From Teichococcus rhizosphaerae (lineage in GTDB: Bacteria > Pseudomonadota > Alphaproteobacteria > Acetobacterales > Acetobacteraceae), in the NCBI RefSeq assembly GCF_002631185.1, contig NZ_PDNU01000019.1:62001-126000 (forward strand): DNA of 64,000 nt, read 5' to 3'. Both the position numbers and the translations under genes were made by a program. The notes under the pieces are model-generated. The model made no database searches. It was not told the origin of the DNA and saw only the letters and a program-made list of their open reading frames with translations. This document shows, piece after piece, positions 1 through 64,000 of the stretch. Numbering within the stretch: the first letter of the stretch is position 1; every line of letters starts with the position of its first letter.

Positions 1-2852
1 ATGGCGCCGCGCCGCTGCCCGACGCACAGGGCTGGGAAGCGGCCTGCGCCGCGCCGGACCTGGAGCGGGCCTGGGTCTCGCCGCTGGGCTCGGCGCCCTG
101 GCCGGCCCTGCTGGTCGCCGCCCGCACGGCGCCCGCCGGGGCGGAGGCGGCGGCGCCGGCCGCGCCCGCCCGGCCCGCCACCCTGCAACTGCACCATGAC
201 GCGGCCAGCGCGCCGCTGGCCGAGGCGCTCGCCGCCGCCCTGTCGGGGGCCGGCGCCGGCGTCGCGGCGCTGCCGCTGGCGGCAGCCGGGCAGCAGCCGC
301 CGCGCGGCCTTTCGGGCGCGCATGTCGTGGCGCTGGCCGCGCCGGAGGCCGGCGCGCTGCCCGCCGCCCTGGCGCAGGTCACCGCCCTGGCCGAGGCGGC
401 GCGCGGCCGGGCACAGGCCTTCACCCTGGTCACCGCCGATGCGCGGTGCGCGCCGGAGGCGGCCGCGCTGCACGGCCTGGCCCGGGTGCTGACCAACGAG
501 ATGCCGGAGCTGCGGCCCCGCCGCATCGGCCTGGAGGCCGCGCTGGCGCCGGCCGAGGCCGCCGCCCGCCTGCTGCCCGAGCTGCTCGGCGCCGGGGCGG
601 AGCCGGAGCTGCGCCTGACCCGGGCCGCGCGCCTGGCACCCCGCCTGCGCCCCGGCGCCCGCCCCGCCCCCGCCGTGCCGCGGGGCCCGGCGCGGCTGGC
701 CATCCGCCAGCCCGGCCAGCTCGGCACGCTGGAATGGGAAAGCCTCACCCTGCCGCCGCCCGGCCCGGGCGAGGTGGTGGTGCGCGTCGAGGCCGCCGGC
801 CTCAACTTCCGCGACCTGATGTGGGCGCAGGGCCTGCTGCCGGAGGAGGCGCTGCTGCTCGGCTTCGCCGGCCCCACCCTGGGGATGGAGATGGCCGGCG
901 TGGTGGAGCAGGCCGGTCCCGGGGTCGACCTCCGGCCGGGCGAGGCGGTGTTCGGCTTCGCCCCCGCAGCACTTGCCAGCCGCGTGCGCACCCGCGCCGA
1001 GGCGGTGACGCGCGTGCCGCCCGGGCTGGACTTCGCCGCCGCCGCCACCGTGCCGGTGGCCTTCCTCACCGCCATCTACGCGCTGGAGCACTGCGCCCGG
1101 CTGGGGGAAGGCGAGACGGTGCTGATCCATGGCGGCGCCGGCGCCGTGGGGTTGGCCGCGCTGCAGGTGGCGCGCGCCGCCGGCGCCCGCATCGCCGCCA
1201 CCGCCGGCACGGCCGCCAAGCGCGCCCTGCTGCGCGCCGCCGGCGCCGAGCTGGTGCTGGACAGCCGCGACCCCGGCTTCGCCGACCAGCTTCGCGCCGC
1301 CTGGCCCGAAGGGGTGGACGTGGTGCTGAACTCGCTGGCCGGCGAGGCGATGGAGCGCAGCCTCGCGCTGGTGAAGCCCTTCGGCCGCTTCGTCGAGCTG
1401 GGCAAGCGGGACTTCTTCGAGAACCGCCGCGTCGGGCTGCGCCCCTACCGCCACAACCTCACCTATTTCGGCGTGGACGTGGACCAGCTGCCCAAGGCGC
1501 GGCCGGACCTGGCGCGGCGGCTTCTCGCCGACATCGCGGGCCGCTTCGCCGCGGGCGCGCTGCACCCGCTGCCGCACGCGAAGCGCCCGGCCACCGAGGC
1601 GGAGGCCGCCTTCCGCGCGCTGCAGGCCAGCAGCCATATCGGCAAGCTGGTGCTGGTGCCGCCGCCCGTGCCGCGCGCGGCGCCCCGCCCGGGCTGGACG
1701 CCGCCCGAGGGCACCATCCTGGTGGTGGGCGGCGTGCAGGGCTTCGGCTTCGAATGCGCCAAGTGGCTGGCGGCGCGCGGGGCGCGGCACCTGGCCCTGC
1801 TGTCGCGCCGCGGCGGCACCACGCCGGGGGCGGAAGCGGCGGTGACGGCGCTGGCGGCGCTCGGCGCCCGCGCCACCGTCCACGCGGCCGACGCCACGGA
1901 CGCGGCGGCGCTGGAGGCGGCGCTCGCCGCCATCCGCGCCGAGGGGCCGCCGCTGGCGGGGGTGGTGCACGCCGCCGCCGCCTTCGACGACGCCGCCGCC
2001 ATCGCGCTCGACGCGCGCCGCTTCGCCGCCGTGCTGGCGCCCAAGCTCGCCATCGCCGAGAACCTGGACCGGGCGACGCGGCGGGACCCGCTCTCGCTGT
2101 TCCTGCTGTTCTCCTCCGCCACCACGGCCATGGGCAATCCGGGCCAGGCCAACTACGTCGCCGCCAACATGGCGCTGGAGGCGCTGGCGCGGCGGCGCCA
2201 CGCGGAAGGGCTGCCGGCGCTGGCGGTGGGCTGGGGCCCGATCGCCGATGCAGGCGTGCTGGCCGGCGACGCCGCCACCGCCGAGACCCTGGCCCGGCGC
2301 CTCGGCGTCGAGCCCATGGCGGCGGTCGAGGCGCTCTCCGCCCTGCCCGCCCTGCTGGAAGCGGGCGCGCCGGTGCTGGGCCTCGCGCGCATCGCCTGGC
2401 GGGAAGCGCGCATGGCGCTGCCGGTGCTGGAGGAGCCGTTCTTCTCCGAGGTGCGCGGCCGCGCCGGGCAGGAGATGGAGGCGGCCAGCCTGCAGGCCCA
2501 CCTGCTGTCCCTGCCGCCCGAGGAGGCGCGCGCGCTGCTGCGCCAGGTGGCGCAGCAGGAGGTGGCGCGCATCCTGCGCCTGCCGCCCGAGGCGGTGCCG
2601 CTCGACGCCCCCGTGGCCGGCCTCGGGCTCGACAGCCTGGGCGGGCTGGAGCTGCGCGGCGCGCTGGAGCGGCGGCTCGGCATGCAGGTGCCGCTGGCCT
2701 CGGTGAGCGAGGAGCTGACCATCGACCTGCTCACCCGCAAGCTGGCGGACGGCCTGGCCGGCGGCCGCGACGAGGAGGCGATCGCCGGGCTGGTGGAGCA
2801 GTTCGAGCCCAGCGCCACCCCCGCCGCGCGGGCCGCCGAACCGGCCGCGTGA
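1..2852 (+). CDS. Type I polyketide/fatty-acid synthase, C-terminal part (ER-KR-ACP), 5' truncated by window edge
   Basis: The reading frame is open from base 3, so the gene starts before the window; about 949 residues are visible. Numbering from base 3, residues about 1-230 look like the structural part of a ketoreductase. Residues about 235-550 are an enoylreductase with NFRDLM and the NADPH loop HGGAGAVGLAALQ. Residues about 570-800 are a ketoreductase with FSS, NYVAAN and an FDD motif that suggests B-type stereochemistry. Residues about 840-925 are an acyl carrier protein with GLDSLGG, whose Ser (about residue 878) would carry phosphopantetheine. No thioesterase follows the ACP, so the chain is probably released by another protein, and the next gene is an alpha-oxoamine synthase. 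The glycine loop of the KR reads GGVQGFG rather than the usual GGLGGLG. Its neighbours match the rhizobial rkp-1 region, where RkpA is a similar multidomain synthase; that equivalence is an inference. Confidence 0.93.
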   Translation, partial: GAAPLPDAQGWEAACAAPDLERAWVSPLGSAPWPALLVAARTAPAGAEAAAPAAPARPATLQLHHDAASAPLAEALAAALSGAGAGVAALPLAAAGQQPPRGLSGAHVVALAAPEAGALPAALAQVTALAEAARGRAQAFTLVTADARCAPEAAALHGLARVLTNEMPELRPRRIGLEAALAPAEAAARLLPELLGAGAEPELRLTRAARLAPRLRPGARPAPAVPRGPARLAIRQPGQLGTLEWESLTLPPPGPGEVVVRVEAAGLNFRDLMWAQGLLPEEALLLGFAGPTLGMEMAGVVEQAGPGVDLRPGEAVFGFAPAALASRVRTRAEAVTRVPPGLDFAAAATVPVAFLTAIYALEHCARLGEGETVLIHGGAGAVGLAALQVARAAGARIAATAGTAAKRALLRAAGAELVLDSRDPGFADQLRAAWPEGVDVVLNSLAGEAMERSLALVKPFGRFVELGKRDFFENRRVGLRPYRHNLTYFGVDVDQLPKARPDLARRLLADIAGRFAAGALHPLPHAKRPATEAEAAFRALQASSHIGKLVLVPPPVPRAAPRPGWTPPEGTILVVGGVQGFGFECAKWLAARGARHLALLSRRGGTTPGAEAAVTALAALGARATVHAADATDAAALEAALAAIRAEGPPLAGVVHAAAAFDDAAAIALDARRFAAVLAPKLAIAENLDRATRRDPLSLFLLFSSATTAMGNPGQANYVAANMALEALARRRHAEGLPALAVGWGPIADAGVLAGDAATAETLARRLGVEPMAAVEALSALPALLEAGAPVLGLARIAWREARMALPVLEEPFFSEVRGRAGQEMEAASLQAHLLSLPPEEARALLRQVAQQEVARILRLPPEAVPLDAPVAGLGLDSLGGLELRGALERRLGMQVPLASVSEELTIDLLTRKLADGLAGGRDEEAIAGLVEQFEPSATPAARAAEPAA

Positions 2853-2915
2853 AACGGCCCTTCCGGCAGGGGGGGCGGTGCGGAGCGGCGCCGGATCGCC
2901 TATCTCCAGAGCCTC

Positions 2916-2939
2916 CCCCGCCGGCACGGGCCGGCGGGG
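2916..2939 (+). other. GC-rich hairpin between PKS and oxoamine synthase genes
   Basis: A perfect 9-bp inverted repeat (CCCCGCCGG / CCGGCGGGG) with a 6-nt loop lies 64 bases after the PKS stop. No T-tract follows, so it is not a standard intrinsic terminator. It may stabilise or punctuate the transcript between the two cluster genes, or simply reflect the very high GC. Confidence 0.35.
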
Positions 2940-3006
2940 CCTCGCCAATGAACGGACCGCATGGCATGACCCTCTCTCCCACCCGCCCCCGCCAGGGAGG
3001 CGTCGC

Positions 3007-4344
3007 GTGAGCGGCGGGCTCAGCACCAGCGCGCGGCTGGCCCTGCTGGCGCGGCTCTCCAAGCGCCGCAGCGGCGAGGCCCCGGCGCCCGAGGCCGGCA
3101 GCGCGCGCGACTTCACCACCCTGCCCGGGATGCGCGACTTCGGGCTGATGAAGGCGGCCCTGCAGTCGCTCGACCTGCCGAGCCCGCTGTTCCAGGGGCA
3201 TGACGGGCTGGCCGGCGCGCACAGCAGCATCGGCGGCCGCCCCGTCATCAACTTCAGCAGCTACAACTATCTCGGGCTGAACGGCGATCCGCGGGTGCTG
3301 GCGGCGGCCAAGGCGGCGGTGGACCGCTACGGCGTCTCCCCTTCCGGCTCGCGCATCCTTTCGGGCGAGCGCGAGCCGCACCGCGCGCTGGAGCGCGCCC
3401 TGGCCGAGCTGCACGGCACCGAGGCGGCGCTCACCTTCGTGTCCGGCCACGCCACCAACGTCACCACCATCGGCCATCTGATGGGCCCGCGCGACGTGGT
3501 GGTGCACGATGCCGCCATCCACAATTCCTGCGTCGAGGGCGCCCGCCTCTCGGGCGCCCGGCGCGTCCCCTTCCCGCACAACGACATGGCGGCGGCGGAG
3601 CGGGAGCTGGCGGCGGCGCGGCGCGGCGCGCAGGGGAAGTCAAGCCGCGCCCTGCTGCTGGTGGAGGGCCACTACAGCATGGACGGCGACAGCCCCGATC
3701 TCGCCCGCTGCGTCGAGATCGCCCGCCGCCACGATGCCTGGCTGATGGTGGACGAGGCGCATTCCCTCGGCGTGCTGGGCGCCACCGGCCAGGGCGTCGC
3801 CGAGGCGCAGGGGGTCGATCCCTCCGGCGTGGACATCTGGATGGGCACGCTCTCCAAGACCCTCTCGGCCTGCGGCGGCTACATCGCCGGGCGCGCCGAC
3901 CTGATCGACTGGATGCGGCACACCGCGCCGGGCTTCGTCTATTCCGTGGCGCTGCCGGCGCCGCTGGCCGCCGCCGCGCTGGAATCGCTGCGCATCCTGC
4001 GCGCCGAGCCGGAGCGGGTGGCGCGGCTGCGGGCCAATGGCATGGGCCTGCGCGACCGCCTGCGCGCGCGCGGCTTCGACACCGGCACCAGCCAGGGCAG
4101 CGCCGTGCTGCCGGTCATCCTCGGCTCCTCGGTGCGCACGGCGCGGATGGCCGCGGCGCTGCTGGAGCGCGGCATCTCGGTGCAGACCGTGACCTTTCCC
4201 GCCGTGCCCGAGCAATCCGCCCGGCTGCGCTTCTTCATCTCCTCCGAGCACAGCGAGGACGACCTCGACCGGGCGGCCGAGGCGCTGAGCGAGGCGGCGG
4301 CCAGCGTCGGGCGCGTGGAAAGCCTGCCGGGCGCCGGCATGTGA
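3007..4344 (+). CDS. Alpha-oxoamine synthase family PLP enzyme (AONS/serine palmitoyltransferase-like; RkpG-like)
   Basis: This 445-residue protein belongs to the fold-type I PLP enzymes that condense an acyl thioester with an amino acid to give an alpha-aminoketone (BioF, KBL, SPT, Fum8). Visible family marks are SYNYLGL near the N-terminus, VVHDAAIHNS (substrate/PLP histidines), VDEAHSLG (PLP-contacting Asp and His) and GTLSKTLSACGGY, with the Schiff-base Lys at about residue 284. The GTG at 3007 was chosen because AGGGAGG lies at the right distance upstream; the frame is open further upstream but has no family similarity there. It directly follows a PKS ending in an ACP without a thioesterase, so it likely takes the acyl chain from that ACP. 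RkpG of the Sinorhizobium capsule locus is the closest contextual analogue. Biotin synthesis (bioF) is less likely because no other bio gene is nearby. Confidence 0.9.
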   Translation: MSGGLSTSARLALLARLSKRRSGEAPAPEAGSARDFTTLPGMRDFGLMKAALQSLDLPSPLFQGHDGLAGAHSSIGGRPVINFSSYNYLGLNGDPRVLAAAKAAVDRYGVSPSGSRILSGEREPHRALERALAELHGTEAALTFVSGHATNVTTIGHLMGPRDVVVHDAAIHNSCVEGARLSGARRVPFPHNDMAAAERELAAARRGAQGKSSRALLLVEGHYSMDGDSPDLARCVEIARRHDAWLMVDEAHSLGVLGATGQGVAEAQGVDPSGVDIWMGTLSKTLSACGGYIAGRADLIDWMRHTAPGFVYSVALPAPLAAAALESLRILRAEPERVARLRANGMGLRDRLRARGFDTGTSQGSAVLPVILGSSVRTARMAAALLERGISVQTVTFPAVPEQSARLRFFISSEHSEDDLDRAAEALSEAAASVGRVESLPGAGM

Positions 4345-4375
4345 GCGGAAGGCGCGCCGGGGGCGCGGGCTGGCC

Positions 4376-5203
4376 ATGCGCATCGCCCTGCTGACGCTGG
4401 AAAGCGCGCTCAGCGCCGGGGCGGTGCTGCGGCTGGCCGGGGCGCAGGCGGGGCGCCTCGTGCTGATCGGCCGTTCCCTGCCCTACCGCGCCGCCACGGG
4501 CGGCATGGCCGGGCAGATGGCGGCCCACTGGCGCCGCTCCGGCCCGCGCTTCCTGCCCTACCTGCTGGTCAATTACGGCCTGCCGCAGGCGCTGGGCGAC
4601 CTGCGGCGCGCGCTCGGCGCGGGCGCGCTGAGCCGCCTCGCGCGGCGGCATGGCATCCCGCTGCTGGCGGTGGAGGACGTGAACGGCCCCGCCATGGCGG
4701 CGGCGCTGCGCGCGGCGCGGCCGGACCTCATCCTCTCCTTCCACTTCGACCAGATCCTGCGCGCGGAAACCCTGGCGCTGGCGCCGCTGGGCGGCATCAA
4801 CGTGCATCCCTCGCTGCTGCCTCGCCACCGCGGGCCGGTGCCGACGATCTGGGCGCTGGGCGAGGCGCCGCCCGCCTTCGGCGTGACCGTCCACCGCATG
4901 GTGCCGCGCATCGATGCGGGCGCCATCCTGGCCCAGCAGGCGGTGGCGCTGCCGCCCGGCACCACGGCCAGCACCGCCGCCCGCCTGCTGCACGAGGCCG
5001 GCGCCACGCTGCTCGGCCCGCTCCTGGCGGCGCTGGAGGCCGGCCCCGGCATGCCCGGCGGGGTGCCGCAGGAGCCCGCGGGCCCCGACGCCCCCTATTG
5101 CCCATTTCCCTCCGCCGGGGCATTGCGGAAGATGGCGCGGCAGGGCCAGCGGACAGTTGGCTGGGGGGACCTGCGGGCGGCTCTGGTCGCGCCCGTGGGG
5201 TAA
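4376..5203 (+). CDS. Formyltransferase-family protein (methionyl-tRNA formyltransferase-like, small-molecule type)
   Basis: This 275-residue protein has the N10-formyl-tetrahydrofolate formyltransferase fold. The catalytic Asn-His-Asp set is intact: Asn142 and His144 in INVHPSLLPRHRG and Asp180 in RIDAGAIL, with the spacing seen in PurN and Fmt. It is shorter than Fmt (about 310) and lacks an obvious C-terminal tRNA-binding domain, so a small amine or sugar amine is a more likely acceptor than tRNA. It lies 31 bases after the oxoamine synthase and before a capsule gene. A natural inference is N-formylation of the aminoketone lipid made by the two preceding enzymes, or of an amino sugar of the capsule. 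The acceptor cannot be read from the sequence. The ATG at 4376 begins the recognisable beta strand RIALLTLE. Confidence 0.85.
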   Translation: MRIALLTLESALSAGAVLRLAGAQAGRLVLIGRSLPYRAATGGMAGQMAAHWRRSGPRFLPYLLVNYGLPQALGDLRRALGAGALSRLARRHGIPLLAVEDVNGPAMAAALRAARPDLILSFHFDQILRAETLALAPLGGINVHPSLLPRHRGPVPTIWALGEAPPAFGVTVHRMVPRIDAGAILAQQAVALPPGTTASTAARLLHEAGATLLGPLLAALEAGPGMPGGVPQEPAGPDAPYCPFPSAGALRKMARQGQRTVGWGDLRAALVAPVG

Positions 5204-5297
5204 GGCGCGCCCGCGCCGGGGCGGCCTCCATCGCATCCCGCGCGGCCGGCCTACCGCCCGCATCCGCATCGCCGCAGACGAGAACCTGACGCCGCCG

Positions 5298-6584
5298 ATG
5301 AGCAGCTCCGCCGATCCGGCCCCGCGATCCTTCCTGTTCCTGCAGGGACCGATCACCCCCTTCTTCGACGAGGTGGGCGCGGGGCTGCGGGCACTGGGCC
5401 ACGAGGTGCGCCGGATCAACCTGAACCTCGGCGACAGGCTGTTCTGGCGCGGGCCGGGGGCGGTGGACTTCCGCGGCCGGCCCGGGGATTGGCCCGCCTT
5501 CGTGGCAGGGTTCCTCGACCGCCACGGCGTCACCGACCTGGTGCTGCTGGGCGAGCAGCGGGACTACCACAAGGTGGCCATCGCCGCCGCGCATGCGCGC
5601 GGCATCCGCGTCGCCACCACCGATTTCGGCTATATCCGCCCCGACTGGATCGTGCTGGAGCGGGACGGCATGAACGCCGCCAGCCTGTTCACCCGCGACC
5701 CGGAAACGATCGTGCGGACAGGGGCCGCCCTGCCGCCCCCCGACCTGACCGTGCGCAACAGGGACAGCTTCGCCCGGCAGGCGCGGTGGGACATGCTCTA
5801 CCACCTCAGCAGCGCCCTGCCCTGGCCCTTTCCGCACTACCGCACCCACCTGCTGCAGCACCCGGCGCTCTACTACGCCGGGGTCGGGCTGCGGCTGCTG
5901 CAGCGCGGGCGCGACAACCGCCGGGCGGACGCCATCCTGCGGCGCCTTTCCGGCAGCGGGCCGCTGTTCCTGATGGCGATGCAGATGGAGAGCGACTTCT
6001 CCATCCGCGCCTATTCCCGCTACCCCGACCTCGACACGGCGCTGCGCGAGGTGGCGGAAAGCTTCGCCGCCCACGCGCCGGCCGGCGCGCACCTGCTGGT
6101 GAAGGTGCACCCGCTGGACCCGGGGCTGAAGAACTGGCGGCGGCGCACGGAGAAGATCGCCCGGGCGGCGGGCCTGCCGGAGCGGATGCACTACCTGGGC
6201 GGCGGCAATCTCGGCGCCATCGTCGAGCAGGTGCAGGGCACCGTCACCGTCAACAGCACGGTCGGGCTGCGCTCGATCATCGACCACACCCCCACCTTCG
6301 CGCTCGGCGAGGCGATCTACCGCATCCCCGGCCTGGTCTTCTCCGGACCGCTGGACCGGTTCTGGACCGAGGCGACGCCGCCCGACCCCGCGCTGCGCGA
6401 GGGCTTCCTCCGCTGCATCGCGCACCAGCTCCACATCCGCGGCGTCTACTACAACCGGCCGGGGCTGGACGTGGCGGTGCGCGCGGCGGTGCACCGGCTG
6501 CACCATGGCCTGCTGAACGTGGCCGTGCCGGCGCTGATGCACCCCGCCGATCCCGGCTTCCCCGGCACCGCCGCCCCGCCCTGA
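5298..6584 (+). CDS. Capsular polysaccharide biosynthesis/export protein, KpsS/RkpJ-like
   Basis: This 428-residue cytosolic protein resembles the capsule polysaccharide synthesis family (KpsS, KpsC, RkpJ, LipB), whose best-studied members add beta-Kdo linker residues to a lipid acceptor before export. Supporting features are the N-terminal strand FLFLQGPITPFFDEVGAGL followed by LGHEVRRINLNLGD, a middle segment FLMAMQMESDFSIRAYSRY, the downstream VKVHPLDPG (a conserved HP motif of the family) and VNSTVGLRS, the sugar-nucleotide-binding-like motif near the C-terminus. No signal peptide or membrane span is seen. It is the last gene of the PKS-oxoamine synthase-formyltransferase run and sits 94 bases after the formyltransferase. 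The ATG at 5298 was chosen because similarity begins there; upstream codons in the frame overlap the previous gene. Confidence 0.82.
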   Translation: MSSSADPAPRSFLFLQGPITPFFDEVGAGLRALGHEVRRINLNLGDRLFWRGPGAVDFRGRPGDWPAFVAGFLDRHGVTDLVLLGEQRDYHKVAIAAAHARGIRVATTDFGYIRPDWIVLERDGMNAASLFTRDPETIVRTGAALPPPDLTVRNRDSFARQARWDMLYHLSSALPWPFPHYRTHLLQHPALYYAGVGLRLLQRGRDNRRADAILRRLSGSGPLFLMAMQMESDFSIRAYSRYPDLDTALREVAESFAAHAPAGAHLLVKVHPLDPGLKNWRRRTEKIARAAGLPERMHYLGGGNLGAIVEQVQGTVTVNSTVGLRSIIDHTPTFALGEAIYRIPGLVFSGPLDRFWTEATPPDPALREGFLRCIAHQLHIRGVYYNRPGLDVAVRAAVHRLHHGLLNVAVPALMHPADPGFPGTAAPP

Positions 6585-6738
6585 CATCAGCCTGTCCGGC
6601 ACGGCCGCGCACAAGGCCAAGCCAGAGCCGGAAACCACCCCGCCCCCGATGCGTTGCGCGATCTGGAGAACTGCGCCGCGAGGGCGGGGCGCGAGGGGTG
6701 GGCCGGGAGCCCGCGGGGGACCAATGGGAGGACTGACC

Positions 6739-7707
6739 GTGCCAGGCCGCGCCATGCGCGCCGTGCCGCTGGCGGGGCTGCTGGCGGGGTGCGGCGGCGT
6801 GCAGTCGGCGCTCGATCCGGCCGGCTTCGAGGCGGAGCAGGTGGCGCGGCTGTTCTGGGCCATGCTGGTCGCCAGCGGCGTCATCTGGGTGCTGGTGCTG
6901 GGCCTCGCCCACTACGCCTCCGGCCGCCGCGAGAAGCCCTGGAGCCAGCGCGACGCCGGCCGGCTCATCGTCTGGGGCGGCGCGGTGGTGCCGACGCTGC
7001 TGCTGGCGGTGCTGCTGTTCTTCGGCCTGCGGCTGATGCCGGAGCTGCGCGCGCCCGGCGGCCCGCTGCGCGTGCATGTGGAGGGCGAGCAGTTCTGGTG
7101 GCGGGTGCGCTACCACCCGCCCGGCGGCGCGCCGGTGGAAAGCGCCAACGCGCTGGTGCTGCCGGTGGGCCAGCGCGTGGAGTTCAGCCTGTCCACGCGC
7201 GACGTCATCCATTCCTTCTGGGTGCCGGCGCTGGGCGGCAAGATGGACATGATCCCCGGCCGCACCAACCGCCTGGTGCTGGAGCCCACGCGCACCGGCG
7301 AGTTCCGCGGCGCCTGCGCCGAGCTGTGCGGCGCCTCCCACGCGCTGATGGCCTTCACCGTGCGGGTGGTGGAGCCGGCCGAGTTCGAGGCCTGGCTGGC
7401 GCGCGAGGCGGCGCCCGCCGCCGCCGGCACGGGTCATGCGGGGGAGGCCGCCTTTCTGGCGCATGGCTGCGGCGCCTGCCACAGCGTGCGCGGCACGGCG
7501 GCGCGCGGCGCCATCGGGCCGGACCTGACGCACCTGGCCAGCCGCCCCACCCTCGGCGCCGGCATCCTGGAGAACAGCGCGGCCAACCGCGCCGCCTTCA
7601 TCGCCCGCGTGGACGAGATCAAGCCCGCCGCCCGCATGCCCGCCTATGGCACGCTGCTGGACACCGAGATCGCCGCCATCGCGGCCTGGCTGGGGATGCT
7701 GCGATGA
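6739..7707 (+). CDS. coxB: Cytochrome c oxidase subunit II with fused cytochrome c domain (caa3-type), lipoprotein
   Basis: The protein carries the dinuclear CuA centre of a haem-copper oxidase and a covalent haem c that delivers electrons to it. The N-terminus has a lipobox (LLAGC), suggesting membrane anchoring by lipid, followed by two transmembrane helices. The CuA site is visible as CAELCGASHALM (first Cys about residue 193), with the partner His in DVIHSFWVP. A C-terminal class I cytochrome c domain has CGACH at about residue 244. This combination is typical of caa3 oxidases. The GTG at 6739 was preferred because GGGAGG lies seven bases upstream; ATG at 6724 or 6754 are alternatives in frame. 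The stop overlaps the start of the next gene (ATGA), indicating translational coupling. Confidence 0.93.
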   Translation: MPGRAMRAVPLAGLLAGCGGVQSALDPAGFEAEQVARLFWAMLVASGVIWVLVLGLAHYASGRREKPWSQRDAGRLIVWGGAVVPTLLLAVLLFFGLRLMPELRAPGGPLRVHVEGEQFWWRVRYHPPGGAPVESANALVLPVGQRVEFSLSTRDVIHSFWVPALGGKMDMIPGRTNRLVLEPTRTGEFRGACAELCGASHALMAFTVRVVEPAEFEAWLAREAAPAAAGTGHAGEAAFLAHGCGACHSVRGTAARGAIGPDLTHLASRPTLGAGILENSAANRAAFIARVDEIKPAARMPAYGTLLDTEIAAIAAWLGMLR

Positions 7708-10244
7708 ACGAGGCGACGATGCCCCCCGAGGCGGACGCGGCGCGCCGCCGCGCCCAGGAGGAGCGGCTGGAACGCACCTGGGAAACGCCGCCCGGCTGGC
7801 GCTACTGGTCGGCGGTGAACAACACCGAGGTGGGGCTCTGGTACACCGCCACCTCCTTCCTGTTCTTCCTGCTGGCCGGCGCGCTGGCGCTGCTGGTGCG
7901 CGCCCAGCTCGCCGTGCCGGACAACGACCTGATCTCCGCCAGCCTCTACAACCAGGCCTTCACCCTGCACGGCACGGCGATGATGTTCCTCTTCGCCGTG
8001 CCGATCTTCGAGGCGGTGGCGATCCTGCTGCTGCCCACCATGCTGGCGGCGCGCGACCTGCCCTTCCCGCGCCTCTCGGCCTATGGCTACTGGTGCTTCC
8101 TGATCGGCGGCGTCTTCGTGATGGGCTCGATCCTGTTCAACTCGGCGCCCGATGCCGGCTGGTTCATGTACCCGCCGCTGACCACGGACCCGAAGCTCAC
8201 CGGCATCGGCGCCGACATCTGGCTGCTCGGCCTGTCCTTCATCGAGGTGGCGTCGATCGCGGCGGCGGTGGAGCTGATCGTCGGCGTGCTGAAGTGCCGG
8301 CCGCCGGGCATGCGCATCAACACCATGCCGCTCTATTGCTGGTACGTGCTGATCGTCGGCGGCATGATCCTGTTCGCCTTCCCGCCGCTGATCGCGGGCG
8401 ACATCCTGTTCGAGCTGGAGCGGCTGGCGGGCTGGCCCTTCTTCGACGCGAGCCGCGGCGGCGACCCGGTGCTGTGGCAGCACCTGTTCTGGATCTTCGG
8501 CCACCCGGAGGTCTACATCGTCTTCCTGCCCTCCATCGCGCTGCTGGCGATGATCGTGCCGACCTTCGCGAAGCGGCCGATCATCGGCTATTCCTGGATC
8601 GTGCTGGCGGCGGTGGGCACCGGCTTCCTCAGCTTCGGGCTGTGGGTGCACCACATGTTCACCACCGGCCTGCCCGCCATCTCGCTCGGCTTCTTCTCCG
8701 CCGCCTCCGAGGCGGTGGCGATCCCGACCGGCGTGCAGATCTTCGTCTTCGTCGCCACCATGCTGGCGGGGCGGATGACCCGCTCCACACCGATGCTGTT
8801 CGCCGCCGGGGCGCTCGCCATCTTCGTCTTCGGCGGGCTGACCGGCGTGATGGTGGCGATCGCGCCCTTCGACTGGCAGGCGCATGACAGCTACTTCGTC
8901 GTGGCGCACCTGCACTACGTGCTGATCGGCGGCATGGTGCTGCCGCTCTTCGCCGGCGCCTACTACTACTACCCGCTGGTGATGGCGCGGAAGCTCTCGG
9001 ACCGGATCGGCCGCTGGGTGTTCTGGCTGATGTTCCTGGGCTTCAACATCGCCTTCCTGCCCATGCACTTCACCGGGCTGCGCGGCATGCCGCGCCGCGT
9101 CTTCACCTATCCGGGCGGCATCGGCTGGGACTGGCTGAACCTCGTCTCCACCCTGGGCGCCGTGGTCTTCGCCGCCGGCGTGCTGCTCTTCACCTGGGAC
9201 GCGGTCTGGGGCATCCGCCGGCGGGCGGATTCGCCGCGCAACCCGTGGGGCGCCGGCACGCTGGAATGGCTGAACCCCATCCCCGGCCCCGATTACGGCG
9301 TGCGCAGCGTGCCCGCCATCGCCTCCCGCTACCCGCTCTGGGACGACCCGGAGCTGCCCCGCCGCGTGGATGAGGGCCGCGAGTTCCTGCCCGACGCCGA
9401 GGAAGGCAAGCGCGAGACCCTGGTCACCTCCGTGCTGGACGCCCGCCCCATCCAGTGCCTGCGCGTGCCGGGCAACAGCTTCATGCCGATGGCCGCGGCG
9501 GTGCTGACCGGCGCGGTGTTCATCCTCACCACCTTCCACCTCTACTGGACGGGGCTGGCAGTGGGCGTGGCCGCCATCCTGTCCATCCTGGTCTGGCTGT
9601 GGCGCGGCACGGCGATGGTGCCGGAGAAGCGGGAAAAGGACATCGGCCACGGCGTGCGGCTGCCGCTCTACGCCTCGGGCATCCAGTCGGTCGGCTGGTG
9701 GGCGATGTTCATCACCATGACCGGCGACATGACGGCCTTCGCCAGCCTGGTGTTCAGCTACTTCTACTTCTGGACCATCCACCCCGTCTTTCCGCCGCTC
9801 GACGCGGCGGGGATGAAGATGGGCCCCGGCCTGCTCTGGCCGGGCGTCGCGCTGCTCGCCGCGCTCGGCGCCTGGGGCGCCATGCTGTGGGCGCGGGCGC
9901 GCAACGGGGCGGGCCGGGCGGGCGGGCTGCGGCTCGGGCTGCTCGCCGCCACGCTGCTGGCGCTGGCCAGCGGCGGCGCCATGCTGATGGGCCCGTGGGC
10001 CGGCGGGCTCGACCCCACCACCCATGCCTATCCCGCCGCCGTCTGGGTGCTGCTGGGCTGGGCGGCGCTGCACCTCGCCGTCGGCGTCATCATGACGCTC
10101 TACGCGCTGGCGCGCAGCCTCGCCGGCAAGCTGACGCGGGATCACGACATCGACATCCACAACGTCGTGCTCTACTGGCACTTCGCCGCCATCACCGCGG
10201 TGGTGACGCTCGCCACCGTCGCGCTGTTCCCGCTGCTGGCCTGA
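7704..10244 (+). CDS. coxA: Cytochrome c oxidase subunit I fused to subunit III
   Basis: This 846-residue membrane protein joins the catalytic subunit I of a haem-copper oxidase to subunit III. In the first part, the low-spin haem ligand lies in HGTAMMFLF, the CuB/cross-linked region in FGHPEVYIVFLP, the CuB histidines in VHHMFTTG, and the a3/a haem ligands in HDSYFVVAHLHYV. The Glu of GHPEVY marks a type A1 proton pathway. The last 250 or so residues contain subunit III-type helices (WWAMFITMTGD, FSYFYFW, HIAVG-like LHLAVGVIMTLY and the final HNVVLYWHF). Separate CoxA is usually about 550 residues and CoxC about 200-260, so the length fits a clean fusion. The start ATG overlaps the coxB stop. 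Electrons would flow from cytochrome c through CoxB to oxygen here. Confidence 0.95.
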   Translation: MNEATMPPEADAARRRAQEERLERTWETPPGWRYWSAVNNTEVGLWYTATSFLFFLLAGALALLVRAQLAVPDNDLISASLYNQAFTLHGTAMMFLFAVPIFEAVAILLLPTMLAARDLPFPRLSAYGYWCFLIGGVFVMGSILFNSAPDAGWFMYPPLTTDPKLTGIGADIWLLGLSFIEVASIAAAVELIVGVLKCRPPGMRINTMPLYCWYVLIVGGMILFAFPPLIAGDILFELERLAGWPFFDASRGGDPVLWQHLFWIFGHPEVYIVFLPSIALLAMIVPTFAKRPIIGYSWIVLAAVGTGFLSFGLWVHHMFTTGLPAISLGFFSAASEAVAIPTGVQIFVFVATMLAGRMTRSTPMLFAAGALAIFVFGGLTGVMVAIAPFDWQAHDSYFVVAHLHYVLIGGMVLPLFAGAYYYYPLVMARKLSDRIGRWVFWLMFLGFNIAFLPMHFTGLRGMPRRVFTYPGGIGWDWLNLVSTLGAVVFAAGVLLFTWDAVWGIRRRADSPRNPWGAGTLEWLNPIPGPDYGVRSVPAIASRYPLWDDPELPRRVDEGREFLPDAEEGKRETLVTSVLDARPIQCLRVPGNSFMPMAAAVLTGAVFILTTFHLYWTGLAVGVAAILSILVWLWRGTAMVPEKREKDIGHGVRLPLYASGIQSVGWWAMFITMTGDMTAFASLVFSYFYFWTIHPVFPPLDAAGMKMGPGLLWPGVALLAALGAWGAMLWARARNGAGRAGGLRLGLLAATLLALASGGAMLMGPWAGGLDPTTHAYPAAVWVLLGWAALHLAVGVIMTLYALARSLAGKLTRDHDIDIHNVVLYWHFAAITAVVTLATVALFPLLA

Positions 10245-10257
10245 GGCGAGGCGCGCC

Positions 10258-10635
10258 ATGCTGATCCACAACCGCCGCCACGCCAATCTCTGGACCCTGC
10301 TGGCGCCGCCCGCCATCTGGGCGGTCCATTTCCTGCTCTGCTACGTCGCCGCCGCCATCGCCTGCGCCAAGGGCGGCGGGCCCTGGGTGGACCTCACATC
10401 GCTGCGCTGGGTCATCCTCGGCATCACCCTGCCGGCGCTGGGGCTGATCCTGGTGGCGGGGCGGCAGGCCCGGCGCCACTGGGGCTTCGGCACGGACGAC
10501 CCGCCGCACGACCAGGCCACCGACGAGGACCGCCAGCACTTCCTGGGCTACGCCACGCTGCTGCTCTGCGCGCTGAGCTTCGTCAGCGTCATCTTCGTCG
10601 CCATGCCGGCCATCACCATCGCGGATTGCCGCTGA
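10258..10635 (+). CDS. Small three-span membrane protein of the caa3 oxidase operon, function unknown
   Basis: This 125-residue protein is not one I can name. It has three hydrophobic segments (about residues 12-35, 50-68 and 93-116) separated by a charged loop rich in Asp, His and Arg (DDPPHDQATDEDRQH). It begins 13 bases after the oxidase subunit I-III gene, behind a GAGGCGAGG ribosome-binding site, and ends one base before the CtaG-like gene. The tight packing argues for a role in assembly or stability of the oxidase. It does not show haem or copper ligand motifs beyond scattered histidines. Confidence 0.8.
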   Translation: MLIHNRRHANLWTLLAPPAIWAVHFLLCYVAAAIACAKGGGPWVDLTSLRWVILGITLPALGLILVAGRQARRHWGFGTDDPPHDQATDEDRQHFLGYATLLLCALSFVSVIFVAMPAITIADCR

Positions 10636-10636
10636 G

Positions 10637-11284
10637 ATGGCCCCCCTCGCCATGCCGCTCGCGCTTCTGGTGCTGGCGCTGGTCTGGGGCGGGCCGCTGC
10701 TCCTGCTGCTGGAGCGCTCCTTCACCGGCCACATGGTGATGCACATGGGAGTGGTGGCGGTGGCCGCGCCGCTGCTCGCCATCGCGCTCGGGGCCAAACC
10801 CGGGGGCGGCGGACGGTGGGACCCGGCGCGGCGCTTCCCGCGCCTGTTCGGGCCGGTGGCGGCGTCGGGGCTGGAATTCGTCACCATCTGGGGCTGGCAC
10901 ATGCCGGGGCCGCACAACGCCGCCCGCGAATCCCTGGGCCTCATGGCGCTGGAGCAGGGCAGCTTCCTCGCCGTGTCGCTGCTGGTGTGGCTGTCCTGCC
11001 TCGGCGCCGGCGAGGCGGACCGGCGGCCGCGCCAGGCGGCGGGCGTCATCGGCCTGCTGCTCACCTCCATGCACATGACGCTGCTCGGCGCGCTGATCGC
11101 CCTCGCCCCGCGCCCGCTCTACGGTCACCCCGCCTGCCTCGGCCTGTCGCCGCTGGAGGACCAGGCGATCGGCGGCGTGGTGATGCTGCTGGTGGGCGGC
11201 GGCGCCTACCTCGCCGGCGGGCTGCACCTCGCCGCCCGCCTGCTGCGCGACCCCGAACCGACCCCCCAGGAGCCCGCCCGATGA
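10637..11284 (+). CDS. ctaG: Cytochrome c oxidase assembly protein, caa3_CtaG family
   Basis: This 215-residue polytopic membrane protein matches the CtaG family found beside caa3 oxidases (the Bacillus-type CtaG, not the periplasmic Cox11 copper chaperone). Family marks are the first helix ending in LERSFTGHMVMHM, the Trp/His-rich IWGWHMPG, the segment LTSMHMTLLGALI and the later LEDQAIGGVVMLLVGG. The conserved His/Met pairs (HMVMHM, MHMT) could bind copper, in keeping with a role in CuB site assembly; this is family-level inference. It starts one base after the preceding gene and its stop overlaps the start of the cytochrome gene (ATGA), so it belongs to the same operon. Confidence 0.88.
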   Translation: MAPLAMPLALLVLALVWGGPLLLLLERSFTGHMVMHMGVVAVAAPLLAIALGAKPGGGGRWDPARRFPRLFGPVAASGLEFVTIWGWHMPGPHNAARESLGLMALEQGSFLAVSLLVWLSCLGAGEADRRPRQAAGVIGLLLTSMHMTLLGALIALAPRPLYGHPACLGLSPLEDQAIGGVVMLLVGGGAYLAGGLHLAARLLRDPEPTPQEPAR

Positions 11285-12411
11285 TCATCCGCCTCACCCT
11301 CCGCCGCATCGGGCTGGGGCTGGCCGCGCTGCTGCTGGGCGGGCTGCTGGTCGGCTGGTCGGGCGTCATCTATGTGGGCGCCTCGGGCGGGCACTGGCCG
11401 GTCACCGAGTGGTTCCTGCACTGGGTGATGCGGAACTCCGTCCGCACCCGCGCGCTGGCGCTGGAGGTGCCGGACCTGTCCGGCCCCGCTTTGCTCGACC
11501 GCGGCGCCGGCCACTACGCCACCGGCTGCGCCCCCTGCCACGGCGCGCCGGGCGAGCGGCAGAACCCCATCGTGCAGGCTTCCCTGCCGCCGCCGCCCGA
11601 GTTCAGCAAGCGCTTCGACCCCTGGAAGCCGGAGGAGCTGTTCCGCATCGTCCAGCACGGGGTGCGCTACAGCGGCATGCCCGCCTGGGTCGCCATCGAG
11701 CGGCATGACGAGATCTGGGCCATGGTGGCCTTCCTGGAAAAGCTGCCGCGCATGCCGCAGGACGAGTACCAGCGCCTGGCCTTCGGGCCGGAGGGCGCGC
11801 GCCAGCCCAGCTCCGGCCTCATCGGCATCGGCGCCATCAACACCGGCGGCCCCGCGCCCCCGGCGCAGGAAGCGCTGGCCGACTGCGCCCGCTGCCACGG
11901 CATGGACGGGCGCGGGCGGGAGAACGACGCCTTTCCCGTTCTCGCCGGCCAGAGCGAGGCCTATCTGCGCGAGGCGCTGCTGGCCTTCTCCCACGGCACC
12001 CGCCACAGCGGCCTGATGCAGCCCCCCGCCGCCCGCGCGGACGACGCCATCCTGGGGCAGATCGCCACCCACTACGCGCGCCAGCCCTTCGCGCCCGTGC
12101 CGCATCCCCCGGCCGAGACGGCGCTGCTGGAGGAGGGCGAACGCATTGCCCGCCAGGGCATCCCGGCCGAGGGTGTGCCGGCCTGCCTGTCCTGCCACGG
12201 CGGCGCCGCGCTGGCGCGCAACCCCTCCTACCCGGCGCTGCACGGGCAGCATGCCAGCTACCTGGAGAACCAGCTCGTCCAGTGGCAGGCGGGCACGCGC
12301 GGCGGCGGCCCGTACCGGGACCTGATGGGGACCATCGCGGGGCGGCTGAGCCCGGAGCAGAACAAGGCGGTGGCCGCCTGGTTCGCGCGGCAGGACAAGG
12401 CCAGCGACTAG
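11281..12411 (+). CDS. Membrane-anchored three-haem cytochrome c
   Basis: The 376-residue protein has an N-terminal transmembrane helix (about residues 8-32, no clear cleavage site) and three CxxCH haem c sites: CAPCH near residue 83, CARCH near 202 and CLSCH near 302. Each lies in its own class I-like domain, with possible axial Met or His in YSGMPAW, HSGLMQP and the C-terminal domain. It is coupled to the CtaG-like gene by an ATGA overlap and is the last gene of the oxidase operon. It is probably the electron donor linking the quinol-oxidising chain, or periplasmic dehydrogenases, to the caa3 oxidase. Similar multi-haem subunits occur in alcohol dehydrogenases of acetic acid bacteria, but no dehydrogenase subunit is present here. 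A terminator repeat follows the stop within 10 bases. Confidence 0.88.
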   Translation: MIIRLTLRRIGLGLAALLLGGLLVGWSGVIYVGASGGHWPVTEWFLHWVMRNSVRTRALALEVPDLSGPALLDRGAGHYATGCAPCHGAPGERQNPIVQASLPPPPEFSKRFDPWKPEELFRIVQHGVRYSGMPAWVAIERHDEIWAMVAFLEKLPRMPQDEYQRLAFGPEGARQPSSGLIGIGAINTGGPAPPAQEALADCARCHGMDGRGRENDAFPVLAGQSEAYLREALLAFSHGTRHSGLMQPPAARADDAILGQIATHYARQPFAPVPHPPAETALLEEGERIARQGIPAEGVPACLSCHGGAALARNPSYPALHGQHASYLENQLVQWQAGTRGGGPYRDLMGTIAGRLSPEQNKAVAAWFARQDKASD

Positions 12412-12418
12412 GAAAGAT

Positions 12419-12463
12419 CCGGGGGAATGAATTCCCCCGGAGCCCCCTTCTTTTTTCTGCAAG
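12419..12463 (+). terminator. Intrinsic terminator, copy 1 of a dispersed hairpin repeat
   Basis: A perfect 10-bp arm repeat (CCGGGGGAAT / ATTCCCCCGG, 12419-12440) is followed by CCCCCTTCTTTTTTCTGC. It closes the cytochrome oxidase operon. The 21 bases at 12443-12463 recur without change at 58868-58888, and the hairpin recurs at four further places in the window. Confidence 0.8.
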
Positions 12464-12552
12464 TTCCCGGGCGCGCCTGCGGCGGCGCCGAACAAGGAAC
12501 CGCAGGCAGCAGCCCATGTTGCTGAAAGGAACAACGCGGGACACTCAGGATC

Positions 12553-13317
12553 ATGCAGCGCTTCACGGGCAAGGTTGTGGTGGTCACGGGCGCGGGATCG
12601 GGCATCGGAGAGGGCGCGGCGCGGCGCTTCTCGGCCGAGGGCGCCATGGTCGTGCTCGCCGGCCGCACCGAGGCGAAGCTGGCGCGGGTGGCCGCCAGCC
12701 TCGACCCGCAGCGCACCCTGGCCCATGCCGCCGACGTGTCGCGGCGGGAGGATGCGGAAGCGCTGGTCGCCGCCACGCTGCGGCGCTTCGGGCGGCTTGA
12801 CGTGCTGGTGAACAACGCCGGCACCGCCGTCACCGGCCCGCTGCTGGCGCTGGAGCCGGAAGACTGGCGCAAGGTCATGGCGACCGACCTGGACAGCGTC
12901 TATTTCTGCACCCGCGCCGCCCTGCCCCACCTGCTGGAGACGAAGGGCAGCATCGTCAACGTCTCCTCCGTCTCCGGCACGGGCGGGGACTGGAACATGA
13001 GCGCCTACAACGCCGCCAAGGGCGGGGTGACCAACCTGACGCGCTCCCTCGCCCTGGAGCTGGGCGAGAAGGGCGTGCGGGTGAACGCGGTGAACCCGAG
13101 CCTCACCCTCACCGAACTGACCGCGGACATGAAGGACGACGAGGCGCTGATGGCGAAGTTCCGCGAGCGCATCCCGCTCGGCCGGCCCGCCGAGCCGGCG
13201 GACATCGCGGGCGTCATCGCCTTCCTGGCCAGCGACGACGCCCGCTTCGTCACCGGCGTGAACCTGCCGGTGGATGGCGGCCTGTCCGCCTCCAACGGCC
13301 AGCCCCGCCAGGCCTGA
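12553..13317 (+). CDS. SDR family oxidoreductase
   Basis: This 254-residue protein is a classical short-chain dehydrogenase/reductase. It shows the cofactor loop TGAGSGIGEG near the N-terminus, NNAG, the catalytic Ser in NVSSVSG and Tyr-Lys in YNAAKGG, and a C-terminal FVTGVNLPVDGG typical of 3-oxoacyl-ACP reductase and glucose-dehydrogenase-like members. AGR in AGRTEAK after the second strand favours NADP(H). The substrate is not evident. It stands alone between the oxidase-operon terminator and the convergent pepN gene, so context does not help. Although the rhizobial rkp-1 locus includes an SDR (RkpH), this gene is separated from the capsule cluster by the oxidase operon and there is no reason to link them. 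Confidence 0.9.
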   Translation: MQRFTGKVVVVTGAGSGIGEGAARRFSAEGAMVVLAGRTEAKLARVAASLDPQRTLAHAADVSRREDAEALVAATLRRFGRLDVLVNNAGTAVTGPLLALEPEDWRKVMATDLDSVYFCTRAALPHLLETKGSIVNVSSVSGTGGDWNMSAYNAAKGGVTNLTRSLALELGEKGVRVNAVNPSLTLTELTADMKDDEALMAKFRERIPLGRPAEPADIAGVIAFLASDDARFVTGVNLPVDGGLSASNGQPRQA

Positions 13318-13340
13318 GGGCCCGGCGGGCGCGCCCCACC

Positions 13341-16004
13341 TCAGGCGGCGAGGCTTTTCGAGACCTTCTCGTAGGTGCCCTTGCTCAGCCCCGGCCGGGC
13401 GGCGATGCGCTCCAGCTCGGCCCGCATCCTCGCGCCCCGCGCCGCGTCCTGCCGCTTCCAGTGGCCGAGCGGCGAGACCATGCGCGCCGCCACCTGCGTG
13501 TTCACCGCGTCCAGCGCGATGACCATGTCGGCCAGGAAGCGGTAGCCCTCGCCCGACGCGGCATGGAAGGCGGCCGGGTTGCCGGCGGCGAAGGCGCCCA
13601 CCAGCGACCGCACGCGGTTGGGGTTGCGCAGGTCGAAGTCCGGATGGCGCGAGAGCGCCTCCGCCGCCGCGGCGTCGGTGCGCGGCGACATGGCCTGGAG
13701 GGTGAACCACTTGTCCAGCACCAGCGGCTCCTCCTTCCAGCGGGCATGGAAGGCGGCCAGCGCCTGCTCCCGCGCCGGGCTGTCGGAATCCACCAGCACC
13801 CGCAGCGCGGCCAGCGAGTCGGTCATGTTGGTGGCGCCCGCGAACTGCGCCTCGGCGCGGCCCGTCTCGCCCGCCGCGCCGAGATAGGCCAGCGCCGCGT
13901 TGCGCAGCGCCCGCCGGCCGATGGCGGCGCCGTCGGTCCGGTAGGGCCCGGCATCCGCCAGCGTCTCGTGCAGCGCGGCGAAGCGCGCGGCGAAGCGCCG
14001 CCCCAGCGCGCCGCGCAGGAACTGCCGCACGGCGTGGATCGCCTCCGGGTCGGCGATCGTCATCTGGTCGGCGATGAACTCCTCGGAAGGCAACGCCAGT
14101 GCCTCGGCGGCGAAGGCAGGGTCCTCCAGGGCACGGCCAAGCAGCGCGCCGGTGATGGCGGCCAGGCCTTCGGGCAGTTCCAGCGTGCGGCCGCTGAAGG
14201 CGGCATCGCCGGAAGCGTGAACCGCACGCTCAGCCTTCGGCTCCTGGGAGCGCAGTGCCTCCACCATCGCCAGCATGGTGGCGGTGGCGTATTGCTGCGA
14301 CGATTCCCAGCGGACGAAGGCATCCGTGTCGTGCGCGGCCAGGAAGCCGAGCTGCTCCAGCGTCAGGCCGGACAGCTTCACCGGCGCCGAGAAGCCGCGC
14401 AGCAGCGAGGGCACGGGCTTCGCCGCCAGCCCCTCGAACACGAAGTCCTGCTCGGCCTCCTCCAGCAGCAGCAGGCGGGGCTCCGCCACCTCGGCGCCTT
14501 CCGGCCCGATCAGCCCCATGGCGACCGGGACCGGCACGGGCAGCTTCTCCGGCTGGCCCGGCGTGGGCGGGGTGGATTGCGCGAGGGTCAGGGTGTAGCG
14601 GCCATCGGCGAAGGCTTCCCGCACCCGCAGCTCCGGCGTGCCGGCCTGGGCGTACCAGCGGCTGAAGCGCGACAGGTCGGTGCCCGAGGCGTCCTGCATG
14701 GCGCGGACGAAATCCTCGATCGTCACCGCCTGGTTGTCATGGCGGGCGATGTAGAGGTCCATGCCGCGGCGGAAGTTCTCCGCCCCGATCAGCGCGCGCA
14801 TCATGCGCACCACCTCCGCCCCCTTCTGGTACACGGTGGCGGTGTAGAAGTTGTTGATCTCCACATAGGAATCCGGGCGCACCGGATGCGCCATGGGCCC
14901 CGCATCCTCGGGGAACTGCGCGGCGCGCAGGCGGCGCACATCGGCCAGCCGCTTCACCGCCGCCGAACCCTGGTCGGCCGAGAAGTGCTGGTCGCGGAAC
15001 ACGGTCAGCCCTTCCTTCAGGGAAAGCTGGAACCAGTCGCGGCAGGTGACGCGGTTGCCCGTCCAGTTGTGGAAGTACTCGTGCGCGACGACGGTCTCGA
15101 TGCCCTCGTAGTCCATGTCGGTCGCCGTCTCGGGCCGCGCCAGGATGTATTTGGTGTTGAAGACGTTGAGGCCCTTGTTCTCCATCGCCCCCATGTTGAA
15201 GTCGGACACGGCGGCGATGTTGAACACGTCGAGGTCGTATTCGAGGCCGTAGGTCTCCTCGTCCCAGCGCATCGAGCGCTTCAGCGAGTCCATGGCGTGG
15301 CCGCAGGCATCCTCGTCGCCCCGGCGCACATAGATAGCGAGCGCCACCTCGCGGCCGGAGCGGGTGGTGAAGCTGTCCCGCACCGCCACCAGGTCTCCGG
15401 CCACCACGGCGAAGAGGTAGGAGGGCTTGGGGTGCGGGTCCACCCAGCGCGCCCAGTGGCGGCCATCGGGCAGCTCGCCCGCGCCGTCCGGGTTGCCGTT
15501 GGAGAGCAGCACGGGGCAGGCGGCGCGGTCGGCCTCCAGCGTGGTGGTGTAGCGCGCCATCACGTCCGGCCGGTCGGGGAAGTAGGTGATGCGGCGGAAG
15601 CCTTCCGCCTCGCACTGGGTAACGTAGTTGCCGCCCGAGAGATACAGGCCGGACAGCTCGCTGTTGGCCTCGGGCGAGATCTCCACCTCCGTCTCCAGCA
15701 CGGCCGCGTCCGGCACGCCCTCGATGCGCAGGCCGCCGCCGGGCAGGTGGCCCAGCCTGTCCTCCGGCAGCGGCGCGCCGTCCAGCACGGCGGAGAGGAG
15801 GCGCAGCGCCTCGCCATCCAGCTCCAGCGCGGCGGCGGCGCCGGCGGCATCCGGGTTGCGGCGCAGCGCCAGCCGGGCGCGCACCCGCGTGGCGGTGGGA
15901 TGCAGGGCGATGTGCAGGTCCACCTGCTCCACCAGGAAGGCGGGCGGCCGGTAATCCTCGCGGCGGATGGTGGGCGGGGGGGAAGGCTGGTCTGTGCTGC
16001 TCAT
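13341..16004 (-). CDS. pepN: Aminopeptidase N (M1 family zinc metallopeptidase)
   Basis: The 887-residue protein removes N-terminal residues from peptides in the cytoplasm. The exopeptidase motif GAMEN (MGAMENKGLNVFN) and the zinc site HEYFHNWTGNRVTCRDW followed by SLKEGLTVFRDQ give the complete HExxH-x18-E signature. Length is close to E. coli PepN (870), and the C-terminal part contains the DUF3458-type domains of that subfamily. The ATG giving MSSTDQPS at 16004 was chosen because the family's N-terminus aligns from there; an in-frame ATG ten codons upstream lacks a ribosome-binding site. The gene converges on the SDR gene with only 23 bases between stops and diverges from the HAD gene. Confidence 0.95.
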   Translation of the reverse strand: MSSTDQPSPPPTIRREDYRPPAFLVEQVDLHIALHPTATRVRARLALRRNPDAAGAAAALELDGEALRLLSAVLDGAPLPEDRLGHLPGGGLRIEGVPDAAVLETEVEISPEANSELSGLYLSGGNYVTQCEAEGFRRITYFPDRPDVMARYTTTLEADRAACPVLLSNGNPDGAGELPDGRHWARWVDPHPKPSYLFAVVAGDLVAVRDSFTTRSGREVALAIYVRRGDEDACGHAMDSLKRSMRWDEETYGLEYDLDVFNIAAVSDFNMGAMENKGLNVFNTKYILARPETATDMDYEGIETVVAHEYFHNWTGNRVTCRDWFQLSLKEGLTVFRDQHFSADQGSAAVKRLADVRRLRAAQFPEDAGPMAHPVRPDSYVEINNFYTATVYQKGAEVVRMMRALIGAENFRRGMDLYIARHDNQAVTIEDFVRAMQDASGTDLSRFSRWYAQAGTPELRVREAFADGRYTLTLAQSTPPTPGQPEKLPVPVPVAMGLIGPEGAEVAEPRLLLLEEAEQDFVFEGLAAKPVPSLLRGFSAPVKLSGLTLEQLGFLAAHDTDAFVRWESSQQYATATMLAMVEALRSQEPKAERAVHASGDAAFSGRTLELPEGLAAITGALLGRALEDPAFAAEALALPSEEFIADQMTIADPEAIHAVRQFLRGALGRRFAARFAALHETLADAGPYRTDGAAIGRRALRNAALAYLGAAGETGRAEAQFAGATNMTDSLAALRVLVDSDSPAREQALAAFHARWKEEPLVLDKWFTLQAMSPRTDAAAAEALSRHPDFDLRNPNRVRSLVGAFAAGNPAAFHAASGEGYRFLADMVIALDAVNTQVAARMVSPLGHWKRQDAARGARMRAELERIAARPGLSKGTYEKVSKSLAA

Positions 16005-16185
16005 GGCTCGCCCTGAACTCACGCGGAAAGGCATGCACTATGGCGCCGCCCGCCCGCCGCGCCCAGCGGCCCCGCGCGTGGCGGCCCAGCGGCGGCGGAC
16101 CTGCGCGCGGCGGGCCGCATTCCGCGCTTTTCCCGCGGCCCTCCGGCATGGCACCGTGTCCCCGATCGGCTTCCGGAGAGACGCG

Positions 16186-16908
16186 ATGCGCCTGCATGAT
16201 TTCCGTGTGCTGACCTTCGACTGCTACGGCACGTTGATCGACTGGGAAAGCGGCATCCACGAGGCGTTGCAGCCGCTGCTGCGGAAGGGGGGCCTCGACC
16301 TGCCGCGCGACGAGGTGCTGGAAGCCTTCGCCCGCCACGAGGCCAGCCAGCAGGCCGAGACGCCCGCCATGCCCTATGCCGAGCTGCTGACCGAGGTGCA
16401 CCGCAACCTCGCCGACGAATGGGGACTGGAGGCGAGCGACGCGGTGCATGCCCGCTTCGGCGCCTCCGTGCCGGACTGGCCGGCCTTTCCCGATTCCGCC
16501 GAGGCGCTGGCCTACCTCAAGCGGCACTACAGGCTGGTGATCCTTTCCAACGTGGACCGCGCCGGCTTCGACGGCAGCCGCAGGCGGCTGGGCGTGGCGT
16601 TCGACGCCGTGTTCACCGCCCAGGATATCGGCAGCTACAAGCCCAGCCTGCGCAACTTCGAGTTCATGCTGGAGAAGCTGGCCGCCCAGGGCTTCGGCAA
16701 GTCCGACATCCTGCACACGGCGCAGAGCCTGTTCCACGACCACGCCCCCGCCAAGCGCCTGGGCCTCGCCTCCGCCTGGATCGACCGCCGGCACGACCGG
16801 GACGGCTGGGGCGCCACCATGCCGCCGCCCTCCGGCGCGGGCTATGAGTTCCGCTTCACCTCGCTCGGCGCCATGGCGGCCGCGCACCAGGCGGAGGCAA
16901 TTGCCTGA
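16186..16908 (+). CDS. Haloacid dehalogenase type II family hydrolase
   Basis: This 240-residue HAD-superfamily enzyme begins MRLHDFRVLTFDCYGTLIDW, containing the nucleophilic Asp of motif I in the DCYGTL form typical of (S)-2-haloacid dehalogenases. Motif II is ILSNVD, motif III is SYKPSLRNF, and motif IV is FHDHAPAKRLG, followed by WIDRR. These enzymes hydrolyse 2-haloalkanoates through an Asp-ester intermediate, but many relatives act on other substrates, so dehalogenase activity is not proven. A GGAGAG ribosome-binding site lies nine bases before the ATG at 16186. It diverges from pepN and precedes the hyuA promoter region. Confidence 0.85.
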   Translation: MRLHDFRVLTFDCYGTLIDWESGIHEALQPLLRKGGLDLPRDEVLEAFARHEASQQAETPAMPYAELLTEVHRNLADEWGLEASDAVHARFGASVPDWPAFPDSAEALAYLKRHYRLVILSNVDRAGFDGSRRRLGVAFDAVFTAQDIGSYKPSLRNFEFMLEKLAAQGFGKSDILHTAQSLFHDHAPAKRLGLASAWIDRRHDRDGWGATMPPPSGAGYEFRFTSLGAMAAAHQAEAIA

Positions 16909-16925
16909 TCCTTGGCTGATCCTTG
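16905..16925 (+). repeat. Tandem 10-bp direct repeats upstream of hyuA sigma-54 promoter
   Basis: CTGATCCTTG occurs at 16905-16914 and again at 16916-16925, an 11-base period that places both copies on the same face of the helix. They lie about 70-90 bases upstream of the sigma-54 promoter, the distance expected of an enhancer-binding activator site. The first copy overlaps the stop of the preceding gene. The binding role is an inference. Confidence 0.5.
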
Positions 16926-16992
16926 ACCGCTTCGGGGCCGGCACGGGGCCCCGCCCTCCCCTGGCCGCCGCCTGGCGCCGCGTCCAGCCTCC

Positions 16993-17008
16993 TGGCACGC
17001 GGCTTGCT
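16993..17008 (+). promoter_or_regulatory. Sigma-54 (RpoN) promoter for hyuA
   Basis: TGGCACGCGGCTTGCT matches the sigma-54 consensus TGGCACG-N4-TTGCW at every defined position, with the invariant GG and GC ten bases apart. Transcription would start about 17019, leaving a short leader that includes the GGGGGGAA ribosome-binding site before the ATG at 17042. Confidence 0.72.
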
Positions 17009-17041
17009 GCGGCCTCCGCGAACAATGGCGGGGGGAACTCC

Positions 17042-19102
17042 ATGCGTTTGATCGGCGTCGATGTCGGCGGAACCTTCACGGATCTGGTGCTCGCGGATAC
17101 CGGGACGGGCCGCAGCGTCATCCACAAGGTGTCGAGCACCAACGCGGACCCGTCGATCGGCGTCACCCAGGGGGTGGTGGAGCTGTGCGCCCGGGCCGGC
17201 ATCGCGCCGGCGGCGGTGGACCAGGTGCTGCACGGCACCACCATCGCCACCAACGCCGTGCTGGAGCACCGCGGCGCCGTCACCGGCATGATCACCACGC
17301 GCGGCTACCGGGATGTGCTGCATATCGGCCGCCACCAGCGGCCGGAGCACTATTCCATCCAGCAGCAGATCCCCTGGCAGTCCCGCCCGCTGGTGAAGCG
17401 CCGCCACCGCCACGTCGTGACCGAGCGGCTGGTGCCGCCGCGCGGTGAGGTGCTGGTGCCGCTGGACGAGGCGGAGGTGCGCGCCGCCGCCCGCGCGCTG
17501 AAGGCCGACGGCGTCGAGGCCATCGCCATCTGCTTCCTGTTCTCCTACCTCAACCCGGCGCATGAGCTGCGCGCCAGGGCCATCGTGCAGGAGGAATACC
17601 CGGAGGCCTTCGTCACCACCTCGGCCGAGGTGGCGCCGCAGTTCCGCGAGTTCGAGCGCTTCACCACCGCCGCGATGAACGCCTTCGTCGGGCCCCGCGT
17701 GCGCGACTACGTCTCCCGCCTGGCCGGGCGGCTGAAGGAGGCCGGCGTCTCGGGGGACCTGCAGGTGATGGGCTCGACGGGCGGCGTCGCCTCGGTGGCC
17801 ATGGTGGCGGAGCAGCCGGTGCTCACCATGCTGTCCGGCCCCGCCGCGGGCGTGCTGGGCGGCGCCTGGGCCGGCGCCCTTTCGGGCCGGAACGACCTCA
17901 TCACCTTCGACATCGGCGGCACCTCGGCCGACATCGCCATCATCTCCGGCGGGCGGTTCGGCGAGGCCTCGGCGCGCGACACCTGGATCGCCGGCTTCCC
18001 GCTGCTGGTGCCGATGATCGACATCCACACCATCGGCGCCGGCGGCGGCTCCATCGCGCGGCGGGACGCGGGGGGCGCGTTCCGCGTCGGGCCGCAATCG
18101 GCGGGCGCGCAGCCGGGGCCGGCGGGCTATGGCCGCGGCGGCCAGCGCCCCACCGTGACGGACGCCAACATCGTGCTCGGCCGGCTGGACCCGGAGAACT
18201 TCCTGGGCGGCGCCATGGCGCTCGATGTGGCGGCCGCGCGCCGCGTCGTCGGCGCCTTCGCGGACGAGCTGGGGCTGACGCCGGAGGCGGCGGCGCTCGG
18301 CATCCTCACCATCGTCAACGCCAACATGGCCAATGCCATCCGCAGCCGCACCGTGCAGAAGGGCATCGACCCGCGCGGCTACGCGCTGGTGGCCTTCGGC
18401 GGCGCCGGCCCGCTCCAGGCGGTGGAGGTGGCGCGCATGCTGGAAGGGCGCGAGGTGCTGGTGCCGCCGCATCCCGGCATCACCTCCGCCATGGGGCTGC
18501 TGACCACCGACCTCAGCGCCGACGCGGTGCGCACCTGCTTCCAGCTTTCCACCGCGCTGGACCTGCCGCGCATCGCCGACGACTTCGCCGCGATGGAGGC
18601 GCAGATCATCGCCCGCTTCGCCGCCGACGCGCTGCCGGTGGAGACCGCCCGCTTCACCCGCGCCGCCGACCTCCGCTACGCCGGCCAGGGCTACGAGCTG
18701 CGCGTCGCCTTCCCTGCCGATGAGATGGCGGATGCCTCTGGCCTGCTGGCGCGCTTCCACGCCCAGCACAAGGCGGAATACGGCCACGCCTTCCCCGAGC
18801 GGCCGGTCGAGATCGTCAACCTGCGGCTCACCGGCGCCATCCCCCGCCCGCATCTCGGCGCGCCGCCGCCGCGCGCGGGCGGCTCGCTGGAGGAAGCCAC
18901 GGTGCGGGTGGCGCGGGTGGTGTTCGGCACGCCCGCCGCCCCCGAGCCGCACGAGACGCCCTTCCTGCGGCGCGAGCTTCTGCCGGTGGGCCAGCCCATC
19001 CCCGGCCCCGCCATCGTGCTGCAGACCGACAGCACCACCGTGGTGCCGCCCGGCTGCACCCTGACCGCCGAGGCCGGCGGCAACCTCCTCATCGCCCTCT
19101 GA
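17042..19102 (+). CDS. hyuA: Hydantoinase/oxoprolinase family protein, subunit A
   Basis: The 686-residue protein starts with the actin/hexokinase-like ATP-binding segment [13 protein letters not shown] and continues with a second nucleotide-binding region [14 protein letters not shown] and with IGAGGGSIA. This is the ATP-dependent half of N-methylhydantoinase, 5-oxoprolinase and acetone/acetophenone carboxylase enzymes, which activate an amide or ketone by phosphorylation. Subunit B follows 17 bases downstream. The exact substrate cannot be assigned; a cyclic amide such as hydantoin or 5-oxoproline would suit the nitrogen-type (sigma-54) promoter. The ATG at 17042 follows GGGGGGAACTCC. Length and domain order are normal. 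Confidence 0.92.
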
Positions 19103-19119
19103 CCCAAGGACGCAACGCC

Positions 19120-20898
19120 ATGACCGAGACGAGCACGATCGACCCCGTCACCGTCAGCGTCGTGCAGGGCGCGCTGGAAACCATCGCGGTGGAGGTGGGC
19201 TACAAGCTGATGCGGATGGCCTATTCCTCCATCATCCGCGAATCGGAGGATTTCGGCGCGGCGCTGACCGATGCCGCCGGCCAGGGCCTGGCGGAGTCGG
19301 CGCAGTCCATCCCGCTGCAATCCGGCCCCATCCCCGGCTATGTGAAGGCGGTGCTGGCGACGCTCGCCCGGCGTGGCGACACGCTGCGCCCCGGCGACGT
19401 CATCATGCACAACGACCCCTATGGCGGCGCCAGCCACGGGCCGGACGTGGCCTTCCTGGTGCCGGTGTTTCACGTGGATCAGGCGGGGCTGGAGCATCTG
19501 GTGGGCTTCAGCGGCACCACCGCGCACCATCTCGACATCGGCGCGCAGACGCCCGGCTCCTGCGGCATCGTCGAGGCGATCGACGCCTATGCGGAGGGGC
19601 TCCAGTTCAAGGCCATCAAGGTCTATGACCAGGGCCGCCGCAACGAGGCCGTGCGGCAGATGCTGCGCGACAATGTCCGCGCCGCCGAGATGGTGGTGGG
19701 GGACATGGAGGCGCAGGTGGCGGCCAGCCGCATCGGCGCCGAGCGGATGGCCGCGCTGGTGGCCCGCTATGGCTTCGCGGAGTTCCGCGCCGCCTGCGCC
19801 GCCATGCTGGACCAGGCGGAGCGGCTGATGCGCCGCGCCATCGCGGCCCTGCCCGAGGGCAGCTTCCGCGCCGAGACCTTCATCGACGGCTACCTGGACG
19901 ATCCCGCCCGCAGCAACCTCGCGCTCGTCGCCACCGTGACGAAGCAGGGCGACACGCTGCTGGTGGACCTCACCGGCACCGCGCCGCAGGTGGATGACCG
20001 CCCCATCAACATGCCCTTCCATGGCACGGTGGATGTCGCGGTGTGGCTCACCGTGCGTTCCGTGCTGCTGGACACCGCCATCCATGGCCATGTGCCGGTG
20101 AACGAGGGCCTCACGCGGCCCATCCGCATCGTGGCACCGAAAGGGTGCCTGGCCAATCCGCGCTTCCCGGCGCCCACCATCGCCCGCTTCTGCCCCGGCA
20201 ACCAGCTGGCCGACACGGTGATGAAGGCGCTGGCCCAGGCGGTGCCGGGGCAGGTCTCGGCCGGCATCGGCAACCTCAAGGTCATCGCCTTCTCCGGGCT
20301 GCAGGAGGAGGGCCACTGGGTGCACATGGAGATCTTCGAGGGCGCCTATGGCGGCCGCCCCGGCCAGGACGGCATGGACGCGGTGGACACGCTCTACGCC
20401 AACACCCGCAACAACCCGATCGAGGACATCGAGAGCCACCTGCCGCTGCGCGTGCTGCGCTACGAGCTGCGCGAGGACGAGGCGGGCGCCGGCCAGTGGC
20501 GCGGCGGCCTCGGCTCGGTGCGGGAGATCGGCTTCCTCACCGATGCCGGCACCTCGGTGGAGGGCGAGGGGCACGCGCACCGCCCCTGGGGGTTCCTCGG
20601 CGGCGGGGAGGGCGTCACCGCGCGCCTCACCCTGCGCCGCGCGGATGGCAGCGAGGAGGCCCTGCCCTCCAAGGTGCCGCACCGCGCCGTGCGCGCGGGC
20701 GACCGCTTCATCTGCCACGGCCCCGCCGGCGGCGGCTATGGCGACCCCTTCCGGCGCGACCCGGCGCTGGTGCTGGAGGACGTGCTGGACGGGCTGCTTT
20801 CGGCCGAGACGGCGCGGCGGGACTACGGGGTGGCGATCGCCGGCAAGGCCGTGGACGAGGCGGCCACGGCCGCGCTGCGCGGCGCCGGCACGCCCTGA
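19120..20898 (+). CDS. hyuB: Hydantoinase/oxoprolinase family protein, subunit B
   Basis: The 592-residue protein is the partner of HyuA and carries the hydrolase/carboxylase half of the enzyme. Family marks are the N-terminal VVQGALETIAVEVGYKLMR, the metal-binding region VIMHNDPYGGASHGPDV, the HH pair in GTTAHHLDIG and the C-terminal GPAGGGYGDP. It forms an operon with hyuA (17-base gap with an AAGGA site). No signal peptide is present, so the complex is cytoplasmic. Like its partner, its substrate class (hydantoin, oxoproline or ketone) is open. A hairpin lies 36 bases after its stop and separates it from the regulator gene. Confidence 0.92.
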   Translation: MTETSTIDPVTVSVVQGALETIAVEVGYKLMRMAYSSIIRESEDFGAALTDAAGQGLAESAQSIPLQSGPIPGYVKAVLATLARRGDTLRPGDVIMHNDPYGGASHGPDVAFLVPVFHVDQAGLEHLVGFSGTTAHHLDIGAQTPGSCGIVEAIDAYAEGLQFKAIKVYDQGRRNEAVRQMLRDNVRAAEMVVGDMEAQVAASRIGAERMAALVARYGFAEFRAACAAMLDQAERLMRRAIAALPEGSFRAETFIDGYLDDPARSNLALVATVTKQGDTLLVDLTGTAPQVDDRPINMPFHGTVDVAVWLTVRSVLLDTAIHGHVPVNEGLTRPIRIVAPKGCLANPRFPAPTIARFCPGNQLADTVMKALAQAVPGQVSAGIGNLKVIAFSGLQEEGHWVHMEIFEGAYGGRPGQDGMDAVDTLYANTRNNPIEDIESHLPLRVLRYELREDEAGAGQWRGGLGSVREIGFLTDAGTSVEGEGHAHRPWGFLGGGEGVTARLTLRRADGSEEALPSKVPHRAVRAGDRFICHGPAGGGYGDPFRRDPALVLEDVLDGLLSAETARRDYGVAIAGKAVDEAATAALRGAGTP

Positions 20899-20933
20899 GG
20901 CCGCCAGGCGGAAGGCTGGCGGGAAGTCTGGTG

Positions 20934-20960
20934 GGCCCGGGGGAATCCATTCCCCGGGCC
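20934..20960 (+). repeat. Imperfect copy of the dispersed hairpin repeat, without T-tract
   Basis: GGCCCGGGGG-AAT pairs with ATTCCCCGGGCC around a short loop, with one bulged G. The core resembles the terminator repeats at 12419, 58844 and 61202, but TTGCTGCTAT follows instead of a T-run, so termination would be weak. It lies between hyuB and the XRE-cupin gene. Confidence 0.5.
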
Positions 20961-20981
20961 TTGCTGCTATCCTGCTTTCCG

Positions 20982-21551
20982 ATGCCCCTGCACGAAAGCT
21001 CCACCCACCTGGCCCGGCGCCTGAAGACCGAGCGGGAGGCCCGCGGCTGGTCGCTGGCCGAGTTGGCGGAACGCTCCGGCGTGTCCAAGGCGATGATCAG
21101 CAAGATCGAGCGCGACGAGGTGAGCCCCACCGCCGCGCTGCTGGGCCGCCTCTCGGGCGCCTTCGGCCTCAGCCTGTCGCAGCTTCTCGCCCGCGCCGAG
21201 CAGGGCGGGGGGCTGCTGGCGCGGGCGGCGGCGCAGCCGGTCTGGCAGGACCCCGAGACGGGCTTCATCCGCCGCGCCCTCACCCCCGCCGCCGGCCCGC
21301 CCACGCCGCTGGAGCTGATCTGGGGCGAGCTGCCGCCGGGCCAGGCGGTGGACTACCCCGCCGCCGCCTTCGCCTTCGTCCAGGACCAGCAGCTCCTGAT
21401 GCTCGAGGGCGTGCTGCACTTCACCCAGGGAGGCGTCCTGCATGTGCTGCATCCGGGCGACTGCCTCCGCTTCGGCCCGCCGGAGGCCTGCCGCTACGAG
21501 AATCCCGGCGCCGCGCCCTGCCGCTACGTCGTGGTGCTGCTCCGGCGGTGA
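20982..21551 (+). CDS. XRE-family transcriptional regulator with C-terminal cupin domain
   Basis: The 189-residue protein has an N-terminal helix-turn-helix of the lambda-repressor/XRE type (residues about 8-65: RLKTEREARGWSLAELAERS, then SKAMISKIERDEVSPTAALL), and a C-terminal double-stranded beta helix with GGVLHVLHPGDCLRFGPPEAC, a cupin sensor domain. Such proteins usually repress or activate genes for uptake and breakdown of small nitrogenous or sugar compounds, with the cupin binding the effector. It lies 83 bases downstream of hyuB on the same strand and is the likely local regulator of hyuAB or of the oppositely oriented monooxygenase. The target is not shown by the sequence. No clear ribosome-binding site precedes the ATG at 20982. 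Confidence 0.88.
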   Translation: MPLHESSTHLARRLKTEREARGWSLAELAERSGVSKAMISKIERDEVSPTAALLGRLSGAFGLSLSQLLARAEQGGGLLARAAAQPVWQDPETGFIRRALTPAAGPPTPLELIWGELPPGQAVDYPAAAFAFVQDQQLLMLEGVLHFTQGGVLHVLHPGDCLRFGPPEACRYENPGAAPCRYVVVLLRR

Positions 21552-21610
21552 GGCGCGGGCCCCGGCGCGCATGGGAGCCGCGAGGTCCGCCCTCCCCGGA
21601 GCCGCGCCCC

Positions 21611-22954
21611 TTACGCGCGCAATGCCGCCGCCGGGTGCGGCGCCGCCAGCAGCGGCCCGGCGCCGAACAGCTTCTCCCGGTAGGTGCCGGGCGCGTAGCC
21701 GCTCTTGAAGGCGCCGCGCTCCTGCAGCAGCGGCACCACCAGCGCCACGAACTGCTCCAGCCCTTCCGGCAGCACGGTGCGGGACAGGTTGAAGCCGTCC
21801 ACGTCGGCCGCCTCCGCCCAGCCGACCAGCCGCTCCGCCACCTGCGCTGCGCTGCCGACAATGGGCGGCTGGCGGCTGCCCAGCACGAACTGGTCGATCA
21901 GCCGCCGCTTGGTGAAGACCGGCCCCGCCGCCTGCTTCATCGCCGTCACGTTGGACTGGATGGCCTGGGTCGGCCCCGCCTCGATCGGCTCGTCCATCCC
22001 GTATTTCGCGAAGTCGATGCCGAGCGAGGCGGAGGCATGCGCCAGCGCGCCCTCCACGCTGGCATGGCGGCGGTATTCCTCCAGCAGGTCGCGCGCCTCG
22101 GCCTCGGTGCGGCCGGCGATGACGGTGGCGCCGGCGAACACCTTCAGCGGCCGCCCCGCGGCGCGGGCGCGGAGGTCGGCCACCAGCGCCGCCACCGGCT
22201 CCGGCTTGCCGCCATTGACGAAGACGCATTCCGCATGGGTGGCGGCGAAGCGCCGGCCACGGTCCGAGGCGCCGGCCTGGTAGAGCACCGGCGTGCGCTG
22301 GGCCGAGGGCTCGCAGAGATGGATGGCCTCCATCCGGTATTGCCGGCCCTGGTGCTGGATCGGGCGCACCTTCGCGGGATCGGCGTAGATCCCCGCCGCG
22401 CGGTCGGCCCGCACCGCGTCGCCGTCCCAGCTCGCTTCCCAGAGCTTGTAGACCAGCTCCATGTATTCGTCGGCCAGGTCGTAGCGGTCGTCATGCGCCA
22501 TCTGCCGGTCGAAGCCCATGGCGCGGGCGGCGCTGTCCAGATAGCCGGTGACGATGTTCCAGCCGATCCGCCCTCCCGTCAGGTGGTCCAGCGTGGACAT
22601 CCGCCGGGCGAAGAGGAAGGGCTGCTCATAGGCGAGGTTGCAGGTGATGCCGAAGCCCAGATGGGTGGTGGCCGCCGCCATGGCCGGCACCAGCATGGCC
22701 GGGTCCAGCAGCGGCACCTGCACCGCGCCGCGCAGCGCGGCGTCCGGGCTGTTGCCATAGACATCGTAGATGCCCAGCACATCGGCCAGGAACAGCCCGT
22801 CGAACAGGCCGCGCTCCAGCGTGCGGGCCAGCTCCGTCCAGTGCTCCAGCCGGTTGTACTGCGCGCTGGTGTCGCGCGGATGCGTCCAGAGGCCCTGCTG
22901 GATATGGCCGACGCAGGCCATGTCGAAGGCGTTGAGGCGGAGTTCGCGCGGCAT
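21611..22954 (-). CDS. LLM-class FMN-dependent monooxygenase, NtaA/SnaA/DszA family
   Basis: This 447-residue protein belongs to the bacterial luciferase-like flavin monooxygenases of the nitrilotriacetate/dibenzothiophene-sulfone group, which use FMNH2 supplied by a separate reductase. Marks are LNAFDMACVGHIQQGLWTHP at the N-terminus, GLFLADVLGIYD, GRIGWNIVTGYLDSAARAMG and the substrate-loop sequence SPAQRTPVLYQAG-like PSAQRTPVLYQAGAS. Preferred start is the ATG at 22954, six bases after GGAG; an ATG nine codons upstream lacks such a site. It is divergent from a nitroreductase-family gene that could provide reduced flavin. Substrate is unknown; sulfur- or nitrogen-containing organics are typical. 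Confidence 0.87.
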   Translation of the reverse strand: MPRELRLNAFDMACVGHIQQGLWTHPRDTSAQYNRLEHWTELARTLERGLFDGLFLADVLGIYDVYGNSPDAALRGAVQVPLLDPAMLVPAMAAATTHLGFGITCNLAYEQPFLFARRMSTLDHLTGGRIGWNIVTGYLDSAARAMGFDRQMAHDDRYDLADEYMELVYKLWEASWDGDAVRADRAAGIYADPAKVRPIQHQGRQYRMEAIHLCEPSAQRTPVLYQAGASDRGRRFAATHAECVFVNGGKPEPVAALVADLRARAAGRPLKVFAGATVIAGRTEAEARDLLEEYRRHASVEGALAHASASLGIDFAKYGMDEPIEAGPTQAIQSNVTAMKQAAGPVFTKRRLIDQFVLGSRQPPIVGSAAQVAERLVGWAEAADVDGFNLSRTVLPEGLEQFVALVVPLLQERGAFKSGYAPGTYREKLFGAGPLLAAPHPAAALRA

Positions 22955-23088
22955 GGACGGCTCCAGGTTTCTCTTCCTCATCCACTATGAGAGATTTTCG
23001 TCTCCGATGCGACAGGCATTCCCGCCGGGGCTGGCGCCTCCCCGCCGCATCCGCTGAGCTTCGGCGGAACCGACTCGAAGGCTCCGCC

Positions 23089-23913
23089 ATGAACCACATG
23101 CCCGCCCGCGACGCCCTGGCCGCCCGCTACGGCGCCGCCCACATCCCCCCCACCGGCCCGTGGAGCCCGGTGCTCGACGCGCTGCTCGCCCACCGCTCCG
23201 TGCGCGCCTACCGGCCGGACCCGCTGCCCGAGGGCACGCTGGAGACGCTGGTGGCCGCCGCGCAATCCGCCGCCACCTCCTCCAACCTGCAGACCTGGTC
23301 GGTGGTGGCGGTGACCGACCCTGCCCGAAAGGCGCGGCTCGCCGCCGTGGCGGGGGGCCAGAAGCACATCGGGCAATGCCCGCTCTTCCTGGTCTGGATC
23401 GCCGACCTGTCCCGCACCACGCGGCTGGCCGAGGCGGAAGGCAGGACGCTGGAGGGCCTGCCCTATCTGGAAACCTTCCTGGTGGCGGCGCTGGATGCGG
23501 CGCTGGCGGCGCAGAACGCGGTGGTGGCGGCCGAGTCGCTGGGCCTGTCCACCGTCTATATTGGCGCGTTGCGCAACGACGCCCGGGCGGTGGCCGCGGA
23601 GCTGGCACTGCCGCCCGGCGCCATGGGGGTGTTCGGCCTTTGCGTGGGCCATGCCGACCCGGCCCCGCCGGCCGAGGTGAAGCCCCGCCTGCCCCAGCCC
23701 GCCATCCTGCACCGCGAGCGCTACGGCAGCAGCGGCGAGGAGGCGCTCCGCGCCGCCTACGACTCGGAGCTTGGCCGTTTCAGCGCGCGGCACGAGATGT
23801 CCGCCTATCGCTGGACGGACCGGGTACTGGCGCGACTCGGGCGGGTGGCCGCGCTGAACGGGCGGGACGGGCTGAAGGACGCGCTGCGGGCGCTCGGCTT
23901 CCCGCTGCGCTGA
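23089..23913 (+). CDS. Nitroreductase-family NAD(P)H:FMN oxidoreductase
   Basis: The 274-residue protein fits the NfsA-like branch of the nitroreductase family. It shows HRSVRAYRPDPLPEG at the start of the flavin site, AAQSAATSSNLQTWSVVAV (FMN-binding SSNLQ), and AAESLGLSTVYIGALRN followed by FGLCVGHAD. Such enzymes reduce flavins, quinones or nitro groups using NADPH. The ATG at 23089 follows GAAGG. It is transcribed away from the flavin-dependent monooxygenase gene, and a reductase-monooxygenase partnership is possible but not demonstrated. No signal peptide is seen. Confidence 0.88.
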   Translation: MNHMPARDALAARYGAAHIPPTGPWSPVLDALLAHRSVRAYRPDPLPEGTLETLVAAAQSAATSSNLQTWSVVAVTDPARKARLAAVAGGQKHIGQCPLFLVWIADLSRTTRLAEAEGRTLEGLPYLETFLVAALDAALAAQNAVVAAESLGLSTVYIGALRNDARAVAAELALPPGAMGVFGLCVGHADPAPPAEVKPRLPQPAILHRERYGSSGEEALRAAYDSELGRFSARHEMSAYRWTDRVLARLGRVAALNGRDGLKDALRALGFPLR

Positions 23914-23960
23914 GCGGGGGCCAGGCGGGGCGGTCCAGGCGGCCGGGTTCAGGCAGCCCG

Positions 23961-23998
23961 GATCAGGTAGCCAGGATCAGGTAGCCAGGATCAGGCGG
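23961..23998 (+). repeat. Short tandem repeat, 14-bp unit
   Basis: GATCAGGTAGCCAG occurs twice in tandem (23961-23974 and 23975-23988) and is followed by a partial third unit GATCAGGCGG, with a degenerate unit just upstream. The last part overlaps the stop codon of the minus-strand ABM gene. It lies in the 77-base gap between convergent genes. Confidence 0.7.
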
Positions 23999-24293
23999 CG
24001 GGGGTCAGCACATGGATGGCGCGGCCCGCCAGCATCTCCTTGGTCCGCTCGCCATAGGCCAGCATGTGAGGCGACTTCGCATGTGCCTTCAGCGCCTCGG
24101 GGCTGGCCCATTTCTCCACCACCACGAAGCTGTCGGGGCCGAAGGTGGCGGGGGAGTTGGGCGCGTCGATGACGGGGCCGTATTCGATGCAGCCCTCCTC
24201 CGCCAGCACCGCCGGCATGTTGGCGCGGAACTCCGCCAGCACCGCCTCCCGCTGGCCGGGCTTGGCGGTGATGATGGCGATGACATGGATCAT
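23991..24293 (-). CDS. Putative quinol monooxygenase, ABM domain (YgiN-like)
   Basis: This 100-residue protein is a single antibiotic-biosynthesis-monooxygenase (ABM) fold: MIHVIAIITAKPGQREAVL, then EEGCIEYGPVID and FVVVEKWASPEALKAHAKSPHM. Small cytoplasmic dimers of this type oxidise quinols or degrade haem or signalling molecules; the substrate cannot be told from sequence. It lies 245 bases downstream of yggS on the same strand. That 245-base gap holds only GC-rich sequence with a repeated CCGCGCGGGC (24434 and 24462); I saw no gene in it. Confidence 0.83.
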   Translation of the reverse strand: MIHVIAIITAKPGQREAVLAEFRANMPAVLAEEGCIEYGPVIDAPNSPATFGPDSFVVVEKWASPEALKAHAKSPHMLAYGERTKEMLAGRAIHVLTPAA

Positions 24294-24538
24294 GGCGAGG
24301 ACGCTTCCTGTTGTTGCGGCGGCAGGAGGCCAGCCCCCCCAAGGCGGCGCCCCTCGGGCGGCCCGGCCAGGGCATTGGCCTCCCGTTCTCGAGGGCCTGC
24401 TCGTTCACGCGGCGCACGGGCCTTTCCAGCGCGCCGCGCGGGCAGGACAGTAGGGCAGATCCCGCGCGGGCGGAATTGCCGGGGCCGGGCCAGAGCTCCC
24501 GCCGGCACCAGGCCCTGGGGGCCGCCGCGCGCCGCGGC

Positions 24539-25210
24539 TCACATCGCCGGCCGGTCGCCGAAGATGGCGGTGCCCACCCGCACATGGGTGGCGCCATGGG
24601 CGATGGCCTCCTCGAAGTCGCCGCTCATGCCCATGGAAAGCGTGCGCAGCCCGAGTCGCGCCGCCGCCCCGGCCAGCAGCGCGAAATGCGGCGCCGGGTC
24701 CTCCCCGGCGGGGGGGATGCACATCAGCCCCTCCACCGGCAGGCCATGGGTCTCACGGCACAGGCCGAGGAAATCCTCCAGCGCCCCGGGCGCGATGCCG
24801 GCCTTCTGCGGCTCCAGCCCGGTGTTCACCTGCACCAGCAGGCCGGGGCGGCGCTGCTCGCGCGCCATTGCCTCGGCCAGCGCCTCGGCCAGCCTCGGGC
24901 GGTCCAGGCTCTCGATGACATCGGCCACCCGCACGGCCTCGCGCGCCTTGTTGGTCTGCAACGCGCCGATGATGTGCAGCCGCAGCCCGGGGTGCCGCGC
25001 GCGCAGGCCCGGGAACTTGCCGGCCGCCTCCTGGACGCGGTTCTCGCCGAAGGTGGCCTGGCCGGCAGCCAGCGCCTCCGCCACCGATTCGGCGGGGTGG
25101 AACTTGGAGACGGCCACCAGGGTCACGGAGGCGGGATCGCGGCCGCAGCGGGCGCAGGCGCTGGCGATGCGGTCCTGGATGCGCTTCAGGTTGTCGGCGA
25201 TGGAGGACAT
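24539..25210 (-). CDS. YggS/PROSC family pyridoxal phosphate homeostasis protein
   Basis: This 223-residue protein has the alanine-racemase-like TIM barrel of YggS, which binds PLP without known catalysis and keeps vitamin B6 and amino-acid pools balanced. The PLP Lys is in TLVAVSKFHP (about residue 36), followed by FGENRVQEA, LHIIGALQTNK (in place of the usual WHFIGxLQxNK), QVNTGLEPQKAG and LRTLSMGMSGDFEEAIAHG with the phosphate-binding VRVGTAIFG. The start codon is only three bases from the putative start of the divergent ThiE-like gene, so promoters of one probably lie inside the other. Confidence 0.93.
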   Translation of the reverse strand: MSSIADNLKRIQDRIASACARCGRDPASVTLVAVSKFHPAESVAEALAAGQATFGENRVQEAAGKFPGLRARHPGLRLHIIGALQTNKAREAVRVADVIESLDRPRLAEALAEAMAREQRRPGLLVQVNTGLEPQKAGIAPGALEDFLGLCRETHGLPVEGLMCIPPAGEDPAPHFALLAGAAARLGLRTLSMGMSGDFEEAIAHGATHVRVGTAIFGDRPAM

Positions 25211-25213
25211 GAT

Positions 25214-25927
25214 GTGCCGACCCTAGGAGCGGTGGCGGCGCGGCTCAAGCCGACCTACGCCGGAGGAAAAGGCGCCTGGCAGGAAAGGGGGCGGCGGGGA
25301 AGCGGGCGGCGGCAGGCCCCGCTGCCCCGGCTCTGGCTGTTCAGCGACCCGGTGCGGCTGCCCGACCCCGCGCCCGCGGCGGCGGTGCTGCCGCGGGGCA
25401 GCGGGGTGGTGGCGCGCGGCGTCGAGTCGGGCCGGCTGCCGGATCTGGCGCGGCGGGTGCGGCAGCGGGGCGGCGTGCTGCTGCTGGGGGGCACGCCGCG
25501 CATGGCGCTGCGGCTGCGCGCCGGGCTGCACCTGCCGGACCGCGCGCCCCCGCCCGGCATGGCGGCCTTCCGGCTGGCGCGGCGCGCAGGCGCGCCGGGC
25601 GCCCTGCTTTCCGCCGCCGCGCACGGGGCGGCGGGCCTGCGGCGGGCGCGCCGGCAAGGCGTGGACCTCGTTTTCCTTTCTCCCCTTTTCGCCACGCCCA
25701 GCCATCCCGGCGCGCCGTTCCTCGGGGTGTGGCGCTGGGCGGCGCTGGCCCGGCGGGCGGCATGTCCGGTGATGGCGCTGGGTGGCATCACGGCCACAAC
25801 CGCGCCGCGCATCCCGCCCCAGGCCTGCGGTTTCGGGGCCATCACGGCCCTGTTGCATCCGGGACACAGTGTTTCAATGAAGTCGCGAGGGGCGCAAGGG
25901 GAGCATTGCCCGCCCGGATCGGCCTGA
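25214..25927 (+). CDS. Thiamine phosphate synthase/TenI-like protein
   Basis: A TIM-barrel protein of about 237 residues related to ThiE/TenI. The N-terminal strand LPRLWLFSDPVRLPDP, the central LLGGTPRMALRLRAGLHLP, LVFLSPLFATPSHPGAPFLG and the C-terminal PVMALGGI followed by GFGAITALLHPG match the family's layout. The diphosphate-binding serine/threonine loops are only partly recognisable and the tail after GFGAI is unusual, so a thiamine phosphate synthase reaction is not assured. Many alphaproteobacteria carry such a second, orphan copy outside thi operons. The start is uncertain: GTG at 25214 or 25232 are the only good candidates and neither has a well-spaced ribosome-binding site. No thi gene is nearby. 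Confidence 0.72.
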   Translation: MPTLGAVAARLKPTYAGGKGAWQERGRRGSGRRQAPLPRLWLFSDPVRLPDPAPAAAVLPRGSGVVARGVESGRLPDLARRVRQRGGVLLLGGTPRMALRLRAGLHLPDRAPPPGMAAFRLARRAGAPGALLSAAAHGAAGLRRARRQGVDLVFLSPLFATPSHPGAPFLGVWRWAALARRAACPVMALGGITATTAPRIPPQACGFGAITALLHPGHSVSMKSRGAQGEHCPPGSA

Positions 25928-25952
25928 ACCATAGTCCCGCCGAGGCCTGACA

Positions 25953-25975
25953 GTCCGCCCCTGCCTATGGCGGAC
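25953..25975 (+). other. Inverted repeat upstream of porin gene
   Basis: GTCCGCC (25953-25959) and GGCGGAC (25969-25975) form a 7-bp perfect inverted repeat with a 9-base spacer in the 116-base gap before the porin gene. With no T-run it could be an operator or an mRNA hairpin at the end of the ThiE-like gene. Confidence 0.3.
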
Positions 25976-26043
25976 GCCTGTCGAGGGGGACAGGGGGCTG
26001 CGGGACCAGCCGGAAACCGTCCGGCGCGTGAGGAGGATTAGGG

Positions 26044-27330
26044 ATGCGCAAGATTCTGCTGGGCACGACCGCCGTGGTTGGCGCCGTCGTTATGGCCTCG
26101 ACCGGTGCGATGGCGCAGGGTGCCGACCCGTTCCGGGCCGCTGGCCCGGCGATGACCTCGCATCGTGACCTGGAAGTCCGCCTGGGTGGCTTCTTCCGGT
26201 TCTACTACTCGAACACGAACCAGGACTACATCAACGCTGGTGGCATCAACCAGGGTAAGTCCGACTTCCAGGAAGAGACCGAGATCCACGTCGTCGCCAA
26301 CGGCAAGGCCGCCAACGGCCTGCGTTACGGTGTCGCCGTCGAGATCCAGAACGACAGCGTCCGTCAGACCGCCGGCGTGAACAGCGGCAGCAGCAACACC
26401 AAGACCACGCTGGACCTGGACGAGGTGTGGGGCTACGTGGCGGGCAGCTTCGGCCAGCTGCGCTTCGGTGACGAAGACAACGTCTGGGGCCTGATGAGCG
26501 TCGGCCAGATCTCGAACTTCGCCACCGGCGGCCTCGACGGCGACTTCTACGACAGCCTGGCCGGCAACTCGCCGGCCCTGAACATGTCGTCCGACGCCGG
26601 CGACAACACCAAGATCATCTACATGTCGCCGCAGTTCGCCGGCTTCGACTTCGGCGCCAGCTTCGCCTTCAACACCGGCGAGGGCCCGCTGTCGGGCTGC
26701 ACCAGCGGCAACACCTCCTGTGACCGCCTCGCCTCCGTCGAGACGCTGGGCGCCACCACCGCCCGCCGCCGCAACGAGGTCGTGGCCATCGCCCGCTACC
26801 GCGGCAGCTTCGCCGGCGTGGGCCTCGGCGCCACCGCCGCCTATATCGGCGCCGATGCCGTCAAGAACGTGAACGGCGCGGGCGTGGACCGCATCAATGT
26901 CGGCGCCTTCGGCCTGCAGCTCTCGGCCTATGGCTTCCTGGTCGGCGGTCAGTACCTGTTCGGCGACGCGAACACCAACTTCGCCACGCCGCGCCTGAAC
27001 ATCGCGGGCGACAGCCGCGAGTACAACAGCTTCAACGTCGGCGCGTCCTACACGCTGGGCCAGATCACGGTCGGCGGCCACTATGGCGAGACCCGCTCGG
27101 CCGGCGCGCAGGCCCTGGTGGGTGGCGTTCCCGTCACGGGCGACCGCAAGGACAAGGCCTGGAACGTCGGCGGCACCTACCGCATCGCCCCCGGCATCGA
27201 GTACATCGCCGAGTACACCTCCTACACGATCGAGGAGCCGGGCGTGAACTTCGCCGGCGGCACGAACCGTGCGCTGAACAACTCGGTCGACGGCCAGGTC
27301 TTCCTGACCGGCTTCCGCTTCGCCTTCTGA
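26044..27330 (+). CDS. Outer-membrane porin
   Basis: A 428-residue beta-barrel porin of the Gram-negative general type. The N-terminal signal peptide MRKILLGTTAVVGAVVMAST ends in AMAQG, followed by alternating strands such as LEVRLGGFFRFYYSN and GSFGQLRFGDEDNVWG. The protein ends in GFRFAF, with the terminal Phe needed for barrel assembly. Residues around 220-240 include an extracellular loop with two Cys (GCTSGNTSCD) that may form a disulfide. AGGAGG lies a few bases before the ATG, codons such as GGT, CGT and ATC are used more than in neighbours, and a strong terminator follows, all fitting a very highly expressed protein. Its pore specificity cannot be deduced. Confidence 0.92.
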   Translation: MRKILLGTTAVVGAVVMASTGAMAQGADPFRAAGPAMTSHRDLEVRLGGFFRFYYSNTNQDYINAGGINQGKSDFQEETEIHVVANGKAANGLRYGVAVEIQNDSVRQTAGVNSGSSNTKTTLDLDEVWGYVAGSFGQLRFGDEDNVWGLMSVGQISNFATGGLDGDFYDSLAGNSPALNMSSDAGDNTKIIYMSPQFAGFDFGASFAFNTGEGPLSGCTSGNTSCDRLASVETLGATTARRRNEVVAIARYRGSFAGVGLGATAAYIGADAVKNVNGAGVDRINVGAFGLQLSAYGFLVGGQYLFGDANTNFATPRLNIAGDSREYNSFNVGASYTLGQITVGGHYGETRSAGAQALVGGVPVTGDRKDKAWNVGGTYRIAPGIEYIAEYTSYTIEEPGVNFAGGTNRALNNSVDGQVFLTGFRFAF

Positions 27331-27355
27331 TCCCTTTCGGGGACCGGAAAGGGGA

Positions 27356-27389
27356 GGGCGGCAGGGCAACCTGCCGCCCTTCTTTTTTT
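27356..27389 (+). terminator. Intrinsic terminator of the porin gene
   Basis: A 10-bp perfect stem (GGGCGGCAGG / CCTGCCGCCC) with a GCAA tetraloop is followed by TTCTTTTTTT. It lies 26 bases after the porin stop. Confidence 0.93.
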
Positions 27390-27430
27390 CCCGCTTGCCT
27401 AGCGCAGCCCCGCAGACGTAAGTGACCGCC

Positions 27431-27988
27431 ATGCTGAAGCACCGTGCCCGAGCCGCACTGAACCTTCGCCCCCTGCTCGCTGCGCCCCTGATGCTCCTGG
27501 CACTGGCGGCCTGCAGCGGCGGACGCGTCGTCGAGAACGACGAGTACAACAGCGACTCGCGCCGCTCCCGCGTGGCGGGCCGGCTGAGCGGGGAACAGGA
27601 CGGCCTGCTCATCATGGGCACCGACCGTTCCGGCCGCGGCGGGGCCGGCGCCAGCGAATCCGGCGCGCTCGGCGTGAACGCCTATCTGTGGCGCGCCACG
27701 CTCGACACCCTCTCCTTCCTGCCGCTCTCCTCGGCCGACCCGTTCGGCGGCGTCATCATCACCGACTGGTACTCGCCGCCCGCGACGCCCGGCGAGCGCT
27801 TCCGGGCCACCGCCTACATCCTGGGCCGCCAGCTCCGCTCGGATGGGGTGCGCATCTCGGTGTTCCGCCAGGAGCTGCGCAACGGCGCCTGGGTCGATGC
27901 CCCCGTCGCCGCCAGCACCAACACCGACATGGAGAACCAGGTCCTGGCCCGCGCCCGCGAGCTGCGCAGCCAGACCGCCGCGCGCTGA
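27431..27988 (+). CDS. DUF3576 domain-containing lipoprotein
   Basis: This 185-residue protein has a hydrophobic leader ([17 protein letters not shown]) ending in a lipobox with Cys near residue 30, so it is probably an outer-membrane or periplasmic lipoprotein. The body matches the alphaproteobacterial DUF3576 family, seen in [20 protein letters not shown], the [14 protein letters not shown] segment and the conserved [20 protein letters not shown]. Its function is unknown, but it is regularly found just before leuS and lptE, as here, which hints at cell-envelope biogenesis. The ATG at 27431 is preferred; a GTG three codons upstream is possible. Confidence 0.86.
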
Positions 27989-28143
27989 GCGCCCGGCGCG
28001 GCCCGCCGCGCGGCCCGGACGAAGCGATGGCGCGCCCCTGGCGCGCCATTGTCATGTCCGGCCCTCCGTTCCGACTCGGCCGCTCTTCCCATGGCGGCGC
28101 CAAGACCGTATCCCTTCCCCCGGAATCTCGATCACCTGGTCTC

Positions 28144-30723
28144 ATGAACGACGCACCCATGCCCGCCCGCTATGACTTCGCCACTGCCGAGCCGCGCTGG
28201 CAGCAGGCCTGGGACGCCCAGGAATGCTTCAAGGTGCCGGACGTGCCGGATGGCAGCCGCCCGAAATACTACGTGCTGGAGATGTTTCCCTACCCCTCCG
28301 GCAAGATCCACATGGGGCATGTGCGGAACTACACGCTGGGCGACGTAGTGGCGCGCTACAAGCGCGCGCGCGGCCACCAGGTGCTGCACCCGATGGGCTG
28401 GGACGCCTTCGGCCTTCCGGCCGAGAACGCGGCGCGGGAGCGCGGCGTCCACCCCGCCGCCTGGACCTACCAGAACATCGCCACCATGCGGGCCGAGCTG
28501 AAGCGCATGGGCCTCTCGCTGGAATGGGACCGCGAGTTCGCCACCTGCGACCCCAGCTACTACGGCCACCAGCAGAAGCTGTTCCTGGACTTCCTGCAGG
28601 CCGGGCTGGTGGAGCGCAAGGAAAGCTGGGTGAACTGGGACCCGGTGGACCACACCGTGCTCGCCAATGAGCAGGTGATCGACGGCCGCGGCTGGCGCTC
28701 GGGCGCGCCGGTCGAGAAGAAGAAGCTGTCCCAGTGGTTCTTCTCCATCACCAAATACGCGCCGGAGCTGCTGTCCGCGCTGGAAACGCTGGACCGCTGG
28801 CCCGAGCGGGTGAAGCTGATGCAGGCCAACTGGATCGGCCGCAGCGAGGGCGCGCGCGTGCGCTTCGCGCTGGAGCGCCCGGTGGCGGAGATCGGGGAGG
28901 TGGAGGTGTTCACCACCCGCCCCGACACGCTGTTCGGCATGAGCTTCCTGGCCGTCGCCGCCGAGCATCCGCTGGCCGCCGCCGCCGCCGAGGGCAACCC
29001 CGAGATCGCCGCCTTCATCGCCGAGGTGCGGGCGCTGGGCACTTCCGAGGCTGCCATCGAGCAGGCCGAGAAGCGCGGCATCGACACCGGGCTGCGGGTC
29101 AGGCACCCCTTCACCGGCGAGACCCACCCGGTCTGGATCGCCAATTTCGTGCTGATGGAATACGGCACCGGCGCCATCTTCGGCTGCCCTTCCGGCGACC
29201 AGCGCGACCTCGATTTCGCCCGCAAGTACGGCCTGCCCGTGCCGCCTGTCATCCTGCCGCCGGGCGAGGATCCTTCCGCGTTTGCCATCGGCAGGACCGC
29301 CTATACCGATGACGGCGTGCTCTACAATTCGGGCTTCCTCGACGGCCTGTCGACCGAGGCCGGCAAGCGCGCGGCCATCGACGCGCTGGAGGCCAAGGGC
29401 CAGGGCAAGGGCATCGTCAACTGGCGCCTGCGCGACTGGGGCGTCTCGCGCCAGCGCTACTGGGGCTGCCCGATCCCGGTCATCCATTGCGAGGCCTGCG
29501 GCGTGGTGCCGGTGCCGGCCGAGCAGCTTCCGGTGACGCTGCCGGAGGATGTGGACTTCTCGAAGCCCGGCAACCCGCTCGACCACCACCCGGGCTGGAA
29601 GAACGTGCCCTGCCCGCGCTGCGGCGCCGCCGCCCGGCGCGAGACGGACACCTTCGACACCTTTGTCGACAGCTCGTGGTACTTCGCCCGCTTCACCGCG
29701 CCCAAGGCGGGCACGCCGCTGGTGCGCGAGGCCGCCAATGGCTGGCTGCCGGTGGACCAGTATATCGGCGGCATCGAGCACGCCATCCTGCACCTGCTCT
29801 ATTCGCGCTTCTTCACCCGCGCGCTGCACGGCATGGGGCATATCGACACGCCGGAGCCCTTCGCCGGGCTGTTCACCCAGGGCATGGTGCAGCACGCCTC
29901 CTACAGGACGCAGGATGGCCGCTGGCTGGCGCCCGACGAGGTGGAGGTGGCGGCCGATGGCGGGGCCACCGACAAGGCCACGGGCCTCGCCGTGACGGTG
30001 TCGCGCAACGACAAGATGTCGAAGTCGAAGCGCAACACCATCGACCCCGGCGCCATCATCGACCATTACGGCGCCGACACCGCGCGCTGGTTCATCCTGT
30101 CCGACAACCCGCCGGACCGGGACATGGAATGGACGGAGGCCGGCGTTTCCGGCGCCTCGCGCTTCACCCAGCGCCTGTGGCGCCTGGTGAGCGGCGCGGC
30201 GGACAGCCTGCCGCCGCCGGGCGCCGTGCCCGCCGAGGGTGCCGCCCGCAGCCTGCGGCGGGCCACCCACCGTACCATCCAGGCGGTGACGGAGGCGCTG
30301 GAAAGCTTCTCCTTCAACGTCGCCGTGGCGCGCATCCATGAATTCGCCAATGCCATCGAGCAGGCCGCGGCGGAGGATGGCGCGGCCCGGCGCGAGGCGC
30401 TGGAAGCGGTCGCGCGGCTGATCAGCCCGATGATGCCGCATCTGGCGGAGGAGCTGTGGTCGATGCTTCGCCCGGGCGCGGGGCTGGTGGCCACCCTGCC
30501 CTGGCTGGAGGCCGAGGAGGCCCTGACCCGCGCCGACAGCCTGACGCTCGCGGTGCAGGTGCTGGGTAAGCTGCGCGGCACCATCGAGGTGCCGGTCGGC
30601 ACCGACGAGGCCACCATCTTCGCCCAGGCGGAGGCGGAGGAGAATGTCCAACGCGCCATCGCGGGGCGCCCCATCAGGAAGCGCATCCATGTCCCGGGCC
30701 GCATCGTCAACTTCGTCGTCTGA
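28144..30723 (+). CDS. leuS: Leucine--tRNA ligase
   Basis: This 859-residue class Ia synthetase charges tRNA-Leu. It has the HIGH-type motif in [11 protein letters not shown] (about residue 57), the KMSKS motif in [13 protein letters not shown] (Lys near residue 624), the CP1 editing domain with [12 protein letters not shown] and the editing-site segment [20 protein letters not shown], and a zinc-type CPRCG before the catalytic core resumes. The C-terminal anticodon-binding and leucine-specific domains are complete. Length is normal for the bacterial enzyme. Its last 35 bases overlap the lptE start, in the order DUF3576-leuS-lptE-holA typical of this class. Confidence 0.97.
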
Positions 30724-31261
30724 GACCGCGGCGCCACGGCCCTCCAGGCGCGCCCTGGCGGCCTTCGGCGCCGCCGGGCTGCTCGCCCTGGCGGGGTGCG
30801 GCTTCAGCCCCGTCTATGGCCCCTCGGGGCGCGCGGCGCTGCCCTCGGACCCGGCGGTGCGGCAGGTTCTCGCCTCCACCCAGGTGGCGCTGATCCCGGA
30901 GCGCAGCGGGCAGATGCTGCGCCGCGCCCTGCAGGAGCGGCTGGGCGCGGCGGGCCAGGCTTCCCCGGCGCAGGAGCTGCGCGTGACGCTGCAGTTCGGC
31001 GCCGAGCCCGAGGGCTTCCGGCGCGACGGCACGCCCACGCGGATCCGCTACAACGCCATCGCGAGCTGGCTGCTGGTCTCGCAGGGCCCGCCGCCCGCCG
31101 CCCTGGCGCAGGGCACGGAGCGCGCCTTCGACTCCTTCAACATCCCCGACAACCAGTTCTTCGCGGCGGATGCCTCGCGCGATGCCACCCTCCGCCGGCT
31201 GATCGAGCAGTTGGCCGATGACATCGTGCTGCGCCTCGCGGCCCAGCTGCGGGCGGAGTAG
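30689..31261 (+). CDS. lptE: LPS-assembly lipoprotein LptE
   Basis: The 190-residue protein is an outer-membrane lipoprotein that plugs the LptD barrel and helps insert lipopolysaccharide. A leader with lipobox [13 protein letters not shown], where GCGFxPxYG is diagnostic of LptE, is followed by [27 protein letters not shown] and a C-terminal [16 protein letters not shown]. The ATG at 30689 is preferred because AGGAAG lies seven bases upstream; it overlaps leuS by 35 bases. An ATG 15 codons earlier is possible but would put a long hydrophilic stretch before the signal peptide. It is followed by holA. Confidence 0.93.
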
Positions 31262-31357
31262 AAGTGCCGCGCGGGGCCGGGACACGCCCGGCCCTCCCGT
31301 GTCCTTTCCATCATTCCGGTGCGGGGCCGCGCCTCCGCCGGGGGGCCTGAGGAGCCG

Positions 31358-32395
31358 ATGGCCAAGCTCGATCCGCGCCGTGTCGCGGCCTTCCTGGCCG
31401 ATCCGGGCGCCACGCGCGCGGTGCTGCTGCATGGCGACGATGCGGGGCTGATCCAGGAGCGCGCCGAGGCGCTGGTCGCCACCGTGGTGGGCGGCAACGA
31501 TCCCTTCCGGCTGGCGGAACTCCCGCGCGAGGCGGCGGCCCGGCCGGGCGCGCTTCCGGGTGAGATGGCGGCGCTTTCCATGACGGGCGGGCGCCGGCTG
31601 GTGCGGGTGCGCGATGCGACCGACGCGCTCGCCGGCGCCGTGAAGGAGGCGCTGGCCGGGCCGGGCGAGGCCCTGCTGCTGCTGGAGGCCGGCGAGCTGA
31701 CGGCGCGGTCCAAGCTGCGCGCGCTGCTGGAGCCGCTGGCCGGCGCCGCGGTCATCCCCTGCTACCGGGAGCGCGGCGCGGAACTGGCCGGCAGCATCGC
31801 GCGGCTGCTGCAGGAACAGGGCGTCTCCGCCGAGCCGGCGGCGCTGGACTGGCTGGCCTCCCGGCTGGGCGAGGACCGCATGCTGCTGCGCCGCGAGGTG
31901 GAGAAGCTGGCGCTCTATGCGGGCAGCGGCGGCCGCCTTTCCGAAGAGGATGTTCTGGCCTGCGCGGGGGAAGGCTCCACGCTGGACCTGGACGAGGCGC
32001 TGGTGGCCGCCACGGCGGGCGAGATCCCGGTGGCCGACCGGGCGCTGGAGGCGGCCTTCTCGGAAGGCGCCAGCCCCATCATGGTGCTGCGCGCGGCGCT
32101 GCGGCATGTGCAGCGGCTGCACCTGGCCTCGCTCGCCATGGCCGGCGGCCAGCCCGCCAGCGGCGCCATGGAGGGCCTGCGCCCGCCGGTCTTCTTCCGG
32201 CTGAAGCCCGGCTTCGAGCGGGCGCTGCGGCTCTGGTCTCCCGCCCAGCTGGACGCCGCCGGGGCCGCGCTGCTGGAAGCGGAGAAGCGCGGCAAGTCCG
32301 GCTCCGCCGCGCGCCCCATCCCGGACCGGGTGGTGGCCCAGCAGGCCATCCTGGGCCTGGCGCGGCAGGCCCTGGCGCTCCGCCGCCGCAGCTGA
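31358..32395 (+). CDS. holA: DNA polymerase III subunit delta
   Basis: This 345-residue clamp-loader subunit opens the beta sliding clamp. The N-terminal AAA+-like fold is seen in AVLLHGDDAGLIQERAEAL, with LSMTGGRRLVRVRDA and LEPLAGAAVIPCYRERGAELAGSI, and the C-terminal collar in ALEAAFSEGASPIMVLRAAL, HVQRLHLASLAM and RLKPGFERALRLW. GAGGAGCCG precedes the ATG at 31358. It is the last gene of the leuS-lptE-holA group, converges on parB with 35 bases between the stops, and has the usual length. Confidence 0.95.
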   Translation: MAKLDPRRVAAFLADPGATRAVLLHGDDAGLIQERAEALVATVVGGNDPFRLAELPREAAARPGALPGEMAALSMTGGRRLVRVRDATDALAGAVKEALAGPGEALLLLEAGELTARSKLRALLEPLAGAAVIPCYRERGAELAGSIARLLQEQGVSAEPAALDWLASRLGEDRMLLRREVEKLALYAGSGGRLSEEDVLACAGEGSTLDLDEALVAATAGEIPVADRALEAAFSEGASPIMVLRAALRHVQRLHLASLAMAGGQPASGAMEGLRPPVFFRLKPGFERALRLWSPAQLDAAGAALLEAEKRGKSGSAARPIPDRVVAQQAILGLARQALALRRRS

Positions 32396-32430
32396 CGGGG
32401 AGCACGCGGAAAAGCCCGCGCCCTTCCCGC

Positions 32431-33294
32431 CTATTGCGGCGAGAGCAGCCGCACGATCCCGTCGAGCTGGTCCAGGTCGCGATAGGCGATCGTCACCTTG
32501 CCGCCCTTCTTGCCGTGCTGGATGGCCACCTTGAGGCCGAGCCGGGCGATCAGGTCCCGCTCCAGCGCGCGGGTGTCGGCATCGGCGGAAACCGGTCCGG
32601 GGCCTGGCTTCTGCCGCTCGGCCGAGGCGGCCAGCGCCTCCGTCTGCCGCACGTTCAGGCCACGGGTGATGACCATCTCGGCCAGCTTCACCGGGTCGGG
32701 CGCCGTCAGCAACGCGCGGGCATGGCCGGCGGAAAGGCTGCCGCGGGCCAGCATCTCCCGCACCTTGGGCGGCAGGGCAAGCAGGCGCAGCGTGTTGGCC
32801 ACATGGCTGCGGCTCTTGCCGACGGCCTGTCCCAGCGCGTCCTGGGTCAGGCCGAACTCCTCGGAAAGGCGCTGATAGCCCTGCGCCTCCTCCAGCGCGT
32901 TCAGGTCCTGCCGCTGGAGGTTCTCCACCAGCGCGGCCGCCAGGGCCATGCGGTCGTCCAGCTCATGGACGAAGACCGGCACCTCGTGCCGCTGCGCCAG
33001 CTGCGCGGCCCGCCAGCGGCGTTCGCCGCCGATGATCTGGTAGTGGCCCGGCTGGCCCGGTTTCGGCCGCACCAGGATGGGCTGCAGCACGCCATGCTCG
33101 CGGATCGAGGCCGCCAGCTCGGCGAGGCCCGACTGGTCGATCGGGCCGCGCGGCTGGAAGGGGCCGGGCTCCAGCGCCTCCACCGGCAGGCTGCGCGGGA
33201 TGCTGGCGCCCGGCGTGGCCGGGGTGGCGGCGTTCTGGTCGCCCAGCAGGGCGGAAAGCCCCATGCCCAGCCGGGGCGGCTTGCGTCCACTCAT
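32431..33294 (-). CDS. parB: Chromosome-partitioning protein ParB
   Basis: The 287-residue protein is the CTP-dependent DNA clamp that loads at parS and spreads to form the partition complex. It begins with a RKPPRLGMGLSALLG segment, the usual ParA-interacting N-terminus. The CTPase/N-terminal domain contains SIREHGVLQPILVRP and IGGERRWRAAQLA. The central helix-turn-helix is in EFGLTQDALGQAVGKSRSHV, and the C-terminal dimerisation domain follows a variable linker. Its start overlaps the parA stop (ATGA). Two parS sites lie about 1.4 kb upstream, inside the same operon. Confidence 0.97.
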   Translation of the reverse strand: MSGRKPPRLGMGLSALLGDQNAATPATPGASIPRSLPVEALEPGPFQPRGPIDQSGLAELAASIREHGVLQPILVRPKPGQPGHYQIIGGERRWRAAQLAQRHEVPVFVHELDDRMALAAALVENLQRQDLNALEEAQGYQRLSEEFGLTQDALGQAVGKSRSHVANTLRLLALPPKVREMLARGSLSAGHARALLTAPDPVKLAEMVITRGLNVRQTEALAASAERQKPGPGPVSADADTRALERDLIARLGLKVAIQHGKKGGKVTIAYRDLDQLDGIVRLLSPQ

Positions 33295-34097
33295 GCGGCC
33301 CTGGTCCCCCTTGCCCGCTCGCGCCGCAGCAGTTCCGCGGCCAACTGGATATAAGCCTGCGCCCCGGTGGAGCGCGGGTCGTAGAGCAGCACCGGCAGCC
33401 CGTGCGAGGGCGCCTCGCTGACCCGGATGTTGCGCGGAATGACGGTCTCGAACACCCGCTCGCGGAAGAAGGCGCGCACATCGGCGGCCACCAGCTCGGA
33501 GAGATTGTTGCGGCGGTCAAACATCGTCAGCACGATGCCGTCGAGCGACAGGTTGGGGTTCAGGACGCGCTTCACCCGGTCGATGGTGCGGGTGATCTGC
33601 GAAACGCCTTCCAGCGCGAAGAACTCGGTCTGCAGCGGGATCATCACCGATTCCACCGCCACCAGCGCGTTCAGCGTCAGCAGGCCGAGCGAAGGCGGGC
33701 AGTCGATCATGATGAAGTCGAAGTCGCGCAGCGTGTCGGCGGCGGCTTCCAGCGTCAGGCGCAGGCGGTGCTCGCGCTGGTCCATGCCCACCAGCTCGAC
33801 CTCGGCGCCGGCCAGATCCGTGTCGGCCGGCAGCAGGAAGAGGTCGGGCACCCGGGTGGGGCGCATCAGCTCGGCGAGCGGCTTCTGGCCCACCAGCAGC
33901 GCATAGGTGCCCTGGCCGCGCTCGGTGCGCGGCATGCCGAGGCCGGTGGAGGCGTTCCCCTGCGGGTCGAGGTCGATCACCAGCACGCGCTTCTTGGTGG
34001 CCAGCGCCGTGGCGAGGTTGATGGCGGTGGTGGTCTTGCCCACCCCCCCCTTCTGGTTGGCGAGTGCGATGCGGCGCAGGATTTTATTCGCCGGCAC
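33291..34097 (-). CDS. parA: Chromosome-partitioning ATPase ParA
   Basis: The 268-residue deviant Walker ATPase segregates ParB-parS complexes along the nucleoid. Visible are the deviant Walker A NQKGGVGKTTTAIN, the switch I/Walker A' region VLVIDLDPQGNAS, Walker B in FIMIDCPPSLGLLTLNAL and the DNA-binding basic C-terminal region. Length fits chromosomal ParA. The start is a GTG at 34097, overlapping the end of rsmG by 14 bases; parB follows with an ATGA overlap. The set mnmG-rsmG-parA-parB is the classic origin-proximal arrangement. Confidence 0.97.
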   Translation of the reverse strand: MPANKILRRIALANQKGGVGKTTTAINLATALATKKRVLVIDLDPQGNASTGLGMPRTERGQGTYALLVGQKPLAELMRPTRVPDLFLLPADTDLAGAEVELVGMDQREHRLRLTLEAAADTLRDFDFIMIDCPPSLGLLTLNALVAVESVMIPLQTEFFALEGVSQITRTIDRVKRVLNPNLSLDGIVLTMFDRRNNLSELVAADVRAFFRERVFETVIPRNIRVSEAPSHGLPVLLYDPRSTGAQAYIQLAAELLRRERARGTRAA

Positions 34098-34707
34098 AAT
34101 GGATTCCAGACATGCGAAGGATGGTGGCGTTCGGGTCGGTGCTGCTCTTGAACCGCTGCAGGGACATTGTCCAGCCTGCCCCGATGGCCCCGGCGATTTC
34201 CGCCTCGGCGCCCTGGCCCTTGGGGAAGATGGCCACTCCGTCCGGTGCCAGCAGGGCGCTGGCCCAGGGCAGCATCTTCTCGAGCGGCGCCAGGGCGCGC
34301 GCCGTCAGCGCCGCGAGGGGCGGCAGGCGCACGGCCTCGATCCGTACCGGATGAACCACGACATGGGACAGGCCCAGCTCGGCGGCGGCGGCCTGGAGGA
34401 AGGCCGCCTTGCGGCGGTCGGATTCCACCAGATGGACGGGACGGCTCACCGCCATGGCCAGCACCAGCCCGGGAAAGCCGCCGCCCGAGCCAAGATCGGC
34501 CATGGCGCCCTCGCCTGCGGGCAGCAGCGGCAGGAGCTGGAGCGAATCCGCGATGTGGCGCTGCCGCAGCACGGCGGGGTCCTGGCTGGCCACCAGGTTG
34601 ATGCGCGCGTTCCAGCGCAGCAGAAGCGGCAGGAAGGCTTCCAGGCGCGCTTCCGTTTCACGTGAAACGCCCGGCTCGGGCAGGCTCTCGAACAGGGGCT
34701 GTTTCAC
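34084..34707 (-). CDS. rsmG: 16S rRNA (guanine(527)-N(7))-methyltransferase RsmG
   Basis: This 207-residue SAM-dependent enzyme methylates G527 in 16S rRNA. The N-terminal [28 protein letters not shown] and the SAM loop [17 protein letters not shown] are diagnostic; [15 protein letters not shown] and [13 protein letters not shown] follow. The start is the GTG at 34707, which overlaps the mnmG stop (GTGA) and is itself the central GTG of a parS palindrome, so the initiation codon and the segregation site share bases. A second parS lies 15 codons inside the gene. A frame open further upstream lies within mnmG and is not used. Confidence 0.95.
34654..34669. other. parS: parS site inside rsmG
   Basis: CGTTTCACGTGAAACG is a perfect 16-base palindrome matching the bacterial parS consensus TGTTTCACGTGAAACA at 14 positions, the two outermost bases differing. 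It lies 1.4 kb upstream of parB within rsmG and encodes part of the early protein (VSRET). Confidence 0.85.
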
Positions 34708-34715
34708 GTGAAACG
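34700..34715. other. parS: parS site at the mnmG/rsmG junction
   Basis: TGTTTCACGTGAAACG matches the parS consensus TGTTTCACGTGAAACA at 15 of 16 positions. On the minus strand its central GTGA contains both the rsmG start (GTG) and the mnmG stop (TGA). It is 46 bases from the other site. Confidence 0.9.
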
Positions 34716-36575
34716 CTCCGCTTGGCGCCGCAGATGGACGGCCAGCGCCGCCAGCGCCGCCGGGGTGATGCCCGCCACGCGGCCAGCGCCGCCCAGCGTG
34801 GCCGGCTGCGCGGCGTTCAGCCGCTGGCGCATCTCGTTGGAAAGCCCGGGAATGGCGGAAAAGTCCAGGCCACGCGGAATGGCCATCCGCTCCTCCTTTT
34901 CCAGCAGCCGCAACTCGGCCGCCTGACGCTGGAGGTAGGGGGCATAGAGCGCCTCCGCCTCCACCTGCGCCCGAACCGCAGGAGGCAGGTCGCGCAACCA
35001 GGGAAAGGCGCCATCCACCGCCTCGGCCAGAACCTCCGGCAGGGCCAGGACCTCCAGCAGGCTGCGCCAGCGGCCATCCTGGTTGATGGCGATGCCCGAG
35101 GCCTTCAGTGCCGCAGGGCTGCCGCCCTCGGCGCGCGCTCGCGCCAGGGCTTCCGACACGGCACGCTCGAAGGCACGGAAGCGCGCGGCGCGCCCGGCGC
35201 CCACCACGCCCCATTCGATTCCCTTGGCCGTCAGGCGCAGCCCGGCATTGTCCGCCCGCAGCGCCAGGCGGTGCTCGGAACGGGCCGTCAGCATCCGGTA
35301 GGGCTCGCTGACGCCTTGCAGCACGAGGTCATCCACCATCACGCCAAGATAGGCCTCGGTGCGCGCCAGGACCCGCTCCTCCGCCATGCCGCCGGCCAGC
35401 GCCGCGGCGTTGAGGCCGGCCAGCAGCCCCTGCGCCGCCGCCTCCTCATAGCCCGTGGTGCCGTTGATCTGCCCGGCCAGGAACAGCCCCGGCACGTCGC
35501 GCACCTCCAGCGTCGGCCGCAGGGCGCGGGGATCGACATGGTCGTATTCGATGGCATAGCCGGGCCGCAGGATCACGGCCTTCTCCAGCCCGGGAATGGT
35601 GGCCAGGAAGGCCCGCTGCACATCTTCCGGCAGGCTGGTGGAGATGCCGTTCGGATAGATGGTCGGGTCGTCCAGCCCCTCCGGCTCCAGGAAGATCTGG
35701 TGCCGCTCCCGCTCCGCGAAACGCACCACCTTGTCCTCGATCGAGGGGCAGTAGCGTGGCCCCACGCCCTGGATCTGCCCGGAATGGATGGGCGCCCGGT
35801 GGAGATTGGCCCGGATCAGCGCATGGCCGGCCGGCGTGGTGGCGGTGATGCCGCATTCCAGCTGGGGGTTGGCGATGCGTTCCGTCATCCAGGAAAGCGG
35901 CTCGGGCGTGGCGTCGCCCGGCTGCATCTCGAGCCCCGCCCAGTCGATGCTGCGGCCGTCCAGCCGCGGCGGCGTGCCGGTCTTGAGCCGGCGCATCGGC
36001 AGCCCCAGCGCCTCCAGCGCCACCGCCAGCCCGACCGAAGGCGCATCCCCGACCCGGCCGGCCGGGATGCGCGTCTCGCCGATATGGATCTCGCCCCGGA
36101 GGAAGGTGCCGGTGGTGATGACCAGCGCCCCGCAGGCGATGCGCGCGCCATCGGCCGTCAGCACCGCCTCGATCCGCCCGCCGGCGCCGCGCTCGATCCC
36201 CTCGGCCGCGACGGCCCGGATCTCCAGCCCCGGCTGCGCCGCCAGCAGCGCCTGGATGGCCTTCCGGTACAGCGCCCTGTCCGCCTGTGCGCGGGGCCCG
36301 CGCACCGCCGGCCCCTTGCTGCGGTTGAGCAGCTTGAAATGGATGCCGGCGGCATCGGCGGCGCGGCCGATCAGCCCGTCCAGCGCATCCACCTCCCGCA
36401 CCAGGTGCCCCTTCCCCACCCCGCCAATGGCCGGGTTGCAGGACATCTCGCCCAGGGTCTCGAGCTTGTGGGTCAGCAGCAGCGTGCGGGCGCCGCAGCG
36501 TGCGGCGGCCGCGGCGGCCTCGGTGCCGGCATGGCCGCCACCCACCACCACCACGTCAAAGGAATTCTCGCGCAT
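34704..36575 (-). CDS. mnmG: tRNA uridine-5-carboxymethylaminomethyl(34) synthesis enzyme MnmG (GidA)
   Basis: The 623-residue FAD enzyme works with MnmE to install the cmnm5 group on wobble U34. The N-terminal FAD loop [20 protein letters not shown], the conserved [29 protein letters not shown], and the [13 protein letters not shown] segment are all present. The C-terminal domain includes [21 protein letters not shown] and the final helix bundle [21 protein letters not shown]. Length equals the family norm. The stop overlaps the rsmG start. mnmE lies upstream on the same strand, with an intrinsic terminator between them. Confidence 0.97.
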
Positions 36576-36624
36576 GGCGCCACCCTATAGCAGGAAGTGG
36601 CCGCGGCCGGGCGGGAGGAGAATC

Positions 36625-36647
36625 AAAAACCGGGGCGGATGCCGCCC
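36625..36647 (-). terminator. Intrinsic terminator after mnmE (minus strand)
   Basis: On the minus strand a 6-bp stem (GGGCGG / CCGCCC, 3-base loop) is followed after three bases by TTTTT. It begins directly after the mnmE stop and precedes the mnmG start. Confidence 0.55.
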
Positions 36648-37964
36648 TCACTTGCCGATGCAGAAATCCCCGAACACCACATCCAGCACCTCTTCCACCC
36701 CCACCCGCCCGGTCAGCCGCCCCAGCGCCCGCAGCGCGGCCCGCAGCGCCTCGGCAGCGAGTTCCGGCAGCGGCGCTCGCGCCGCCTCCTCAAGCCAGTT
36801 AACGGCCTCGCCCAGGGCAGCCCGGTGCCGGGGGCGGGTCAGCCTGGCCTCCTCGGAAAGGCCGGCGCGCTCCGCCGCCGCCGTCTCCAGCGCGCGCCGC
36901 AACGCTTCCATCCCCGCTCCGCTGCGCACCGAAAGGCCGATCGGCTCCAGCCCGCCAATCTCCGCCGGCGCGGCGGCCAGGTCCGTCTTGTTCGCCACCG
37001 CCAGCACGCCGGGCCCGAGCAGCGCCAGCGTCGCCTCGTCCGGGGGCTGGTCGGCCGCGAAGACGGCGATCACCAGGTCCGCCTCCTCCGCACGTCTGCG
37101 GGCACGCCGCACGCCCTCCGCCTCGATCTCGTCCGGCGTGTCGCGCAACCCGGCCGTGTCGGCCAGCCACACCGGCACGCCCGCCAGTTCCAGCCGGACC
37201 TCGACCACATCCCGCGTGGTGCCGGCCCGCGCCGAGACGATCGCCGCCTCCCGCCCTGCCAGCGCGTTCAGCAGCGAGGACTTGCCCGCGTTTGGCGCGC
37301 CGACGATGGCGGCCCACAGCCCTTCCCGCAGCCGCTCGCCGCGCCCGCCATCGTCCAGATGCGCGCGGATCTCGGCCGCCAGCGTGGCGCCCGCCTGACG
37401 GACCTCCTCCTCCAGCGTGTTGGGCAGCCCGTCCTCGGCGAACTCGATGGCGGCTTCCTGGTGCGCCAGCAGCCGCGTCAGCCGTGCCGACCAGCCCGCA
37501 TACCGCTCCGCCAGCGCGCCGCCCGCCTGCCGCAGCGCCTGCCGCCGCTGCGCCGCCGTCTCGGCCGCGATCAGGTCGGCGATGCCTTCCGCCTCGGTCA
37601 GGTCCATCCGGCCATTGAGGAAGGCACGGCGGGTGAACTCGCCCGGCTCGGCCGGGCGGGCGCCGCAGGCCAGCAGCGCCGCCGTCACCCCCTCCAGCAC
37701 GGCGCGCCCGCCATGCAGGTGCAGCTCCGCCGCATCCTCGCCCGTGTAGGAGCGGGGAGCGGGGAACCAGATCACCAGCGCCTCGTCCAGCAGCTCGGCC
37801 GTGGCGGGGTCGCGGAGGCGGCGCAGGCTGGCCATGCGGGGCGCGGGGCGGGCCCCCGCGAGCCGCTCCAGGATGGGACCGCTGCCGGGGCCCGACAGGC
37901 GCAGCATCGAGACGGCCGCGCGGCCCGTGCCGGAAGCCAGGGCGAAGATGGTGTCGAGGGACAT
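36648..37964 (-). CDS. mnmE: tRNA uridine-5-carboxymethylaminomethyl(34) synthesis GTPase MnmE (TrmE)
   Basis: The 438-residue GTPase partners MnmG in wobble-uridine modification. Order: N-terminal folate-binding domain (TIFALASGTGRAAVSMLRLSG), helical domain, and an inserted G domain with Walker A GAPNAGKSSLLNAL, G2/G3 AGTTRDVVEVRLE and DTAGLRDT, and G4 VANKTDLA. The C-terminus ends in the expected FCIGK, whose Cys is functionally important. The ATG at 37964 starts the conserved sequence; the frame extends upstream without similarity. It is followed by a terminator, then mnmG. Confidence 0.97.
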   Translation of the reverse strand: MSLDTIFALASGTGRAAVSMLRLSGPGSGPILERLAGARPAPRMASLRRLRDPATAELLDEALVIWFPAPRSYTGEDAAELHLHGGRAVLEGVTAALLACGARPAEPGEFTRRAFLNGRMDLTEAEGIADLIAAETAAQRRQALRQAGGALAERYAGWSARLTRLLAHQEAAIEFAEDGLPNTLEEEVRQAGATLAAEIRAHLDDGGRGERLREGLWAAIVGAPNAGKSSLLNALAGREAAIVSARAGTTRDVVEVRLELAGVPVWLADTAGLRDTPDEIEAEGVRRARRRAEEADLVIAVFAADQPPDEATLALLGPGVLAVANKTDLAAAPAEIGGLEPIGLSVRSGAGMEALRRALETAAAERAGLSEEARLTRPRHRAALGEAVNWLEEAARAPLPELAAEALRAALRALGRLTGRVGVEEVLDVVFGDFCIGK

Positions 37965-38057
37965 GCGCGCGAGGATCTTCCAGCAGGGCCGGAGCGGCGG
38001 CGGCCCGGGCCAGGAGAGGCCGGCCGCCCGGCCAGCCCAGGGGGCCAGAGACAAGGC

Positions 38058-38411
38058 TCAGGATTTGGAGACGACGTCCTTCTCCGTCAGCATCAGGCGC
38101 CGGGCGCGGCCGCCCTGCACCAGATGCGCCGTCAGGATCTCGTTGATATCGGCCGTGGTCTCGGCCCTGTACCAGATGCCCTCGGGGTAGATGACGATGG
38201 CGGGCCCGAACTCGCAGCGGTCCAGGCAGCCCGCCTGGTTCACCCGGATGCCGGGGATGCCCAGCTCCTTGGCGCGCGCCTTCATGTAGTCCTTCAGCTT
38301 CTCGCTGCCACGCGCCGCGCAGGAGCCGCGGCGGTGCCCGTCCGGCCGCCGGTTGCAGCAGACGAAGACATGCGCCTGGAAATAGGGCGGCGGATCGGAC
38401 GGTTCGTTCAT
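38058..38411 (-). CDS. (2Fe-2S) ferredoxin-like protein, thioredoxin fold
   Basis: This 117-residue protein has the thioredoxin-like [2Fe-2S] fold related to NuoE and Shethna-type ferredoxins. The cysteines lie in HVFVCCNRRPDG, RGSCAARG and, further on, NQAGCLDRCEFGP, giving a possible four-Cys cluster plus an extra Cys. Such proteins act in electron transfer; the partner is unknown. AGGGA precedes the ATG at 38411 at suitable spacing. It sits 93 bases upstream of mnmE on the same strand and is divergent from ogt. Confidence 0.85.
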   Translation of the reverse strand: MNEPSDPPPYFQAHVFVCCNRRPDGHRRGSCAARGSEKLKDYMKARAKELGIPGIRVNQAGCLDRCEFGPAIVIYPEGIWYRAETTADINEILTAHLVQGGRARRLMLTEKDVVSKS

Positions 38412-38558
38412 CGGCATCGTTCCCTGGGCCTGCCGGTCGGGAGGAGGCCCCGCCGCCTTCCCCATGTAGTCAGGCGCGGCGGGGCAGGCCAGGGCCCGGG
38501 GCCACGCTCCGCAGCCGGCCCTTGACGCTGCCGCCAGCCCGTGTCGAATCGTATCCGC

Positions 38559-39029
38559 ATGCCGCAGCTCTCACTCCTCTCCCCCCTCGGCGCGCTCACC
38601 CTGTCCGAGGAGGATGGGACCATTGTCGCGCTCGACTGGGGCCGTGGCCGGGACCAGACGGAAACCCCTCTGCTCCTCGCCGCGCGCGACCAGCTCCAGG
38701 ACTATTTCGATGGGCAGCGGGTGGTCTTCGACCTTCCCCTGGCCCCGCATGGCAGCGCCTTCCAGCGGAAGGTCTGGGAAGCCCTGAGAGGCATCCCCGC
38801 CGGCGAGACCCGCAGCTATGCCGCGCTCGCCGCCAGCATCGGCTCGGTGGCGCGGGCGGTCGGGCAGGCCAACGGCGCCAATCCCATCCCCATCATCATT
38901 CCCTGCCACCGCGTGGTCGGGGCCAATGGTGCGCTGGGCGGCTATTCCGGGGGCGAAGGATCCGCCACCAAGCGCTATCTCCTGGACCTCGAACGACGCA
39001 GCCTCCGCCAGCAAGGAACCCTCCTATGA
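38559..39029 (+). CDS. ogt: Methylated-DNA--[protein]-cysteine S-methyltransferase
   Basis: This 156-residue suicide DNA-repair protein moves methyl groups from O6-methylguanine to its own Cys. The active site IPCHRVVGANGALGGYSGG is complete, preceded by the winged-helix segment FQRKVWEALRGIPAGETRSYAALA and the Asn hinge GQANGANP. It is a single-domain Ogt type without an Ada regulatory half. The start is the ATG at 38559 or a GTG six codons earlier. The upstream gap is tight; TTGACG at 38522 might be a -35 element. The stop overlaps the next start (ATGA), so ogt and qor are co-translated. Confidence 0.93.
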   Translation: MPQLSLLSPLGALTLSEEDGTIVALDWGRGRDQTETPLLLAARDQLQDYFDGQRVVFDLPLAPHGSAFQRKVWEALRGIPAGETRSYAALAASIGSVARAVGQANGANPIPIIIPCHRVVGANGALGGYSGGEGSATKRYLLDLERRSLRQQGTLL

Positions 39030-40003
39030 ACCATGCCATCCGCATCCACGAACATGGCGGCCCCGAGAAGATGGTGTGGGAGGAAGTGCCGGTTCCCGCG
39101 CCGAAGCCCGACGAGGTGCTGGTCCGCCACGGCGCCGTGGGGCTGAACTACATCGACGTCTATTTCCGCACCGGCCTCTACAAGCTCCCTTCCCTGCCCG
39201 CGACGCTGGGCATGGAGGCGGCCGGCGTGGTGGAGGCGGTGGGCAGCGAGGTTTCCGATCTCGTGGTGGGGGACCGCGTGGCCTATGCCATGGCGCCCAT
39301 CGGCGCCTATTGCCAGGCCCGCACCATCAAGGCCGACCGGCTGGTGAAGCTGCCCGACGGGATCGACGACAGGACGGCCGCCGGCATGATGCTCCAGGGC
39401 ATGACCGCGCAGTACCTCCTGCGCCGCACCTATCCGGTGAAGCCGGGCGAGACCATCCTGGTGCATGCCGCCGCCGGCGGTGTCGGGCTGATCATGTGCC
39501 AGTGGGCCAGGCAGCTCGGCTGCACCGTCATCGGCACCGTCTCCACCCCCGAGAAGGCCGCGCTGGCCCGCGCCCATGGCGCCGAGCACGTGCTGATCCC
39601 GGGCCAGGACGACCTGCCCGCGCGGGTGAAGGAGATCACCAACGGCACCATGCTGCCGGTGGTCTATGACAGCGTCGGCAAGGACACCTTCATGGCCTCG
39701 CTGGACTGCCTCGCGCCGCTCGGCATGATGGTCTCCTACGGCAACGCCTCGGGCGCCGTGCCGCCGGTCGATATCGGCATCCTCGCCGCCAAGGGCTCGC
39801 TCTTCCTGACCCGCCCGACGCTCGCCACCTACACCGCCAAGCACGCCGACCTGGTGGCCACCGCCACCGACCTGTTCTCCGTCGTGCTGTCCGGCGCGGT
39901 CAGGATCGAGGTCAACCAGACCTATGCGCTGAAGGACGCGGCCGAGGCGCACCGGGCCCTGGAAGGGCGCAAGACCACCGGCAGCACGGTGTTCATCCCC
40001 TGA
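39026..40003 (+). CDS. qor: NADPH:quinone oxidoreductase, zinc-independent MDR family
   Basis: This 325-residue protein is a quinone oxidoreductase/zeta-crystallin-like MDR enzyme. It has LNYIDVYFRTGLYKLPSLPA near the N-terminus, GMEAAGVVEAVGSEV, the NADPH loop VHAAAGGVGLIMCQWARQLG and the C-terminal LKDAAEAHRALEGRKTTGST. It lacks the zinc-binding cysteines of alcohol dehydrogenases. It reduces quinones by one or two electrons using NADPH in the cytoplasm. Its start overlaps the ogt stop, with AAGGA upstream. The pairing of an alkylation-repair gene with a quinone reductase suggests a shared stress role, though that is inference. Confidence 0.93.
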   Translation: MNHAIRIHEHGGPEKMVWEEVPVPAPKPDEVLVRHGAVGLNYIDVYFRTGLYKLPSLPATLGMEAAGVVEAVGSEVSDLVVGDRVAYAMAPIGAYCQARTIKADRLVKLPDGIDDRTAAGMMLQGMTAQYLLRRTYPVKPGETILVHAAAGGVGLIMCQWARQLGCTVIGTVSTPEKAALARAHGAEHVLIPGQDDLPARVKEITNGTMLPVVYDSVGKDTFMASLDCLAPLGMMVSYGNASGAVPPVDIGILAAKGSLFLTRPTLATYTAKHADLVATATDLFSVVLSGAVRIEVNQTYALKDAAEAHRALEGRKTTGSTVFIP

Positions 40004-40055
40004 AGCGGAGCCCGGCGGCCAGCGGCCCGGCCGGCGGGGCGCGGGAAACGCCGGC

Positions 40056-40826
40056 TCAGCCGGGCAGGAAATAGCGGTAGCGGTAGATCTCGCGCAGCCC
40101 CAGCGCCTCGTACAGCGCCCGGGCGGGCGCGTTGGCGGCCGAGACCTGCAGCCATCCCGTGGTGCCGCCCTGGGCCCGTCCCCAGGCCGCCGCGGCCGCC
40201 AGCAGGCGGCGCGCCAGCCCCTGCCGGCGAAAGGCGGGCGCGGTCGCGATGTCGAAGAAGCCCAGCAGCCGCCCGTCGGCCGCCACCTGCCCCACCGCCG
40301 CCGCCTGCCCCTCCACCCGCAGCACCAGCCAGGCGGCGGGCACCATCATCAGCGCGGGCGCGCGCAGCTTCTCGGCGCGCCGCTGCTCCGTCTGGTACTC
40401 GGCCGTGGCGACCACCGCGAGCCATTCCTCGGTCGGCGCCGGCAGCACCTCCAGCGCGGCGTCCGGGGTGGCCCCGGGGGTGGCGAAGGCGGCCAGGGGT
40501 CCGGCCATCACCAGCGACGCGTCGGCCTCGCGGTAGCCGCGTTCCAGCAGCGCCTCCTCCAGCCCCGGCGGGTCGAGCGGGGTGGAGCGGAAGCGTGGCG
40601 CCAGGCCGAGCCGCCGGTAGTTCTCCGCGATCCGCTCCAGCCGCGCCGGAAGCCCCGCATCCTGCGCCGGGTCGAGGGAGCTGGCGGCGTTCGCCCGCCC
40701 CGTGCCGCCCAGGAAGGCGCGCAGCAGGAACGGCCCGTCAAAGGCTGTCCGAAGGGCCGGCACCGCCGTGTGCGAGGCCCGCTCCAGCTCCATCACCGAA
40801 ACGCCTTGCCAGGATCTGCCCTGCAT
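40056..40826 (-). CDS. GNAT family N-acetyltransferase
   Basis: This 256-residue protein has a C-terminal GNAT domain. The acetyl-CoA site is FDIATAPAFRRQGLARRLLAAA (QGLA in the R/QxxGxA motif), followed by TGWLQVSAANAPARALYEALG and YRYRYFLPG at the end. About 120 residues precede it and contain a second, degenerate GNAT-like half. The acceptor is unknown. AGGGGAGCGG before the ATG at 40826 supports that start. It converges on qor (52-base gap) and lies downstream of rho on the same strand, separated by rho's terminator. Confidence 0.85.
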   Translation of the reverse strand: MQGRSWQGVSVMELERASHTAVPALRTAFDGPFLLRAFLGGTGRANAASSLDPAQDAGLPARLERIAENYRRLGLAPRFRSTPLDPPGLEEALLERGYREADASLVMAGPLAAFATPGATPDAALEVLPAPTEEWLAVVATAEYQTEQRRAEKLRAPALMMVPAAWLVLRVEGQAAAVGQVAADGRLLGFFDIATAPAFRRQGLARRLLAAAAAWGRAQGGTTGWLQVSAANAPARALYEALGLREIYRYRYFLPG

Positions 40827-40930
40827 CCGCTCCCCTCTCCTCCAGGAGCCCGCAGCCTAGCGCCGGGGCGAGGGCGCGCCAGCGGCAGAGCCACGCGATA
40901 CCGGAAGGGCAGCCACGCGGCGGAGGAACG

Positions 40931-40964
40931 AAAAAGGGCCGGAGGAATGTCTTTCCCCCGGCCC
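40931..40964 (-). terminator. Intrinsic terminator of rho, copy of the dispersed hairpin repeat
   Basis: On the minus strand a 12-bp arm (GGGCCGGGGGAA against TTCCTCCGGCCC, one mismatch) is followed by TTTTT. It lies 45 bases beyond the rho stop. The core resembles the other hairpin repeats of the window. Confidence 0.78.
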
Positions 40965-41008
40965 CGCATCCCTCCTGCCCGGCTCCCCGCAAGCGGGGCG
41001 GGCGGAGA

Positions 41009-42283
<1,275 letters not shown>

Positions 42284-42502
42284 GGGTCGGACGCATTCCG
42301 TTCCGGCGGGAGCAGTCGGGACATCTGCGGGGGGCGGGCAACGCGGCCTGCCTGCGAGCCGTGACCGCATGAAGGCGGCCGGCCATGTCCCGGATAAGGA
42401 GGAGGGAGTCTCGGCGCCAGAGCAGGCGTGAACCCTGCGCTTGGCGCCATCGACGAGAAGCGCCGCGAGGCTAAGTTCGCCCACCCGGTTCCGTCAACGG
42501 CA

Positions 42503-42530
42503 AAAGTAGACAGGCCGGGGCGTTTTTCAA
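42503..42530 (-). promoter_or_regulatory. Candidate promoter of rho in the hemJ-rho leader
   Basis: On the minus strand TTGAAA (42530-42525) and TACTTT (42508-42503) are separated by 16 bases, a modest sigma-70-like match about 220 bases before the rho start. TTGACG at 42497-42492 is another possible -35. The rest of the 296-base leader (42284-42579) contains no open gene, and I recognised no riboswitch in it. Confidence 0.3.
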
Positions 42531-42579
42531 GGCTTTTCCGCCGTTTTTCGACACGGCCCCGGCGGTCGTGACATGCCGT

Positions 42580-43032
42580 TCAGAATGGCTTCACGATCAC
42601 CATGACGACGATCAGCACCAGCAGCACCGTCGGCACCTCGTTCACCGCCCGCCAGTAGCGCTCTGTGCGGCGCCTGCCATCGGCGGCGAACTCCTTGCGG
42701 GCGGCGCTCAGGTGGTGGTGGAACCAGGTCATCCCCAGCAGCCCGGCCAGCTTGCCGTGCCACCAGCCGGCCGACCAGTCCACCACGCCGGGCGTCAGCA
42801 CCAGGGTGGTGCCGAAGATCCAGGCCGAGATCATCGCCGGGTTCATGATGCCGCGCAGCAGGCGGCGCTCCATCACCTTGAACAGCTCGCTCTGCGCCGA
42901 GCCCGGCTCGGCCGGCGTGTGGTAGACATAGAGGCGCGGCAGGTAGAACAGCCCCGCCATCCAGGCGAAGACCGAGAGCAGGTGCAGCGACTTGGTCCAG
43001 GGATACCAGCCGGCCAGGAAGCCCAGATCCAT
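42580..43032 (-). CDS. hemJ: Protoporphyrinogen oxidase HemJ
   Basis: This 150-residue four-helix membrane protein matches HemJ, the oxygen- and quinone-linked protoporphyrinogen IX oxidase of most Gram-negative bacteria. The first helix carries YPWTKSLHLLSVFAWMAGLFYLPR, with the conserved His and the RLYVYH that follows, and later LLGMTWFHHHL and the C-terminal helix with VNEVPTVLLVLIVVMVIV, in which the family's NE(V/I)P motif is clear. The start overlaps the stop of the HAD gene (ATGA). It sits in a haem operon after hemH, in keeping with its job in the step before ferrochelatase. Confidence 0.93.
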   Translation of the reverse strand: MDLGFLAGWYPWTKSLHLLSVFAWMAGLFYLPRLYVYHTPAEPGSAQSELFKVMERRLLRGIMNPAMISAWIFGTTLVLTPGVVDWSAGWWHGKLAGLLGMTWFHHHLSAARKEFAADGRRRTERYWRAVNEVPTVLLVLIVVMVIVKPF

Positions 43033-43715
43033 CACGCCACCTCCAGCGGCTCCAGCCCCAGGAGGCCGGGCAGCTCCGCCATGGCGCGGAAGGGCTCGGC
43101 GCCCTCGGCGCGCAGCAGGGCCTCCGGCATGTCCCACACCAGCGCCAGCACGCGGCAGCCCGCGGCGCGGCCGGCGCGGATGCCGGGCAGGCTGTCCTCC
43201 ACCACCACGCAATCCTCCGGCGCGGCGCCGCAGGCCCGCGCGGCGGCGCGGTAGATGTCGGGATGGGGCTTCGGCCGGTCCACATCCTCGAAGGAGAAGA
43301 CCCGCCCCCCGAAGGCGCTGTCCAGCCCCAGCCGCCCGAGCTTGGCCGCCAGCTCGGCGCGCGAGGAGTTGGAGGCGCAGGCCAGCGTCACGCCCGCCTC
43401 CGCCAGCGCCGCCACCGTGGCCAGCGCGCCGGGCACCGGCACCACGTCGCGCGCCATGCGCTCGGTCAGGCGGCGGGACATCCGCGCCGGCCAGTCATCC
43501 GGCAGCCGGCCGACGCGCTGCTCGATGAGCGGCATCATGTCCGGCACGGCGCGGCCCAGGAAGATGTGCTGGCATGCCTCGGGCGCCACCGGCCAGCCGA
43601 GCTCCGTCAGCTCCTCCGAGACGACCAGGGCGGCCAGCGCCTCGCTGTCGGCCAGCACGCCGTCGCAGTCGAACAGGATGGCGGCGGGCCGGGCCGGGGA
43701 AAGGGAGGCGCGCAT
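43032..43715 (-). CDS. HAD-superfamily phosphatase (Gph/beta-phosphoglucomutase-like)
   Basis: This 227-residue protein has motif I ILFDCDGVLADSE, a cap domain, motif II LACASNSSRAELA, and motif III/IV VFSFEDVDRPKPHPDIY and CVVVEDSLPGIRAG. These mark the Gph/phosphoglucomutase branch that acts on small phosphorylated metabolites; the substrate is not known. Its start overlaps the hemH stop and its stop overlaps the hemJ start (ATGA on both sides), so it is translated together with two haem enzymes. Whether it serves haem synthesis or is only a passenger is open. Confidence 0.9.
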   Translation of the reverse strand: MRASLSPARPAAILFDCDGVLADSEALAALVVSEELTELGWPVAPEACQHIFLGRAVPDMMPLIEQRVGRLPDDWPARMSRRLTERMARDVVPVPGALATVAALAEAGVTLACASNSSRAELAAKLGRLGLDSAFGGRVFSFEDVDRPKPHPDIYRAAARACGAAPEDCVVVEDSLPGIRAGRAAGCRVLALVWDMPEALLRAEGAEPFRAMAELPGLLGLEPLEVA

Positions 43716-44788
43716 CACGCCGCCTCGCGGGCGCGGGCATGCGGGCAGTCGCGGTGCGCCTTGGGGCATTGCCGGGCGCCGGCGAAGGAGCAGAGCGCGC
43801 GGTTGCCGCCGCGCACGCGGCGCACCAGCCCGGCCAGCGCGCCGATGAAGCCGGCGTCGCTGTTCTGCGCCGGCACGCGGAAATAGCCGGGCAGGTGCAG
43901 CTTGTGGGCCAGCTCCCTGTATTCCACGTCCAGCTCCACCAGCGTCTCGGAATGCTCGGACACGAAGGCGATGGGGCTGACCAGCACCGCCACCTTGTCC
44001 TTCGCCGCCTGCTCCAGCGCCTCCTCCAGCGAGGGTCCGATCCATTTCTGCGGCGTCACGCGGGACTGGTAGCAGATGCCATGGTCCAGCCCGGCGATGC
44101 CGAGCCGGTCCACCACCGCCTCCACCGTGCGCTCCACCTGCCACTGATAGGGATCGCCCCGCTTGACGATGCTTTCCGGCAGGCCGTGCGCCGAGAACAG
44201 CAGGCGCAGCGCCACGCCGGCCGGCAGCTCGGCGCGGGCGGCGTCATGGGCGGCGCGCACCATGGCGGCGGTGGAGCGGGCGAAATCCTCGTCCGAGTGG
44301 AAGCAGCACAGCGCCTTGGTCGGCAGCTCCAGCCCCACCCGCGCACAGGCCGCCTTCCAGTCCTCCATGGAGGAGCCGGTGGTGGTGGTGGAGAATTGCG
44401 GGTAGAGCGGCAGCAGCACCGCCTCGTCCGCGCCCCACGCCTTCACCGCGCGCGCCGCCTCCTCCGCGAAGGGGTGCCAGTAGCGCATGGCGGTGAAGCA
44501 GCGCGCCTCCATCTCGGGCGCCAGCGCCGCCGCCAGCGCCCTGCCCTGCTCCTGCGTCAGCTCCAGCAGCGGGGACTTGCCGCCGAGGATGGCGTAGTTC
44601 TCGCTGGCCGCCTTGGTGCGGCGCGCGGCGATGAACTTCCCCAGCCAGGGCCGGATGAAGCCCGGCACCCGCAGGATGGCGGGGTCGGTGAACAGGTTCT
44701 CGAGGAAGGGCCGGACCGCCTCCGGCGCGTCGGGCCCGCCGAGGTTGAACAGGATGATGGCGACGCGGAGGCGGTGGGATGCGGACAT
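43715..44788 (-). CDS. hemH: Ferrochelatase
   Basis: The 357-residue enzyme inserts iron into protoporphyrin IX to make haem. It begins MSASHRLRVAIILFNLGGPD, then has the catalytic His region VLLPLYPQFSTTTTGSS, LLFSAHGLPESIVKRGDPY (conserved SAHGxP), CYQSRVTPQKWIGPSLE and SPIAFVSEHSETLVELDVEY (VSEHxETLxELD). A C-terminal extension contains three cysteines (about residues 333, 341 and 348: ALCSFAGARQCPKAHRDCPH), reminiscent of ferrochelatases that hold a [2Fe-2S] cluster. It is first in the hemH-HAD-hemJ operon and divergent from grpE. The ATG at 44788 begins family similarity. Confidence 0.96.
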   Translation of the reverse strand: MSASHRLRVAIILFNLGGPDAPEAVRPFLENLFTDPAILRVPGFIRPWLGKFIAARRTKAASENYAILGGKSPLLELTQEQGRALAAALAPEMEARCFTAMRYWHPFAEEAARAVKAWGADEAVLLPLYPQFSTTTTGSSMEDWKAACARVGLELPTKALCCFHSDEDFARSTAAMVRAAHDAARAELPAGVALRLLFSAHGLPESIVKRGDPYQWQVERTVEAVVDRLGIAGLDHGICYQSRVTPQKWIGPSLEEALEQAAKDKVAVLVSPIAFVSEHSETLVELDVEYRELAHKLHLPGYFRVPAQNSDAGFIGALAGLVRRVRGGNRALCSFAGARQCPKAHRDCPHARAREAA

Positions 44789-44885
44789 GGTTCCGGAGAT
44801 GCCACGGACGGGGCTTTGGTCAAGAGGCAGCCGGTGGCGGCGCGGCGGAATCCGCGCCCGCCGCCCAGCCATGTCGCAACCATTC

Positions 44886-44914
44886 CTTGTTCCGGCCGCG
44901 CGGCTTCCCTAGGT
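44886..44914 (+). promoter_or_regulatory. Candidate RpoH (heat-shock) promoter for grpE
   Basis: CTTG (44886-44889) and CCTAGGT (44908-44914), 18 bases apart, fit the alphaproteobacterial sigma-32-type pattern CTTG-N17/18-CYTATNT with one mismatch in the -10 part. It lies 31 bases before the grpE start in the gap divergent from hemH. No CIRCE element is present. Confidence 0.42.
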
Positions 44915-44945
44915 GGAGGCCTGAAATGGCCTTGCAGGCGCTGAC

Positions 44946-45545
44946 ATGACTGAAAAGAATGATCCCGTGATGAACGACCAGACCCCGCCCGCGGAAACGC
45001 CGGCCGACGCCACCGCCGCCGACCAGCAGCAGACCCCCGTCCAGCCCGCCGACGCCATGGCGCGCATCGCCGAGCTGGAGGCGGAGATCGCCCAGCTGAA
45101 GGACCGCTGGCTGCGCTCCGAGGCGGAGATGCAGAACCTGCGCGCCCGCACCAAGCGCGAGGTGGAGGATGCGCGGGCCTATGCCGTGCAGAAATTCGCC
45201 CGCGACGTGGTGGAGGCGGCCGACAACCTGCGCCGCGGCCTCGAGGCCCTGCCTGCCCAGCAGGAGGGCGAGGCCGAGCTGCTGGCCAAGCTGCGCGGCG
45301 GCTTCGAGGGGGTGGAGCGCGCCTTCCTTTCCATCCTGGAGCGGAACGGCGTGGCGCGGCACGATGCCGCCGGCAAGCCCTTCGACCCCGAGCTGCACCA
45401 GGCGATGGCGCAGCAGCCGCCGCCCGAGGGTGTTGCCGCCGGCACGGTGATCCAGGCCTGGACCCCGGCCTGGACGCTGAACGGCCGCCTGCTGAAGCCC
45501 GCCATGGTGGTGGTGGCCGGCGAGGGCGTTTCCGAGACCGCATGA
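44946..45545 (+). CDS. grpE: Nucleotide exchange factor GrpE
   Basis: This 199-residue protein releases ADP from DnaK. After an acidic N-terminus (about 35 residues rich in Asp, Ala and Pro) comes the long dimerisation coiled coil (MARIAELEAEIAQLKDRWLR, AEMQNLRARTKREVEDARAY), then the four-helix part with FARDVVEAADNLRRGLEAL and the beta domain with FDPELHQAMAQQP and VIQAWTPAWTLNGRLLKPAMV. Length is normal. Its stop overlaps the start of a GNAT gene (ATGA), which separates it from dnaK. A heat-shock promoter candidate lies upstream. Confidence 0.96.
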   Translation: MTEKNDPVMNDQTPPAETPADATAADQQQTPVQPADAMARIAELEAEIAQLKDRWLRSEAEMQNLRARTKREVEDARAYAVQKFARDVVEAADNLRRGLEALPAQQEGEAELLAKLRGGFEGVERAFLSILERNGVARHDAAGKPFDPELHQAMAQQPPPEGVAAGTVIQAWTPAWTLNGRLLKPAMVVVAGEGVSETA

Positions 45546-46189
45546 GCGGCGCGGCGGGGCACAGGGAGCCGGAAGGGGCGCCTCCCCTCCCTGCCCCGGC
45601 CGGCATGGCGCTCCGGCCCGTCGGGCCGGCCGACCACCCCGCCCTGCTGGCCCTGAACAACCGCCACGCCGAGGCGGTGAACGCGCTCGATGCCGCGGAC
45701 TTCGCCGCGCGATGCGCCGGTGCGCTGCTGGCGCTCGCCGCCTGGGAGGGGGGCCGCCCGCTCGGCTTCCTGCTGGCCTTCGGCCCCTCCACGCCCGAGC
45801 ACGGCCCCAACCACCGCTGGATGCGCCTCCGCCACCCCGAGGCCGCCTATATCGACCGCATCGTGGTGGAGGCGGCGGCGCAGGGCCGTGGCATCGGCCG
45901 CCGCCTCTATGCCGCGCTGGCGGCATCGCCGGGCGTGGCGGCGCTGGGCTGCGAGGTCAATCTCGATCCGCCCAACCCGGCCAGCATGGCCTTCCACCTC
46001 CGGCTGGGCTTCCGCCCCGCCGGCCAGGCCACCGACCCGCGCAACGGCAAGCGGGTGGAGTATCTCCTCTGCTCCGCTGCACGTTTTTTGCGCAACCAGG
46101 ACAAGTCGCCCTTGTCCGGGGCGGCGCGGCTCAATACATCGCAGTCACAACCGCCTGGCTTCTCTTCCCCGCCGGGCGGTCACCCCTAA
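45542..46189 (+). CDS. GNAT family N-acetyltransferase between grpE and dnaK
   Basis: This 215-residue protein has one GNAT domain. The acetyl-CoA-binding segment AYIDRIVVEAAAQGRGIGRRLY (QGRGIG in the Q/RxxGxG/A motif) is followed by EVNLDPPNPASMAFHLRLGF and VEYLLCSAARF. The first 25 residues are Pro/Ala-rich and the last 30 are low in structure and may be read from sequence that also serves as the dnaK promoter region. It is translationally coupled to grpE by ATGA and ends 78 bases before dnaK. Possible acceptors are a chaperone, a client protein or a small molecule; the sequence does not decide. Confidence 0.85.
   Translation: MSGAAGHREPEGAPPLPAPAGMALRPVGPADHPALLALNNRHAEAVNALDAADFAARCAGALLALAAWEGGRPLGFLLAFGPSTPEHGPNHRWMRLRHPEAAYIDRIVVEAAAQGRGIGRRLYAALAASPGVAALGCEVNLDPPNPASMAFHLRLGFRPAGQATDPRNGKRVEYLLCSAARFLRNQDKSPLSGAARLNTSQSQPPGFSSPPGGHP
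46099..46117 (+). other. Inverted repeat near the end of the GNAT gene, upstream of dnaK
   Basis: GGACAAG and CTTGTCC form a perfect 7-bp inverted repeat with a 5-base spacer, about 150 bases upstream of dnaK. The CTTG (46111-46114) with CAATACAT 17 bases on could also be read as a weak RpoH promoter. A hairpin, operator or chance are all possible. Confidence 0.3.
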
Positions 46190-46267
46190 CACCCGCCTGA
46201 TGAGAACAGGGGATGGGCGCGGCGCCAGAGACAGGGCCGCCCTCATCCGCCGCAAAGGAGAACTCGG

Positions 46268-48193
<1,926 letters not shown>

Positions 48194-48285
48194 GGCGCCA
48201 CGCGCTGAACTGAATATCGGGCGCCCGGCTCCGGCGACGGGGTCGGGCGCATCGTCGTTCCGGAGCTTGGGGGACAGGCCGCACC

Positions 48286-49449
48286 ATGGCCAAGAAGGAC
48301 TATTACGAGACCCTGGGCGTGGCCCGGGGGGCGAGCGAGGATGAGCTGAAGAAGGCTTACCGCAAGCTCGCCATGAAGTATCACCCGGACCGCAACCCGG
48401 GCGACAAGGCGGCCGAGACCTCCTTCAAGGAGGTGAACGAGGCCTATGACGTGCTGAAGGACGCCGAGAAGCGCGCCGCCTATGACCGCTTCGGCCATGC
48501 CGCCTTCGAGGGTGGCGGGGGCGGCGGGCCGGGCGCGGGCGGCTTCGGCGGCAATCCGTTCGGCGGCGGCGGCTTCGAGGACATCTTCGCCGAGATGTTC
48601 GGCCAGTTCGGCGGCGGCGCCGGGCGGCGCGGCGGCGGGGCGGCCACCGGCCGGGGCGCGGACCTGCGCCACGCGGTGGAGATCTCGCTGGAGGAGGCCT
48701 TCGCCGGCAGCCGCAAGACCATCCGCGTGCCCACCAGCGTGCAGTGCGATGCCTGCGACGGCACCGGCGCCGAGGGCAAGGCCAGCAGCGCGCAGCAGAC
48801 CTGCACGACCTGCGCCGGCGCCGGCAAGGTGCGGGCGCAGCAGGGCTTCTTCCTGATCGAGCGCACCTGCCCCACCTGCGGCGGCACCGGCCGCGTCATC
48901 AAGAACCCCTGCAAGGTCTGCCAGGGCGCGGGCCGCGTGCAGCGCGAGCGCACGCTCAACGTCACCATCCCGGCCGGGGTGGAGGACGGCACGCGCATCC
49001 GCCTCTCGGGCGAGGGCGAGGCCGGGCTGCGCGGCGCGCCGGCGGGCGACCTCTACGTGGACATCTCGGTGCGGCCCCATGCGCTGTTCCAGCGCGACGG
49101 CGCCAACATCTATGTCCGCGTGCCGCTGCGCATGACGCAGGCCGCGCTGGGCGGGGCGGTCGAGGTGCCCACCATCGATGGCGGGCGCTCGCGCGTCACC
49201 ATCCCCGCCGGCACCCAGACGGGCGACCAGTTCCGCCTGCGCGGCAAGGGCTTCTCCGTGCTGCGCTCGGCGGCGCGGGGCGACATGTATGTACAGGTGG
49301 CCGTGGAAACCCCGCAGAACCTCACTGCCCGCCAGCGCGAGCTGCTGGAGCAGTTCGAGGGCGAGGTCGGGCAGAACGGCAATTCGTCGCCCGAGAGCGA
49401 GGGCTTCTTCGCCAAGGTGAAGGATTTCTGGGACGGGCTGGGCCGCTAG
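48286..49449 (+). CDS. dnaJ: Chaperone protein DnaJ (Hsp40)
   Basis: This 387-residue type A J protein stimulates DnaK. The J domain has [20 protein letters not shown] and the HPD motif in [12 protein letters not shown] Gly/Phe-rich linker ([20 protein letters not shown]) follows. The zinc domain has four CxxCxGxG motifs: [24 protein letters not shown] and CKVCQGAG. The C-terminal substrate domains and KDFWDGLG tail close the protein. It is 92 bases downstream of dnaK, probably in the same transcript. Confidence 0.97.
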
Positions 49450-49537
49450 CAACACGCCACCGGCCGGGGGGAGGCGCGGCCTCCCCTGCTTTCCCATCCA
49501 CCGCCGGGGTGGCAGGGTGGCGCCCGCCACCGCCTCT

Positions 49538-49553
49538 TGTTTCACGGGAAACA
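49538..49553. other. parS-like site in front of dapB
   Basis: TGTTTCACGGGAAACA matches the parS consensus at 15 of 16 positions; the single change is in the central CACGTG. It lies two bases before the dapB ATG, so it includes the likely ribosome-binding segment GGGAAAC. It is about 15 kb from the two parS sites at rsmG. Confidence 0.55.
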
Positions 49554-49555
49554 GC

Positions 49556-50296
49556 ATGACGCTCCGCATCGGCATCGCCGGCATCTCCGGCCGCATGGGC
49601 AGGCTCCTTTCCGAGGAAGTGGCGGCGGCGGGCGCCACACTGGCGGGCGGCACCGGCCGCAATGACGACGCCGAGGCGCTTTTCGCCGGCAGCGACGCGG
49701 TGATCGACTTCACCAACGCCGCCACGGCGGAAGCGCATGCGGCGCTGGCCGCGCGGCACGGCAGGCCGCTCATCCTGGGCTCCTCCGGCCTTTCGTCCAC
49801 GCAGGAGGCGGCGGTGGCCGAGGCCGCGCGCAGCGTGCCGGTGGTCTATGCCGCTAACTTCTCGCCGGGCGTCGCGCTGCTCTTCGCCATGGCCGAGCGC
49901 ATGGCCGCCGTCCTGCCGCCCGAGCAGTACGATGCCGAGATCGTCGAGATGCACCACCGGCAGAAGGTGGACGCCCCCTCCGGCACCGCCATCGGCCTTG
50001 GCCGCGCCGTGGCGCGCGGGCGCGGCAGGACGCTGGAGGAGGTCGGCATGGAAAGCGGGCGGGACGGCCACACCGGCCCCCGCGCCACCGGCCCGATCGG
50101 CTTCGCGGCGCTGCGCGGCGGGCAGGTGGTGGGCGAGCACACCCTGCTCTTCGCCGCCGGCAGCGAGCACATCGCCCTCACCCACCGCTCCTTCGACCGG
50201 CGCGTCTATGCCACCGGGGCGGTGCGGGCGGCGCTGTGGGCGGCGAAGCAGCCGCCCGGGCTCTACGACATGAAGCATGTGCTGGGGATGGGCTGA
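49556..50296 (+). CDS. dapB: 4-hydroxy-tetrahydrodipicolinate reductase
   Basis: The 246-residue enzyme carries out the second dedicated step of lysine and meso-diaminopimelate synthesis, using NAD(P)H. It starts with the nucleotide-binding RIGIAGISGRMGRLLSEEV (GxxGxxG form), then has the VIDFTNAATAEAHAALA segment and the catalytic EIVEMHHRQKVDAPSGTA (His-His-Arg, Lys and GTA phosphate contact). The C-terminal GEHTLLFAAGSEHIALTHRS and IYATGAV-like RVYATGAVRAALW are also as expected. The ATG at 49556 fits the family start; a longer frame upstream has no similarity. The upstream region contains a parS-like sequence. Confidence 0.96.
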   Translation: MTLRIGIAGISGRMGRLLSEEVAAAGATLAGGTGRNDDAEALFAGSDAVIDFTNAATAEAHAALAARHGRPLILGSSGLSSTQEAAVAEAARSVPVVYAANFSPGVALLFAMAERMAAVLPPEQYDAEIVEMHHRQKVDAPSGTAIGLGRAVARGRGRTLEEVGMESGRDGHTGPRATGPIGFAALRGGQVVGEHTLLFAAGSEHIALTHRSFDRRVYATGAVRAALWAAKQPPGLYDMKHVLGMG

Positions 50297-50482
50297 GCCC
50301 GTCCCGGGGCGGCCGCGCCGCCTCCCCCCTTGTGTGGCGGGGCCGTGAAACGCGGCTCTGCCCTGCCCCTTCCTCCCTTGACCCCCCGTGCGGCGCTTGC
50401 GAAACAGCCCGGCCGCGATTCCGCGGGGGATAGCCAGGCCGGGGCGAGCCGGTCGCCATCGCGACAAGAGGACGATAAGGCC

Positions 50483-51670
50483 ATGCGCGACAAGGGCGAA
50501 TATCTGTTCACCTCGGAGTCCGTCTCCGAAGGCCACCCCGACAAGGTTGCCGACCGCATCAGCGACACGGTGCTGGACGCCTTCCTGGAAGCCGACCCGT
50601 ATGCCCGCGTGGCCTGCGAGACGCTGGTCACCACCAACCGCATCATCCTGGCCGGCGAGACGCGCGGCCCGGCGAGCGTGACGCCCGAGCTGCTGATGCA
50701 CCTCGCGCGCATGGCCGTGCACGACATCGGCTACGACCAGGAGGGCTTCTCCTGGAAGAACGCCGAGGTGGCCTGCCACCTGCACGCGCAGTCCGCGCAC
50801 ATCGCCCAGGGCGTCGACGCCGCCGGCGAGAAGGACGAGGGCGCGGGCGACCAGGGCATCATGTTCGGCTATGCCTGCACCGAGACGCCGGACCTGATGC
50901 CGGCGCCGCTCTACTATGCCCACCTGATCCTGCGCCGCATCGCCGAGCGCCGCCGCACCAACGACAAGTCGGTGGCCGGCCTGCTGCCTGACGCCAAGAG
51001 CCAGGTCACGCTGCGCTACGTCGATGGCAAGCCGGTGGGCGTCGCCTCCGTCGTCGTCTCCACCCAGCATGAGGAGGGGATGACGCAGGAGCAGGTGCGC
51101 GAGCTGGTGCGGCCGATCGTCGAGACCAGCCTCCCCGCCGGCTGGAGCGTGCCGGAGGAGGAGTTCTACGTGAACCCGACCGGCACCTTCGTCATCGGTG
51201 GCCCGGACGGCGATTGCGGCCTGACGGGGCGCAAGATCATCGTCGATACCTATGGCGGCGCGGCGCCCCATGGCGGCGGCGCCTTCTCCGGCAAGGACCC
51301 GACCAAGGTGGACCGCTCGGCCGCCTATGCCTGCCGCTACTTGGCCAAGAACGTGGTGGCCGCGGGCCTGGCCGAGCGCTGCACCATCCAGGTCTCCTAC
51401 GCGATCGGCGTCTCCAAGCCGCTCTCGGTGTATTTCGACCTGCACGGCACGGGGCGCGACATCGACGAGGTGAAGCTGGCCAAGGTCGTCAACGAGATGG
51501 TCAACCTCTCGCCGCGCGGCATCCGCGAGCACCTGCACCTGAACCGCGCCATCTACGCGCCGACCTCGGCCTATGGCCATTTCGGCCGCACGCCGGACCT
51601 GGAGAAGGGCACCTTCACCTGGGAAAAGACGGATCTGGCGGCCGAGCTGAAGCGCGCCTTCGGCCGCTGA
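50483..51670 (+). CDS. metK: S-adenosylmethionine synthase
   Basis: The 395-residue enzyme makes SAM from methionine and ATP. Motifs include [20 protein letters not shown], the ATP loop [17 protein letters not shown], and the phosphate-binding [19 protein letters not shown]. The C-terminus has [19 protein letters not shown]. The ATG at 50483 follows AAGAGGACGATAAGG. The 186-base leader was examined for a SAM-type riboswitch and none was recognised. A terminator hairpin follows the stop; trmB is 106 bases downstream. The methyl donor made here is used by the adjacent tRNA methyltransferase. Confidence 0.97.
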
Positions 51671-51682
51671 GCCGCGGGCCAT

Positions 51683-51712
51683 GGGAGGGGGCACGCCCCC
51701 TCCCCCTTTTCC
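51683..51712 (+). terminator. Intrinsic terminator after metK
   Basis: A 9-bp perfect stem (GGGAGGGGG / CCCCCTCCC, loop CACG) lies 12 bases after the metK stop and is followed by CCTTTTCC. The T-tract is short, so termination may be partial. Confidence 0.55.
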
Positions 51713-51776
51713 CTGCCCTTGCCAGGCGGGGCGTTCCGGGAATGTTTTCCCCCGAATCCACACGGTTTTCCCCAGC

Positions 51777-52469
51777 ATGAGCGAAGCGCCGCCCCCTGTC
51801 CCCGACCGGCTCTATGGCCGCCGCCGTGGCCATCCGCTGCGGCAGCGGCAGCAGCGGCTGCTGGACGTCACGCTGCCCCGCCTCGCCTTCGATCCCGCCG
51901 ACCCGCTGGCCGCCTTTCCCGCGCGCCCGCGCGAGCTCTGGCTGGAGGTCGGCTTCGGGGGGGGCGAGCACGCGCTGGAGCAGGTCGCGGCGAACCCCGG
52001 GGCGGGGCTGATCGCCTCCGAGGTGTTCGAGAACGGCATCTGCTCGCTGCTGACGCGGCTGGTGCCGGAGGGGCAGGAAGCCACCGCGCCGCTGCCGCCC
52101 AATCTCCGCCTCTGGACGGAGGATGCGCGCCGCCTGCTGCGCGCCCTGCCCGAAGGCAGCCTGTCCCGGCTGTTCCTGATGTTTCCCGATCCCTGGCCGA
52201 AGGCCCGCCACGCCAAGCGCCGCTTCGTCCATCCCAGCATCATCCCGGTGCTGGCGCGGGCGATCCGCCCGGGCGGCGAATGGCGCATCGCCACCGACGA
52301 CCCCACCTATCAGGCCTGGGTGGCGGAGGTGATGGAGGCGCAGGACGCCTTCACCCGCGTCTCGCTCGACCTGGCCCGCCCCGCCGGCTGGCCTGGCACG
52401 CGCTACGAGGCCAAGGCGCTGCGGGAGGGCCGGCAACCCATGTACTGGGTGTGGCGCCGCCAGGGTTAA
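51777..52469 (+). CDS. trmB: tRNA (guanine(46)-N7)-methyltransferase
   Basis: This 230-residue SAM-dependent enzyme makes m7G46 in the variable loop of tRNA. The SAM motif I is LWLEVGFGGGEHALEQVAA, followed by GLIASEVFENGICSL, and the signature RLFLMFPDPWPKARHAKRRF (PDPWPKxxHxKRR). The C-terminal WRIATDDPTYQAWV and TRYEAKALREGR also match. The start at 51777 gives the usual N-terminal LYGRRRGHPLRQRQQRLLD. The order metK-trmB-rimP-nusA is common in alphaproteobacteria; here another gene is inserted before rimP. Confidence 0.95.
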   Translation: MSEAPPPVPDRLYGRRRGHPLRQRQQRLLDVTLPRLAFDPADPLAAFPARPRELWLEVGFGGGEHALEQVAANPGAGLIASEVFENGICSLLTRLVPEGQEATAPLPPNLRLWTEDARRLLRALPEGSLSRLFLMFPDPWPKARHAKRRFVHPSIIPVLARAIRPGGEWRIATDDPTYQAWVAEVMEAQDAFTRVSLDLARPAGWPGTRYEAKALREGRQPMYWVWRRQG

Positions 52470-52537
52470 GCTACCCTGCGTTGCAAAGCCGCCACGGTAA
52501 GGCATCTCATTTTTGAGGATTGATTCAGGGAATTGAC

Positions 52538-53080
52538 GTGCCCGTCACATCACGACAACGTGTGGTGGTGATGTCGCAGCCCTTTCCCGATCCCGAGCAT
52601 GAAGCGGGCCGCCGTGGCGCCGAGGCGCTGGCCGCCGAGCGGGGCGGGCACCTGCCCTGGTGCGGCCCCGCGGCCGTGGCGCTGGCGAGCGGTTGCAGCT
52701 ACGCCCGGGCCTGCGACCTGCTGCGCGCCGCCTCGCCCGCGCACTACCCTGCCACGGGCGAGATCGTCACCGCCTATTGGCGCGACGTGGTGGCGGCGCT
52801 GGGCATGGCCGGGGTGCGCTGCACCCCGCTCCCCCTGTCCGACCTTCCCTTCGCCGGCCGGCCCACCCTGCTGGGTCTGGCGCGGCGCGGCGGGCTGGAG
52901 CCCGGCCTCTATCTGGTGCGGGTGACGGGGCACTTCCTGCTGCTGCGTCTGCACGGCTTTGGCCTGGCGCAGCTGCACGACAACCGCCTTTCCGGCGCCG
53001 TGCTGACCGCCCGCACCCATGGCCGCTGCCGCGTGAGCCATGTGGCGCGCCTCGGCCGTGCGCTGCCGGCGCAGGGCTGA
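52538..53080 (+). CDS. Hypothetical protein, possible papain-like/C39-like cysteine peptidase fold
   Basis: I cannot name this protein of about 180 residues. It has a segment [21 protein letters not shown], in which Cys within WCGPAA resembles the nucleophile environment of C39-type and papain-like proteins, and later [24 protein letters not shown], in which a His and an Asp/Asn follow at the spacing of a Cys-His-Asn triad. The fold assignment is inference. No signal peptide is seen. The start could be GTG at 52538 (AGGGA six bases upstream), TTG at 52520 or ATG at 52571. It interrupts the usual trmB-rimP neighbourhood; its leader is less GC-rich than its surroundings. Confidence 0.7.
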
Positions 53081-53128
53081 CCCGCGCCGCGCCAGCCCCT
53101 GGAGATGCCGAGGGAAGCGCGGGTTTTC

Positions 53129-53157
53129 TTGTGTTTACCGGGGCGCCGGATTATATG
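53129..53157 (+). promoter_or_regulatory. Candidate promoter of the rimP-nusA-infB operon
   Basis: TTGTGT (53129-53134) and TATATG (53152-53157) are separated by 17 bases, in a locally AT-rich stretch between the preceding gene and rimP. Transcription would start about 53165, placing a terminator-like hairpin in the leader and excluding the ATG at 53155 as the rimP start. Confidence 0.45.
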
Positions 53158-53190
53158 AGCGGCAGAACATCTTCGCTGCACAGTCAGGGG

Positions 53191-53220
53191 GGTGGCCTTA
53201 ACGGGCCGCCTTTTTTGTTT
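53191..53220 (+). terminator. Terminator-like attenuator in the rimP leader
   Basis: GGTGGCC pairs with GGCCGCC (one G-T pair, 6-base loop) and is followed by TTTTTTGTTTTT. It lies directly at the 5' edge of rimP, after the candidate promoter and just before the coding part, as expected of an attenuator rather than an end-of-gene terminator. Confidence 0.72.
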
Positions 53221-53802
53221 TTGGAAGACGATCTTCCCCAGAACGAGGGCCTCGAGGCCCGCATCGCCGCCGCCATCCAGCCCACGCTGTCGGCGATGGG
53301 GTATGAGATCGTGCGCGTGCTGATCCAGGGCAAGCAGACGCCCACCGTCCAGATCATGGCGGACCGCGCCGATGGCCGTCCCGTGGGCGTGGCCGATTGC
53401 GAGGCGATCAGCCACGCCGCCGGCGCCGTGCTGGACGTGGACGACCCCTTCACCGGCGAGTGGAACCTCGAGGTTTCCTCCCCCGGCATCGACCGCCCCC
53501 TGACCCGCACCAAGGACTGGCTGCGCTTCGCCGGCCATGTGGCGACGGCGGAGATGAGCATTCCCTTCGAGGGTCGGCGCCGCTTCCGGGGCATCATCCT
53601 GGGCGCGGACGAGGCTGTGGTGCGGCTGCGGCTGGAGGAGGGCGCCGAGGTGGCGCTGCCCCGGACCGACATCCGCCGCGCCAAGCTGGTGCTGACCGAT
53701 GCGCTGATCGCTGCCACCGCGGCCGAGGCCTCCCGGTTCCAGGAGGCGGAGGACGACTCCGGCGAGGAACCCGGCCGCCCGCCCCACGCCAGGAGGAACT
53801 GA
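53221..53802 (+). CDS. rimP: Ribosome maturation factor RimP
   Basis: RimP helps assemble the 30S subunit. The conserved N-terminal domain is seen in [22 protein letters not shown] and [18 protein letters not shown], then [19 protein letters not shown] (the diagnostic EVSSPGxDRPL) and the SH3-like C-terminal domain; a charged tail follows. The start is uncertain. The frame is open upstream to an ATG at 53155, but that ATG overlaps a likely -10 element and would require translating a terminator hairpin, so a TTG at 53221 (193 residues) is preferred. No clear ribosome-binding site precedes it. nusA follows five bases later. Confidence 0.9.
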
Positions 53803-53807
53803 GGACC

Positions 53808-55364
53808 ATGGCCGCAGACGTTGCCATTGCCCGCCCGGAGCTGCTGCAGGTCGCCGAGGCCGTCGCCCGCGAGAAGATGATCGAGCGGGACGAGGTGCTG
53901 GAGGCGATGGAGCAGGCCATCCAGAAGGCCGGCCGCGCCAAGTACGGGCACGAGAAGGACATCCGCGCCGTCATCGACCGCCGCTCGGGCGAGGTGAAGC
54001 TGTCCCGCTGGACCGAGATCGTCGAGGCCGAGCCGGTCGAGAACGAGGCGACGCAGATCCCGCTGCGCATCGCGCAGAAGATCCGCCCCGGCTGCGCCGT
54101 GGGCGAGTTCATCGTGGATCCCCTGCCGCCGATCGACTTCGGCCGCATCGCCGCCCAGACCGCCAAGCAGGTGATCGTGCAGCGGGTGCGCGAGGTCGAG
54201 CGCTCCAAGCAGTTCAACGAGTACAAGGACCGCGTGGGCGAGATCGTCAACGGCGTGGTCAAGCGCACCGAGTACGGCAACCTGATGGTTGATCTCGGCC
54301 GGGCGGAGGCCCTGCTGCGGCGCGACGAGACCATCCCGCGCGAGGCCTTCCGCAACGGCGACCGCGTGCGCGCCTATATCTACGACGTGCGCGAGGAGCC
54401 GCGCGGGCCGCAGATCTTCCTCAGCCGCACCCATCCGGGCTTCCTGGCCAAGCTGTTCGCGCAGGAGGTGCCGGAGATCTATGACGGCATCATCGAGATC
54501 AAGGCCGTGGCCCGCGACCCGGGCAGCCGCGCCAAGATGGCGGTGATCAGCCGCGACTCGAGCATCGACCCGGTCGGCGCCTGCGTCGGCATGCGCGGCA
54601 GCCGCGTGCAGGCGGTGGTGGCCGAGCTGCAGGGCGAGAAGATCGACATCATCCCCTGGTCGGCCGACAACCCGACCTTCGTGGTGAACGCCCTCGCCCC
54701 CGCCGAGGTCTCCAAGGTGGTGATGGACGATGACAGCAAGCGGGTTGAAGTCGTCGTGCCGGACGACCAACTCTCCCTGGCCATCGGGCGCCGCGGCCAG
54801 AATGTCCGCCTCGCCTCCCAGCTGACGCGCTGGGACATCGACATCCTCACCGAGGCCGAGGAAAGCGAGCGGCGGCAGGAGGAGTTCCGCAAGCGGACCG
54901 GCCTGTTCGTCGAGGCGCTGGACGTGGACGACGTCATCGCCGGCCTGCTGGTGACCGAGGGCTTCGGCTCCGCCGAGGAGCTGATCGAGGTGCCCGACGA
55001 GGATCTCGCCGGCATCGAGGGCTTCGACGAGAATGTCGCGGCCGAGCTGAAGCGCCGCGCCCAGGCCTTCCTGGACCGCCGCGACGAGCAGCTGGACGAG
55101 AAGCGCCGCGCGCTCGGCGTGGAGGACGCGGTGGCCGAGGCGGGTGGGTTCAGCCCCGCCATGCTGGTGACGCTGGGGGAGAAGGGCGTGAAGACGCTCG
55201 ACGACCTGGCCGACCTGGCGGCCGATGAGCTGATCGAGATACTCGGCACCGAGGCGGTGGACGAGGAAACGGCGAACGCCATCATCATGGCCGCGCGCGA
55301 GCACTGGTTCGCGGCGGAGGAGAAGGGCAGCGCCGAGGAGAAGGGTGACGACCAGCAATCCTGA
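53808..55364 (+). CDS. nusA: Transcription termination/antitermination protein NusA
   Basis: The 518-residue RNA polymerase-binding factor controls pausing, termination and antitermination. Order: N-terminal polymerase-binding domain ([20 protein letters not shown]), S1 domain ([21 protein letters not shown]), and KH domains ([20 protein letters not shown] with GMRG, and [19 protein letters not shown] with GRRG). Two C-terminal acidic helix-hairpin repeats follow, in the forms [16 protein letters not shown] and [19 protein letters not shown]. The leader AGGAGGAACTGAGGACC gives a strong start. Its last 20 bases overlap the next gene. NusA is known to autoregulate its operon in other bacteria, which fits the attenuator upstream. 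Confidence 0.97.
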
Positions 55365-56016
55365 CACCGCGCCGGCCCCCATCCCCGAGGATGTCCTCCA
55401 GGGCATCCCCGGAGAGGATGGGCCCGAGCCGGAGCTGAAAGGCCCGCTGCGCCGCTGCATCGTGACGCGGGAGAGCCTGCCCAAGGAAGCGATGATCCGC
55501 TTCGTGCTGGGGCCGGACCGGCAGGTCGTGCCCGATCTCGCCGGGCGGCTGCCCGGGCGGGGAATGTGGTTGAGCGCGCGGGCCGATGTGCTAGAACGCG
55601 GCCTGACCCGCGGCGCCTTCTCAAGGGCGGCCCGCGGGCAGGTGCAATTGCCCCCCGACCTTCGCGCCCGGATCGAGACTGGCCTCAGGGTTCGCATTCG
55701 CGACCAGGTGGGGCTCGCGCGCAGGGCCGGGCAGGCCGTGGGCGGTTTCCAGCAGGTGCGCGAATGGCTGCAGGCCGGACGGGCCGCCGTGCTGGTCGAG
55801 GCGAGTGACGGCAGCCCCGCCGAGCGGGCGAGGCTGATGGGGAGCCGGAAAGCCCCCGTGATTGATGTTCTGACGGCAAGGGAATTGGGCGCGGTGTTCG
55901 GACGGGATCATGCGGTGCACGTGGCGATAGCCCCCGGACGGATCGCCGACATGTTGGTGCAGGAGGCGGGCCGTCTGGCCGCTGTCTCCGGTATCGCGAA
56001 CGGAGCGGGGACGTGA
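55345..56016 (+). CDS. YlxR/RnpM-type RNA-binding protein fused to an L7Ae-like domain
   Basis: This 223-residue protein has an N-terminal YlxR domain ([22 protein letters not shown], then [19 protein letters not shown], with the family's RxCxxxR and GRGxW) and a C-terminal ribosomal L7Ae/L30e-like domain ([21 protein letters not shown]). Bacillus YlxR has been reported to modulate RNase P; alphaproteobacterial members are uncharacterised fusions. It lies between nusA and infB, as in most bacteria. GTG at 55345 follows GAGGAGAAGG and overlaps nusA by 20 bases. A role in rRNA or tRNA processing is likely but not shown. Confidence 0.92.
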
Positions 56017-56076
56017 GCCCGGCAACGGCTCGCGATTGGATTGATGGCACAAGACGGATCGGGTTCAGGCGAACGA

Positions 56077-58833
56077 ATGAGCGACCAGAATGAACAGGAT
56101 GCTGCCAAGGGCCGGCTGAGCCTTCGGCCCAGCGGCCTCATGGACCGTGGGAAGACCGAGGCGGCTGGCACTGTGCGGCAGTCCTTCAGCCATGGTCGCG
56201 GCAAGACCGTGCAGGTTGAGGTGGTGAAGAAGCGCGCCGGTGGCCCGCCCGCGCCGGGCGCCAAGCCCGCCGGCGGCCCGCAGCAGGCCGGCGGCCCCCG
56301 CCCCGCGGGTGGCCCGCAGCGCGCCAGCGGCCCGGTGAGCCGTGGCGGCAGCGGCTCGGCCACCGGCCGCCCGCTGACCCAGGCCGAGCAGGCCAACCGC
56401 CTGCGCGTGCTGGAGGAGATGCGCCGCCAGGAGGCCCAGCGCCAGCGCGAGGAGCGCGAGCGCCAGGCCCTGATGGTGCGCAGCGCCGCCGAGGAGGCCG
56501 CCCGCAAGGCCGAGGAGGAGCGCCGCGCCGCCGAGGAGGCCGCGCTGCGCGCCGAGCAGGAAGCGCGCGAGAAGGTCGAGGCGGAAGCCCGCCGCAAGGT
56601 GGAGGAGGAGGCGCGCCGCAACGCGCCGCCGCCGCCCGTGGCCGCTCCCGCGGCGCGCCCGGCCGCCGCGCCGGGTGGTCCGCGCCCGATGGGCCCGCGT
56701 CCGGCCGGTGGCCCCGGCGCCGGTCCCGGTGGCGCGCCGCGCCGCCCCGGTGCGCCCGCCGCCGGCGCGGCCGCCGCGCCGGCCGGTGCCGCGCCGCGCC
56801 TGACGCTGCGTGGCCGCGAGGGCGAGGAGGAGGAGCGCCGTCCCGCCGCGCGCCGCCCCGGCATGCCCGCCATGCCGGCCAAGAAGCCGGCCGCCGCGCC
56901 CGCCAAGAAGCCTGCCGCCGGTGGCGACCGCCGCCGCGACGGCCGCATCGACGTCGCCGCCGCGATCGAGGGCGAGGACGAGCGCAGCCGCTCCATGGCC
57001 TCCGTCCGCCGTGCCCGCGAGCGCGAGCGCCGGCAGCAGGAGCTGCAGCGCCTCCGCTCGGACGGCGTGAAGGTGGTGCGCGACGTGGTGGTGCCGGAAG
57101 CCATCACGGTGCAGGAGCTCGCCAACCGCATGGCCGCCCGTGGCGGCGAGGTGGTGAAGGCGCTGTTCCGCATGGGCGTGATGGCGACGCTGACCCAGAC
57201 CATCGACGCCGACACGGCGGAGCTGGTGGTCAACGAGTTCGGCCACCGCGTGCGCCGCGTCTCGGAGTCGGATGTCGAGCAGGGGCTGGAAGGCACCGTC
57301 GACACCGACGAGGCGCTGCTGCCGCGCCCGCCGGTGGTCACCATCATGGGCCATGTCGACCACGGCAAGACCAGCCTGCTGGACGCGCTGCGCAAGACCG
57401 ACGTGGCGGCGCGCGAGGCGGGTGGCATCACCCAGCACATCGGCGCCTACCAGGTGACGGTGCAGGGCGGCCAGAAGGTCACCTTCATCGACACGCCGGG
57501 CCACGCCGCCTTCACCGCCATGCGCGCCCGCGGCGCCAGCGTGACGGACATGGTGGTGCTGGTGGTGGCGGCCGATGACGGCGTGATGCCGCAGACGATC
57601 GAGGCGATCCACCACGCGAAGGCGGCGAACGTGCCGCTGATCGTGGCGGTCAACAAGATCGACAAGCCGGGCGTCAACCTCGACCGCGTGCGGCAGGAGC
57701 TGCTGCAGCACGAGATCGTGGTGGAGTCCCTCGGCGGCGACACGCAGGAGATCCAGGTCTCCGCCACCAAGGCGATGAACCTCGACAAGCTGCTGGAGGC
57801 CATCCTCCTCCAGGCCGAGGTGCTGGACCTGAAGGCGAACCCGAACCGGGGCGCCGAGGGCACCGTGATCGAGAGCAAGCTCGACAAGGGCCGCGGTCCC
57901 GTCGCCACGGTGCTGGTGCAGAAGGGCACGCTGCGCCAGGGCGACATGGTGGTGGCCGGCGCCGAGTGGGGCCGCGTGCGCGCCATGCTCGACGACAAGG
58001 GCCGCCAGATGAAGGAGGCCGGCCCCTCCCTCCCGGTCGAGATCCTGGGCCTGTCCGGCGTTCCGGCGGCGGGCGAGCAGCTCTCCTTCGTCGAGGACGA
58101 GGGCCGGGCGCGCGAGATCAGCGAGTTCCGCCAGCGCAAGCTGCGGGAGAAGCAGGCCGCCGCCGCCGGCGCCGCCCGCGGCACGCTGGCCGACATGATG
58201 GCCCGCGTCGCCGCCGGCGAGCAGAAGGAAGTGGCCGTCGTCGTGAAGGCGGACGTGCAGGGCTCGGCCGAGGCGCTCGGCGTGACCCTGAACAAGCTGT
58301 CGCGCGACGAGGTGAAGGTGCGGGTGCTGCACTCGGCGGTCGGCCAGATCACCGAGAGCGACATCCAGCTCGCCAAGGCGTCCAACGCCATCGTCGTCGC
58401 CTTCAACGTCCGCGCGACCGCGCAGGCGCGGGAGCTGGCGCAGCGGGACGGCGTGGACATCCGCTACTACTCGATCATCTACGAGGTGGCGGATGACGTG
58501 GAGCAGCTGGTGCGCGGCAAGCTGGCGCCGATCCAGCGCGAGAAGTTCCTGGGCTACGCGCAGATCCTCGAGGTGTTCGAGGTCAAGCGCCTGGGCAACA
58601 TCGCGGGCTGCCGCGTCACCGAGGGCGTGGTCCGCCGCGGCTGCGGCGTCCGCCTGCTGCGGGATGGCATCGTCATCCACCAGGGCGAGCTGGCGACGCT
58701 CCGGCGCTTCAAGGACGACGTCAAGGAAGTCACCAATGGCTACGAGTGCGGCATGAGCTTCGCCAACTACGACGCCATCAAGGTCGGCGACCAGATCGAG
58801 TGCTACGAGACCGAGACGGTGGCCGCCGTCTGA
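56077..58833 (+). CDS. infB: Translation initiation factor IF-2
   Basis: This 918-residue GTPase places initiator tRNA on the ribosome. The N-terminal 330 residues are a low-complexity linker: repeated GGP/PAGGP units (residues about 60-95), a charged helix rich in Glu/Arg/Ala (residues about 110-190) and Ala/Pro stretches. The conserved IF2-N domain ([20 protein letters not shown]) follows. The G domain has Walker [17 protein letters not shown] (about residue 423), [15 protein letters not shown] and AVNKIDKPG. Domains II-IV end in [20 protein letters not shown]. Start codons at 56041 or 56044 are possible; 56077 gives the usual MSDQ start. Confidence 0.96.
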
Positions 58834-58843
58834 CCGGACAGAG

Positions 58844-58888
58844 CCGGGGGAAGGAATTCCCCCGGCACCCCCTTCTTTTTTCTGCAAG
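58844..58888 (+). terminator. Terminator copy of the dispersed hairpin repeat, after infB
   Basis: A 9-bp perfect stem (CCGGGGGAA / TTCCCCCGG, 4-base loop) is followed by CCCCCTTCTTTTTTCTGC. It lies between infB and rbfA, where read-through would normally be expected. The 22-base hairpin equals the one at 61202 in inverse orientation, and the 21 bases at 58868-58888 equal those at 12443-12463. Confidence 0.78.
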
Positions 58889-58955
58889 CTGCCGGTCAGG
58901 GGTGGGACGGGGTCCCGCCGACGCCAAGGGGCCGGAGCTGTTCCCCGGACATACC

Positions 58956-59408
58956 ATGGCCAAGAAACCTGCCACCGCCGGCGCTCCCAGCCAGCGCATG
59001 CTCCGCGTCGCGGAGGAAGTGCGCCACGCCCTTTCCGCCGTGTTCCTGCGCGGCGAGATGCACGACCCGGATCTCGACGGGCGGCACATCACCGTCACCG
59101 AGGTGCGCGCCTCGCCCGACCTCAAGCACATGACCTGCTTCGTCGCCGCCCTCGGGCGCGCCGTGACGAAGGAGGAGCTGCAGGGGCTGCGCCGCGTGCA
59201 GCCCTATCTGCGCACCCAGGTTGCGCGCGCCGTGCGGCTGAAATTCGCCCCCGAGATGCATTTCCAGCCCGACACGGCGCTGGACTACGCCATGAAGATC
59301 GACGCCGTGATGCGCCGGCCCGAAGTGCGGCAGGACCTCGAGCCCCGCCCCGCCAGGCCCGGCGCCGAGCGGCGGGAAGACGGCGAGGGAGAGGACGGCC
59401 CGGCGTGA
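58956..59408 (+). CDS. rbfA: 30S ribosome-binding factor A
   Basis: This 150-residue factor is needed for late 16S rRNA processing and cold growth. It has QRMLRVAEEVRHALSAVFLRG, ITVTEVRASPDLKHMTCFV (the conserved VTEVxxSPDLKxAxVYV region), a KH-type fold and the downstream LRTQVARAVRLKFAPEMHFQPD. The start at 58956 is 123 bases after infB, with a terminator repeat in between. A charged C-terminal tail (GAERREDGEGEDGPA) is longer than in E. coli (133 residues). Its stop overlaps the thioesterase start (GTGA). Confidence 0.93.
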   Translation: MAKKPATAGAPSQRMLRVAEEVRHALSAVFLRGEMHDPDLDGRHITVTEVRASPDLKHMTCFVAALGRAVTKEELQGLRRVQPYLRTQVARAVRLKFAPEMHFQPDTALDYAMKIDAVMRRPEVRQDLEPRPARPGAERREDGEGEDGPA

Positions 59409-59809
59409 CCACCGCCCCCGACGCGCAGCCCGACGCGCCACCGGACGTGGCGCCGGTGATCCGCACCATCGCCATGCCGGCCGACACCAACCCGGCGGGC
59501 GACATCTTCGGCGGCTGGCTGATGGCGCAGATGGACCTCGCCGCCGGCAACGCCGCCGCCCGACGCGCGCGGGGCCGCTGCGCCACCGTGGCGGTGGAGG
59601 CCATCACCTTCCACTCCCCCGTGCGGGTGGGCGACGAGGTGAGCCTCTACGCCGAGGTGCTGGGCACCGGCCGCACCTCCATGCGCATCCGCGTGCAGGC
59701 CTGGCGCCGCGAGCGGGACAGCGAGCACACCAACCGCGTGACGGAGGCGGTGTTCACCTTCGTGGCGCTCGACGCCACCGGCCGCCCGCGCCCCTTGCCC
59801 GCGGGCTGA
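59405..59809 (+). CDS. Hot-dog fold acyl-CoA thioesterase (YciA-like)
   Basis: This 134-residue protein is a hot-dog thioesterase of the YciA/acyl-CoA thioester hydrolase group: TIAMPADTNPAGDIFGGWLMAQMDLAAGNAA, with the conserved Asn-Pro and GDIFGGW motif, then VEAITFHSPVRVGDEVSLYAEV and the strand with TEAVFTFVALDATGRPRPLP. These enzymes hydrolyse short to long acyl-CoAs in the cytoplasm. It starts with GTG overlapping the rbfA stop (GTGA) and precedes truB by 67 bases, so it is embedded in a translation operon. Neither its acyl substrate nor the reason for this position is known. Confidence 0.9.
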   Translation: MTTAPDAQPDAPPDVAPVIRTIAMPADTNPAGDIFGGWLMAQMDLAAGNAAARRARGRCATVAVEAITFHSPVRVGDEVSLYAEVLGTGRTSMRIRVQAWRRERDSEHTNRVTEAVFTFVALDATGRPRPLPAG

Positions 59810-59876
59810 AGGCCCGGCGGAACAGCGCGGAGGGGCGGGGCCCCTTCGCTCACATGCAGCATCTGTAGAGAATTTC

Positions 59877-60866
59877 ATGGCACGCCCGAACCGCAAGCCG
59901 AAGGGCCGTCCGATGGATGGCTGGCTGATCGTCGACAAGCCCTCGGGCATCGGCTCCACCGATGTGGTGAACAGGCTCAAGCGCGCCTTCAACGCCCAGA
60001 AGGTGGGCCATGGCGGCACGCTGGACCCGCTGGCCACGGGCGTGCTGCCGATCGCCTTCGGCGCCGCCACCAAGATGGTGCCCTACGTCATGGACGGCAC
60101 CAAGACCTACCGCTTCACCCTGAAGTTCGGCGAGGCGCGGGACACGGACGACGCCGAGGGCCAGGTCATCGAGACCAGCGAGGCGCGCCCGACGGACGCG
60201 CAGATCCGCGCCGCCCTGCCCGCCTTCATCGGCGACATCATGCAGGTGCCGCCGATCTTCTCGGCCATCAAGATCAACGGCGCCCGCGCCTATGACCTGG
60301 CGCGGGACGGGCAGATCCCCGAGATGGCCGCGCGCCCCGCGCGGGTGGACAGGTTCGAGCTCGAATCCCGCCCCGACGCGGACACGGCGGTGTTCACCGT
60401 GCAGTCCGGCAAGGGCGTGTACATGCGCAGCCTGGCGCGCGACATCGCGAAGGCCGCCGGCAGCGTCGGGCACATCACGGTGCTGCGGCGGATGCGGGTC
60501 GGCCCCTTCCTGGAGGAGAACGCGATTCCGCTGGACAAGCTCACCGGTTCGGAGGATACCCCGCCTCCTTCCCCGGACCTTCTGCTTCCCGTGACGACCG
60601 CGCTGGCCGACATCCCGGCACTGGCCCTCACCGAAGCCGAGGCCGCACGCCTCTCCTACGGGCAGACCATCTCCATGGTCGAGTTCATGGGGCGGATACC
60701 CGGCGACGCCAGCCCCGACGGTGGGCTTGTGCGGGCAATGGCGGGGGAGCGCCTGAAGGGTCTTGTGCGCCTCGACGCCGGCTTGGTGAAGCCGGAGCGC
60801 TGGCTCAGCCCGGGCGACAACACCCTCCTCCCCGTCCAGCCGCTGGCGGATGGCGAGACAGACTGA
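59877..60866 (+). CDS. truB: tRNA pseudouridine(55) synthase TruB
   Basis: The 329-residue enzyme makes pseudouridine 55 in the T loop of most tRNAs. It shows [20 protein letters not shown], the catalytic [19 protein letters not shown] (Asp in GGTLDP), [39 protein letters not shown] and [14 protein letters not shown]. The C-terminal PUA-like part is longer than in E. coli. The 67-base gap before it includes the tail of the thioesterase region and AGAGAATTTC before the ATG. The pair truB-rpsO follows the usual order. Confidence 0.96.
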
Positions 60867-60879
60867 AAGGCATAGGCCG

Positions 60880-61158
60880 ATGTCGACCGACGTGACCGAG
60901 ATCGAGCGCCGCGCGAAGATCATCGCCGAGTACGCGACCAAGGAAGGCGATACGGGCAGCCCGGAAGTGCAGGTCGCCCTGCTGTCCGACCGCATCTCCT
61001 CCCTGACGGAGCACCTCAAGGCGCACCCGAAGGACTTCCACAGCCGCCGTGGCCTGCTGGTGCTGGTCGGCCAGCGCCGTGGCCTGCTGGACTATGTGAA
61101 GCGCAAGAACCAGGCCCGCTACCAGAGCCTGATCGAGCGTCTCGGCCTGCGCCGCTGA
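60880..61158 (+). CDS. rpsO: 30S ribosomal protein S15
   Basis: This 92-residue protein binds 16S rRNA helices 20-22 and forms part of the central platform. It has the conserved [40 protein letters not shown] and [20 protein letters not shown], ending [12 protein letters not shown]. The ATG at 60880 gives the standard length; an in-frame upstream start would add ten residues. Codons are strongly biased to highly expressed forms. A bidirectional terminator follows 25 bases later. In most bacteria pnp comes next, but here an unrelated minus-strand gene does. Confidence 0.97.
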
Positions 61159-61182
61159 CGGCTCCGGGCCCCGCCCGGAACA

Positions 61183-61231
61183 GACAGAAAAAAGATGGGG
61201 CCCGGGGGAATTCCTTCCCCCGGCCTTTTTT
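61183..61231. terminator. Bidirectional terminator between rpsO and the cyclodeaminase-family gene
   Basis: The inverse copy of the hairpin repeat (CCGGGGGAA / TTCCCCCGG, 61202-61223) is flanked by AGAAAAAAG on the left and CCTTTTTTAT on the right, so T-tracts exist in both directions. It ends rpsO on the plus strand and the convergent gene on the minus strand, whose last bases overlap the right T-tract. Confidence 0.88.
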
Positions 61232-62162
61232 ATGCGCCCTCATAGGCCAGCACCGCGGCGGCCAGATCCTCCCCCGCCCAGCCCACCGACTTGAACAGCG
61301 TGATCTCCTCCGCCGAGCGCCGCCCCGGATGCTCGCCCCGGCAGAGCTGGAACAGGTCGGCCGCGATGTGCGCGGGCGTGATCGCCCCTTCCGAGATGGC
61401 CTGCACCACATCCCCCGCCTCGGCCAGCGCGCCCGGCCGCGTGTCGACGAACAGGCTGGCACGCGCCACCAGCGCGGCGTCGCTTTCGCGCATGTCGGGG
61501 CGGAAGGCGCCGACGAGGTCCACATGCGTCCCCGGCGCCACCTCGGCCCCGCGCAGCAGGGGCGTGGCGGACAGGGTGGCGGCCGAGACGATGTCGGCCC
61601 CCGTCGGATCGGCGTTGTCCGTCGCGCGGGCGGGCAGGCCGGCGGCGGCGAGGAAGCCCGCCAGCCGCGCCGCGCTATCCGCCCGGCGGGACCAGACGCG
61701 GATCTCCTCCAGCGGGAAGCGCTCCGCATAGGCCTCGGCCAGGGCGTGCGCCACCTTGCCGCTGCCCAGCAGCAGCAGGCGGCGGCTGTCCGGCCGGGCC
61801 AGGAAGGTGGCGGCCAGCACGCTGGCGGCGGCGGTGCGGCGGTCGGTCAGGGTGCCGCCATCGAGGATCGCCAGCGGCCGGCCCGATTCGCCGTCGGACA
61901 GCAGGTAGACCGAGTGCACCGCCTGCAGCCCCGGCTGGCGCGCATTGGCCGGGTTCACGTGCACGATCTTCACGCCCGTGTAGCGGTGCGCCTGCCAGGC
62001 CGGCATCAGCAGCAGCGAGCCCTCCGCTGCCTCTTTTTGCGGCAAGGGATGGCGGTGGCGCAGCGGAGCCTCGCAGCCTTGGCGGAAGATGCCTCGCAGC
62101 GCGTCACGCAGCGCCGGCCAGGGCAGGCTGGCTTCCGTCTCGGCCTTGTCCATCAGGCGCAT
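61230..62162 (-). CDS. Ornithine cyclodeaminase/mu-crystallin family protein
   Basis: The 310-residue NAD(P)-binding protein belongs to the OCD family, whose members include ornithine and alanine/proline-forming cyclodeaminases and delta-1-pyrroline reductases. It has LLLMPAWQAHRYTGVKIVHVNPAN (substrate-contacting Lys), LSDGESGRPLAILDGGTLTDRRTAAASV and the Rossmann loop LLLLGSGKVAHALAEAYAERF. DIVSAATLSATPLL and THVDLVGAFRPDMRESD follow. It is divergent from the amino-acid transporter operon, so a role in amino-acid or imino-acid metabolism is plausible, but the exact reaction is not defined. Confidence 0.89.
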   Translation of the reverse strand: MRLMDKAETEASLPWPALRDALRGIFRQGCEAPLRHRHPLPQKEAAEGSLLLMPAWQAHRYTGVKIVHVNPANARQPGLQAVHSVYLLSDGESGRPLAILDGGTLTDRRTAAASVLAATFLARPDSRRLLLLGSGKVAHALAEAYAERFPLEEIRVWSRRADSAARLAGFLAAAGLPARATDNADPTGADIVSAATLSATPLLRGAEVAPGTHVDLVGAFRPDMRESDAALVARASLFVDTRPGALAEAGDVVQAISEGAITPAHIAADLFQLCRGEHPGRRSAEEITLFKSVGWAGEDLAAAVLAYEGA

Positions 62163-62233
62163 CGGGCAGGGTTCTCCTCCGTCGTCGCGTCATCCTAGGG
62201 CGGCGGGGAAAAGGGGAAAGCCGTTGCGTGGCA

Positions 62234-62249
62234 TGGCATGCCGATTGCT
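62234..62249 (+). promoter_or_regulatory. Sigma-54 (RpoN)-type promoter upstream of the amino-acid ABC transporter
   Basis: TGGCATGCCGATTGCT matches TGGCACG-N4-TTGCW with one mismatch in the -24 element and exact GG-N10-GC spacing. It is about 200 bases upstream of the transporter start. A weaker second match, TGGCAACGGCACTGCC, lies at 62257-62272. The rest of the 290-base gap (62163-62452) contains no gene. Confidence 0.55.
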
Positions 62250-62452
62250 AAACTCGTGGCAACGGCACTGCCTTTGGGGCGAAAGCATGGCGTCATGATT
62301 GCGCCGGGCGCCCCGCGAGGCTAACGGGCATTCTGGGCGGCATGCCGCGCGCGAGGCGCGGCGGCCACCCCGGCCCCGGTGCCGCCTCGCCGGATCCAGG
62401 GGAGGAGCCGCCGGCAAGCAGCCGGATGGCAGACAAGATTGGGAGAGTGTTT

Positions 62453-63496
62453 ATGAAGCCCATGCGGCTTTCGACCTTTCGCGTATTCGGCGCGGCCGCG
62501 CTGGCCGTCGCCCTGGCGGTGCCGGCCATGGCGCAGCAGCCGGCCCAGAGCGCCGCCACCATGGATGCCGTGAAGTCGCGCGGCACGCTGAGCTGCGGCG
62601 TGAACACCGGCCTCGCCGGCTTCGCGCAACCCGACAGCCAGGGCCGCTGGCAGGGCTTCGACGTGGAATACTGCCGCGCCCTCGCGGTGGCGCTGTTCAA
62701 CGACGCCAGCAAGGTCCGCTACGTCCCCACCACGGCGCAGAACCGCTTCACGGCGCTGCAGTCGGGCGAGGTGGACATGATGGCCCGCAACACCACGGCC
62801 ACCCTCTCGCGCGACACCTCGCTCGGCCTCGATTTCCTCGCCGTCAACTTCTATGACGGCCAGGGCTTCATGGTGAAGTCCAGCCTGGGCGTGAAGTCCG
62901 CCAAGGAGCTGGACGGCGCCACGGTCTGCGTGCAGCCCGGCACCACCACCGAGCAGAACCTGACCGACTGGTTCCGCTCCAACAACCTGAAGTTCACCCC
63001 CGTCATCATTGAGCGGCTGGAGGAGCTGGTCTCCGCCTATGTCGCCGGCCGCTGCGACGCCTACACCACCGACGTCTCCGGCCTGGCCGCCACCCGCTCC
63101 GCCCAGCCCAACCCGGCCGAGCACGTGATCCTGCCGGAGGTGATCTCCAAGGAGCCGCTGGCCCTGGCCGTCCGCCATGGCGACCAGCGCTGGGCCGACC
63201 TGGTGCGCTGGACGCACAACGCCCTGGTGGCCGCCGAGGAGCTCGGCATCAACAGCAAGAACGTCGAGCAGGCCGCGGCGAACGACCAGCGCCCCGAGGC
63301 GCAGCGCCTGCTGGGCAAGACCGGCGGCCTCGGCCAGATGCTGGGCGTCAGCGACAACTGGGCGGTCAACGTCATCAAGGCTGTCGGCAACTATGGCGAG
63401 ATCTTCGAGAGGCACCTGACCCCGCTCGGCATCCAGCGCGGCCCGAACGCGCAGTGGACGCAGGGCGGCCTGCAATACTCGCCGCCGTTCCGCTGA
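62453..63496 (+). CDS. aapJ: General L-amino acid ABC transporter, substrate-binding protein (AapJ-like)
   Basis: The 347-residue periplasmic protein has a signal peptide (FRVFGAAALAVALAVPAMAQQ, cleavage after AMA), then VKSRGTLSCGVNTGLAGFAQ, GRWQGFDVEYCRALAVALF, FTALQSGEVDMMARNTTATL and the family's YDGQGFMVKSSLGVKSAKEL. It closely resembles AapJ/BztA of the polar amino-acid transporter family of alphaproteobacteria, which bind Glu, Asp and other L-amino acids. GGGAGAG precedes the ATG at 62453. A permease gene follows 153 bases downstream. A sigma-54-like promoter suggests nitrogen control. Confidence 0.94.
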   Translation: MKPMRLSTFRVFGAAALAVALAVPAMAQQPAQSAATMDAVKSRGTLSCGVNTGLAGFAQPDSQGRWQGFDVEYCRALAVALFNDASKVRYVPTTAQNRFTALQSGEVDMMARNTTATLSRDTSLGLDFLAVNFYDGQGFMVKSSLGVKSAKELDGATVCVQPGTTTEQNLTDWFRSNNLKFTPVIIERLEELVSAYVAGRCDAYTTDVSGLAATRSAQPNPAEHVILPEVISKEPLALAVRHGDQRWADLVRWTHNALVAAEELGINSKNVEQAAANDQRPEAQRLLGKTGGLGQMLGVSDNWAVNVIKAVGNYGEIFERHLTPLGIQRGPNAQWTQGGLQYSPPFR

Positions 63497-63649
63497 GGGC
63501 GGCCGGACGAACGATGGCGGGGCCGGCGGCATGGCCGGCCCCGCTTCCCCGCTCCGCCCCCCGTTGCCCGTCCCGCTTCGGGCGCCCGGGGCTTCCGGCG
63601 GAGCGCACTGGAAGAGCGGGCAAAGAGACAAACAACGGGGCTTCAACGC

Positions 63650-64000
63650 ATGTCCGACACCGCCGCCGATCCCCGGCTGCTGCGCGCGCCGCCCAAGCGA
63701 GGAATCCGCCTCTCCTGGGCCGATGAACGGTTCCGCTCCATCATCTGGCAGATCCTGGTGGTGGGCCTGGTGGCCGGCGTCATCTGGTGGCTGGTCCGCA
63801 ACACGGCGCACAATCTCGAGGTCCGCCGCATCGCCACGGGCTGGGGCTTCCTTTCGCGCGAGGCCGGGCTGCCGGTCGCCGAGAGCCTGATCCCCTACAG
63901 CCCGACCGACACCTATGCCCGCGCCCTGCTGGTGGGCGTGCTGAACACGCTGAAGATCGCCGTCGTCGGCGTGGTGGTGGCCACCATCCTCGGCACGCTG
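63650..64000 (+). CDS. aapQ: Amino-acid ABC transporter permease (AapQ-like), 3' truncated by window edge
   Basis: Starting at the ATG at 63650 the frame is open to the window end (117 codons seen), so the gene is incomplete. The N-terminal segment LSWADERFRSIIWQILVVGL leads into a first transmembrane helix (about residues 32-49), then NTAHNLEVRRIATGWGFLSR and the second helix LLVGVLNTLKIAVVGVVVAT. These are the conserved beginnings of AapQ/BztB permeases: a long periplasmic segment between the first two helices, and VGVLNTLKIAVV at the start of the binding-protein-dependent transport domain. It follows aapJ by 153 bases in what is normally an aapJQMP operon. Confidence 0.92.
   Translation, partial: MSDTAADPRLLRAPPKRGIRLSWADERFRSIIWQILVVGLVAGVIWWLVRNTAHNLEVRRIATGWGFLSREAGLPVAESLIPYSPTDTYARALLVGVLNTLKIAVVGVVVATILGTL

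Follow-up and report, generated by a model that had tools for sequence, protein, structure and literature searches.

A gene cluster of Roseomonas-type bacteria probably builds a sphingosine-like capsule lipid whose nitrogen is capped by a formyl group, and close relatives appear to replace the formyl cap by a fatty acid of the ceramide type. The window, that is the whole stretch of 64,000 nucleotides of DNA analysed here, opens inside a polyketide synthase (PKS) gene (C25:57332-64852, 2506 amino acids), which is followed by genes for an alpha-oxoamine synthase (AOS), a formyltransferase (FT) and a capsule protein (Table 1). We consider it moderately probable that these genes represent a capsule pathway of the rkp type to which an N-capping step has been added, in which a PKS-AOS aminolipid receives a formyl group here and a fatty acyl group in relatives. 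Just on the probable side stands the view of a 'capsular sphingolipid', in which a PKS-derived sphingoid base, N-capped either by formyl or by a fatty acid (a capsule ceramide), anchors the Kps-type capsule and the two capping enzymes have replaced each other repeatedly in a single slot of the operon. Gene content, domains, motifs, synteny, co-occurrence and the swap of FT and N-acyltransferase are observed directly.

Table 1. Coordinates of the features discussed; positions without a prefix are those of the window.
Feature	Position	Strand	Details
Window	C25:62001-126000		4.65 Mb genome
Type I PKS (RkpA-like), 3' part	1..2852	+	ORF start 4.67 kb upstream of window; KS-AT-DH-ER-KR-ACP
PKS enoylreductase domain	762..1655	+	residues 1811-2108; PF08240, PF00107, PF13602
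PKS ketoreductase domain	1710..2246	+	residues 2127-2305; PF08659 E=1.1e-52; GG..G.G and NY..AN motifs
PKS acyl carrier protein domain	2553..2732	+	residues 2408-2467; PF00550 E=5.9e-9; Ser in LGLDSL
AOS (RkpG-like)	3007..4344	+	ORF open from 2878; likely start GTG 3007; Aminotran_1_2 E=2.7e-52
FT	4376..5203	+	275 aa; Formyl_trans_N E=5.8e-21; N142/H144/D180
KpsS/RkpJ-like Capsule_synth protein	5298..6584	+	428 aa; PF05159 E=2e-67
SDR	C44:29992-30744		directly behind KpsC; 61% to SDR of L052; next best in genome 41%

A sequence-only reading had described the visible PKS end as carrying ER, KR and ACP without a thioesterase, which holds for the entire gene: KS, AT, DH, ER, KR and ACP were all matched (Pfam, E<=0.01), the active-site motifs are intact and no thioesterase was matched at this threshold. 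By its domain content, the PKS is fully reducing. Equally, no thioesterase or release gene is seen in the two genes checked upstream, as these encode an adjacent GT4 glycosyltransferase and, one gene further upstream, a 2-hydroxyacid dehydrogenase. Membership in the swf family of sponge symbionts was ruled out, because swf enzymes are partnered by a reductase/sulphotransferase and deviate from the DPQQR and HGTGT motifs (PMC3908369), while the PKS here keeps DPQQ and HGTGT.

The aminotransferase-type domain of the next gene, behind a PKS with no thioesterase match, agrees with the earlier proposal of an AOS able to release an acyl-ACP chain. The protein reaches none of the NCBIfam cut-offs for BioF, Kbl, SPT and ALAS, scoring 338 bits where the BioF equivalog requires 426. 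In a tree without an S. meliloti sequence, 63 sequences of the RkpG-like kind form a starred set (99/94), of which 60 have a PKS match in their locus; E. coli BioF, Kbl and Spt as well as the two paralogues of the own genome fall outside, and the sister of E. coli BioF is one of these paralogues (L143), not the AOS of the window. A BioF identity, which would have told against the sequence-only reading, is ruled out by score and tree position, and an identity as Spt of the bacterial ceramide pathway is rejected by the SPT cut-offs.

The FT has the Formyl_trans_N domain and the conserved Asn/His/Asp of the 10-formyl-tetrahydrofolate-dependent formyltransferase superfamily, and the catalytic set noted beforehand proved invariant in an alignment of the window's sequence with 31 relatives (32 of 32). 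It scores under the cut-offs of all seven NCBIfam models matched, and the housekeeping methionyl-tRNA formyltransferase (Fmt) is ruled out with 94.9 bits against a cut-off of 201.5. By sequence, the closest proteins of solved structure are ArnA and further formyltransferases acting on sugars or tRNA; ArnA, Fmt, sugar 4-N-formyltransferases and the F domain of gramicidin synthetase share Formyl_trans_N and the N-H-D set with the FT, whose partners are, however, AOS and SDR. A scan of named genomes gave 109 relatives, and among the best 80 of these, 11 (L045-L055) match at >=48% over most of the FT; the other 69, mostly from Pseudomonas, match over a shorter stretch at <=45% and are presumably ArnA-like.

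The KpsS-like protein, likewise recognised beforehand, scores under the NCBIfam KpsS cut-off and is 45.8% identical to the capsule protein of S. meliloti. Further capsule genes occupy a second contig (C44) of the same genome, with KpsC, KpsM and KpsD identified by Pfam and KpsE by position.

The succession PKS-AOS-FT-KpsS is consecutive in nine named loci (L045-L053; L048 carries insertions and L049 has broken frames), and its recurrence indicates that the arrangement is not due to chance. In Pararoseomonas baculiformis (L052), a single stretch reads GT-PKS-AOS-FT-KpsS-SDR-KpsC-KpsM-KpsT-KpsE-KpsD. Among the 11 close FT loci, nine have AOS and a KpsS-like gene adjoining FT. In L055, AOS and PKS are present, and the 11 kb contig of L054 contains a KpsS-like protein without an AOS. 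FT adjoins the SDR in seven loci without AOS alongside (L054, L055, L147, L148, L153, L166 and L262), the stop codon of one gene overlapping the start codon of the next in Methylobacterium bullatum, and adjoins neither AOS nor SDR in three (L149, L150 and L151). The locus of G072 (L158) has AOS-FT-KpsS with no PKS match within the 20 kb examined.

Co-occurrence was assessed in 200 Acetobacteraceae genomes, with only the best first-look candidates scored per genome. AOS is present in 35 of the 36 genomes with FT as compared with 62 of 200 overall (Fisher p=6e-21), and among genomes with Capsule_synth, FT occurs in 28 of 50 with AOS and 0 of 24 without (p=5e-7), values in which kinship among the genomes leads to overstated independence. 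Given AOS, Capsule_synth makes no difference (FT in 28/50 with and 7/12 without). Across the 200 genomes, FT tracks AOS and not Capsule_synth. The conserved association expected from the sequence-only reading is thus borne out by the nine loci and by these counts. One FT-bearing genome (G012, 86% complete) gave no AOS match. Seven genomes have FT and AOS without a Capsule_synth match, so a Kps capsule is not necessarily what the lipid serves in every case.

Within 500 bp of AOS in the 62 AOS-positive genomes, FT is found in 28, an N-acyltransferase in 15 and both in none. In these 15 genomes, which lack FT, a YghO homologue of about 380 residues sits directly after AOS, and the KpsS-like gene follows it in most of the loci (exceptions L228 and L232). 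The family of the slot protein was settled by comparison with YghO of E. coli BL21 (32% identity over 377 aa, E=7e-58; 368 hhalign columns); Pfam gave sub-threshold GNAT matches in two of four proteins and solved structures only weak GNAT matches (E>=0.2). The gene in YghO's place is proposed to be the sphingolipid N-acyltransferase (PMC9386255). The slot enzymes group by themselves (99/99), separate from YghO and from the other copies; 54 of the 81 genomes positive for the family at large lack this AOS, and only the slot clade is tied to it. Among the sampled genomes of the window's genus, two have FT and two the N-acyltransferase. The window's genome has no N-acyltransferase match at E<=1e-20 and its locus (L010) no match to AcpR or AasR. 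G021 encodes a separate Spt-AcpR-AasR-YghO-type set, so that the capsule-linked module is not its sole sphingolipid-like pathway. Because FT tracks AOS and a YghO-family enzyme takes the same position, we argue that the acceptor of FT would be the amine made by AOS. Capping is not essential, as five of the 62 AOS-positive genomes have neither enzyme, FT is absent from most class-wide AOS loci and the S. meliloti locus gave no match to either.

The likeness to rkp-1 pointed out from the sequence extends to a monomodular PKS without thioesterase, an RkpG-like AOS directly downstream and a KpsS/RkpJ-like protein. PKS, AOS and KpsS-like genes, with an SDR as a possible RkpH counterpart, are shared with the S. 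meliloti rkp-1 locus (rkpA, rkpG, rkpH, rkpI and rkpJ) and the related Burkholderia-type wcb loci, with 37-48% identity of PKS (37.5% and 44%, in two pieces), AOS (47.8%) and KpsS-like protein to S. meliloti; the SDRs of L052 and L055 are 30-32% identical to that of S. meliloti. The order in one S. meliloti locus is PKS-AOS-SDR-sulfatase/LTA synthase-like-KpsS-like, and the rkp names are assigned by gene order, the record carrying none. In the RkpI position stands the sulfatase/LTA synthase-like gene, whereas the window's genome has no convincing counterpart, the best match (39 bits) overlapping the SDR stretch. The S. meliloti locus matched neither FT nor the slot N-acyltransferase, which upholds the earlier remark that FT lies outside the rhizobial set. 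The bacterial ceramide pathway (Spt, AcpR, AasR, CerR and bCerS/YghO; Caulobacter, E. coli BL21) shares AOS-type condensation, ketone reduction and N-capping, and its YghO is homologous to the alternative enzyme of the FT slot. It differs in that an iterative PKS carrying its own ACP would here supply the acyl chain, a formyltransferase would act as cap enzyme, and an SDR stands where E. coli has the epimerase-type CerR. In the open literature searched, no description was found of PKS, oxoamine synthase and formyltransferase together, and none of an N-formyl sphingoid lipid with a formyltransferase. To our knowledge, the lipid made by RkpA/RkpG-type genes is not established.

In the proposed pathway, the iterative, fully reducing PKS would produce a long saturated acyl-ACP, which the PLP-dependent AOS would condense with an amino acid and release as a 2-amino-3-ketone, a sphingoid-like base, in place of a thioesterase. 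The ketone would be reduced by the ketoreductase-like SDR encoded behind KpsC, and FT would transfer the formyl group of 10-formyl-tetrahydrofolate to the 2-amino group, a cap position at which the YghO/bCerS-family N-acyltransferase of relatives would place a fatty acid. The capped lipid might then receive sugars from the KpsS-like protein and KpsC, from the upstream GT4 enzyme or from both sources, and would prime and anchor the polysaccharide for export by a KpsMTED-type system. We infer all of this chemistry, including whether reduction precedes capping, the choice of amino acid by AOS, the N-formyl product and the capsule-anchor role.

Alternatively, the product might be a sphingoid membrane lipid with an N-formyl or N-acyl group that stays free and aids the envelope without being a covalent capsule anchor, an unlikely yet not negligible reading to which the seven genomes without Capsule_synth would conform. 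Equally, E. coli KpsS acts on lyso-phosphatidylglycerol, and a CDP-alcohol phosphatidyltransferase-type gene (cluster c15, with its Pfam basis in L147 only) adjoins FT in L149 and L151. The KpsS-like gene behind either capping enzyme argues against a free lipid, as do rkpGHI and rkpJ, reportedly tied to capsule production according to the title of a 1997 article by Kiss, and the separate sphingolipid-like set of G021. That FT formylates a capsule amino sugar, as ArnA, VioF and QdtF-type enzymes do, with the lipid uninvolved, is somewhat more doubtful still. The family is compatible with a sugar acceptor, since the best PDB match is the ArnA formyltransferase domain (E=2e-27, beginning only at FT residue 83) with sugar N-formyltransferases lower down, and FT lies in a capsule locus, with glycosyltransferases close by in L147 and L153. 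Against a sugar acceptor speak the co-occurrence of FT with AOS and not with Capsule_synth, the mutually exclusive N-acyltransferase in its slot, its neighbours AOS and SDR, and the seven further ORFs of the L052 locus, among which no amino-sugar enzyme was found.

Very improbable is a small diffusible secondary metabolite made by PKS and AOS, with an incidental capsule-gene neighbourhood. Signals and natural products are also among the known products of AOS enzymes, and relatives at 45-51% in Streptomyces and Planktothrix plasmids, in a 4.8 kb gene of the former and a gene of the latter annotated as type I PKS, lie inside larger genes without capsule neighbours in the stretch shown; PKS-AOS with capsule-type genes recurs, however, in Acetobacteraceae, Methylobacterium, Sinorhizobium, Caballeronia and a Pseudomonas plasmid.

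The N-capped capsule lipid favoured here joins three fields mostly kept separate, group-2-like capsules, iterative PKSs and bacterial sphingolipids, and FT would be a formyltransferase with a probable lipid acceptor. The N-capping swap would represent a new variant of the rkp-type capsule system and leads to a concrete predicted structure, a 2-amido-3-keto or 3-hydroxy long-chain lipid, with candidate enzymes for each version. As both versions occur in one genus, their products may be compared in sister strains.

The window covers C25:62001-126000 of the host genome (4.65 Mb in 113 contigs). The polyketide synthase (PKS) gene begins upstream of it on contig C25 and is followed by genes for an alpha-oxoamine synthase (AOS), a formyltransferase (FT) and a KpsS-like protein. 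The sequence-only reading had described the visible PKS end as carrying ER, KR and ACP without a thioesterase; this holds for the entire gene by Pfam and motifs, with no thioesterase match by Pfam in all 2506 aa. Motifs comprise TACSSS, DPQQ and HGTGT (KS), GHSVGE with YAFH (AT), HRLGGEPVLP (DH), GGAGAVG (ER), GGVQGFG with NYVAAN (KR) and LGLDSL (ACP). The true PKS start is probably later than the ORF start at C25:57332, because the first ORF residues overlap the glycosyltransferase gene. Between DH and ER, residues about 1300-1560 (C25:61200-62000 and the window start) hold a methyltransferase-like LEIGA motif without Pfam match, probably a vestigial methyltransferase domain. Among the relatives listed, the closest named FT locus is that of Pseudoroseomonas aestuarii (FT identity 86%).

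Features of the PKS-AOS-FT-KpsS locus (window positions unless prefixed C25)
Feature	Position	Remarks
2-hydroxyacid dehydrogenase		upstream of the GT4 gene
GT4 glycosyltransferase	C25:55951-57387	directly upstream of PKS
PKS gene	C25:57332-64852	2506 aa; KS, AT, DH, ER, KR, ACP (Pfam)
AOS	3007-4344	likely GTG start
FT	4376-5203	
KpsS-like	5298-6584	
Apparent cytochrome oxidase region		downstream of KpsS-like; as read from sequence

The AOS retains the GTLSKTL and VDEAHS motifs, is alignable with Spt, BioF, Kbl and the Sinorhizobium meliloti protein, and stays under the NCBIfam cut-offs of all superfamily models matched (bioF 338/426, glycine C-acetyltransferase 307/460, SPT 292/500). In a tree of 75 rows, the 63 rows of its kind form a starred set (99/94) that excludes E. 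coli BioF, Kbl, Spt and the host's two other AOS paralogues, one of which (L143) is the sister of BioF. A BioF identity, which the sequence-only reading had named, together with a release gene upstream, as contrary to its proposal, was rejected on both the sub-threshold score and the tree position. A PKS match is present in 60 of the 63 loci; two others (L245, L247) are cut off by the contig edge, and in L158 (genome G072) AOS-FT-KpsS lies at 8388-11682, the 20 kb retrieved giving no match to the PKS. The FT contains a Formyl_trans_N domain (Pfam) and is closest, among PDB sequences, to ArnA domains; the Asn-His-Asp set read as intact is borne out by N142, H144 and D180, invariant in 32/32 aligned sequences. 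The KpsS-like protein is a Capsule_synth protein in Pfam but scores 171/600 on the NCBIfam KpsS model.

One set of 200 Acetobacteraceae genomes was searched for FT (found in 36, E<=1e-20), AOS (62, E<=1e-75), Capsule_synth (74, E<=0.001) and an N-acyltransferase profile (81, E<=1e-20), absences not being absolute because scoring was limited to the top first-look candidates in each genome. The conserved co-occurrence expected of the module was found for AOS and FT, with AOS in 35 of the 36 FT-positive genomes; G012 alone gave no AOS match, and this genome is 86% complete, with FT starting at base 6 of a contig. Among the 74 genomes with Capsule_synth, FT occurs in 28/50 with AOS versus 0/24 without, and among the 62 with AOS, in 28/50 with Capsule_synth versus 7/12 without; by these counts, uncorrected for kinship, FT therefore depends on AOS rather than on capsule proteins. 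Three genera (g20, g26, g33) each include one sampled genome with FT and AOS and another with neither. Among 385 genomes drawn from across the class, four match FT (the host and three others), and all three others fall among the 16 other AOS-positive genomes, two of them at only 35-38% identity over part of FT; the remaining 13 of the 16 gave no FT match.

Where FT is lacking, the position directly after AOS is often held by another gene. Of 27 AOS-positive, FT-negative genomes of the family, 20 were fetched, and in 15 the slot holds a YghO-family N-acyltransferase (ORFs called at 349-434 codons, all from a single family), which does not directly follow AOS in the other five (G011, G042, G096, G123, G150). 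By coordinates in the 62 AOS-positive genomes, AOS has FT within 500 bp in 28, the N-acyltransferase in 15, and both in none. N-acyltransferase relatives lie elsewhere in 5 of the 36 FT-positive genomes (G021, G063, G121, G138, G172), and the family is common without window-type AOS (54 of 81 positive genomes). Either enzyme occurs somewhere in 57/62 AOS-positive genomes, and neither was matched in G006, G096, G128, G150 and G178. Mapped on the AOS tree (20 FT rows; 16 N-acyltransferase rows, one, L164, from outside the family), the slot state needs at least 8 changes against a mean of 12.1 (range 7-16) in 500 shuffles, six of them as low as observed; the state is therefore somewhat clustered, yet repeatedly changed, several inner branches being weak. 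Within the window's own genus, G000 and G107 have FT and G016 and G162 the N-acyltransferase. L157 (G076, 9357-16491) shows the odd order FT-PKS-AOS, with a fragmented PKS match and with stop codons reported within the AOS match; it may represent decay of the locus or a misassembly.

The slot N-acyltransferase has at most a sub-threshold GNAT match in Pfam, and shares 32% identity over 377 aa with YghO of E. coli BL21(DE3) (E=7e-58; 368 columns aligned by hhalign, probability 100). Excerpts of PMC9386255 name ECD_02850 of the E. coli cluster, with which YghO is equated here from its position among those genes, as a possible N-acyltransferase for dihydroceramide formation; the Caulobacter enzyme is CC_1154/bCerS (excerpts of PMC11324152, PMC11087976). 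Sixteen slot copies form their own set (99/99), apart from YghO and seven other copies. The off-slot copy of FT-bearing G021 (L253, C106, 9590-14033) belongs to a ceramide-type set found besides the capsule-linked module, with YghO-like (45%), Spt (50%), AcpR and AasR matches. L178, L248 and L249 combine an AOS of a neighbouring clade, without PKS match, with an SDR (short-chain dehydrogenase/reductase) and a YghO-type N-acyltransferase, apparently as a distinct sphingoid/ceramide-type cluster of Acetobacteraceae.

The proposed likeness to rkp-1 is upheld by the rkp-type locus of S. meliloti, where PKS (37.5-44%, in two pieces), AOS (47.8%) and KpsS-like protein (45.8%) all match. In order, it holds genes for PKS (7.5 kb), AOS, SDR, a protein related at 30% identity to the sulfatase/LTA synthase-like c13, and a capsule protein. 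Unlike the window, it gave no match to FT, in agreement with the remark that FT is not known as part of the rhizobial set; two N-acyltransferase queries and YghO gave no match there either. The record (L261, CP090106.1, 3.7 Mb) is titled plasmid pSymB but from its size resembles the chromosome or a merged replicon. The PKS-AOS core recurs in Caballeronia and on a Pseudomonas plasmid, accompanied there by different accessory genes (deacetylase-like, LTA synthase family, phytanoyl-CoA dioxygenase-like, short GNAT). The latter, pL21564-1 (L264), is typed mobilizable and bears PKS-AOS-KpsS-KpsC with the LTA synthase-like, dioxygenase-like and GNAT genes, from which the capsule module may be mobile with other tailoring genes. 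AOS relatives also occur on Streptomyces and Planktothrix plasmids, where the displayed stretch holds no capsule genes: a 51% match within a 4.8 kb gene beside an MMPL transporter in S. anthocyanicus (L266, 5299-10122) and a 45% match within a type I PKS gene on P. agardhii p3 (L267, 1-7122), both putative AOS-terminated synthases outside capsule loci.

The host's second Capsule_synth protein is KpsC-like and lies on contig C44 beside Poly_export (KpsD-like) and ABC2_membrane (KpsM-like) genes (Pfam), with a protein lacking a Pfam match between these two in the KpsE position and no ABC ATPase called among these capsule genes. Directly behind KpsC is a ketoreductase-like SDR with 61% identity to that of Pararoseomonas baculiformis (L052), the next best in the genome reaching 41%. 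L052 unites GT-PKS-AOS-FT-KpsS-SDR-KpsC-KpsM-KpsT-KpsE-KpsD-GT in a single 20.8 kb stretch, KpsE by position only; KpsM-, KpsE- and KpsD-type genes also adjoin the module in L152 and L154, and KpsC in L154. FT adjoins the SDR in seven loci where it is not next to AOS (L054, L055, L147, L148, L153, L166, L262), the SDR stop overlapping the FT start in Methylobacterium bullatum (L262), and it adjoins neither in L149, L150 and L151. The SDR neighbourhood is a further tie, besides that to AOS, between FT and the amine. In L149 (8865-10419) and L151 (1-1525) its neighbour is a gene of cluster c15, whose member in L147 is a CDP-alcohol phosphatidyltransferase (Pfam), a lipid-type enzyme.

In the proposed pathway, the PKS would supply an acyl-ACP, AOS would release the chain as a 2-amino-3-ketone, the SDR would reduce the ketone, and FT would N-formylate the amine, which relatives would N-acylate instead, before the lipid is glycosylated and exported as a capsule lipid. 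The gene-level steps are observed, and the chemistry of every step is what we infer. The largest doubt concerns the capsule-anchor role, as Capsule_synth is absent (search at E<=0.001) from seven genomes with FT and AOS. In two of these, G171 and G111, a single contig holds AOS and FT at a distance of 18-24 kb, and genes for export, a glycosyltransferase or a methyltransferase lie between them or close by; the lipid may therefore also be used for another polysaccharide.
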